Positions 1-38,061 of a stretch of 38,061 nt of DNA are shown piece by piece. The notes below the pieces were generated by a model. The model had not been told where the DNA came from. It made no database searches and saw only the letters and a program-made list of their open reading frames with translations. The stretch's first letter is position 1; each line of letters opens with the position of its first letter. Where the stretch lies: positions 1 to 38,061 of the forward strand of contig JAMCYW010000030.1 in assembly GCA_023473255.1 (NCBI GenBank). Direction: 5' to 3'. Origin of the DNA: Candidatus Martarchaeota archaeon (lineage in GTDB: Archaea > Micrarchaeota > Micrarchaeia > Micrarchaeales > Micrarchaeaceae). A program made the translations under genes and the position numbers.

Positions 1-116
1 CCTATAGGTTCCTGCATTCAATTGCCTAAATTATATTAAAATATAAGTTAGGTAAAATATGAATCTGTTTCGTTCAGCACGACTTTTGTCCCAAAGTTCA
101 CTTAGGAAAAAGATGT

Positions 117-1337
117 TTAGTGCATCGTGGCGTATCCTGTGAGCCTCCATCGCTGGCCCATGTTGCGCATCACTGCCATCTTCATGCCTTGTTCGGCGCA
201 TATGGGATGCCTTAGGTCAAGTTCCAGCTTGCTTTTCTTCGCCTTTTTTATGTAGCCGACAACGGTAAGGGTGCCAACGCTCAGCAATAAAGGTTCGTTT
301 TCAGCAAAGCCTTTTTCCTGAATGTCCTGCCTGTTGAGCGAATGGTATGCTACGCTCATCGATGTTATAACGTCTGGCAGCTTTCCGGGATGTCCAACTA
401 CGTTTCCCACCAGTCCGTCAGCCTTTGTGAAATAAGGGTCTATTTCTGTAGAGAGCCCGATGAGCCCTCCCGGGAGCGCCTTCTCGAGTTTTTCCGTGCC
501 GTTGCTTATTTCGGTTATTACCGTTATAGCCGGTTTGTAGGTCTCCTTTTTGGAATTCGATTCAGTCTTTATGCCTGGGCGAATCTCTATTTCGTCTCCG
601 ACCTTGAAGCTGCCCCTGACAAGCGTGCCCCCTATAACCCCTCCCTTCATCTCGCCTACTGTTGCTCCAGGCCTATTGATGTCGAAAGAGCGCGCGACGT
701 ACATGAGCGGATCAGCATCAGGTGCTGTCTCGGGCTTCTTCATGTTTACTATCAGCGATAGCAAGACGTCTATGTTGATGTTCCTGTTGGTCATTACGGG
801 CACTATAGGCGCGTCCTCGATGACGCTTCCCTTTATAAATTCCTTTATCTGCTTATAATGCTCTATCGCCTTGGCTTTCCCCACTATGTCTATCTTGCTT
901 TGGACCACTATGACATTCTTAAGCCCAAGCAGGTTTATTATCATAAGGTGCTCCTTTGTCTGCTGCATCGGGCATGCCTCGTTTGCCGCTATTACAAAAA
1001 GTATGCCATTTATTATGTTCGCTCCGGCGATGGCTGTGGCCATGAGCGTTTCATGCCCTGGTGCATCAAGTATCGATATCCTCATGAAAGGCTCTGGTGT
1101 GCCGTCGCATCCACTGCATTTGTCATTGACGGTATAAGCGCCAGGCCCTTCGCAGTTGGGGCATTTCTTTATTATTGCGTCTGCATAGCCAAGCTTTATC
1201 GTCATGTTGCGCTTTAAGCTTTCGCTGTGCCTGTCTGTCCATACATTTGTAAGCACCCTGACAAGCGATGTCTTGCCGTGGTCTATATGGCCAAGCGTGC
1301 CTATATTCAACGAGCTCTGCTTTATATCATTCAACAT
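117..1337 (-). CDS. eif2g: Translation initiation factor aIF2 subunit gamma
   Basis: 406-aa ORF; G1 GHIDHGKTSL, DAPGHE, Zn-knuckle CPNCEGPGAYTVNDKCSGCDG, typical aIF2-gamma C-terminus (GQRWRLTGYA). Confidence 0.96.
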   Translation of the reverse strand: MLNDIKQSSLNIGTLGHIDHGKTSLVRVLTNVWTDRHSESLKRNMTIKLGYADAIIKKCPNCEGPGAYTVNDKCSGCDGTPEPFMRISILDAPGHETLMATAIAGANIINGILFVIAANEACPMQQTKEHLMIINLLGLKNVIVVQSKIDIVGKAKAIEHYKQIKEFIKGSVIEDAPIVPVMTNRNINIDVLLSLIVNMKKPETAPDADPLMYVARSFDINRPGATVGEMKGGVIGGTLVRGSFKVGDEIEIRPGIKTESNSKKETYKPAITVITEISNGTEKLEKALPGGLIGLSTEIDPYFTKADGLVGNVVGHPGKLPDVITSMSVAYHSLNRQDIQEKGFAENEPLLLSVGTLTVVGYIKKAKKSKLELDLRHPICAEQGMKMAVMRNMGQRWRLTGYATMH

Positions 1338-1358
1338 ATCACTTAAGTATAAAGAGAA

Positions 1359-1760
1359 TCACTCCTTCTTCTCATCAGGTTTTTTCTCCTTTTCCTTCTT
1401 TGGCATTATTTCGTCTATGCTTTTGTCTCCGTATTCCACAATAGCAAGGTTCAGCTGTGCAGTGCCCTGGCCAACCGAATTGCCTACCAAGGTCCTCCTC
1501 CTGTGCATGCCCTTCATGCTGCCAGAGTTGCTGATCTTCTTGAGTACGCTTTTCTTCGCAGTGCCCTCTATATTCGCCTGCATCGGGAAACCGCTTGTGT
1601 CTGATCCTCCTGTTATCTTCAGCGTATAGCCCGAAAGCCCTATGATCGTGCCGTCTATTGTGTCACCTATCTTTTTATTGTTCAATGCAACTGCTATCTC
1701 GTTGCTTATCTCTGCCTGTGCTGTCCTTCCTGTTTTCGGATCTGAATACACTATTTTCAA
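1359..1760 (-). CDS. rps6e: 30S ribosomal protein S6e
   Basis: MKIVYSDPKTGRTAQAE...GGSDTSGFPM...RRRTLVGN matches the S6e core; directly downstream spacing suggests linkage with neighbouring translation genes. Confidence 0.93.
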   Translation of the reverse strand: MKIVYSDPKTGRTAQAEISNEIAVALNNKKIGDTIDGTIIGLSGYTLKITGGSDTSGFPMQANIEGTAKKSVLKKISNSGSMKGMHRRRTLVGNSVGQGTAQLNLAIVEYGDKSIDEIMPKKEKEKKPDEKKE

Positions 1761-1820
1761 AATCTCACCTTACTGCCTTCTTATTCGCATTAATATTATT
1801 AATAATATGCATGTATAGGC

Positions 1821-3977
1821 TTACCTGTACATGCTCTCAGGTTCGTCCTTGAACCTTTTTATTCTTTCGGCAAGCTCCTTAGGCACAGAAGGTTTTACCT
1901 CATTGAGCGCGTTTTCGAAATCGCCTTTTGATACGGTCTCCTTTTCCTTCCTTATTGCGCTCATGCCTGCCTCCCTGCATATATTTTCCAGTTCGGCGCC
2001 TGTATATCCCTCAGTTGCCTTTGCCACGTCTGCAATATCTACATCCTTAGCCAATGGCATGCGCTTCGTATGCACTTTAAGTATGGCCTTTCTTGTCTCC
2101 ATATCTGGCATTGGTATCTCTATTATCTTGTCGAACCTGCCAGGCCTGAGAAGCGCAGGATCCATTATGTCTGGCCTGTTGGTTGCAGCTATGACTATAA
2201 CATTCTTGAGGTCCTGCAGCCCATCCATTTCAGTGAGCATGGTGTCTACAATCCTTTCTGTAACCATAGAGTCAGAAGAATCGCCGCTCCTTGCGTATGC
2301 AACAGAATCTATTTCATCTATGAATATTATGCATGGCGCGGCCATCTTAGCCTTCCTAAATACCTCGCGTACGGCCTTCTCGCTTTCGCCCACATACTTG
2401 CTTAGGAATTCCGGGCCTTTTATGGATATGAAATTTGACTCTCTTTCTGTAGCTACTGCCTTGGCCAACATCGTTTTCCCTGTGCCCGGAGGGCCTACAA
2501 GCAATACTCCTCTTATCGGGCGTATGCCCATCTTCTCAAATGTTTCGGGTTTTTTTATGGGCAGTTCAACGGCTTCTTTCAACTGCGATTTAATATCTTC
2601 TAATCCTCCCACATCGCTCCAGTGCAGATTGGGCCTCTCTACGAATACCTCGCGGAGCGCGCTTGGCTGCACTGTATTGAAAGCGTCAACGAAGTCTCCC
2701 TTTGTCACCTCAAGGCTCATGAGCAATTCGTTAGGAACAGACCTTTTGTTCAATACCTGCGGAAGTATCTTCCTGAGCGATGCCATTGCAGCTTCCCTTG
2801 CCAATGCGGTTATGTCTGCGCCGGTATATCCGTGCGTTATGTCAGCAAGTTCCTCTACGCTTACATCACCAGCCAAAGGCATGTTCCTTGTATGTATCTG
2901 CAATATCTCCTTCCTGGCATTCCTATCTGGCACCCCTATCTCTATCTCCCTGTCGAACCTGCCCGGCCTTCTAAGTGCAGGGTCTATTGCATTCTGCCTG
3001 TTCGTAGCTCCTATAACTATGACCTGGCCTCTTGAAGCCATTCCATCCATGAGCGTAAGCAGCTGCGATACCATTCGCCTTTCAACTTCGTTTGTTGCTT
3101 CTTCCCTTTTAGGGGCTATGGCATCTATCTCATCCATGAATATTATTGTTGGCGCCTTCTCTTTTGCCTCTACGAATATGCTCCTAAGCCTCTCCTCGCT
3201 CTCCCCGACGAACTTGCTTACCAGCTCAGGGCCAGAGATATCTATAAAATTGGCATCGCTCTCATTTGCTACTGCCTTTGCCAGCAATGTCTTCCCCGTG
3301 CCTGGTGCGCCAAACAGGAGCACGCCCTTAGGCGGTTCTATGCCTAGCCTCTCAAAAAGCTCTGGATACCTTATCGGCAGTTCTACCATCTCCCTTATCT
3401 TCTGCATCTCGTTCTTCAGCCCTCCAATATCCTCGTAATGGACATCGCCTATGCGTATCATCGATTCAGATACGGGCTCGGTCTTTACTACTATCTCAGT
3501 ATTCTGCGTTACCCTGACTACCCCATGGGGCACAATCTGCGCAACTACAAACCTGAAGACGTATCCAAACATGGGCACTGGCACTACGTCGCCCTTCACA
3601 AGCGGGTGATTCTCGAGTTTGTTTTTTGCATATCCTGCGAAGTCTGGAGATATGGGCGTTCGCTGATTCTGAGGAGGCGCAAGCACGACCTTTTCTGCAT
3701 CGTTGACCTCTGCTTTTGTTACAAAAACCTTATCTCCTATGCCTACCCCAAGGCTCTCCCTTGTCCACCCATCTATCCTTATAAAATCAAGCCCTTCATC
3801 CTGTTGGTGTGCGGGCAGAGCTATGGCTGCAGTAGATCTGCGCTTGCCTTTCATCTCTATTATATCTCCTGAAGTAAGGTTCAGCAGCTTCCTGGCTTTT
3901 GAATCTATCCTTGCTATGCCTCTGCCGTCATCTGTGACCAGCGCGCCTGTAGTTGTAAGTTCAATCCCATTAACCAA
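1821..3977 (-). CDS. cdc48: Cdc48/VCP-type AAA+ ATPase (two AAA domains)
   Basis: Two Walker A motifs (GAPGTGKT, GPPGTGKT), two Walker B motifs (FMDEID, FIDEID) and an N-terminal double-psi barrel region. The track start (4073) adds unlikely residues. An in-frame TTG at 3977 is preceded by GGTGAT, giving LVNGIELTTTG..., and is the preferred start. Confidence 0.95.
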   Translation of the reverse strand: MVNGIELTTTGALVTDDGRGIARIDSKARKLLNLTSGDIIEMKGKRRSTAAIALPAHQQDEGLDFIRIDGWTRESLGVGIGDKVFVTKAEVNDAEKVVLAPPQNQRTPISPDFAGYAKNKLENHPLVKGDVVPVPMFGYVFRFVVAQIVPHGVVRVTQNTEIVVKTEPVSESMIRIGDVHYEDIGGLKNEMQKIREMVELPIRYPELFERLGIEPPKGVLLFGAPGTGKTLLAKAVANESDANFIDISGPELVSKFVGESEERLRSIFVEAKEKAPTIIFMDEIDAIAPKREEATNEVERRMVSQLLTLMDGMASRGQVIVIGATNRQNAIDPALRRPGRFDREIEIGVPDRNARKEILQIHTRNMPLAGDVSVEELADITHGYTGADITALAREAAMASLRKILPQVLNKRSVPNELLMSLEVTKGDFVDAFNTVQPSALREVFVERPNLHWSDVGGLEDIKSQLKEAVELPIKKPETFEKMGIRPIRGVLLVGPPGTGKTMLAKAVATERESNFISIKGPEFLSKYVGESEKAVREVFRKAKMAAPCIIFIDEIDSVAYARSGDSSDSMVTERIVDTMLTEMDGLQDLKNVIVIAATNRPDIMDPALLRPGRFDKIIEIPMPDMETRKAILKVHTKRMPLAKDVDIADVAKATEGYTGAELENICREAGMSAIRKEKETVSKGDFENALNEVKPSVPKELAERIKRFKDEPESMYR

Positions 3978-4115
3978 AGAATCACCGCATGCATATAATA
4001 AAATCAGCCTGTGGGCTTTATTATACTTAAAAGTTACATTTAGTAGTTTTAAATTGAAAGTTATAAATAACATACCTTAACAGAAAGGTGAAATAAAAGG
4101 ATAAGAATCTTATAT

Positions 4116-4132
4116 TAAAAACAAAAAATACA
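4116..4132 (-). terminator. T-rich tract, possible terminator of the acidic micropeptide transcript
   Basis: Minus strand reads TTGTATTTTTTGTTTTTAA downstream of the stop; archaeal termination is typically at T-runs. Confidence 0.4.
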
Positions 4133-4164
4133 AGTTACAATCTCTTGCTGTTTCTACCTATATA

Positions 4165-4248
4165 TTACTCCTCGTCGTCGTCTTCTTCCTCGTCGTCGTC
4201 TTCTTCCTCTTCTTCCTCTTCGTCGTCTTCTTCCTCATCTTTTGCCAT
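4165..4248 (-). CDS. 27-aa hyperacidic micropeptide MAKDEEEDDEEEEEEEDDDEEEDDDEE
   Basis: ATG at 4248 preceded by AGGTGTGAT (SD-like) and a TATA-like stretch at 4281-4295 on the minus strand; in-frame TAA at 4165-4167; T-rich tract downstream. The track's longer ORF (to 4446) crosses the promoter and is not needed. Confidence 0.6.
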   Translation of the reverse strand: MAKDEEEDDEEEEEEEDDDEEEDDDEE

Positions 4249-4280
4249 GGTATCACACCTTAAAGCTATATAACAAATAC

Positions 4281-4295
4281 AAATATATATAAAAA
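4281..4295 (-). promoter_or_regulatory. TATA-like element for the acidic micropeptide gene
   Basis: Minus-strand TTTTTATATATATTT about 25 nt upstream of a likely start site just before AGGTGTGATACCATG. Confidence 0.5.
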
Positions 4296-4600
4296 CTTTT
4301 CTGAAAAATCCAATTTGCCATAAAATGCATCTTCTAGCGATTGCAAACAAAAGCCTTATGTGTGTAAAGGAACCTTTGCGGCTGCTATTTAAATTGGGCG
4401 CCAATCCAAATAAATTACGCAATATATTTATTTCTATGCCTTGCATAAATAAAGTGCAACTTTCGTTGCTGTTTACACATAACAGTATGCTCTAAAATCT
4501 AGAATGCCCGTCGATATGAAGGTATATATATTAGAACGGCACATTATGGGTTGAGTTATTATTTGAGCTATTACAATTCATATTAAATAAGGTGAAACAA

Positions 4601-5878
4601 ATGGCAGACAAACCACATATGAACCTAATCTTTATAGGACACGTTGACCACGGAAAATCAACGACTGTAGGCAGATTGCTTTACGAAACTGGAGCAGTTA
4701 CGGACAGGGACCTGGCAAGATACAAAGAAATTACACAGCAGCTTAACAGGTCAACATTCGAATTCGCATTCGTAATGGATCAGCTGAAGGAAGAGCGAGA
4801 GAGAGGAATAACAATAGACATAATGCACAGGGATTTTCAGACTCCTAAGTATTATTTCACGATTATAGACGCACCTGGACACAGGGACTTCGTAAAGAAC
4901 ATGATTACTGGAGCAAGCCAGGCAGACGCTGCAGTTCTAGTAGTGAGTGCAGTCGACGGAGTGCAGTCGCAGACAAGGGAGCATGCCATATTGGCGAACG
5001 TGCTGGGCATAGGGCAGATAATTGTAGGCGTAAACAAGATGGATGCTGCAAATTTTGAGCAGGCTAAATTCGAGACTGCAAAGAAGAGCGCAACAGACCT
5101 TCTGAAATCATTAGGCTACAGGAATGTAGATGCCATAAACGTGGTGCCCTATTCCGCTTACGAAGGAAGCAACATATCAAAGAAGCCGGAAAAGATGCCA
5201 TGGTACAATGGGCCAACGCTTCTGCAGGCATTGGATCTTTTGACAGTGCCGGTAAAGCCAACCGATAAGCCTCTCAGGCTGCCCATACAGGACGTATACA
5301 GCATATCTGGCTTTGGAACAGTGCCAGTAGGCAGGGTAGAGACAGGGGTAATGAAACCTGGAGACTCTGTAATAATAATGCCAAGCGGCGTAAAGACCGA
5401 GATCAAGAGCATCGAGATGCACCACCAGCAGTTGCAGAAGGCAGAGCCTGGAGACAACGTAGGCTTCAACATCAAAGGCGTAGACAGGAAGGACATAAAG
5501 CGCGGCGATGTCATAGGCCCTACAAGCAACCCACCGAAGGTAGCTGCAGAATTCACTGCACAGGTAATAGTGCTGCACCATCAGAACGTAATAGCCAAAG
5601 GATACACTCCTGTGTTCCACATACATACGGCGCAACTGGCATGCACTATAACTGATATACTTGAAAAGAAGGATCCAAAGACCGGCCAAACTATGGAGAA
5701 GAACCCGGAAACCATAAAGACTGGCGATATAGCCATAGTAAAAATAAAACCCACAAAGCCAATAGCACTGGAGAAGTACAGCGAATTCCCGCAATTGGGA
5801 AGGTTTGCAATAAGGGATATGGGAGAAACTGTCGGAGCAGGCGTCATACTCGATGTCGTGCCTGCAGTTCCTAAGTAA
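4601..5878 (+). CDS. tuf: Elongation factor 1-alpha
   Basis: [21 protein letters not shown] and full EF-1A domains 2-3. ATG at 4601 is preceded by GGTGA (4591-4595); the track's GTG start lies inside the SD. Confidence 0.97.
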
Positions 5879-5892
5879 ATTGAGGTATTGGA

Positions 5893-6204
5893 ATGGCAAA
5901 TATAGCAGTAATAAAGCTTGCAAGCGTCTCGCGAAAGGATGCAGATGACGTGATGCAGCAGATAAAGGCCATTGCAACCTCGATGGACGTAAAGACCAAG
6001 GGCCCAATTCCATTTCCTACTAAAAGGATATCGCACACGACAAGAAAGACGCCGTGCGGCGATGGGAGCCATACGTATGAGAAGTGGGAACTTAGGGTCC
6101 ACAAAAGGCTGATACATGTGTATGCAAATGACCAGGCGTTAAGGCAGGTCATGAGAATACCTGTGCCAGACACGGTACAGATAGAAATAAGCCTAAGCAG
6201 CTGA
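5893..6204 (+). CDS. rps10: 30S ribosomal protein S10 (uS10)
   Basis: KIKLAS-like start, KGPIPFPTKR and HKRLIHVY motifs of uS10; immediately downstream of EF-1A, the usual archaeal order. Confidence 0.96.
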   Translation: MANIAVIKLASVSRKDADDVMQQIKAIATSMDVKTKGPIPFPTKRISHTTRKTPCGDGSHTYEKWELRVHKRLIHVYANDQALRQVMRIPVPDTVQIEISLSS

Positions 6205-6211
6205 ACTATTA

Positions 6212-6245
6212 CGCTCTTCTTTGCCTTTTTCTTTTTTTCTTCTAA
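6212..6245 (+). terminator. T/C-rich terminator after the tuf-rps10 unit
   Basis: ctcttctttgcctttttctttttttcttct immediately after the S10 stop. Confidence 0.5.
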
Positions 6246-6316
6246 ATTTTGTAAATCTGTATAAGTTTTATCTGCCAACGCTTTTATGTATTAAACGATG
6301 TTAATTACTGATATTT

Positions 6317-6607
6317 ATGGTGGCAGTAAAAGATGTAGTTGAAGCCCTATCTCAATGCAAGGATCCGGAGCTAGATGCAGATATAGTAAACCTGGGGTTA
6401 ATATACAACATAAAAATATCTGAAGAAAAAGACGTTAAGGTTACGATGACTATGACATCGCCGATGTGCCCAGTCACATCGCTGATACTTGCTGATGCAC
6501 AGCTCAGGCTTGAAGGCATAAGCAATGTAAGAAAGGTAGAGCTTGAACTGGTTTGGGATCCTATGTGGGCCACGGAGATGATGAGCGACGACATAAAGTA
6601 CAGGTGA
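6317..6607 (+). CDS. DUF59/MIP18-family (SufT/PaaD-like) protein, probable Fe-S assembly factor
   Basis: CKDPELDADIVNLGLIY...MTMTSPMCP...V..ELVWDPMW is the MIP18-family signature. Confidence 0.9.
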   Translation: MVAVKDVVEALSQCKDPELDADIVNLGLIYNIKISEEKDVKVTMTMTSPMCPVTSLILADAQLRLEGISNVRKVELELVWDPMWATEMMSDDIKYR

Positions 6608-6615
6608 TTCAACCG

Positions 6616-7179
6616 TCAATAAGTTATGTTTTCTTCAGCCCTCCTGTACGCTATTATCTCATCCTTTTCAAACCAAGCTGCTATCTCGCGCTCTGCAGTC
6701 TGTGTGCCGTCAGAAGCGTGTATTATGCTTCTTACTATCCTGTGCTCGCTGTCTGCAATGCCATAGGAATCAGTCGAAAACATGCCCCTTATTGTAGATG
6801 GGTCTGCCAAGCTAGGCGCAGTGGCGCCAGCAAATTTTCTTACTGCTGATATTGCATCGTTGCCTTCCAAAACCATTGCGATTACCGGTTTTTCTTTAAT
6901 GCCATCTATGAGCCATCCCCTTATCTTTGTGCCCAATTCAAGCGGAGTTTCCTTTAATTCTAATCCTTGCTTGTCATAGCTTTTCTTGGTTTTCTCCCAT
7001 ACTCCTTCATACCACTCCTTATCTAAGGTATAATGCTTCTCTACAATTTCCTTTGCAGGTTTTACCGCTTTTATTGCGACTATCTTCAATCCTGCGTCTT
7101 CAAATGTTTGGATAATCCTGCCGCTAATGCCCCTGCATACTGCCTCGGGTTTTATCAGTACCAATGTTCTTTCTATCAT
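6616..7179 (-). CDS. ndk: Nucleoside diphosphate kinase
   Basis: MIERTLVLIKPEAV..., GATAPSLADPSTIRGMF, HASD active-site region. Start moved to the ATG at 7179 because residues before MIERT have no NDK counterpart. Confidence 0.94.
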   Translation of the reverse strand: MIERTLVLIKPEAVCRGISGRIIQTFEDAGLKIVAIKAVKPAKEIVEKHYTLDKEWYEGVWEKTKKSYDKQGLELKETPLELGTKIRGWLIDGIKEKPVIAMVLEGNDAISAVRKFAGATAPSLADPSTIRGMFSTDSYGIADSEHRIVRSIIHASDGTQTAEREIAAWFEKDEIIAYRRAEENITY

Positions 7180-7470
7180 AAAATCATCTATTAAAGCGAA
7201 CAAAAAATCATGTGAAACATAAGCTGATTTTGTCATATGGTCATATGTGCAATAAAGATTAAACAAAAATGTATTTAAAAGCTTTCAAATCATTTTTGAA
7301 CGCGGTATTATGTCCGGAAGAGCAGGAAACGAATAAATGTAAATGCAGAGCGCATACATGCATTACATGCACTATTTATCATCAGCCTAAAAACCATCTG
7401 TGGTAAAAGCTAAAAATCTAAACTGCCAATAGTTGCATGCATAATCTCTGGTTTTTGCTAGGTGCTATTG

Positions 7471-9225
7471 ATGATAAGGCAGCCGATAATAAGCGTAATG
7501 GGTCATGTCGACCATGGCAAGACATCGCTATTGGACAGGATAAGAAATACTGCAATAGCATCGAAGGAGTCGGGCCGGATAACCCAGCACATAGGCGCCA
7601 GCGAAGTCCCGATAAGCGTTGTCAACAGCGTATGCTCCGACATTCCAGGCGTGGCAAAAGGCTCCATAACCCTGCCGGGCCTTCTGTTCATAGACACCCC
7701 TGGCCACGAAGCTTTCACCAACTTGAGAAAGCGGGGCGGCAGCGTTGCAGACCTGGCAATTGTCGTAGTAGACATAATGCAGGGCTTCCAGCCACAGACT
7801 CTAGAAGCCATAAATATCCTCAAAGAATACAAAACCCCGTTCATAATCGCTGCAAATAAGATAGACCTTATAACGGGTTGGCGTACAACAAAATCAAAAA
7901 GCTACGTCGAAGCCCTTTCAAAGCAATCAGAAGCTGTCAAGTCGGCCCTTGACTCTAAGTTATTTGAGCTCATAGGCAGGCTGAGCGAATTGGGCTTCAA
8001 TAGCGAACTCTACAGCAGAGTTGAGAACTTTCAGAAGGAATTGGCTATAGTACCGCTCAGCGCAAAGACTGGGGAGGGCATAGCTGAACTGCTTATGCTG
8101 GTTTCTGGGCTTGCGCAAAGATTCCTCGAAATGAAACTGAACATAGAGGTCAATGGCCCTGGAAAAGGGAGCATACTCGAAAAGAAAGAAGAAAAGGGCC
8201 TTGGCACTACGATAGACGTGATACTTTACGACGGCACGCTTAGGGTAAATGACCAGATAGCGTTTGCAACGGCAGACAATAAGGTGGCCACAACAAAAAT
8301 AAGAGCCTTACTAAAGCCCAAGCCTTTGCATGAGATGCTAGAATCGACTAGCAAGTTCTATTATGTAGACGAGGTAAATGCTGCATCCGGAATCAAGATA
8401 AGCGCAGTGGGCCTGGAGGACGCAATGCCCGGCTCCCCGATAATGCAGGCAACCGGAGAAGGATATGCAAAGGAGATAACTACAGAGCTAAGCGATGTAT
8501 TCAAGGTAGACAAGGAGGGCATAGTCCTTAAAGCCGATTCCATAGGAAGCATAGAAGCCATATCAAAACTGCTTGCATCTGAAAATTTCAAGATAAGCAA
8601 GAAGGGCATAGGCAGCATCTCCAAGCGCGACGTCATAGACGCGTTCGGCATGCTTGCGTCAAATCCAATCTATGCTGTAGTTATTGCGTTCAACGTCCAG
8701 ATGGAAGACGATGCAAAGGAGGCTGCATCATCGAGCAGCATAAAGGTAATAAGCAGCGATATAATATACAAGCTTGTGGACGATTACAAAGCGTTCGTAG
8801 AAGAAAGCTCTAAGAACAGGCAGAAGAGGGTAGAAGAGAGCATATCATTTCCGGCTGAGATAGAGGTATTGCCAAATTCCTGCTTTAGGGCATCGCATCC
8901 TGCAATTTTCGGCATAGAAATAAAATTGGGCAAGATAAGGCCGAACAATGTTATTATGAACGACATAGGCGAAGTCGTTGGAAAGATCAAAGGCATGCAG
9001 AACGAAAAGTCGCCCCTCCAATCCGCAAAGAAAGGAGATCAAGTGGCAGTATCGATGGATGAGCCTTCATTTGGGCGCCAAGTGCGCGAGGGCCAGACGC
9101 TATACGTGCGGGTGAGCGACGGAGACCAGGTCCTCTTGAAAGGCGAATTTGCTTCGCTGCTGGCTGACGACGAGAAGGATTTACTTGAAAAAATAATCGC
9201 AATTAAAAGAAAGGAAAAGCGCTGA
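7471..9225 (+). CDS. infB: Translation initiation factor aIF5B
   Basis: MIRQPIISVMGHVDHGKTSLLDRIR, DTPGHEAFTNLRKRGG, AANKIDLI; GGTG SD at 7461 upstream of the ATG at 7471. Confidence 0.96.
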   Translation: MIRQPIISVMGHVDHGKTSLLDRIRNTAIASKESGRITQHIGASEVPISVVNSVCSDIPGVAKGSITLPGLLFIDTPGHEAFTNLRKRGGSVADLAIVVVDIMQGFQPQTLEAINILKEYKTPFIIAANKIDLITGWRTTKSKSYVEALSKQSEAVKSALDSKLFELIGRLSELGFNSELYSRVENFQKELAIVPLSAKTGEGIAELLMLVSGLAQRFLEMKLNIEVNGPGKGSILEKKEEKGLGTTIDVILYDGTLRVNDQIAFATADNKVATTKIRALLKPKPLHEMLESTSKFYYVDEVNAASGIKISAVGLEDAMPGSPIMQATGEGYAKEITTELSDVFKVDKEGIVLKADSIGSIEAISKLLASENFKISKKGIGSISKRDVIDAFGMLASNPIYAVVIAFNVQMEDDAKEAASSSSIKVISSDIIYKLVDDYKAFVEESSKNRQKRVEESISFPAEIEVLPNSCFRASHPAIFGIEIKLGKIRPNNVIMNDIGEVVGKIKGMQNEKSPLQSAKKGDQVAVSMDEPSFGRQVREGQTLYVRVSDGDQVLLKGEFASLLADDEKDLLEKIIAIKRKEKR

Positions 9226-9236
9226 ATACGAATACA

Positions 9237-9258
9237 AAATATTCCTTTTTGAATATTT
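9237..9258 (+). terminator. Perfect 8-bp hairpin AAATATTC-CTTTTT-GAATATTT after infB
   Basis: Read directly from sequence; 11 nt after the infB stop codon. Confidence 0.45.
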
Positions 9259-9388
9259 GCCAACACTATTTATACTGCAAAAAATCCAATGCATTACATA
9301 AGCGTTTGTGGAATTAACTTATAAGTATCTGTTGAAGGTTAATCCAGCACATATCAAAGATGCAAATCTAAAAACAAAAAATGATTGA

Positions 9389-10588
9389 ATGAGCAACATA
9401 AGGATATCGGAAAGCAGATCGGCGCACGTCGCAAGCCAAAATGTCGAGTATGTGGAGAGAAAGGGCATAGGGCACCCCGACAGCCTGATAGACGGGATAG
9501 TGGAAAGGGCGAGCGTAGAGCTGTCAAAAGCTTATATGGACAGCACAGGCATGATACTGCACCATAACCTGGACAAGGGCCTTATAATAGGCGGCGCATC
9601 TGAAGCCTCTTTCGGCATTGGCAAAATAACGAAACCCATAGAAATCATACTTGCCGGAAGGGCAATAAAAAGATACCAGGACATAGATATACCTGTGGAT
9701 GACATTGTGCTCAAGGCCGCCTTGGACTATCTAAAGGAGCATACAAGGTTCCTTGACCTTGAGAACGAAGTGATATTCAATTCAAAGATCCTAAAAGGCT
9801 CTTCCGATCTTACCGGCATATTCAATAGGAGCACCGACGTGCCGCTGTCAAATGACACATCTTTCGGCATAGGTTTTGCGCCGTTCACCGAAACAGAGAA
9901 GCTTGTCATGGAATCAGAGCACTTCCTAAATGGAAATGAATACAAGCAAGCTCATCCATATGTCGGCGAAGACATAAAGGTAATGGGCGTACGCGAAGAA
10001 AACAAGATAACCCTTACGATCGCAATTGCGTTTGTATCGAAGTTTGTAGCGAATGCGGACCAATATGACGATTACAAGGCAAGGATTGCCGAAGATGTAA
10101 AAGCATTCGCCAAGAAGATAACATCAAAAGAGGTAGAAGTAATAATAAACAACGGGGACCATCGTGCAAGCGGCAGTTTCTATCTGACTAAATCAGGATT
10201 GAGTTGCGAATCAGGCGACGACGGCTCGGTTGGAAGGGGCAACAGGGTAAACGGCATAATAACGCCATTCAGGCACATGAGCCTGGAGGCTGCAGCAGGC
10301 AAGAATCCGGTAAGCCATGTCGGCAAGATATACAGCATATTGGCTAACGAAATAGCTTCCGATGCAGTAAAGCTGTACCCTGAAATAATAGAATGCAATG
10401 TATCGATTGTATCGCAGATAGGCAGGCCAATAAACGATCCGAGAAATCTCGACATAAAGGTAATACTAGATGGAAAAGGAAGCATATCTAACATTGCCAA
10501 CAAATTGACTGGGCTTGCAGAGCAGTCGCTAGAAAATATCGGATTTCTGACAAGGGAAATCGTGGCGGGCAAATACAATATGTTCTAG
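9389..10588 (+). CDS. mat: Archaeal-type S-adenosylmethionine synthetase
   Basis: ERKGIGHPDSLIDGI, GGDDGSVGRGNRVNGIITPFRHMSLEAAAGKNPVSHVGKIY are diagnostic of archaeal MAT. Confidence 0.96.
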   Translation: MSNIRISESRSAHVASQNVEYVERKGIGHPDSLIDGIVERASVELSKAYMDSTGMILHHNLDKGLIIGGASEASFGIGKITKPIEIILAGRAIKRYQDIDIPVDDIVLKAALDYLKEHTRFLDLENEVIFNSKILKGSSDLTGIFNRSTDVPLSNDTSFGIGFAPFTETEKLVMESEHFLNGNEYKQAHPYVGEDIKVMGVREENKITLTIAIAFVSKFVANADQYDDYKARIAEDVKAFAKKITSKEVEVIINNGDHRASGSFYLTKSGLSCESGDDGSVGRGNRVNGIITPFRHMSLEAAAGKNPVSHVGKIYSILANEIASDAVKLYPEIIECNVSIVSQIGRPINDPRNLDIKVILDGKGSISNIANKLTGLAEQSLENIGFLTREIVAGKYNMF

Positions 10589-10705
10589 CAGTCGGCGTAT
10601 TGTTTACATTTCGATGTAATACTTTATTGGCATGTACTGCAAGGGCACTTTTTTTGCGCTGAAATCGTTTGGCCTTACAGCACTAAGATTTGGACGTTTT
10701 GCTTA

Positions 10706-10791
10706 AGCCTCAAGTGGGAATCGCACCCACGGCCTTCTGCTCTATGGATAAAATTTACCATGCAGACGCTCTACTCCTGAGCTATTGAGGC
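10706..10791 (-). tRNA. tRNA-Thr(GGU), 14-nt intron at canonical position 37/38
   Basis: Minus strand: GCCTCAA TA GCTC-AGGAGTA-GAGC G TCTGC-ATGGTA[AATTTTATCCATAG]A-GCAGA AGGCC GTGGG-TGCGATT-CCCAC TTGAGGC T. All stems pair. Anticodon ATGG helix pairs with intronic CCAT, flanked by 3-nt bulges TAA and AGA (BHB). Discriminator U73 and G1-C72/C2-G71 fit Thr. Confidence 0.9.
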
Positions 10792-10846
10792 AGGAATCAA
10801 CTCTAATAATTGATGATAAAATTATATAAAATAATGTGTTTGCAAT

Positions 10847-12337
10847 TTACGAAATTATACTGACGCTTCCGATATGTGCGACCGGCATCACGCCGTTCGG
10901 AGGGTAAGTGCGCGTAAGTAACCAATAATATCTTATTATATCGCCTCCGCTACAACAAAAAACCCCTAGTGATGTATAAAGGTTTTTTGGCATACTTAAA
11001 TCTGATGCAGTGGAAAAAGATAAAACATAGTTTTTATAATAAGCCTGAGAGTTATCTGATACCCAAGCCATTCCATCCACTCCTGGTGTTGCTATCTGTA
11101 AATCTATATTTTGCCCAGAATTCATCCCAACAGATAAACTTCCCTCGCCTATACTTCCGCTCCATCCATTAAAATCGTATCCTGCGGAATAGGTATAATA
11201 TCCAATCTGCTGGGCTATACCGCCAGATAACGCCCCACCACTTTGCGATTCTACAAATGTCTCAGATATAATTGGAGCTATGCTTTTTGATGCTGATACT
11301 ACTCCTGCCCATGATCCTGATCCTGTATCTACTGTTAAGCCCTGATCTACTATTATTGAAGAACCGCTTGACGTGTAAGGAATAAGCGACGGTGGAAGGG
11401 TAGTTCCCGAGAAGTTCCAATAAGCGTCAAACACATTCGCTCCGTTGTCGTATTTTCCGTATGTGGCGCATCCTGCAGTGTCTGCAGGGTCAGGGCATGA
11501 GAGCTGCGGGGCTTCGCCAGCATACTGGCCGCTGTAGCCGACTGTAAGCGGCAATATGTACATGCTTATGCTAAGGTTGTGCGAAGGAGGTATCGCAACC
11601 GGAATCTTTACCCAGAATATTGCGTTGCCAGTTGCAGAGCTTGAGCAGTTAGCCTCGCACCAGCTGTAAAGCTCCTTGCTTTTATAATAAAATCTTATGT
11701 TGCCTAAATCCGGCCTTTCATATAATACGTATCCAGATGGGTTGAAGCTGACCAATTCCTGAAAGTGTGCAGGCACAGCACTCTTCTGGCTGTTTGTTAT
11801 GTTTATCTGCGTATTCGTGTTCTTTCCAAAGTTCAGCTTCACGGTTTGCGTTCTTATGTTGCCTCCATATGTGTAATTGCTGTCAGCTGGACATTTGGTA
11901 GTGTAAAAGTTGCTTGATGCCGGAGTGCAGTAATTTGCGTATATGTCAAACGTGCCAAAGTATACTGATCCGAATGACGGAGTAACGCCTATGTTTGCTA
12001 TGCAGTACACCTTTTGCCCTTCTGTTGCAACGCTAGGCACGCAGTATCCTGAAGTGCTCTCATGGTAATCTATGTATCCGCTAAACCTGCTTATGTTTAC
12101 TATGCCCGGCTGCATATCCGTAGCGCTTATCAGAAGTATGGAATTAACGCCTGCTGTGGAATTTATGGTGTATATTCCATCAACGCACGAGAACCCGCTG
12201 AGAAACGAGCATTGCGTAGGCAATATAGTCTTAGGTATAGATATGAAAAGTACTAGCACTGCAATTGCTATGGCTATTACCAATATAACAAAGCCGTATA
12301 CAGAAAGAAACTCAACTGCGCTTTGAGCTTTAAGCAT
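10847..12337 (-). CDS. Class III signal-peptide (pilin-like) surface protein with DUF2341/LamG-like region
   Basis: Start at ATG 12337 gives MLKAQSAVEFLSVYGFVILVIAIAIAVLVLF, a class III (archaellin/pilin) signal; later ISLVSFNPSGYVLYERPDLGNIRFYYKSKELYSWCE...FWVKIP resembles DUF2341. Confidence 0.75.
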   Translation of the reverse strand: MLKAQSAVEFLSVYGFVILVIAIAIAVLVLFISIPKTILPTQCSFLSGFSCVDGIYTINSTAGVNSILLISATDMQPGIVNISRFSGYIDYHESTSGYCVPSVATEGQKVYCIANIGVTPSFGSVYFGTFDIYANYCTPASSNFYTTKCPADSNYTYGGNIRTQTVKLNFGKNTNTQINITNSQKSAVPAHFQELVSFNPSGYVLYERPDLGNIRFYYKSKELYSWCEANCSSSATGNAIFWVKIPVAIPPSHNLSISMYILPLTVGYSGQYAGEAPQLSCPDPADTAGCATYGKYDNGANVFDAYWNFSGTTLPPSLIPYTSSGSSIIVDQGLTVDTGSGSWAGVVSASKSIAPIISETFVESQSGGALSGGIAQQIGYYTYSAGYDFNGWSGSIGEGSLSVGMNSGQNIDLQIATPGVDGMAWVSDNSQAYYKNYVLSFSTASDLSMPKNLYTSLGVFCCSGGDIIRYYWLLTRTYPPNGVMPVAHIGSVSIIS

Positions 12338-12401
12338 AATCTTTATAAGAAAATCATATATAAAAAGATGCACCAATAATACTAAATCTAGTGTAAGATC
12401 C

Positions 12402-13205
12402 ATGCCCAACAAATACATTGCATTAGCCAAGGGACTACGCCCAAAGAAAAGCCTTGGCCAGAATTTCCTCGTAAGCAAGCAGATAGCCGAGATTGAAGCT
12501 GCTTATGCGTCAGGCAGGAACGTTATAGAGATAGGCCCGGGCCTGGGCATATTGACAAAGCAGCTGTGCAAGGCAGGCAAGATGATACTTGCAGTGGAAA
12601 AGGATACAAGGGTATACAATGCACTGATCGAAATGGAATCGCACAGGAACCTAAAAGTATTGAATGCAGATTTTTTCTCCTTAGCCGACGAAACGCTAGA
12701 TGGTTTTGACATAGTCGTGTCAAACATACCCTATCAATTATCCAGCAAGACGCTCATGTGGCTGTCGAATCATAGCATGGAAGCAGTATTGTGCCTGCAG
12801 AAAGAATTCGTAGAGCACATGCTGGCAAAGCCAGGCACAAAAAAATATTCCAAGCTTAGCGTGATGATGGCCCTTACCAACAAGGTAACGCAAATAATGC
12901 GGGTGCCAAGATCAAATTTCTACCCGGTTCCTAAAGTAGATTCTATAATTATATTGGTTAAGCCGCTGGGCCGCAGCATAAACCCCAAAATATCTTCGAT
13001 AATCGGCATGCTGATGGAGCACAAGAAGAAAAGGCTAAAGAATGCAATTGCCGACTCATCGAAATACCTGGGCGTAAGCAAGGAGGCAGCAGCGCGCATT
13101 TCAGGCAGAATAAGCAATAGAGAAGATCGCGTTTTCAAATTGATGCCAGAACAAATACTAGAAACTGCAGGCAGAATAGAAAGAGAACTCAAAAACATGG
13201 CATAA
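12402..13205 (+). CDS. rsmA: 16S rRNA adenine dimethyltransferase KsgA/Dim1
   Basis: KKSLGQNFLVS, EIGPGLGILT, SNIPYQLSS (NPPY-type), PVPKVDS. Confidence 0.96.
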   Translation: MPNKYIALAKGLRPKKSLGQNFLVSKQIAEIEAAYASGRNVIEIGPGLGILTKQLCKAGKMILAVEKDTRVYNALIEMESHRNLKVLNADFFSLADETLDGFDIVVSNIPYQLSSKTLMWLSNHSMEAVLCLQKEFVEHMLAKPGTKKYSKLSVMMALTNKVTQIMRVPRSNFYPVPKVDSIIILVKPLGRSINPKISSIIGMLMEHKKKRLKNAIADSSKYLGVSKEAAARISGRISNREDRVFKLMPEQILETAGRIERELKNMA

Positions 13206-13296
13206 TAAATATTGCAGTATTGGCAGGATGCCTAAATAACGCCAACGCATAAGTTATAAATATACTTAATTACAATAAAATTTAGCAAATCTTATA

Positions 13297-16200
13297 ATGG
13301 CAAGGATTATGGAGCAGATACATCGTCTTATTATAATGTTCATCGCATTGCCGATATTCGTGCTTTTGGCCTCCAATGCATCAGGCGCATCGGCGAATCC
13401 AACTTACAATATGGGCGCCGCAAATGCAGTCGCTATAAACAGCATTCCTATAATGGCAGCTCCTGCGCCATCAACATGCACTGTTGCATCTACGCCAAAA
13501 ACCTATTCAAATACTGCAAAGCCATACGTGCTGCAAAGCTCGGTTTGTGCAACCGACATAACGATTGACAGCGGTGTCACTGTAATAACCAATAACCAAT
13601 CTATGACAGCTACAGGCACATTTACTATTGATTCCGGCGGCGTTCTTGAAGGTGCTGGCGCCGCTCCCGGCGGCGGATGTTCTGAAGCCAAATCATGCTC
13701 ATCCCCTGGCAATTCAGGAAACGTGCAAGAGCCTGGAGGAGGTTCAGGCGGCGATGGAACTAGTGGAACATACGGCGCAAGCGGTTCAGGCGGCGGAGGC
13801 GCAGATGCTCCTGGTGGTAGCAGCACTTCTAACGGAGGCAACAACGGAGGAGGCGGAGGAGGAGGCACCGCGCTTAGCTCAATAGAAAGCGCATGCACAC
13901 ACTCCGAGGATGCTGGCGGAGCAGGGGGCGGCAAGGTCTTAATATATGCTGGAAATTTCTTAAATTATGGCATTATAAATGCTGCAGGGGTATCGGCTTC
14001 AGATAATGGGCAAGGCGTGGATGATGCAGGCGGAGGAGGCGGAGGAGGTTATGTCCTGCTTTATATAGAATCATTAAATCCGTCCAATATAAACATAGGG
14101 GATGTCTATGCCAATGGGGGAAATGGTGGCCTTGCACATACTAGCAAATGCTCAAATGGTGTTATTTCACAAACTAAACAGGGGCGTGAGGGCGGCGGAG
14201 GAGGCGGAGGCAATGTAACAATATACGTTCTTGATAAAAACATTGAGAATGCAATAAATACAAACGCAGTAAACGTGAAAGGAGGTTTTTCAGGTAGTTG
14301 CTACACTGGTAATAATTGCGATACTGCCAACAACGGCAACTCAGGCACATTATATGTAAAAACGCTGGTTCCCAACGGATGCCTTCCTGGCATAACTGGA
14401 AATCTCTTCACCAGCGGAAGTTGCACGTTCTATGCGAATGACACTATAACAACTACTTACGATAACGGGGTAGTGGGCAACGGGCAGATAAGTGCTCAGA
14501 AGGCAAGTGTAACATCGACTGCATCAATGACCGGCAATATTGTTGCCTTCAACAGCCAGAATGCACAGTGGCTTCTTACCTGCCCCGTAGCACCAAATCC
14601 AAGCAATACGCTGGAATACATGATATCCGATGCGTCGTCTTTCGTAGGTGGAAACAGATGCCTTGCAAGCAGCAATTCACTTACTTCAAAGGTACAACTG
14701 GCTACATATGCATACTGGAACGATTCAAACAAAAATACGCGTGTTGCTAATGCAATCGCATATGTCACATTCCAAAATCTGGGCGATGCTTCGATATCAA
14801 ACCTTGGGTATTCTGGAGAGGCCAATACTACTAACAATGTGGCTCCATTTCTGTCAAGCAACTATAATACGCAATCATACATATTTGATTATGTTCCTCC
14901 ATCGTTGCAGAGCGGACTATGGACATGGAATGCAAAGTATGCAGATCTGTCCAATGCGGACCTGTCTAATTCCAACCCACTCCAGCAAAAGACCGAGACT
15001 ATGCAGAACCTTCAGTTTACCACCAGCGGAGGGTGCACATATATATATAATTTTCAGGTATCCGCTCAATTGGACAGCATACAGAATGCGAATATACCTG
15101 TGCCCGTAGCACTAAAAAATATCCCATCAAATTACATCGAATTTACCAGCATTGGATTAAAGTATTATCCAGCTGTAAGCCAACCGCTACCAGGCCACTG
15201 TGCTGAAGATCTATGGACTGATCCGCTTGGCGAACAGCAGGTGACTTGCGATGGTGGCGGCGAAACGTTCAATGTCATTTCATCAGGTGATGCGCTGTTG
15301 AATTGGACTGGTTCATCAAATCCAAACCTGCCAAAAGGTGCATATGGAGGAAACAATGCGTACACATCTACCTCATATCCAAATGAATACATAACCTCAG
15401 TGGACTATGTCACATACAGTTCATGCTATGAAATTTTTACCTGCGCAAATAACAACTACTACACATTCTCTGCACCTATTGGCGTAGCCAAGGTGGAAAA
15501 TAGCCCAGTATACCCGTATCTGCTTTACAATATAAGCATACCTTCAACAGAAACCAACATAGGCCACGGCACTTCAGACCTGAATCTATCCCTTGATATG
15601 TATAGTCCTCATAACACATTCAGCCCTGGAAACTATCTTGAGCCATATCGCCTATCAACTGGCTCGGGCTTTTTCACTACATTGCATGTGAACGGCGGTT
15701 CGTATCTCGCAGAATATCCTATAAACTGGACATCATCAAATGCTGTGTTCGATAAGCCTATAACAAATTTCATTTCTACGTTGTCCAATGCTGCGGCAAG
15801 CGCAATAACCGGACTGACAAACCTTATAAGCGGCGGTGCAGTGGGCAGCTTTTCAAACGGCGAAATAACTCAGCCATCTTTCATAGCCTCATCATCCAAT
15901 GACCATATATACATATTGAATTATACCACTAGATCTACTGGGTGCTATATCACTTGCACAGGTAAATCGACAAGCACATTCCTTTATACAATGAGGTTCA
16001 TACCCCCAGGATATTTCAACATATCTAGGTTCCAGCCTAACTTTACCGAAAGTTATGTAACTCCTAGCGCATCTAGCTGGAATTCTATCTGGACCAACTA
16101 TTGGGACAATATTATCAATATACAATCGAAGAACCTCTATATAACAAACGTTACAGAAATATCTAGTGGAACCACTAACTTCTGCTGGAACCTCTCGTTC

Positions 16201-19200
16201 AGCTGCTCCAGCAGCAATGCCGGGGCAGATTTCAGCAGTTTCATACCAACTGCATTAACGTCGGATTATTCTGGAGACATATTTATATTGGGTCAGATAT
16301 CTGGTTCATCTAACTATGAAGTATCTGCCATATTCTCAAACAAGACATATGCTGCCAATTCATTGAGCGCAGAATCGGGTTTCAGCCCGGTGAGCCAGAT
16401 AGCAGCTACGCCAGGGGGGCAATACATTTATGTATCAAATTCTACCGGAAACGTTTCTATGTTCAAGGCCGCAAAAAACAGCATAACGTTCGCAGGATAC
16501 ATAAATCTAGGCTATTCAAATTATACCGATAATCTATCCATAACCTCTTATCTGCAGCATGGCGGCCCATATGCAAATTCGTTGATAGCTAAAGCATATT
16601 CAAATGAACCTGTGTCAAATGACATAAATTCCAACCATATCCCAATCGGAATTGCATCGTACGACGGGGTATTGTACGAACTCGACAATTGGTCATTTAC
16701 TGTAAATGGGCTGCAATCTAGCATGCTGATGCTCAGGGCATTCAGTGCAAACGGCACAGAAATTCCGATAAAAGCGCAGAATTACAGCGACATAATACCT
16801 AACAATGTACCTACCACAGATTTGAGCACCGGGGGTTCAGGAATAACGTATTTCCCTCCGTTTGGATGGCCTCTATCCGCGAACATATCTATTGGCAATG
16901 GCAACTATATAACGTACTGCGCAGCGAATTGCGACTTCACGCCATCCAACATCCCTGCGAGCAAAGCAGACGGTTATCTGCCAATAGGCCCAAGCATATC
17001 AAATCAAGGCAACGTCGGCCCAAATTCCGACGATCTGGGCTTCACGTCAAATTTCAACGGGACCATGATGATATTGGCGCATGCACATTCGTATAGCTAT
17101 ACCCCTCCTTCAAAAGAGTGTTCCTCTTCTGCAGCTGAGCGTAGAATTAATCCCACATGCGATATTCAAAACACTGCGGGCAGCTCTATGTATACCGAAC
17201 TGCTGAAGTTTAAGCCGGTTATAATAAATTATACAAAGGTGTCATTTGCCCAGAATTCAAAATACAGCTGCTTCATCGCAAATACGATAGCAGTAAGCAA
17301 TACGCCATGCACCATAAACTACAACATAGCTGATATGTATCCGCCATTTACAGAGGTGCCGAGTTCATTCAATTATTCTACAGATGAGGGTTCGCCGACG
17401 AAATACTTCTCCATATCTAGCGTGGTGTCATCACTATTCCCAACGGGAATCTCGTCAAGTTATAGTACCTCTGCCAATTCCGCAGCCGACACCGGCAGCG
17501 GCCTAACCGACAACAGTGCTGATGATATCTATAGCGCTGCAAATTCGCTCACACCTTTCGGTCCACCAAGCATCGTGCCGCAGACATATATAAACAGCAC
17601 CATAAGGGGCTATTTTATAGTGCCATATACTGCATCATACTCGCTTTCAGAATCATGGAGCCCTCAGAGCGACCCTGCGACGTCCAGTTCTCCGTCATCG
17701 TGCAGCGCCTACAATTTCCCCAGCCCTACGACTATCGATTATAGCGGATATTCTGTGGGGCAGTTCAATTACACAAGCAATCAAGCCAGCATAAATAGCA
17801 CCATACAGGGAGGGTATTCATATGCCCAATACCTTGTAAATCCAAAGACATATTACAACGCCAGCCTGTCAGACCAAAACTTGATATTTCCCGGAGAAGT
17901 GAACCTTGCGATGCTAACAAACAAGCTGTTTGGCAACATGTACATAAACCAGAGCGTAGGGAGTTCAAATGGAAAGATTCAATTGCTAAGCAATCCCTAC
18001 GTAATAAATGCCACAAGGGGTTTGTTGTATAGCGAATTTTATGTGAATCAGACGTCTGCGCCTGACACGCCCTCGGGATTCACATTCCCGTCTATCGGCT
18101 ATCCAGGCTATATGCTGACCCAAGCCAACGTGTTAAATCCCATAGAATACGGTGCAGCTAATGCGGTTTTGGAAAATATCAATCCATATCCTGAAAGCAA
18201 TAACCTGGTATTTATCAATAAAACAACCCCTGCAATGGTCAATCTGTACTCTTTATACAAGAAGGTGTCGCAGTTAGACCTGCTATTCCAAGGGTTTCCA
18301 AACAATGCAAATGTCCTTGGGTATAACCGCTTCATGTATGTATTCACTGACGCTTTCAACAATACTGTATACATGCCGCTTGACACAGACCTGTCAAATA
18401 TCACGTCCATAACTTTGAATCCATCCATTGTGATCAATCCCACGAACTCTAACGAAACGGCGATAACTGTAAGTGGGACTGCTGGATACTATAGCGGCGT
18501 ATTCGGAGATAAATACGTGCCATTGCCATCAGGCGATCCTATATACGTATATTACGATACCAACATAAACTTCTTTAATTCAAGCGTAGCTCCTCCATCG
18601 CAGGCGTATTTCGATTATAGTGATCAATGCGCGTTTGCATCAAATTCTACTGGATGCCAATATGCAGATCCTTTGTCATCGGTGACGCAGGGCGGATATT
18701 ATATAAAGGAGGCAGATGCTCCAACATTCCACACGCAATATAATGACACTCCAAACGCGCAAGGCGTTTCGACATGCTCGCCATCGCCAACAAGCCTGCT
18801 TTCGGCACACATACCGATAAACTGCAACATATACGGAAATTACGGCTTGCCTATATCGATATCATCGAGCGAAACGCCTAACAATGAGCCGGAATATTGC
18901 CTTCCAGAATTTGCTAATGGAACGGGCGTACTAACCTCACAGATGGGCTTAGTTGGAATTGTACACACAAATAACTTGGGCCAATTTTCTGAAAAATTTA
19001 ACGTATGTGGAACCGGCACCGCAAAGATCATGGCGCAATATTTTGGCAATCCTGGTCCTGAACCGCAGCTCGTATATCAGCCGCCCATAAGCGAATCAGT
19101 GGGCAGCTATGCGGCGCAGGATGCAAATAGCCTAAATACATTAGAATACGCATATACTACATCTCCAAATGCCACGGCCGTATCGCTTGACATAGGAAAC

Positions 19201-19311
19201 TACGCGCTGGGGTTTGGTGGCATCAGCATAGGCTTAACTTTGATAATGGCCATACTCGCGATAATATTCCTCTTAACAAGGCACGGAGCGCAGAATGCAA
19301 AGAGGAGATAA
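13297..19311 (+). CDS. Giant (2004 aa) secreted, C-terminally membrane-anchored surface protein
   Basis: N-terminal signal sequence (RLIIMFIALPIFVLLASNASGASA), Gly-rich block (GGGGSGG.../GGGGGGGT), many N-x-S/T sequons, YVTN/beta-propeller-like segment (VSQIAATPGGQYIYVSNSTGNVSMF), C-terminal TM (ISIGLTLIMAILAIIFLL) followed by TRHGAQNAKRR. TATA-like ttataaatatac about 13253-13264. Confidence 0.75.
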   Translation: MARIMEQIHRLIIMFIALPIFVLLASNASGASANPTYNMGAANAVAINSIPIMAAPAPSTCTVASTPKTYSNTAKPYVLQSSVCATDITIDSGVTVITNNQSMTATGTFTIDSGGVLEGAGAAPGGGCSEAKSCSSPGNSGNVQEPGGGSGGDGTSGTYGASGSGGGGADAPGGSSTSNGGNNGGGGGGGTALSSIESACTHSEDAGGAGGGKVLIYAGNFLNYGIINAAGVSASDNGQGVDDAGGGGGGGYVLLYIESLNPSNINIGDVYANGGNGGLAHTSKCSNGVISQTKQGREGGGGGGGNVTIYVLDKNIENAINTNAVNVKGGFSGSCYTGNNCDTANNGNSGTLYVKTLVPNGCLPGITGNLFTSGSCTFYANDTITTTYDNGVVGNGQISAQKASVTSTASMTGNIVAFNSQNAQWLLTCPVAPNPSNTLEYMISDASSFVGGNRCLASSNSLTSKVQLATYAYWNDSNKNTRVANAIAYVTFQNLGDASISNLGYSGEANTTNNVAPFLSSNYNTQSYIFDYVPPSLQSGLWTWNAKYADLSNADLSNSNPLQQKTETMQNLQFTTSGGCTYIYNFQVSAQLDSIQNANIPVPVALKNIPSNYIEFTSIGLKYYPAVSQPLPGHCAEDLWTDPLGEQQVTCDGGGETFNVISSGDALLNWTGSSNPNLPKGAYGGNNAYTSTSYPNEYITSVDYVTYSSCYEIFTCANNNYYTFSAPIGVAKVENSPVYPYLLYNISIPSTETNIGHGTSDLNLSLDMYSPHNTFSPGNYLEPYRLSTGSGFFTTLHVNGGSYLAEYPINWTSSNAVFDKPITNFISTLSNAAASAITGLTNLISGGAVGSFSNGEITQPSFIASSSNDHIYILNYTTRSTGCYITCTGKSTSTFLYTMRFIPPGYFNISRFQPNFTESYVTPSASSWNSIWTNYWDNIINIQSKNLYITNVTEISSGTTNFCWNLSFSCSSSNAGADFSSFIPTALTSDYSGDIFILGQISGSSNYEVSAIFSNKTYAANSLSAESGFSPVSQIAATPGGQYIYVSNSTGNVSMFKAAKNSITFAGYINLGYSNYTDNLSITSYLQHGGPYANSLIAKAYSNEPVSNDINSNHIPIGIASYDGVLYELDNWSFTVNGLQSSMLMLRAFSANGTEIPIKAQNYSDIIPNNVPTTDLSTGGSGITYFPPFGWPLSANISIGNGNYITYCAANCDFTPSNIPASKADGYLPIGPSISNQGNVGPNSDDLGFTSNFNGTMMILAHAHSYSYTPPSKECSSSAAERRINPTCDIQNTAGSSMYTELLKFKPVIINYTKVSFAQNSKYSCFIANTIAVSNTPCTINYNIADMYPPFTEVPSSFNYSTDEGSPTKYFSISSVVSSLFPTGISSSYSTSANSAADTGSGLTDNSADDIYSAANSLTPFGPPSIVPQTYINSTIRGYFIVPYTASYSLSESWSPQSDPATSSSPSSCSAYNFPSPTTIDYSGYSVGQFNYTSNQASINSTIQGGYSYAQYLVNPKTYYNASLSDQNLIFPGEVNLAMLTNKLFGNMYINQSVGSSNGKIQLLSNPYVINATRGLLYSEFYVNQTSAPDTPSGFTFPSIGYPGYMLTQANVLNPIEYGAANAVLENINPYPESNNLVFINKTTPAMVNLYSLYKKVSQLDLLFQGFPNNANVLGYNRFMYVFTDAFNNTVYMPLDTDLSNITSITLNPSIVINPTNSNETAITVSGTAGYYSGVFGDKYVPLPSGDPIYVYYDTNINFFNSSVAPPSQAYFDYSDQCAFASNSTGCQYADPLSSVTQGGYYIKEADAPTFHTQYNDTPNAQGVSTCSPSPTSLLSAHIPINCNIYGNYGLPISISSSETPNNEPEYCLPEFANGTGVLTSQMGLVGIVHTNNLGQFSEKFNVCGTGTAKIMAQYFGNPGPEPQLVYQPPISESVGSYAAQDANSLNTLEYAYTTSPNATAVSLDIGNYALGFGGISIGLTLIMAILAIIFLLTRHGAQNAKRR

Positions 19312-19360
19312 AAGAATATATTTAAATATCAAAAATACCATTCTATATATAGATGAGTTT

Positions 19361-21181
19361 ATGCTTTGGCTTGTTGCGCTGAGCTTTAATGCAGTATATA
19401 CGCTTATTCCAATAATAATAATAGTGGTTCTTATCGGAGCAGGCGCAGGGCTTTCCAGGAACACTGATTTCTTTGCCTTGATGGGTTTTGGGACTCTGAT
19501 TAGCGCAGCTAGGCCAGGCGGAAGCGTAGGCAAAGGCTTTAAAGGCACTAAATATGGAGGTGGCAAAGCAAAGCGCGGCCCTATAAAGAAGCATAACAAA
19601 AAGAAGCCAACACGAATTAAGAGAGTTAAGGGGCTAATAAAAAAGATATCTGCAAAGCATGTCATGAACGTGAAGCTTAAAAATCAGGCGAAGGCAAATC
19701 TTGGCATAAAAGCCGCAAATAGCATGCATAATACCGGTTCGCAGGCCAAAAAATTGGCAACGCAAGTGCAAGTTAAGAACATGAACAACTCTGCATTGAC
19801 TGCCTTGACTCTTGGCAGAATAAATATGGCTACGTCGCATGCAAGAAAGCTTAAAGGCGCAGGCCCGCAAACCAAGTATGGAATATACGGGCAAAAATTG
19901 GCTGACAGTAAAGTTGGAGAAAATCTACGAGATGCAAGAAACGCGCGCAATGCTGCCGTAAAGAAGCTGAATGAATCCTATAGGAAACAGGCAGATTTTA
20001 AAGAATCCCTTATAAGCAAAACATACCCATCTGGAAAGCCAAAGAGCCTTTCTGATAAATTCAAGGATTCTGATGTAAAATCTGAAGAACTGAAGAAGTC
20101 ATTGGTAGCCACTATGCTAAAGCATCCTGTAATATTCGGTGCAGTTTCCCTTCCCGCATTTCTGGCCGCCAGGTATACTACCAAAGCCGGAAAGCAGAGG
20201 GGAATAGACCTGAGCGTCGAAAAGAACAAAGCAATAGTGGCAAAAAAAATAAGGAATGAAGAAAAAACAAGGTCAGATGCCAATTATATGCTGTTTAAGT
20301 CATCGATGCCCAGCAAGAAAGAAGCTAGAACCGCGTTCAAAAACGAATACAAAAAATTAAAAAGCGAATATAACAACATTCAAAACGCCGAGAAAGAAGC
20401 TAAAAAAAGCACGAAAAAAGCTGAGGTAAACATGATAAAAAGCCAGGCTGAAGCCTACTACAAAAATATGACATGGGCGCAGATGCTTAAGATTAACGCC
20501 ATAGATCGCTGGAATTACAATAAGGCACCTATCTTCGATCAAGAAGGCAGGCAAAAGAATCCTTCAATTTTGGGGAGCCATTATGAAAAGAAGATAAATA
20601 ACATGGACGAATCGCAGATAAATAAACTAAATGATAGGCTTAATAAGGTGCCTTCGATAAAAGACACCACTTCTAAGGTCGACAGAGAGAAGGAAGCTTT
20701 AGGCATTGCGATGCTATCAAAAAGGAAGCAAAAGAAGTATGAGCGCCTAGAGGAAAAAGAGACAAACAAATCAATATCCAGCAAGGAAAAGGAAACTAAG
20801 GACGAAATAGGGCTGAAAGCGGCTGCAATTATAGATAGGCGCGCCAAGGCCATTAGATACCAATTCCATCCTGAAATAAATCCTCAAACTAATCCACAAA
20901 CAAACCAACAAACTGGCTCAAACAAAAAGCCCAGCCAGCCGAAGATGACTAGCGACCAATTCAAAAAAGATTTTCAGGAAAAGCGCAACGCTGAAGCTGA
21001 GCTAAAAGCAAAAGAGTATTATTTGGATAAGTACAAAAAACAACTGGAAAAAATAGCGCGGGAAAAGCAGGAAAACGCAGACGAAGAGAGGAGAATAGAA
21101 GAAGAAAAGCAAAAGAAAGCGCAAAAAAAATCAAACCCATCAAGCAAACCAAACCCTCCAAACAAACCGAGCAAGCCATGA
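19361..21181 (+). CDS. Lys-rich membrane-associated protein with coiled-coil-like regions
   Basis: N-terminal hydrophobic segment (WLVALSFNAVYTLIPIIIIVVLIGAGAGL), highly basic body, second short hydrophobic segment (HPVIFGAVSLPAFLAA), Pro/Asn/Lys tail. The track start at 19295 overlaps the upstream CDS; the ATG at 19361 lies about 35 nt after a TATA-like tttaaatat and is equally plausible. Confidence 0.6.
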   Translation: MLWLVALSFNAVYTLIPIIIIVVLIGAGAGLSRNTDFFALMGFGTLISAARPGGSVGKGFKGTKYGGGKAKRGPIKKHNKKKPTRIKRVKGLIKKISAKHVMNVKLKNQAKANLGIKAANSMHNTGSQAKKLATQVQVKNMNNSALTALTLGRINMATSHARKLKGAGPQTKYGIYGQKLADSKVGENLRDARNARNAAVKKLNESYRKQADFKESLISKTYPSGKPKSLSDKFKDSDVKSEELKKSLVATMLKHPVIFGAVSLPAFLAARYTTKAGKQRGIDLSVEKNKAIVAKKIRNEEKTRSDANYMLFKSSMPSKKEARTAFKNEYKKLKSEYNNIQNAEKEAKKSTKKAEVNMIKSQAEAYYKNMTWAQMLKINAIDRWNYNKAPIFDQEGRQKNPSILGSHYEKKINNMDESQINKLNDRLNKVPSIKDTTSKVDREKEALGIAMLSKRKQKKYERLEEKETNKSISSKEKETKDEIGLKAAAIIDRRAKAIRYQFHPEINPQTNPQTNQQTGSNKKPSQPKMTSDQFKKDFQEKRNAEAELKAKEYYLDKYKKQLEKIAREKQENADEERRIEEEKQKKAQKKSNPSSKPNPPNKPSKP

Positions 21182-21217
21182 GCATTGCAAAACATCGTCT
21201 GTGGCATGTCAAAAGAA

Positions 21218-21943
21218 CTAAAGCACTCTTCTTAATATCTCGTTGCCTATATCCTCACCTGCAATGATCTCGGGCATGACTATCTTGTATATTCCAGCAT
21301 GGCCTATCCTCTGCAGGTTTTCCTGCTGTGCTATTCTTGATATCACCTTCAAACTATCGTTTATGGATTTTGCCGATATTGATATCAGTATGTTTTGCAC
21401 ATCGTCAGAGCTGCATGTTATCAGATGCGATGCCCATTTTGCACCTGCATTTCGCAGTACGTCTATCTGCGTTGGATCTCCGACTATCGGAAGCTTGCCT
21501 TTGCTATAAAGGAGGTCTGCCTCCTTTTCATTATCTACTATAACTACATAAGGTATGCGGTCTTTGTCCAAGCCCTCAATCAGCGTTTCAGAAAATCCGT
21601 TGAACGGTGCTATTACCATGTGGTTGTGCAGCCTCTTTATCCTGTTCAGGATTATCCTATCGCGTATCCTTACGCTTCTGAAGAAGTCAAAGAACAGCGA
21701 TGCAAGCCAAACCGTCAGCAGTGCAAATACGAAAACGTCTAGCAGATTTGCAGCAAATATGAGCGGCGTTTTGGAAATTGCAAAAGGTAAGGCGTAATAC
21801 ATTATGTCTAATGCAGCGAGGAAGTTCCACACTATAGCTATATTAAAGCCAACCCCTGCCTTCAATGTGAGAATTACTGATATGAGGAGCAACAATGCAG
21901 ATGCATAGATGAGCAAATATTGTTTTTGTCCAGCCATATTCAA
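21218..21943 (-). CDS. Membrane protein with C-terminal RCK/TrkA-N-like domain, degenerate pore
   Basis: Two hydrophobic segments then HNHMVIAPFNGFSETLIEGL...VGDPTQIDVLRNAGAKWASHLIT...VMPEIIAGEDIGNEI. Overlaps the upstream gene by 4 nt. Confidence 0.75.
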   Translation of the reverse strand: MNMAGQKQYLLIYASALLLLISVILTLKAGVGFNIAIVWNFLAALDIMYYALPFAISKTPLIFAANLLDVFVFALLTVWLASLFFDFFRSVRIRDRIILNRIKRLHNHMVIAPFNGFSETLIEGLDKDRIPYVVIVDNEKEADLLYSKGKLPIVGDPTQIDVLRNAGAKWASHLITCSSDDVQNILISISAKSINDSLKVISRIAQQENLQRIGHAGIYKIVMPEIIAGEDIGNEILRRVL

Positions 21944-22722
21944 TTACCCTTAAATATTTTTTTTATGCTGTTGCCCAATTCAAGCCCTGCAAGTATCTCA
22001 GGCACTATGCACAGCGATGCGCCAGCCCTATGCATTTTTGGCACTGCAAGTTCATCCTTTGCCCTAGCTATTATAAGTATATCCTGATTAGCGTGCCTTG
22101 CAGTTATTATGCCTAAAAGGTTCTCGAAATCGCTTTCCGTGCCGAATATAATTGCACGCGCGCTCGATATGCCTGCTTCTGAGAGCACGCTCTCGCTGGT
22201 GAAATTTCCAAATATCGTCCTGTAGTTCAGGCTTGATGCCTGGTCTATTTTTGCAGAGCTGTTATCTACAACTATGAAGTTCATGTTCTTTGAGGAAAGG
22301 TCCATGCAAAGCCTCTCTGCAAGCATGCTGTATCCGCATACAATTATCCCTTTCTGCTCCCGTCGCATCCTTAAATGACTCAGCCTTTCGCGCAGCTTTA
22401 TGTTTGTTATTAAATCTATTATCCCTGCCAAGAGGAAACCTATCGCCACTATCTTTATTATCCCGTCCATTATCAGGATGGAAAACAGCGGCCAAAAATC
22501 TGCGCTGAAGATGGGGATGTAATGTATTATCGCAGGAGCTGTGTTTACTCCTATAGTATCAAAAAGCACGCTTACAGTGAAGTATCCCGCATCATATAAA
22601 TTCTTTGTAATGAGGTCCACGAAATAAGTTGTTGCAAGTGCAAATACAACGACCACTACAATTACGAACGCTATGTACTTTATTGGTATCTTCTCTACAA
22701 ATTTTTTAGGATCTATCCCCAA
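21940..22722 (-). CDS. 2TM ion-channel-like protein with RCK (TrkA-N) domain
   Basis: 2TM/pore-like region LYDAGYFTVSVLFDTIGVNTAP followed by GIIVCGYSMLAERLCMDL...FGNFTSESVLSEAGISSARAII...VPEILAGLELGN. Confidence 0.8.
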   Translation of the reverse strand: MGIDPKKFVEKIPIKYIAFVIVVVVVFALATTYFVDLITKNLYDAGYFTVSVLFDTIGVNTAPAIIHYIPIFSADFWPLFSILIMDGIIKIVAIGFLLAGIIDLITNIKLRERLSHLRMRREQKGIIVCGYSMLAERLCMDLSSKNMNFIVVDNSSAKIDQASSLNYRTIFGNFTSESVLSEAGISSARAIIFGTESDFENLLGIITARHANQDILIIARAKDELAVPKMHRAGASLCIVPEILAGLELGNSIKKIFKGN

Positions 22723-22726
22723 CTGA

Positions 22727-23152
22727 TCACTGCTTCTTCTTCAATTCTCCTATTATTTCATCGCTGGCGCTCTTTTGCGGCGTAACGATGTAATCTGCTC
22801 CTGCTTCTACGAATTTCTCCCTTATCCTTTCGTCGTTTGCCCTAGTCGCAATGAACAGGCTTTTATTTAGGTCCCTTGCAGTAAGCACAGTGAATATGTT
22901 CTTTGCGTCATTATCCATTACTACTGCTATGGCTTTTGCACTAGTTATCCCTGCCGCACGTAAAGTTTTTGAAGAAGTGGCATCGCCTAATATTACGTTG
23001 TAATTTAACTCCTTTATGGTGTCTACGACGCTTGGGCTGTACTCTATAATTATAAACTGCACTCCGTGGTCTTCCAGTGCCTCAACCACTTTCTGCCCTA
23101 CAACTCCGTATCCGCAGACCACCACATGGTTTTCTAGTTTCTGTGTTGCCAT
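22727..23152 (-). CDS. Stand-alone RCK/TrkA-N protein
   Basis: HVVVCGYGVVGQKVVEAL (GxGxxG), GDATSSKTLRAAGI, VTPQKSASDEI. Confidence 0.88.
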   Translation of the reverse strand: MATQKLENHVVVCGYGVVGQKVVEALEDHGVQFIIIEYSPSVVDTIKELNYNVILGDATSSKTLRAAGITSAKAIAVVMDNDAKNIFTVLTARDLNKSLFIATRANDERIREKFVEAGADYIVTPQKSASDEIIGELKKKQ

Positions 23153-23220
23153 TAAATTACCAATTTAACGATATCCTTTTAATCCTATTACATATTTTAT
23201 AAAGTTAGTATTAATAAATT

Positions 23221-23345
23221 GAGCAGAAAATCAATCATCGTTTCCAGCAGGGCCATCTGGCTTGCAAACCAAGCTAAAATTTGGCAGCGAAGGCATAGGA
23301 TAGAGAGGAGGCTCGGAACTGCAAATAATTTTAATCTATAAATTT
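23221..23345 (+). ncRNA. Candidate structured ncRNA of unknown family
   Basis: TATA-like TTTTATAAA at 23195-23203; hairpin TGGCTTG(23258-23264)/CAAGCTA(23270-23276), internal loop, GCCA(23252-23255)/TGGC(23282-23285), possible closing GAGC(23221)/GCTC(23311); T-run near 23341. Confidence 0.3.
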
Positions 23346-23359
23346 TTGAGAGAAAAGCG

Positions 23360-24613
23360 TCAGACATAATTGCTAAGCTTTTTCTGCATTAATATATTCT
23401 TCAATATGGTGCTGTTTGCTATATAATTGCCTACAGGTATTGAAAGCCTACTTTTGATATAGTCTATCATCTCGCCCGTAGTGTGCAGTATTTCCGGTTT
23501 CATGCTAAGCGTCTCACGCACATGTTCCCTTACATTCCATACCCCTACCGGCATTATATATCCATCGTGAACCTCTCTCAATATCAATACTGTTGCCTGT
23601 TTTTTAAGCATGTCCAATTTTTCAGTAACTGCCAGCCTTGCTGCATAATAGCATCCGCCAATTTCGGCGTAGGTGCTTCTCCCTTTGTATCCTTCATATG
23701 AGGAGTATATGGAAACGTCATTGCCGTTCATATTCCAAACGGTTTTGGGATACCATGTTTCCAATGATTCGTATTCCCAATTTCCAGGGATAAAGAATAT
23801 GAGCCATCTGTTATCCAATGAAACGTTATAATACGCATATATGGCGTCTACAACATTATTCTCCTTTATCATTTCCCTTTTATTCTTGGACAGCGAATCG
23901 TCTACTGCAGTTATGCTCCACCTGGTGGGCACAAACTTTCTTCGTTTCTTGAGCCCGAATATCCCGGCAGAAAAACTTTTTTGTATCTGAGATACGGGTA
24001 TCCCTCTGCTGTATAATTCTATTATTGCTTCAGTCGCTGTTGCATCCGTATCAAAATATAAGCTCTCTATCTTTGCATCAGCTTTGGCGTTGTATACGTC
24101 AAAACTCCTGAGCTGCGCACTGGGGCCGAATGGCTGCACCTCATCATTAAAGTCCAGCTTAACGTATGGCTTTTTGGAAAACTGCATTTCGGTATTGGCA
24201 GGCCGTTCTGCCAATGCAAGGTCGCGTATTTGCTCCTCTATCCTTCCATTTTCGACGTTATCCACCCTAGTCAGATGCATGCCCCTGACAAGCGTAGAAC
24301 GCATCTTTACTATGCTCTCTATAGAGGTGTGCCACCATCCTTCGGGCTTGTTAAGCATTGACGTATCGCCGAATTCAGGCGGGACTAATGGGCCTATAAA
24401 TACTTTTGGATACCCGTATCTGCCTATGAAAATATCTGTTGGCGAGGAGCCTGACATCCCAAGCTGGTTTATTACGGGCAATGCCTTTACCTTGTAATAA
24501 TATCTGAGCAGAGCCGGGTCGCGCATATGCTGGTATACTACGGTCGACCTTTTGACCATGGGCGTAATGCCAGATAATTCGTTTATCATGCCTGCCCTGT
24601 CCATAGCAATCAT
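23360..24613 (-). CDS. Archaeal NreA-like DNA repair protein (DUF650/DUF651 type)
   Basis: SPTDIFIGRYGYPKVFIGPLVPPEFGDTSMLNKPEGWW...MRSTLVRGMH...FVPTRWSITAVDD..WEYESLE.W; C-terminal QKKLSNYV resembles a PIP box. Confidence 0.85.
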   Translation of the reverse strand: MIAMDRAGMINELSGITPMVKRSTVVYQHMRDPALLRYYYKVKALPVINQLGMSGSSPTDIFIGRYGYPKVFIGPLVPPEFGDTSMLNKPEGWWHTSIESIVKMRSTLVRGMHLTRVDNVENGRIEEQIRDLALAERPANTEMQFSKKPYVKLDFNDEVQPFGPSAQLRSFDVYNAKADAKIESLYFDTDATATEAIIELYSRGIPVSQIQKSFSAGIFGLKKRRKFVPTRWSITAVDDSLSKNKREMIKENNVVDAIYAYYNVSLDNRWLIFFIPGNWEYESLETWYPKTVWNMNGNDVSIYSSYEGYKGRSTYAEIGGCYYAARLAVTEKLDMLKKQATVLILREVHDGYIMPVGVWNVREHVRETLSMKPEILHTTGEMIDYIKSRLSIPVGNYIANSTILKNILMQKKLSNYV

Positions 24614-24668
24614 ATTACATTATTAGGGCAGATATTTATCCCTTTTTTAACTAAATTAATCTGATAAG

Positions 24669-25751
24669 ATGATGCAAAACATTCCATTAAGGCTAAAAAA
24701 AGTATTTGAAAATGCCGATTTCGACACTGCAATAATAATGAATCCCTCACAGATGGACAGCAATTTCCTTTACCTAAGCGGTTTCCCAAGCGGAGTATTC
24801 GAAATGTCTTTCATAATTGCGACCAGAAAGAAACTGGTCTTGCTGACAAGCATATTAGAATATGAATTGGCAGTAAAACAGAAGCCCAAAGGCATGGATG
24901 TTATACAGTTCGGCAGCAGGGCAGATATATCAAAAATAATGAGGCAATACTCTGAAGGAAAGACTGTAGCGATAAACGAGGAATTTTTACCTTACGCATA
25001 CTATAAGTTCATTAAAAAGGCCGCAAATCCAAAGAAGATCGTAGACGCAGGGAAGGCATTTGATGCAGCAAGGGAAATAAAGGGCGCAGATGAAATAGAA
25101 AATATTAAAAAAGCGGTAAAGATAACCAAAACGGCACTTGAAGCAATAGAATCTGATTTTGCGAATGGCATAACTGAAAAGCAGATTGCTGCAAAATTCG
25201 ACTATTTGATGATGAAACATGGTGCTGAAAAGACTGCTTTTGATAGCATTGTTTCATTTGGTCCGAATACTGCATTGCCGCACCACCTGCCTGACGATAC
25301 AAAATTGAAGCCAAACAATTTTATAATATTGGATGTCGGGGCAAAATACCATGGCTACTGCGCAGACATTACACGTACATTCATCTACAAGCCAGACAGA
25401 AAAAGCCTGAAGTGCAAAAGGATGTCGAACATGTATGAAACCGTACAAAAGGCGCAGGCTCTTGGTTTGGAAATGGTAAAGCCCCAAGTGGACGGCATGG
25501 ACGTCCACAAAGCGGTTGCTAAATATATAGACAGCGCAAGAAATGGCATATACAAAGGAAAATTCATACACGCGCTGGGCCACGGGATAGGCCTTGACGT
25601 GCACGACAATGTCGCGCTTTCGCTTGTCCATAAGCAGATAAAAGAAGGGATGGTCATGAGCGACGAGCCCGGCATATACATAAATGGATTCGGCGGTGTA
25701 AGGCTAGAAGATGACATACTTGTTAGAAAGGACAAGGGGATTTTCTTATAA
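24669..25751 (+). CDS. pepQ: M24 family metallopeptidase (Xaa-Pro dipeptidase/aminopeptidase-like)
   Basis: ILDVGAKYHGYCADITRTF, HALGHGIGLDVHD, DEPGIYINGFGGVRLEDD. Confidence 0.92.
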   Translation: MMQNIPLRLKKVFENADFDTAIIMNPSQMDSNFLYLSGFPSGVFEMSFIIATRKKLVLLTSILEYELAVKQKPKGMDVIQFGSRADISKIMRQYSEGKTVAINEEFLPYAYYKFIKKAANPKKIVDAGKAFDAAREIKGADEIENIKKAVKITKTALEAIESDFANGITEKQIAAKFDYLMMKHGAEKTAFDSIVSFGPNTALPHHLPDDTKLKPNNFIILDVGAKYHGYCADITRTFIYKPDRKSLKCKRMSNMYETVQKAQALGLEMVKPQVDGMDVHKAVAKYIDSARNGIYKGKFIHALGHGIGLDVHDNVALSLVHKQIKEGMVMSDEPGIYINGFGGVRLEDDILVRKDKGIFL

Positions 25752-25753
25752 CA

Positions 25754-27634
25754 TCATCTTCCCAGCAGCCCATTAAGCTCTGTCCCGTCTATATTCAGCC
25801 TGTATTCGTTCATTATCTTTTTTATCAGCTGCGCTTTTTCCAAGTTTTCTCCGGCAGCAATCTTATTTATCAATGATGCCAGCGCCTTGCCAGAAATTCT
25901 CTCAAGCTTATTGGCCTTTATTATTTCATCAACGGTCCCTCCATTCAACGCAAGCCTCCTTATTGCTTCCTCAACTCCCTGTTTTGTCAATCTGCCATCG
26001 GCGAACTGAATGAATGCAGATTCGATTAAACCTGCATCTATCGAATCGGCATCTATGCCCTGCCTTTTCATTTCAGTGAACTTTTGAAGAAGCATATTCG
26101 CAATGAATTTCCTATCTGCTTTAACCTTGCTGGCAATCTTTTTATAAACGATCAGCCTTGGCGAAAGCAGCATTTGCTTTACCAGCACATCGTCATCCAA
26201 ATCCTCTTTAAGCGCTAAAATCTCCTTTTCTATGTCCGGCGCAGACGCTATCGCCCTGTCTATGGCGGCTTTAGCGAGCAGCAACGGTTTGGCATCGGTT
26301 TCTGGATACATCCTTGAGCCTCCAGGGAGGGGCCTCATGAAGCGTGTAGTCCCTAAGTCTGCATCAAGGACCGATCGCGTCTCCTTGGGCACTCCTGCCA
26401 TCGCATATTCTGCCCGTTCAATGGCAAGCTTCACCGCTTTCTTGGAAGTGTATTGGTCTCCTGCCACCAATATAAAAGCGTCGCCGCTATCTACGGAAAG
26501 CCTATTCTTTATGCCCTCAATTTCGCTTATTGTAAATCCGTATTGCTCCAGATTCTCGTCGCTGTGTATTATGCCTTTGACGCCAGCCATCTTTGCATAA
26601 TCGCTTATTTCACTGCCAAGCCTCCTGTTTGGATTGATTTCACTGCCAAGAATCCCGTTGAATCCAATAAGCCTGAATCCGAATACCGATGCACCGTTTT
26701 TAGAACTGTTATTTATCACTTTTACTGAAGTTCCCCTAAATAAATCCGTTAGTTCTACTTCTTGCCCGATGGATGCATTCCTGCCTAACAATGTGCCCTT
26801 TATTTTAATTAAGCTTAGCTGCCTAATTACTTCGTTCTTCACGAACGTATCTAGCATATCTACCTCTTGCAACCCCTTTATTTCGGTCCTTGCACCCCCT
26901 TTTATGGAAACGTTGACATCCTGCCTTATGGTCCCTATGCCTCGCTGTACCATCCCAGATATCCTAAGCAGGGTGCCTATCCTAAGGGCTATCTCTTTAG
27001 CTTGCTTTGGCGTCTTTATGTATGGGCTTGTATCTATCTCTATAAGCGGTATCCCTATCCTGTTTGTATCATACACTGCAATATTGCCGTTATTCGAGGC
27101 TATGCCTGCGGATTCCTCTTCGAGCGATATGGCTGGAATGTCTATGCTGTAATCGCCTATTTTTATATTTCCATCCATGCCTATTATCGTAGTCCTTTGG
27201 AATGCAGCAGGATTGCTTCCATCTACAACCTCCTTTCTCATAGGTTCAAGTTCGTCCATGAACTTCATATTGAGGGAACTTGCAATTGCCAAAGCTACCT
27301 CCAATGCCTCGGCATTAAGTCCATGCGGCGGTTCTTCATCTATATCCACAAGGCATGATGTATTCTTGTATACGTTGTATTCGAACGCCTTATCCTTGGC
27401 TTCCTCGAATTTTGCAGACATATCTATCTTTCCAGATTCTCCTGCAACTGCGCGTTGGCGCCTGTATACGCTTGATACTATCGGATCTGCCGGCAAAAGG
27501 TTTGCCATGCACGAGCAATACAGCTTATTTCTGGTGGCAAGCCTTTGATGTATCTCCAAACCGCACAAAAAACCTATGCTGTCGTAATACTCGCTGCTGT
27601 CAGCGTACGTTGCATTATCCTCTTTTTTTGCCAT
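25754..27634 (-). CDS. gatE: Glutamyl-tRNA(Gln) amidotransferase subunit E
   Basis: GLEIHQRLATRNKLYCSC, GATB/E core and YqeY-like tail; ATG at 27634 (MAKKEDN) preceded by GGTG within the 3' end of gatD. Confidence 0.95.
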   Translation of the reverse strand: MAKKEDNATYADSSEYYDSIGFLCGLEIHQRLATRNKLYCSCMANLLPADPIVSSVYRRQRAVAGESGKIDMSAKFEEAKDKAFEYNVYKNTSCLVDIDEEPPHGLNAEALEVALAIASSLNMKFMDELEPMRKEVVDGSNPAAFQRTTIIGMDGNIKIGDYSIDIPAISLEEESAGIASNNGNIAVYDTNRIGIPLIEIDTSPYIKTPKQAKEIALRIGTLLRISGMVQRGIGTIRQDVNVSIKGGARTEIKGLQEVDMLDTFVKNEVIRQLSLIKIKGTLLGRNASIGQEVELTDLFRGTSVKVINNSSKNGASVFGFRLIGFNGILGSEINPNRRLGSEISDYAKMAGVKGIIHSDENLEQYGFTISEIEGIKNRLSVDSGDAFILVAGDQYTSKKAVKLAIERAEYAMAGVPKETRSVLDADLGTTRFMRPLPGGSRMYPETDAKPLLLAKAAIDRAIASAPDIEKEILALKEDLDDDVLVKQMLLSPRLIVYKKIASKVKADRKFIANMLLQKFTEMKRQGIDADSIDAGLIESAFIQFADGRLTKQGVEEAIRRLALNGGTVDEIIKANKLERISGKALASLINKIAAGENLEKAQLIKKIMNEYRLNIDGTELNGLLGR

Positions 27635-27647
27635 AACTGATGCACCT

Positions 27648-28973
27648 TCAAGCAAGGAATTCGTCGTATTCCAGGCGTTCCTTTATCTCGCCAACCATAT
27701 TTTTATTGAGCAGATTAGCAGCATCCTCCTTTGTGTAGTTTCCCAAAAGCCATCCTAATTTTACATAAGCGGTTTCGGGAAGCATATCCTCGCAGTAGAT
27801 AACGCCTGCATTCCTAAGAAGCCTTAAGTTCCTGTAGACGTTCTCGTTCACCCTGCCGTATATGCATTGCGAGGTCATGCCTATGATCATGCCCTTGCTT
27901 ATCGCATTCTTTATGTTTGGAAGCCATGAATCGTTTTCATCTTTCGTAGAGGTGGGCGTGTGTCCCAGCCCCGTGCCCTCTATAATCAAACCTTTGTACC
28001 CTTTTTGCAAGTAAAAGTCTATTATATCTGGAGTTGAATTAGGGTATGCTTTTACAAGCGCCACCTTATCATCAAATCCAGTAATAGCCTTCCCTATCAT
28101 GCTGGATTTTTTAGAGTAGTCGTTCTTGTACTCTATGTTGCCTTTTATATCGACAAGAGCCAGTGGCGTGTCATTTATGGGCCTGAAGGCATCGCGTCTT
28201 GATGAATGCATCTTTCTGGCCTTCGTTCCCCTTATGAAATGGCACTTGTCATCCGAGCTGGAGCTATGCATGCATATGCCTACTTCGCCTATGTTTGATC
28301 TAGCTGCAAGATGTGCTGAGCATATCAGATTCATGAACGCATCGCTTGAGCCTCTATCGCTGCTCCTCTGCGACCCCGTCAAAACAACCGGGATATGCAA
28401 GTCCTTCAGCATGAAGCTCAACGCAGCTGCTGCATAATGCATCGTATCGGTTCCTATGGTTATTACTATGCCTTCAGCTCCTGCGCGCCTCTCTTTTTCC
28501 GCCTCCTTTGCTATGCCCTGCCATTCCTTATAAGACATATCTTCGCTAGATATGCTAAAAAGCTCTCGCGACGATATGTGTGCTATGCTGGCAAGTTCAG
28601 GCACCTCATAAAATAGCTCTTCCGGCTTAACAAGCATGTAAACTCCGCCAGTCTTGTAATCTATCTTGCTGCCTATAGTGCCTCCGGTATATATGAGCGA
28701 TACAGTTGGCAAGCTTTTATCTGGTTTTAGGTTTGATTTCGGGAAGCTTGGCATCCCACTTCCTGATTTAACCTTTGTAATCTTTACCTTTCTGAAATTT
28801 ATGCCTACGTTATACCCGTTCTTAAGTTTTATCACTATTATGTCGCGGTTCGTGGCTTCGGTATTCGGCATTACCTCTCCTTCTATATCCAAACCCTTAG
28901 CAGTGGCGCGTATCTCGTCCCCAACATTGACTTTTGCAGATTTTAAAAAATCCAATATCTCATCAGAATACAT
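27648..28973 (-). CDS. gatD: Glutamyl-tRNA(Gln) amidotransferase subunit D
   Basis: SLIYTGGTIGSKIDYKTGGVY, GIVITIGTDTMHYAAAALSFML, GSQRSSDRGSSDA (asparaginase-like); gatD-gatE order. Confidence 0.95.
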   Translation of the reverse strand: MYSDEILDFLKSAKVNVGDEIRATAKGLDIEGEVMPNTEATNRDIIVIKLKNGYNVGINFRKVKITKVKSGSGMPSFPKSNLKPDKSLPTVSLIYTGGTIGSKIDYKTGGVYMLVKPEELFYEVPELASIAHISSRELFSISSEDMSYKEWQGIAKEAEKERRAGAEGIVITIGTDTMHYAAAALSFMLKDLHIPVVLTGSQRSSDRGSSDAFMNLICSAHLAARSNIGEVGICMHSSSSDDKCHFIRGTKARKMHSSRRDAFRPINDTPLALVDIKGNIEYKNDYSKKSSMIGKAITGFDDKVALVKAYPNSTPDIIDFYLQKGYKGLIIEGTGLGHTPTSTKDENDSWLPNIKNAISKGMIIGMTSQCIYGRVNENVYRNLRLLRNAGVIYCEDMLPETAYVKLGWLLGNYTKEDAANLLNKNMVGEIKERLEYDEFLA

Positions 28974-28980
28974 GCAACCA

Positions 28981-30267
28981 CTATATTATTTTGCCATACA
29001 GTACATTTGCTGATTCTGCATAGACAGATGCAACATAATGCATTCCTACTTCAGGGATGCATGTGTCTGTTTTCTTTATGACCACCTGCTTATAGGAATC
29101 AGTTCTTCCGTTCACCGATGCTTCCGTTTCCTCAGTCATTAAGACATCGATTTTCTTATTTATAAAACTATTGTTTATTTCATGCTGTATACGTCTTGCG
29201 ACCCTCAATACCTGGGAACTCCTTTCCTTAACCTCTTCTGGCTTTATCTGCTTCAAGCGCGCTGCCGATGCATGGGGCCTTGCCGCGAAACGAGATATGT
29301 TGGTAACATCTGGTTTTACGCAATTCATAAGGTCTATGGTAGCTTCCAAATCCGTTTTGGCCTCCCCTGGAAATCCGACTATTATGTCGGTTTCAAGCGA
29401 GAGCCCGTTTATCTCCTTTCTTAATTTTGCCACTCTATCAATAAAATCTTCGGCAGTATAATTTCTCCTCATGGCCTTCAATATTCTATCGCTGCCAGAT
29501 TGGACTGGGAGGTGGATGAACCTATAAAACCTTTTGTCGCTGAACGCATCTACTATGTCATCCATATACTTACCGAGGTGTTCGGGATTTAGCATGCCAA
29601 TCCTTACCCTAAAATCTCCGTTTATGGAAGATATCCGATGCATCAACCTAGCTATATTTGTGCCTTTGTCCAACCCGTATGCGCCGGTGTCCTGGGATGC
29701 AAGCTGTATCTCCTTAGAGCCGGATTTTATGCTGTATTTTATCGCATTGACTATTAGGTCCTCAGAGAAACTATTGAGCATCCCACGTGCGAACTTGGTC
29801 TCGCAAAACGAGCAGCTGCTTAAGCACCCATCGCTTATTGGTATCTTTGCTATTGTGCTGCCAGCTGGTTTGAAGCCAGTTATCCTGTCTGCCGCTTCAT
29901 ATTTATTTATGGTATATCTTTTTCCGGAATTAATGCCATCTAATATGCCTGGGATATGTGAAACATTCGGCATTGTCACTATGCTGGCATTTGGGGCATA
30001 CTTGGCTATGAGGTCGGGATTTGCAGCAGCCATGCATCCGGTCACCACTACCTTCTTGCCGCCCCTATCCATGCGCGAAAGTTTTTCAAGTATCTTCCTT
30101 TCCGTTACGCTTTTGACTGTGCACGTATTTATTATTACGACATCCGCATCATCTTCAGAATCTGAACGCCCTATCCCTGCATCGCCTATGATTCCTGCAA
30201 TGATGTCGCTGTCTGCCTGATTCAGTGTACAACCATAAGTTTTTATATATGTTTGCATAACAATCAT
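28981..30267 (-). CDS. tRNA t6A methylthiotransferase (e-MtaB/CDKAL1-type radical SAM)
   Basis: YGCTLNQADSD, INTCTVKSVTE, TGCMA, ISDGCLSSCSFCETKFARG (CxxxCxxC), C-terminal TRAM-like region; 8 nt from gatD, same strand. Confidence 0.92.
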   Translation of the reverse strand: MIVMQTYIKTYGCTLNQADSDIIAGIIGDAGIGRSDSEDDADVVIINTCTVKSVTERKILEKLSRMDRGGKKVVVTGCMAAANPDLIAKYAPNASIVTMPNVSHIPGILDGINSGKRYTINKYEAADRITGFKPAGSTIAKIPISDGCLSSCSFCETKFARGMLNSFSEDLIVNAIKYSIKSGSKEIQLASQDTGAYGLDKGTNIARLMHRISSINGDFRVRIGMLNPEHLGKYMDDIVDAFSDKRFYRFIHLPVQSGSDRILKAMRRNYTAEDFIDRVAKLRKEINGLSLETDIIVGFPGEAKTDLEATIDLMNCVKPDVTNISRFAARPHASAARLKQIKPEEVKERSSQVLRVARRIQHEINNSFINKKIDVLMTEETEASVNGRTDSYKQVVIKKTDTCIPEVGMHYVASVYAESANVLYGKII

Positions 30268-30353
30268 TCTACTGGAAAAGATATCAATCTAATCTATGAT
30301 TATACTCTATAAAGAGCGGTAAAATATTTAATACGTCTTTAAAGGTGCAATGG

Positions 30354-30569
30354 ATGAATATGTTTTGTGAAAGGTGCAAGAAGGAAATATATGCTTATAA
30401 AGCCTGCAATTACTGCAAGCGCAAGATATGCAACGACTGCATAAAGAGCTCTCAGCGCACATCGAAGATAAGCAAACTCATAATATGCAAGGATTGCTGG
30501 TCCGATATGCGCAGGCGCAAGGCTTACAAAAGCAGGAGGGTAGTTTCTGCAGTGCAGAAGAAATCCTAA
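30354..30569 (+). CDS. Small eight-cysteine zinc-finger protein with basic tail
   Basis: MNMFCERCKKEIYAYKACNYCKRKICNDCIKSSQRTSKISKLIICKDCW then RRRKAYKSRR; GGTG SD at 30344-30347 with ATG at 30354. Confidence 0.75.
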   Translation: MNMFCERCKKEIYAYKACNYCKRKICNDCIKSSQRTSKISKLIICKDCWSDMRRRKAYKSRRVVSAVQKKS

Positions 30570-33500
30570 CCGCTTTTTTTGATCTCTTCAAGCACGACCT
30601 TGAATGTCTCTCCTTGGACGACTATCTCATTAACGCCGTCATGCTCGTTTTTCAGCTTGCTCATCGATACTGCGTTTAAGCTCTTCTTTATCAGTTGGAT
30701 GTTTTTCATTACAATCGCATCCGAAGATTCCATCACATCGTAATATAGCTTTATCCTGTCGGCCTTTTTCAGCCCTGCCTCCTTGCGCATCATCTGTAGT
30801 TTATGAATCAGCTCCCTTATGAATGCCTCTTCCTTCATTTCCTCGCTTATATCTGTGTTTATGCTCACCTTGCCATACTTGAATAATGTGACGTTGCTTT
30901 CTATGGCCTTTTTAATCTTGATGTAATGCTCTTGCCTTATGCTGAATACGCCCTTATCCGTATGCAGGTCGTAGTGCCCAAATTTCTCTATGCTGTTGTC
31001 GAGTTCCTTCGGGTTTGCGTTTTTCAATGCATCTGCTACTGCCTGCGCATCCTGCTTGAAATCCGGCCCTAGCCTATTAAATGCCGGCCTTATTTCTTCC
31101 TCTGCGCCTGCAGATTCCGAAATGTTTATTTTTCTTATATTGCAATAGCTCTCTACAATCGACGACAGATTTTGTAATGATATGAATGCTTCATCCGAAT
31201 TCAATTCAAATGTAGCTTCGTACAGAGGCAACTTCAATGGTATGTTGGCGCGTTCCCTGCTGTTCAATATTGCAGTTATTGCCTCCTTTACCACTGAAAA
31301 TGATTTCTCGAGGTTGCTGTTTATATTTTTGGCATTTGACTTGGGCCATTTTTCCATGAACACGCTTTCCATGCCTCCGTATCTTTCAAGGTATATCTTT
31401 TCAGATGTGAATGGCACCGCGACTGAAAGGAGCATGTTGGATTTATATAAGACATATTCCATTACACTCAAGACCTTTTTTGCATTACGCTTATCTTGTG
31501 TCGAAAGCTTCCGTTTTGCTATTTTCAGGTAAAATCTACTGAAGTCCTCAGTTATAAAATTAGACAGCGCAGCCATTCCCTTATAAGCCTCATATGATTC
31601 AAGGCATGCGGTAACCTCAGACACTATGGATTCCAATCTAGATATGAGCCACTGCTCTTCAGCTTCAAGCTGCTTGACTGGCATGCTGCGTTTTACCCTT
31701 GGTTTGTAACCCAATAATTGCTCATATTCGCCTATTAGGTTAGATATGTTATGCATTATTACTATCGTCCTCTCCGCATCTTTCACTTCGTTCATTTTCA
31801 GCCGTATATCGAGCCAGGGCGTGTGCTGCACAGACCATAGCCTGAACGAATCTGCAGAGCTATTCTTTAAGAATTCTGATATGGGCACATAATTGCCTAA
31901 TTTCTTGTGCATCTCCCTTCCTTCGCTATCCAATAGCATTCCGTCTATGCCTATGTTTTTATATGGTTTCCTTCCATAAGCGAGAACGCTTATTTTCAAG
32001 AGCGCAGAAAACCAGCCCCTGAGCTGATCCTTGCCTTCGACTATATAGTCTACCGGAAATAGCTTTTCAAATTCTTCATCAGCAAGGCTGGCCCTGAACG
32101 CTATTCCCGAATCAAACCAAACATCAAATACATCAGGAACCCTATCCATAACTCCGCTGCATTTTTGGCATTTTATGTGTATCTTATCTATATGAGGCCT
32201 GTGCAGATCGCTGAGTGCAGATGCCTTTTCCGGCTCTAAAGATAATCCCTTTAATTCTTCCAATGAGCCAATAGCGTGGAATGCGCCGCAATTTTTGCAT
32301 TCCCATATCGGTATCGGGATATCCCAATACCTCTGCCTAGATATGCACCAGTCTGGCGCATTTTTAAGGACATCAGACTGCCAATTCATAGCTTCTTTTG
32401 GATGCCACGATACTTTACTATTTTCACTAAGCAGTTTGGATTTTATCTTCTGTATGTTAAAGAACCACTGAGGGGTTGCCATATATATGACTTTGGTATC
32501 GCATCGCCAGCAATGAGGGTAACTATGCGATATAGAGCCTTTTTTTATCAAAGCTCCATCAAGCTCGAGATCCTTAATTATTGCGGCATTTGCATCATCA
32601 GGAACCTTTATGCCTTCATATTTTCCAGCTTCATTAGAGTATCTTGCATCTGCAGTTACTGGCGATATGAGCGGCAGATGGTTTTTCATGCCTACTGCAT
32701 AATCTTCCAATCCGTGCCCCGGCGCTATATGAACGAGACCGCTTCCGTCATCCATGTTAACCAAGCCCTCTGACAATATTATCTTGTGGTATGCCCTAAG
32801 CTCTTTTTGGCTTGGAATATTCTCTTCCAATGGCCCAAAATATCTTACGCCTTCTAATTCACTTCCGTAAAATTCCGCTTCTATAATTGCACTTTCTCCA
32901 ATAACTTCAACTAATGCGTCAAATCTCTTTTTCGCAGTTACAAATCGCTTTCCATTTATATTTGCAATTATATATTGCTCCTTTGGCTGGACTGCAACTG
33001 CAACGTTAGCAGGTATGGTCCATGGCGTGGTGGTCCACACGAGCAGATATAGGCTTTCAGGAAGCTTCAGCTTCGATATGCGCGAAGAATTAGGTATATC
33101 GACCTTAAGCGTGAAATATATGGATGGGTCCTTTTCTTCCTTGTATTCGACCTCCATAGTTCCCTGCGCCAGGGATGTCTGGCAGTGCGGGCAGTATGCA
33201 GTGGTTTTATTATTTTTATACACATATCCTCTATCGGAAATACGCTTGAAAATCTTCCAGCCGCTTTCTATGTAATCGTTTGTATAAGGCAAATAGGGGT
33301 TCTCGAAATCAAGGCTTATTGCAAACCTATGGAAATCTTTGTCAGTATGCCCCATGAACGTATCTACATATTTTTTACACGCTTCGATAAATTTTTCCAC
33401 GCCTACTCGTGTCTCTATTTCGTTTTTTGCCTTTATGCCCAATTCCTTTTCTACCTTGTTTTCTATTGGCAAGCCATGAACGTCATAACCTGCCATGTCC

Positions 33501-33718
33501 TTGACATCAAAGCCATTAAATCTTCTATATCTTATGTAGACGTCTTTTATCACTTTTACCCACATGCCGCCCAAGTGCAAGTCTCCCGTAACATATGGGG
33601 GCCCATCAAGGAAATAGAATTTCTTTTTGCCCTTATTAATTGCCCTTGTTTTATCTAGAATATTGTTGGATTTCCAGTATTCCAACATCTCCTCTTCAAT
33701 TGAATTAAGGTTCTGCAT
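30566..33718 (-). CDS. ileS: Isoleucyl-tRNA synthetase
   Basis: DGPPYVTGDLHLGGMW (HIGH region), CISRQRYWDIPIPIW, EMHKKLGN (KMSKS region), VFDVWFDSG. Confidence 0.96.
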   Translation of the reverse strand: MQNLNSIEEEMLEYWKSNNILDKTRAINKGKKKFYFLDGPPYVTGDLHLGGMWVKVIKDVYIRYRRFNGFDVKDMAGYDVHGLPIENKVEKELGIKAKNEIETRVGVEKFIEACKKYVDTFMGHTDKDFHRFAISLDFENPYLPYTNDYIESGWKIFKRISDRGYVYKNNKTTAYCPHCQTSLAQGTMEVEYKEEKDPSIYFTLKVDIPNSSRISKLKLPESLYLLVWTTTPWTIPANVAVAVQPKEQYIIANINGKRFVTAKKRFDALVEVIGESAIIEAEFYGSELEGVRYFGPLEENIPSQKELRAYHKIILSEGLVNMDDGSGLVHIAPGHGLEDYAVGMKNHLPLISPVTADARYSNEAGKYEGIKVPDDANAAIIKDLELDGALIKKGSISHSYPHCWRCDTKVIYMATPQWFFNIQKIKSKLLSENSKVSWHPKEAMNWQSDVLKNAPDWCISRQRYWDIPIPIWECKNCGAFHAIGSLEELKGLSLEPEKASALSDLHRPHIDKIHIKCQKCSGVMDRVPDVFDVWFDSGIAFRASLADEEFEKLFPVDYIVEGKDQLRGWFSALLKISVLAYGRKPYKNIGIDGMLLDSEGREMHKKLGNYVPISEFLKNSSADSFRLWSVQHTPWLDIRLKMNEVKDAERTIVIMHNISNLIGEYEQLLGYKPRVKRSMPVKQLEAEEQWLISRLESIVSEVTACLESYEAYKGMAALSNFITEDFSRFYLKIAKRKLSTQDKRNAKKVLSVMEYVLYKSNMLLSVAVPFTSEKIYLERYGGMESVFMEKWPKSNAKNINSNLEKSFSVVKEAITAILNSRERANIPLKLPLYEATFELNSDEAFISLQNLSSIVESYCNIRKINISESAGAEEEIRPAFNRLGPDFKQDAQAVADALKNANPKELDNSIEKFGHYDLHTDKGVFSIRQEHYIKIKKAIESNVTLFKYGKVSINTDISEEMKEEAFIRELIHKLQMMRKEAGLKKADRIKLYYDVMESSDAIVMKNIQLIKKSLNAVSMSKLKNEHDGVNEIVVQGETFKVVLEEIKKSG

Positions 33719-33803
33719 AATACCATCTATAAAAACTGATTTTGCATATGATTATTATAAAGCAAGATATAAAACGTTTATATACAGCTCAACCGGTGTT
33801 ATA

Positions 33804-34385
33804 TTGCTTAAAAAATTAGGTAATGCCTATAGCGGCAAAAACTCATACAAACTTGTGGATGATTTTTTGTTAAGCAAGGGCAGGCGGTTGATGATAATAT
33901 CTCCGTATGTAAGCGAATACTACATCAATAAGCTTCTCAAAGAGTCTAAAAAATCCAGGATATATATAATAACGTCGAACAAGAACGAAGGCGTCCATGC
34001 TAAAAAATATTATCATCTCCCAATTATGGGGTATATCAAACTTTTGGTATCTACGCTCGTTGTCGGGTCAGTCTCATTGTTTTTCGGATATTATGTGCTG
34101 TTCCTTTTGATAATCCAAATGATGGTGCTTATAACCATACCTTACGCTATCATAGTTGTGAAAATATTATTTTCTCGAGATCAAAAAATTGAGATACGGA
34201 TAAGCAAGGCATTCATACATGAAAAAATTTACATAACGGAAAAATCTGCCATAACTGGGAGTGCAAACCTGACGTATTCCGGGATGCACAGTAACATAGA
34301 GCATATAGAGGTAATAACCGATAAAAAGAGGATTGCGGAACTAATTGCGCATTTTAACTCTTTATGGAAGGGTCTAAAGCATTAA
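33804..34385 (+). CDS. Phospholipase D-like (half-PLD) protein with internal transmembrane hairpin
   Basis: MIISPYVSEYYINKLL ... AFIHEKIYITEKSAITGSANLTYSGMHSNIEHIEVI (HxK...GSANLT signature). TTG at 33804 preceded by GGTG and TATA-like tttatata; the track's N-terminal extension is antisense to ileS. Confidence 0.72.
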   Translation: MLKKLGNAYSGKNSYKLVDDFLLSKGRRLMIISPYVSEYYINKLLKESKKSRIYIITSNKNEGVHAKKYYHLPIMGYIKLLVSTLVVGSVSLFFGYYVLFLLIIQMMVLITIPYAIIVVKILFSRDQKIEIRISKAFIHEKIYITEKSAITGSANLTYSGMHSNIEHIEVITDKKRIAELIAHFNSLWKGLKH

Positions 34386-34434
34386 CAAAATCCAGGCAAG
34401 AAATTCCACAGTTTGCTGTTTGAAGAGTGTTGCT

Positions 34435-35334
34435 TCACAGCACAATTCCAGATCCGAATATCCTTGGCATAGCCGTTCTTATCAGCAAAACCTCGTCTTC
34501 CTTTTCGAATGACGCTTCCCTATCCAATTCAAAGCTTGCCGATTTGCCATCAAATTCGGTCAGAGTTCCATTTATGTAATCGAATCCAAACGCGATTAAA
34601 TATTTCTTTCCAATTGCCATGTCTTCACGATTAATATCGGAGAGTTTTACGCCAATTGCTAATCTTTTTGTCTTCTGAAAGGCTCTATCGGATAATACGT
34701 CCCCTTTGGCTATCTGTTCCGATGCTATGCCTTTCAGCGCAATCCCTACTCTTACTCCTTTGCCTGCAGAATCTATGTCACGATCCTGGCTCTGCAACGA
34801 CCTTACTATGCCCTCTTTTCCATCTCCAGAATAAACCTTGTCATGCACTTTTACAGTGCCATATCTTACTATTCCTAAGCATACGGCGCCAATGCCTTTA
34901 ACATCAAAAGATTTGTCCACATCAATCCTGAAACCCTTACCTGTTGCTTTCATGTCTGCGCCTCCACATTTCAATATCTCGTCAAGTGCGTTATCCTTGC
35001 TTATCATTTTTTTGCCGCTTATGGAAATACTAGAAAGCAACGTTGAAACATCATTTTCATCAGTTATGAGTATATTCCTATTGACGAGCGAGCATGCAAT
35101 CAGTATCTCACCAAGATGCTTGTCTACAATCTCTGTGCTTACTATAGACGTATCTGCAATAAGCAGGGATTGTGCCACAGCATGGAATTTAGCTTCGATA
35201 TCGGTTGGCGAGGCTATCACTATCGTATTGCCGCTATAAATTCTGTTATACAAAGTTATGCCGTTTTTAGAGCCCTCCTTGCCTAACAAGCCTGCCAATT
35301 CTGGGCTGTTTAATACGGCTACAACATAGTCCAT
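34435..35334 (-). CDS. SelB/EF-Tu-like protein lacking GTPase motifs (pseudo-GTPase)
   Basis: Domain-2-like FDVKGIGAVCLGIVRYGTVKVHDKVY...VRSLQSQDRDIDSAGKGVRVGIALKGI; N-terminal third has no GxxxxGK[ST], DxxG or NKxD. Confidence 0.75.
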   Translation of the reverse strand: MDYVVAVLNSPELAGLLGKEGSKNGITLYNRIYSGNTIVIASPTDIEAKFHAVAQSLLIADTSIVSTEIVDKHLGEILIACSLVNRNILITDENDVSTLLSSISISGKKMISKDNALDEILKCGGADMKATGKGFRIDVDKSFDVKGIGAVCLGIVRYGTVKVHDKVYSGDGKEGIVRSLQSQDRDIDSAGKGVRVGIALKGIASEQIAKGDVLSDRAFQKTKRLAIGVKLSDINREDMAIGKKYLIAFGFDYINGTLTEFDGKSASFELDREASFEKEDEVLLIRTAMPRIFGSGIVL

Positions 35335-35401
35335 TGCTATAAACCTCTAAGCTCTAAAGATTATGCTGGCAACATATATAAAATTGCTATTGCCATAAAT
35401 A

Positions 35402-35436
35402 AGATTTGCCCAGAAAGTCTTTATCTGGGCAAGTTT
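35402..35436. repeat. Strong inverted repeat (9 perfect bp TTGCCCAGA/TCTGGGCAA, extendable to about 13 with G-U pairs)
   Basis: Arms 35406-35414 and 35424-35432, loop aagtcttta; intergenic between divergently oriented genes. Confidence 0.7.
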
Positions 35437-35522
35437 GAGACTTTATAAACAGAATAAAGTTCCGGGCAGAACCCTCAAATAACAAGCTTTAAATAGGTGA
35501 AAACCCTCTTATTATAAATGGG

Positions 35523-36329
35523 ATGCATATGGGAATGAAGCGCTTCAAAGCGCAGAGCGCATTTGAATTTTTCATGACATACGGATGGATGATATTCATA
35601 GTGGTGATAATCGCTGGCCTGCTATACTATTTCTCGGCGCTTCCAAATCTTGCCGTTCCGCAGTCGTGCACGTTCAGCAGCGGAGTGGCATGTGCCGAAT
35701 TCAGCGCTGCGTATATAAATGCTACGCATACCGCAACCGTCGCAGTGCTTGTGAGAAACCCTAATTATTATTCGATTGGCAATCCAAGCTTTACAATATC
35801 ATACAAAGGGCAGAATTTCACCGGCAGTTGTCCGCATGGGTATTTTACCGAAGGTTCAAGCTTTTTGTGCGAAGTAACTGTAGACGGTCCAAACGCCCCG
35901 AATTCTACCTTAACCGGCAAAATGTATCTGTCTGCATTGGACTGCGGGCTCAGCAACTCCACGTATGCCTACAACTGCACCGGTGCTCCATCTGAGACAT
36001 ACTCTGGTTCGATTAAGGTAAATACCATTAATTCTCCAGATAACAGGATAACGGTAGACATATACGCAAGCAATTCTATAGCTGTAGCCAACATGAGCCC
36101 AGATTACATCTATGCAAAAATTTACTTTTTGGGACAATACCTAAAAAATGCGTCTGTGTCTTTTACTGTAAACAATACCAATTTCAAGATCGGCAAAACT
36201 ACCATAAACACCAATTCTTCCGGCATAGCAAAGGATTATGCTTTTACAAATCAAACAGGATACGTAAATGTAACTGCTTATTATTCTGGATACAAGAACA
36301 GCACAAAGATAGAATTTGTATCGCCGTGA
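35523..36329 (+). CDS. Class III signal-peptide (pilin-like) protein with Ig-like C-terminal region
   Basis: MGMKRFKAQSAFEFFMTYGWMIFIVVIIAGLLYYF, Cys pair SCTFSSGVAC, many sequons, C-terminal NTNSSGIAKDYAFTNQTGYVNVTAYYSGY (Ig-like). The exact ATG among 35523/35529/35535 is uncertain. Confidence 0.78.
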   Translation: MHMGMKRFKAQSAFEFFMTYGWMIFIVVIIAGLLYYFSALPNLAVPQSCTFSSGVACAEFSAAYINATHTATVAVLVRNPNYYSIGNPSFTISYKGQNFTGSCPHGYFTEGSSFLCEVTVDGPNAPNSTLTGKMYLSALDCGLSNSTYAYNCTGAPSETYSGSIKVNTINSPDNRITVDIYASNSIAVANMSPDYIYAKIYFLGQYLKNASVSFTVNNTNFKIGKTTINTNSSGIAKDYAFTNQTGYVNVTAYYSGYKNSTKIEFVSP

Positions 36330-36330
36330 A

Positions 36331-36347
36331 ATGGCATGGTATGCCAT
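36331..36347. repeat. Perfect 7-bp inverted repeat ATGGCAT-GGT-ATGCCAT after the pilin-like gene
   Basis: Read directly; 2 nt beyond the stop codon; possible processing/termination hairpin. Confidence 0.45.
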
Positions 36348-36476
36348 ACAGCAAATTTGTTCATAAGCATACTCTGCCATAACTTCAAACACGCAATCCG
36401 ATTTTATGCGATTACACGTCCAAGTAAAGAAACCTATTTAAAGCTTGGCATTCCATTTTGGATGTAGGTGAATTGA

Positions 36477-36506
36477 ATGGACGGAGGAAGCGACGGAGGA
36501 AAGTAA
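36477..36506 (+). CDS. Putative 9-aa micro-ORF MDGGSDGGK
   Basis: TATA-like ctatttaaagc (about 36433-36443), GGTGA at 36467-36471, ATG at 36477, TAA at 36504-36506. Confidence 0.3.
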   Translation: MDGGSDGGK

Positions 36507-36525
36507 ACATATAGTTTATATTCTT

Positions 36526-37866
36526 CTATAATGATAATGAGAGTTTATATGATCTTGTTTTCGTCATGTCGAACTTTCTGAACCCTATTTTTCCTATCAG
36601 CTGGTTTGTTATTATAGAGTAAGTTACATTTATTCCCTTTACCTTTTCCTTAATCCTTTCCAGTAATTCTTCGAGTTCGGAATCGTTGTATATTGGTGCG
36701 ATTACTGCTATGCCGTATGGCGATGATACATCTGCATCGTATGCAAACATGTTCGTAGGCCTTTTTGGCTCGTCTACTAAGAGCTTTAAATACTCCTTAC
36801 GCGTCCTGTTAAAGGCTACGATGTCATCCTGTTCAAGGTATATGAAAACAGAATACTTTGCATGGGGGTTCCGCATGCATATGGTTGTATCCCCTATGAT
36901 TTTTCTTTCAACGAGCCTGTGATATGTATATTGCGCGCTGCCCTTGTTTAGGCCATGCACATCGTCTATACTGGAGAAATCCGCCTTGCAGTTTTTCGAG
37001 AGCTCTTTCATTACGGCATATTCGCTGTATAAGAGTTGGTTTGGCAGTTTTCTAGGAGTTTCCTTTGTCCTGTGCCAAACCCTGCCTTTTATAAGTTCAA
37101 AAAACAAATCTCTATTAGGTACAAACCAGCCGAATGCCTCATATAAATAGCTTACGTTCCAGATCGATTTGCAATCTGCAAACACCTTGTCGGATCTTAT
37201 CCTGTAAAGCATGGTTTCAAGTGCAGGTATGTCCTCCGCAATAACGTATATCATCATATCATGGTCCCCTTTCATGAGAAGGGTAAGCTGAATCTTCTGC
37301 TCCTTTTCAAGCACCTCTTTCATGGCGTCTGCTGCGGGCCTGCCCGCAAGGAATTTTACAAGGATAAGAAACCTAGAAAAGCCAAAGATGGTGGGTCTTA
37401 TATCTAACGTAGGCCATATGTCGTATGTTTTTTTCAGCTTTTCTATCCTGTAGTTTGCAACAGCGCTGCTTATCCCCAACCTTTCTGCGATGTTGGAGGC
37501 AGATGCCCTTCCGTCTACGCTCATCTGGGTCAGCAATGCCGTATCAAGAGCATTCGGCATAGTTGCCCGGTCTACTATTGCACTTGGCTCTTTGTACTTC
37601 ATCTGCATGTATTGCTCAAGGTCTATAGGCCTGCCGGGCAGCCTGTTCGCAACTTTTCTTACAAACGTACCGTCAGGGTTTATTTTTCCAATATACAGCT
37701 TTTCTTCATGTCTTCTTCCTGTAGTTCTGTCTGTCCAGTCCTTGTATTCATACGCATAATAACTGCCCTTTATTTTTACCGCCACTACTCCGTACTTTCT
37801 GCCCTTTTTAAGCTTTTCAACTGCCTGCCTTACCGCTTCTGGGAGCTTGCTATTGCGTCTTTGCAT
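36526..37866 (-). CDS. Duplicated Lrp/AsnC-like transcription regulator with transposase-like N-terminal domain
   Basis: N-terminal YYAYEYKDWTDRTTGRRHEEKLYIGKINPDGTFV; HTH-1 LTQMSVDGRASASNIAERLGISSAVANYRIEKLKK; RAM-like segment; HTH-2 EYAVMKELSKNCKADFSSIDDVHGLNKGSAQYTYHRLVERKII; second RAM-like segment. Confidence 0.7.
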   Translation of the reverse strand: MQRRNSKLPEAVRQAVEKLKKGRKYGVVAVKIKGSYYAYEYKDWTDRTTGRRHEEKLYIGKINPDGTFVRKVANRLPGRPIDLEQYMQMKYKEPSAIVDRATMPNALDTALLTQMSVDGRASASNIAERLGISSAVANYRIEKLKKTYDIWPTLDIRPTIFGFSRFLILVKFLAGRPAADAMKEVLEKEQKIQLTLLMKGDHDMMIYVIAEDIPALETMLYRIRSDKVFADCKSIWNVSYLYEAFGWFVPNRDLFFELIKGRVWHRTKETPRKLPNQLLYSEYAVMKELSKNCKADFSSIDDVHGLNKGSAQYTYHRLVERKIIGDTTICMRNPHAKYSVFIYLEQDDIVAFNRTRKEYLKLLVDEPKRPTNMFAYDADVSSPYGIAVIAPIYNDSELEELLERIKEKVKGINVTYSIITNQLIGKIGFRKFDMTKTRSYKLSLSL

Positions 37867-37881
37867 GCATATATTACATAA

Positions 37882-37927
37882 TACTAATTATATAAACCTT
37901 TTTATTATTCAACTACTAATTATATAA
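37882..37927. repeat. Two direct copies of TACTAATTATATAA, 32 bp apart, upstream of the Lrp-like gene
   Basis: Copies at 37882-37895 and 37914-37927; partial inverted copy (TTATTAGTA) near 37938-37946. Confidence 0.6.
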
Positions 37928-38061
37928 TAAAATTCTTATTATTAGTATGTAATTTTTCTTAAAAATTGGCTTTTGCACCATATATTTGTTATCCAGGCAA
38001 TTAACTTTATATATTTAAACAGGTACGGCTTATATAGAACTGTTGTTTTTCTTGTATTTGT

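Follow-up and report, generated by a model that had tools for sequence, protein, structure and literature searches.

A giant exported surface protein and the basic membrane protein encoded directly downstream of it, here called the partner, form a conserved gene pair in one order of Micrarchaeota, and we see about an even chance that together they serve a Ced/T4SS-like apparatus as the arm that spans the envelope and faces the recipient. The pair, its conservation, its fusion into one frame in some relatives, the co-location of partner genes with a VirB4/CedB-like operon and the domain content of the giants are observed; it is from gene order and fusion that we read the two proteins as such an arm. 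The pair lies in a window of 38,061 nucleotides, that is, the whole stretch of DNA that was analysed (contig C23; the assembly totals 618 kb and is 83% complete), whose source we take to be a tiny symbiotic archaeon. Housekeeping genes neighbour it (EF1A, aIF2 gamma, CDC48, KsgA, GatDE and IleRS), and in many relatives too KsgA lies upstream and TrkA-type genes lie downstream. In the window, three consecutive TrkA-N/RCK genes (21218-23152, minus strand) adjoin the pair, an arrangement kept in many relatives. Two other genes of the window encode type IV pilin-like N-termini on larger ectodomains, QSAVEFL with DUF2341 (10847-12478, minus strand) and QSAFEFF with Big_1 (35523-36329, plus strand).

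The original prediction described an exported protein of 2004 aa with a single C-terminal anchor and a short basic tail, and the reading frame and hydropathy profile bear this out (Table 1), with TRHGAQNAKRR following the only C-terminal TM segment. The ectodomain is acidic (119 D+E versus 56 K+R) and contains 34 Cys. Its dN/dS was calculated against a sister species whose giant is 86% identical. A glycosylation argument was dropped as uninformative, as the 42 sequons compare with 41 expected from composition. Profile searches returned no Pfam match for the giant or for the partner, as anticipated from the absence of a recognisable full-length family for either. The AF2 model of aa 361-1470 (pLDDT 74, pTM 0.75) matched YncE in Foldseek (probability 1.00, TMt 0.40), as well as Sec12, Atg18 and many other propellers, and the model of aa 1290-2004 (pLDDT 74.6) matched Ig-like sandwiches only. 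The core is thus predicted to contain at least one beta-propeller together with Ig-like domains, and because global TM-scores were low, the modelled fold as a whole appears to have no solved counterpart. Structure matches in BFVD were generic propellers, and a viral origin of the giant was set aside; a hidden lysozyme fold at aa 890-960 of the window giant, inspected by eye, was likewise unsupported.

Table 1. Coordinates, strand and basis of the features of the giant-partner pair in the window
Feature	Position	Strand	Basis
Giant surface protein, 2004 aa	13297..19311	+	ORF, order-wide homologues, dN/dS 0.11
Giant, putative N-terminal hydrophobic export signal, aa 1-35	13297..13401	+	Hydropathy peak aa 11-29
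Giant, Gly-rich variable N-terminal region, ~aa 112-348	13630..14340	+	Sequence; low alignment occupancy
Giant, conserved core with predicted beta-propeller(s), aa 361-1470	14377..17706	+	AF2; Foldseek
Giant, loop aa 812-860, hydrolase insertion site in relatives	15730..15876	+	Window giant without insert
Giant, C-terminal half, predicted Ig-like beta-sandwich chain, conserved Cys	17164..19176	+	AF2, Foldseek, invariant Cys
Giant, pre-TM motif LGFGGI (family L-S-x-G-x-I), common to partner	19207..19224	+	Motif counts; hhalign
Giant, C-terminal TM (aa 1975-1993) and basic, putatively cytoplasmic tail	19219..19308	+	Hydropathy
TTTAAATA, possible TATA box of partner gene	19321..19328	+	Sequence; inference
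Partner membrane protein, 606 aa, revised start	19361..21181	+	Start alignment; dN/dS 0.24
Partner, conserved N-module: LSFNAV, TM, LSR/TRG, amphipathic Gly segment	19361..19540	+	A3 profile
Partner, Lys-rich, Cys-free, poorly conserved, putatively cytoplasmic body	19541..21178	+	Sequence; no Pfam family

The partner ORF as first called (19295-21181, plus strand) encodes 628 aa with a net charge of +72 and 17% Lys. Translation probably starts at ATG 19361 (M23 of the ORF), because relatives begin there, the 22-codon extension shows omega 0.58 and low dS, and TTTAAATA lies 33-40 nt upstream; the start at 19295 was therefore dropped. With the revised start, 49 nt and no overlap separate the genes, in keeping with the expected very basic protein of about 600 aa placed tightly after the giant. 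Of the N-terminal hydrophobic segments that had been proposed, one is a clear TM, and the rest proved to be a conserved amphipathic Gly-rich stretch. Against the sister species, dN/dS falls to 0.12 over the first 60 codons, and it is these roughly 60 residues with their one helix, the module, that are conserved; the basic body is not. By these ratios and their homologues across the order, both genes are evidently kept by purifying selection and are not products of chance. The body contains 129 K+R versus 60 D+E and no Cys, so that an acidic, Cys-bearing giant ectodomain and a basic, Cys-free partner body would fit an outside/inside pairing. Among relatives the bodies share no common domain: a C-terminal J-domain (PF00226) was found in the partners of G011 (E 1.4e-17) and G018 (1.6e-9), LRV/HEAT repeats in one body and, by profile search, no J-domain in the window partner. 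That a conserved module is joined to a freely varying basic body suggests a shared task for the former and one tuned to each lineage for the latter. We also checked whether the partner might be a ribosomal or DNA-associated protein without membrane topology, and it did not prove to be one.

To follow the pair across relatives, 301 genomes of the phylum were surveyed, 164 of them in the window's order. The A3 profile detected the partner module in 121 of the 301, all within the order, in single copy in 119 and in two copies in 2; the idea of a multi-copy family was dropped. The C-terminal half of the giant was found in 103 of the 301, 102 of them in the order, and both proteins thus appear essentially limited to this one order of Micrarchaeota. 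A two-component system implies that the genes co-occur in relatives, and they do: across the 164 order genomes, 96 have both, 25 the partner only, 6 the giant only and 37 neither (Fisher p 3e-14, a statistic that ignores relatedness). Order genomes at least 90% complete never have the giant without the partner (both 36, partner only 9, giant only 0, neither 6). Genus g4 has lost the giant and kept the partner; in these genomes (G005 and others, for example L198 1734-4400) the partner sits at the same locus, between the KsgA side and the TrkA genes. Duplicates also occur: partner genes in tandem in G244 (L197 6419-9373) and, in the sister species, a second giant paralogue (~40% identity) that runs off a contig end (L027 161-6219).

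Gene order also ties the two together. Among 122 module copies, 51 have a giant directly upstream on the same strand, as the synteny proposed at the outset would have it, 3 are fused to the giant, 7 lie within 6 kb downstream of it without adjoining, 27 lie within 12 kb of a VirB4-like gene, and 34 are placed elsewhere. Loci L111-L179, which mostly overlap the genomes behind these copies, include 34 partners directly after the giant, 1 fused and 3 with one gene between. Ca. Micrarchaeum A_DKE (L112) has the giant at 7341-13379 and the partner at 13409-14779; in ARM-1 both genes are present and unlinked. The fusions occur in three species of one genus, g7 (G008, G220 and G221), each with a single frame that joins giant, one shared TM and partner body. 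In G008, the 3361-aa frame runs from the giant ectodomain through IGSYQLNLGNLYAWIP, one helix and the module segment FELFGFAALYD to the basic body, and a weak J-domain match follows the helix. An assembly error appears unlikely, because the separate assemblies G220 and G221 show the same join. The pre-helix motif L-S-x-G-x-I is present in 57 of 66 giants and 28 of 38 partners versus 42 of 1075 background TMs (4%). Profile comparison of the giant C-terminus with the partner N-terminus (hhalign) gave E 8.5e-5 and a probability of 60%, and control membrane families stayed below 1%. A gene split or fusion via the pre-helix/TM segment would be the simplest account of this likeness.

The other recurrent location of the module gene is in or next to an operon that encodes a VirB4-like ATPase, two TM proteins and six polytopic proteins (M1-M6), as seen for 27 copies from 26 genomes. 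Several arrangements occur: in G032 the gene is flanked by M6 and the genes upstream of VirB4 and shares their strand, in G036 it comes first in the operon, and in G021 it is divergent beside M1. G212 carries module and VirB4 gene twice each, with 1.9 kb separating the members of each pair. The window's own genome (G000) is not among the 26; its operon is on contig C18 (L074), away from the giant-partner pair. The ATPase scores over the Pfam cut-offs for HerA/VirB4/TraG profiles (PF01935 56.8, PF12846 54.2 and PF19044 32.6 bits), and its best NCBIfam matches are CedD (2.6e-19) and CedB (8.6e-19), both below equivalog cut-offs. M4 weakly matches CedA (E 2.6e-7, 30 bits versus a cut-off of 330), the other M proteins gave no meaningful profile match, and for M3 most relatives, G000 included, have a strong homologue. 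Close to the cluster, a two-TM protein of ~140 aa resembles, by eye, a VirB2/CedA1-like pilin. Neither giant nor partner showed a sequence relation to T4SS/Ced subunits (Pfam; hhalign for the partner), and a kinship of the module with the polytopic proteins was unsupported (hhalign probability below 6% against M1-M6, B3a and B3b). The L074 operon (6409-19901) also holds a small coiled-coil/wHTH protein, to which relatives add a ~790-aa ectodomain protein, and beside it a carbamoyltransferase gene (3252-4970, minus strand; PF16861, 9e-52) is kept in several relatives; as a Ced/T4SS-like system in DPANN archaea, the operon merits separate study.

The giants themselves vary among relatives. In some, InlB-repeat, PKD or Ig domains take the place of the N-terminal variable region, as with the InlB-type repeats of the L121 giant (1e-25) and the PKD domains of L168 (3e-23). 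In others, wall-hydrolase domains occur in or near the loop that corresponds to aa 812-860 of the window giant: SLT in L049 (2e-10), NlpC/P60 in L048 (1.7e-16), NlpC/P60 (1.2e-9) together with SLT_3 in L160, and weaker SLT_3, M23 and lysozyme matches in L046, L047 and L050. By eye, the motifs of the inserts are intact (DCSG and NHVAI, with Cys and His, for NlpC/P60; QESSF, with Glu, for SLT). The window giant has no such insert, and no SLT or NlpC/P60 domain was detected in it by Pfam search. Archaea are not known to have their own peptidoglycan; a surface protein of an archaeon is an unexpected place for peptidoglycan-hydrolase domains, and bacterial partners become possible.

Overall, these data are compatible with a model where the giant would be exported and held by its C-terminal helix, displaying a beta-propeller and an Ig-like stalk and, in some relatives, adhesion or wall-hydrolase domains. 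The partner would cross the membrane once, with its N-terminus out and its long basic body in the cytoplasm, the two helices lying side by side or, in the fused form, being one shared helix. The giant would contact the recipient, the partner would couple this contact to the membrane machine and the cytoplasm, and an apparatus encoded elsewhere in the genome, composed of a VirB4/CedB-like ATPase and CedA/VirB6-like channel proteins, would transfer DNA or protein powered by the ATPase. Topology, physical contact, and role and cargo in transfer are what we infer here; that the proteins act as a unit is suggested by adjacency, near placement, fusion and co-occurrence. A transfer role is suggested by the module copies near VirB4-like genes in several arrangements, by the ATPase matches above Pfam cut-offs and the M4-CedA match, and by the hydrolase inserts, which parallel the SLT and CHAP VirB1 proteins of monoderm T4SS (PMC12102498). 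The predicted two-component envelope structure is thus upheld by adjacency, co-occurrence and one-TM fusion, but the operon link argues for a transfer apparatus and not for the free-standing scaffold, adhesin or protrusion originally envisaged.

Several observations weigh against the transfer arm. Its main weakness is that the pair lies outside the operon in the window and in most of its family, and that the machine is often found without the pair. A VirB4-like gene is present in 250 of the 301 phylum genomes, so the machine is older and broader than the pair and does not need it. A joint loss of T4SS and pair in G013 and G028 had been considered, but both retain VirB4 (E<1e-230) without giant or partner, and g4 keeps a partner without a giant. 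No homology was detected between the module and the membrane proteins of the operon, the NCBIfam matches stay below equivalog cut-offs, and the co-occurrence statistic ignores phylogeny. Much of this would suit a stand-alone adhesion or anchoring device, in which the giant would bind the host as an adhesin, the partner would link it to structures in the cytoplasm and VirB4 proximity would be incidental: propeller, Ig, PKD and InlB-repeat domains are apt for adhesion, the pair is mostly away from the operon, and VirB4 exists without it. We consider this possible but on the unlikely side, as the partner recurs in or beside the same operon in several arrangements and module and VirB4 copy numbers match in G212.

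Two further explanations seem very unlikely. As a large, secreted, C-terminally anchored protein, the giant could be an S-layer lattice protein with the partner as its membrane/cytoplasm anchor, and cells of A_DKE and ARM-1 do bear visible S-layers (PMC8975820, PMC11329633). However, a separate PF05124 (S_layer_C) protein, ~1000 aa where complete, scores above cut-off in 33 of 41 relatives and is also present in A_DKE and ARM-1, many order genomes, genus g4 included, have no giant, and the giant matched neither PF05124 nor another S-layer family in profile searches; it was rejected as a recognised S-layer protein. The natural candidate for the A_DKE S-layer gene would be the PF05124 gene at 272-275 kb, and no PF05124 protein was found in the 83% complete assembly of the window's genome. 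Equally improbable is a partner that, in the manner of an ER J-protein whose basic domain binds ribosomes, serves as a membrane-docked ribosome/chaperone adaptor aiding synthesis or export of the giant, for although its body is highly basic, its gene adjoins that of a 6-kb secreted protein and J-domains occur in G011, G018 and, weakly, the G008 fusion, within the adjacent set just 2 of 38 partners have one, the partner persists without a giant in g4 and travels with the VirB4 operon, and permanent fusion in g7 ill suits a biogenesis helper.

The pair touches the question of how DPANN archaea recognise their hosts and trade material with them. A bolder version, in which Micrarchaeota carry a chromosomal Ced/T4SS-like machine with a giant arm and a coupler for contact-dependent transfer and hydrolase-bearing lineages act on bacteria, is speculative and rather doubtful; if true, some Micrarchaeota would attack bacterial neighbours or exchange with them, and not with archaeal ones alone. 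Homologues of giant, partner and VirB4-like ATPase in the co-cultured Ca. Micrarchaeum A_DKE and ARM-1 make the transfer-arm hypothesis testable.

Among known systems, archaeal S-layer proteins (PF05124) are, like the giant, large, secreted and at the surface, but the giant has no PF05124 match and relatives carry both. By description, the large surface proteins of Ca. Mancarchaeum Mia14 (PMC5498576), secreted Micrarchaeon proteins with propeller and PKD-type domains, are similar; they were described only as surface-layer candidates, with no partner, fusion or T4SS link reported, and we found no T4SS link for Micrarchaeota surface proteins in the open-access literature. Within that literature, Ced and Ted are described only in Crenarchaeota (PMC9905601). 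They combine a VirB4/CedB-like ATPase with a CedA-like polytopic protein; the partner-linked operon encodes such an ATPase and a candidate CedA-like protein, and differs in its six polytopic and two extra TM proteins. Neither system has a counterpart of giant or partner. Monoderm conjugative and Patescibacteria T4SS (PMC12102498) combine VirB4 with VirB6-like proteins, in the latter case in a reduced-genome epibiont whose machine is homologous to monoderm conjugation machines and for whose epibiotic growth wall-degrading enzymes near virB4 are reportedly essential (PMC12102498). There, the machine comes with surface adhesins or SLT+CHAP VirB1 hydrolases, whereas here the hydrolase domains, where present, are loops in a giant anchored propeller protein.

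Follow-up and report, generated by a model that had tools for sequence, protein, structure and literature searches.

A co-retained trio of RCK genes in Micrarchaeota with two membrane subunits lacking the TVGYG filter: a candidate mixed-subunit assembly

Three adjacent archaeal genes, each encoding an RCK domain and two of them adding a membrane part, raise the question of whether their products build one mixed complex on the plan of the RCK-gated channels, and whether such a complex would be a potassium channel. They lie in a 38,061-nucleotide stretch of a Candidatus Martarchaeota archaeon genome, the whole of which was analysed and is called the window here. Gene A (22727-23152, minus strand) is the first of the operon and encodes a stand-alone RCK/TrkA_N protein of 141 aa with an intact nucleotide motif; gene B (21940-22722, minus strand; 260 aa) follows after 4 nt, and gene C (21218-21943, minus strand; 241 aa) overlaps B by 4 nt, both encoding membrane subunits of the 2TM-RCK type. 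This spacing on a single strand, reported in a first-pass annotation of the DNA, agrees exactly with the coordinates. In the mechanical ORF list B and C open on TTG, and C has an ATG two codons downstream. The RCK/TrkA-N domain that had been assigned to each product was recovered far above the Pfam threshold (TrkA_N, PF02254: E values of 1.2e-32, 1.9e-25 and 8.5e-19 and scores of 113, 90 and 68 bits for A, B and C, respectively, against a curated cut-off of 23.8), and the Pfam search gave no further match in any of the three, neither RCK_C (PF02080) nor Ion_trans_2. They are the sole TrkA_N matches in the window's own genome (618 kb, 83% complete). Among named records, Candidatus Micrarchaeota archaeon FK1.bin29 is the closest (A is 97% identical), and the trio also occurs in Ca. 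Micrarchaeum sp. A_DKE, whose genome is complete; a single contig search with A retrieved Micrarchaeota (12 loci) and then bacterial RCK proteins at 45% identity or less.

Relatives were found with B as the query, and the search loci together with 33-34 wide loci gave 53 distinct loci. Synteny across relatives had been set beforehand as the observation able to refute the proposal of a joint complex, and the trio proved syntenic: the order A-B-C on one strand is kept in 53/53 loci, from two families of the order (f1 and f2), with median junctions of +5 nt between A and B and -4 nt between B and C. Separate profile searches in 149 genomes of the order found A in 86, C in 84 and both in 83. The four mismatches are explained by contig ends in three genomes (G202, G221, and G237) and, in the fourth (G017, locus L049), by a C that is divergent but in place. 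Altogether 87 of the 149 genomes carry the trio, each incomplete set is accounted for by a contig end, and no genome keeping B or C alone was found among the 149. Because genus g7, including a 96%-complete genome in a single contig (G011), lacks the trio altogether, the trio is dispensable, and the all-or-none pattern is partly a matter of phylogeny, as there are two trio-bearing clades.

In a maximum-likelihood tree of 80 RCK domains, which included those of the canonical channel of these organisms (K), four clades were resolved (supports: A 95/90, B 100/97, C 98/96, and K 100/100), with B and C on the same side of a 97/89 branch. As A, B and C each form a clade of their own, their roles predate the split between f1 and f2 and the division of labour is old; a recent duplication is ruled out by the same tree. 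The three genes are under purifying selection, and A is the most constrained (Nei-Gojobori dN/dS against a genome of the same genus of 0.027 for A, 0.099 for B and 0.077 for C); with dN/dS at most 0.10, gene decay is also ruled out. Elsewhere in the class, family f11 has a two-gene version (L067:7110-8359, L068:7002-8194, and L069:5782-6974) in which a soluble RCK protein with GxGxxG precedes a 2TM-RCK protein that also has GxGxxG and lacks TVGYG, and it is possible that this version resembles the ancestral state of the trio. Single 2TM-RCK proteins of families f15, f17 and f10 (L071-L073) also lack TVGYG and have a recognisable glycine motif. The occurrence of filterless 2TM-RCK proteins in these other families (L067-L073) is a hint that the trio arose by elaboration of an older filterless stock.

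The three RCK domains differ in a graded way in their nucleotide-binding residues. The motifs GYGVVG in A, GYSMLA in B and PFNGFSETL in C read as the first-pass annotation had claimed, and their stepwise degeneration is real and conserved within each subfamily across the 53 loci. In A, GYGVVG (23096-23113, minus strand; residues 14-19) is the Rossmann glycine motif; all three glycines of GxGxxG are invariant (53/53), and so is the acid at the end of beta-2 (E/D37, 53/53), with G56 and A58 in 51/53 each and R104 in 52/53, positions that match the pattern of AMP contacts listed for TM1088A (PMC4380455). The corresponding motif of B is degenerate (GYSMLA, 22318-22335, minus strand; residues 130-135): the first glycine is kept in 52/53 loci, the second position is S/N in 47/53 (Gly in 5) and the third is A/S/T in 42/53, and the equivalent of Ala58 is Phe in 51/53. 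In C the glycine loop is replaced by PFNGFSETL (21581-21607, minus strand; residues 113-121), a P-x-N loop (P113 48/53, N115 44/53) without a glycine motif. The ribose-binding acid that ends beta-2 follows the same gradient (53/53 in A, 50/53 in B as D/E153, and 12/53 in C), and the set of nucleotide contacts is thus whole in A, partial in B and almost absent in C. The degenerate motif of the tethered RCK domains, which had been taken as an oddity, turned out to be nothing unusual: degenerate glycine motifs (LIGYSPTNESIA and LIGTDFINQDIA) are also carried by the canonical channels that relatives encode separately, MthK reads CGWSESTLE at this position, and GxGxxG is not required of every RCK domain, as the canonical channels found here and RCK1 of GsuK illustrate.

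The two transmembrane segments reported for B and C were recovered in AlphaFold2 models built on alignments of 13 sequences, in which both proteins are predicted to have a TM1-pore helix-loop-TM2-RCK fold. The model of B (pLDDT 74.5) has helices at 14-39 (TM1), 42-54 (pore helix) and 76-107 (TM2) and the RCK domain from 126, and that of C (pLDDT 84.4) has them at 3-28, 33-44 and 60-90, with the RCK domain from 109. A Foldseek comparison had been suggested, and the top solved match was MthK for both (8djb, E 1.2e-12, for B; 6u68, E 4e-12, for C), followed by GsuK. At the expected TVGYGD site, after the pore helix, B reads DTIGVN (22543-22560, minus strand; residues 55-60), where D55 is kept in 46/53 loci, F54 in 47/53 and G58 in 35/53, and TVGYG was not found at this loop in the alignment of the B family. 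The model of B is least confident in this loop, whose register relative to TVGYG is uncertain by at least one residue and comes out differently in the model, by hhalign and in the profile alignment to GsuK, and therefore we make no residue-level claim about selectivity. Inside TM2 of B, near the position of the hinge glycine, DGIIK (22453-22467, minus strand; residues 86-90) places an acidic and a basic residue one helical turn apart (D86 49/53, G/N87 52/53, and K/R90 50/53), and hhalign aligned it with the S-G of TM2 of the canonical channel. The corresponding filter stretch of C, DIMYY (21794-21808, minus strand; residues 46-50), stands at the place of TVGYG (TLGFG in GsuK) and aligns ungapped to TLGFGD of GsuK and STVGYGD of the relatives, with only the aromatic residue kept (Y/F49, 51/53). 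GxG patterns do occur in the membrane part (6 in B and 13 in C), and most, not all of which were placed, seem to lie before the pore helix, as in AGVGF of C. In every genome inspected, TVGYG is absent from the aligned loop of both B and C, and this loss in both membrane subunits, more than the degeneration of the glycine motifs, is the less usual feature of the trio. In relatives, one of them (G069) from the same genus, a single gene apart from the trio encodes a channel of ~250 aa whose filter reads STVGYGD (or GTVGYGD/ATVGYGD). The K+ filter has thus gone missing in the trio specifically, and its loss across the lineage is ruled out; in the window's own genome, which is 83% complete, such a channel was not found.

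We infer from these data, with about an even chance of being right, that A, B and C form one obligate heteromeric complex on the MthK plan, in which A would be the nucleotide sensor and B and C the membrane part, and which is probably not K+-selective. B and C, as ancient paralogous subunits with two TM segments and a pore helix, would jointly form the membrane part from four subunits, for instance 2B+2C, although this stoichiometry is a guess. Their RCK lobes, together with four soluble A subunits, would close an eight-lobe RCK ring beneath the membrane part, as in MthK (four tethered plus four soluble lobes) and in the 4+4 ring of TM1088A/B. A would bind an adenine nucleotide (of the AMP, ADP or NAD class), and its change of conformation could be passed through the RCK domains of B and C to the inner helices. 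The pore, if it conducts at all, is probably not selective for K+, because B and C have lost TVGYG in organisms that retain, or once had, an STVGYGD channel apart from the trio; a cation or divalent pathway would be in keeping with the Asp conserved in the filter loop of B. A bolder proposal, that the trio is an obligate heteromeric ligand-gated channel of DPANN archaea with three components, two different filterless 2TM pore subunits and a separately encoded nucleotide-sensing RCK protein, and not K+-selective, is possible but doubtful; such a channel would possibly be Ca2+-selective or nonselective, through Asp55 of the loop and Asp86/Lys90 of TM2 in B. The conserved charges in TM2 of B could fit a non-conducting membrane sensor equally well.

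That the trio could instead be a working K+ channel or uptake system, with an unorthodox mixed filter and replacing the canonical channel, is suggested by the scarcity of other K+ systems in the order, where TrkH (PF02386) and Kup were found in 0/149 genomes and KdpA in 5/149 (the same searches were positive in 11, 6 and 5 of 14 control genomes, respectively). By the TrkA_N count there are 86 trio genomes; a strong Ion_trans_2 channel accompanies the trio in 35, whereas in 49 both such a channel and KdpA are missing, and how these 49 handle K+ is a question raised by this work. Moreover, trio and canonical channel are nearly exclusive in family f2 (1/23 vs 46/50), but this pattern follows the clades and its Fisher p-value overstates the association, and in family f1 the two occur together in 34 of the 63 trio genomes. 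Other cation routes also exist, since genes of the Na/H-exchanger family are present in 125/149 genomes, and neither TVGYG nor a close variant is found in B or C, all of which makes a K+ system very unlikely. The exchanger genes do not adjoin the trio and, with TrkH absent as well, a role for A as a KefC/Trk regulator was discarded.

It is somewhat unlikely, in our view, that B and C are channel-derived anchors without conduction and that the trio serves as a membrane sensor or scaffold responding to nucleotide, perhaps acting on a neighbouring M50 protease or on a pilus-like secretion machine. Such a role would agree with the loss of the filter in both B and C everywhere inspected, with the same lack in the single and paired 2TM-RCK proteins of the other families, and with the neighbourhood: in more than half of the 33-34 wide loci, a Peptidase_M50 gene and a T2SSE/T2SSF operon lie no more than five genes away from the trio. 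This operon (L062:1707-7254 and L041:782-6444) encodes a coiled-coil winged-helix protein, the T2SSE ATPase, a small protein without Pfam match and two T2SSF proteins. However, the pore helix and loop topology is kept in the models of both subunits, the conservation of loop residues (D55 and F54 in B, Y/F49 in C) would be unexpected in a pore that is dead weight, and the M50/T2SSE neighbours, which in f1 lie upstream of the trio in divergent orientation and in f2 downstream of it in the same direction, may reflect inherited gene order rather than function. We consider it quite improbable that B and C each assemble into a channel-like homotetramer of their own, with A serving both as a common regulatory ring. 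The homotetramers of MthK and GsuK, and the clear differences between B and C in their loops and TM2 residues, speak for such an arrangement; the failure to find B or C alone in the 149 genomes and the common overlap at the B-C junction speak against it, neither point being decisive.

Other features of the neighbourhood were also observed. In both families the Peptidase_M50 gene (site-2 protease-like; L062:9334-10068, L041:6506-7204, and L035:10512-11207) is found repeatedly upstream of A and in divergent orientation. The f1 trios are frequently convergent with genes for a protein of 450-900 aa and a surface-like protein of 1500-2000 aa. In the window these are a basic, coiled-coil-like protein of 628 aa (19295-21181, plus strand), overlapped by the gene of a secreted or surface-like protein of 2004 aa with a C-terminal TM segment and no Pfam match (13297-19311, plus strand); homologues of both are convergent to the trio in several f1 genomes.

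If the obligate heteromeric complex is correct, it would be an RCK-gated membrane complex in which sensing and two membrane roles are spread over three genes kept together in two families of Micrarchaeota, and a case of a K+ channel scaffold turned to a new use in host-dependent archaea whose genomes are smaller than 1.5 Mb. As a natural system, it would also allow the sensing positions of an RCK ring to be mutated independently of the non-sensing ones. The ligand-gated DPANN channel, if real, would be an RCK channel of mixed subunits in a prokaryote, lacking K+ selectivity. We found no description of the trio in the full-text literature on K+ channels of Micrarchaeota and DPANN archaea and on heteromeric RCK channels, in which few subscription papers were covered. 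The domains are all known; what is undescribed in the literature searched is their distribution over three genes, the presence of two distinct membrane subunits without the filter, and the strictness with which the genes are retained together.

Among known systems, MthK (the RCK-gated K+ channel of Methanothermobacter; PDB 1lnq, 6u68) is like B and C in its TM1-pore helix-TM2-RCK order, with a match along nearly the whole chain, in a ring that needs both soluble and tethered RCK lobes and in the degenerate glycine motif of its tethered RCK domain. It differs in being encoded by one gene and in having TVGYGD and an RCK C-subdomain, whereas the trio has two membrane genes and one soluble gene, lacks TVGYG and has RCK cores that end after helix F; in place of the single gene of the homomeric MthK, three genes always occur together. 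As the filter expected of an MthK-type K+ channel is missing, the trio is better classed among RCK-gated 2TM assemblies. The canonical 2TM-RCK K+ channel of the order (L154-L179), a relative of MthK, shares with B and C a length of ~250 aa, two TM segments with one RCK core, the degenerate glycine motif and, as judged by length, the lack of a C-subdomain, and differs in its STVGYGD-type filter, its single gene and its separate clade (100/100). The plant channels CASTOR, POLLUX and DMI1 also have an RCK ring under a 2TM pore without TVGYG, but they are eukaryotic, with four TM segments, tandem RCK domains in one chain and a larger soluble domain. CASTOR is RCK-gated and Ca2+-selective without TVGYG, and Asp265 of its filter is essential (PMC6697748); this Asp (AD265S(A)GNHA) recalls FDA-x-G of B, a resemblance judged by eye.

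GsuK of Geobacter (PDB 4gx0-4gx5) is the best PDB sequence match of A, B and C alike and combines in one ring a degenerate RCK domain (IFGIDPITRT) and a nucleotide-binding one, the GxGxxG of its RCK2 binding ADP/NAD (PMC3510474); it differs from the trio in having both RCK domains in one chain and a TLGFG filter. The earlier idea that canonical RCK channels are homomeric does not hold as a rule, given that TM1088A/B was solved as a mixed 4+4 hetero-octamer in which only TM1088A binds AMP (PMC4380455; PDB 3l4b). TM1088A is, like A, a soluble PF02254-only subunit with GxGxxG, and its partner TM1088B showed no stabilisation by nucleotides. The pair differs from the trio in that neither RCK protein is fused to TM segments and in working with a TrkH homologue (TM1089), a family found in none of the 149 genomes. 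These solved precedents and the motif gradient favour the part of the first-pass proposal by which one RCK subunit would sense nucleotide and the others have diverged, the divergence being plain in the conserved motifs and the sensing by A a prediction from them. By analogy, the gene pattern of the trio agrees with a mixed RCK ring of the TM1088 type.
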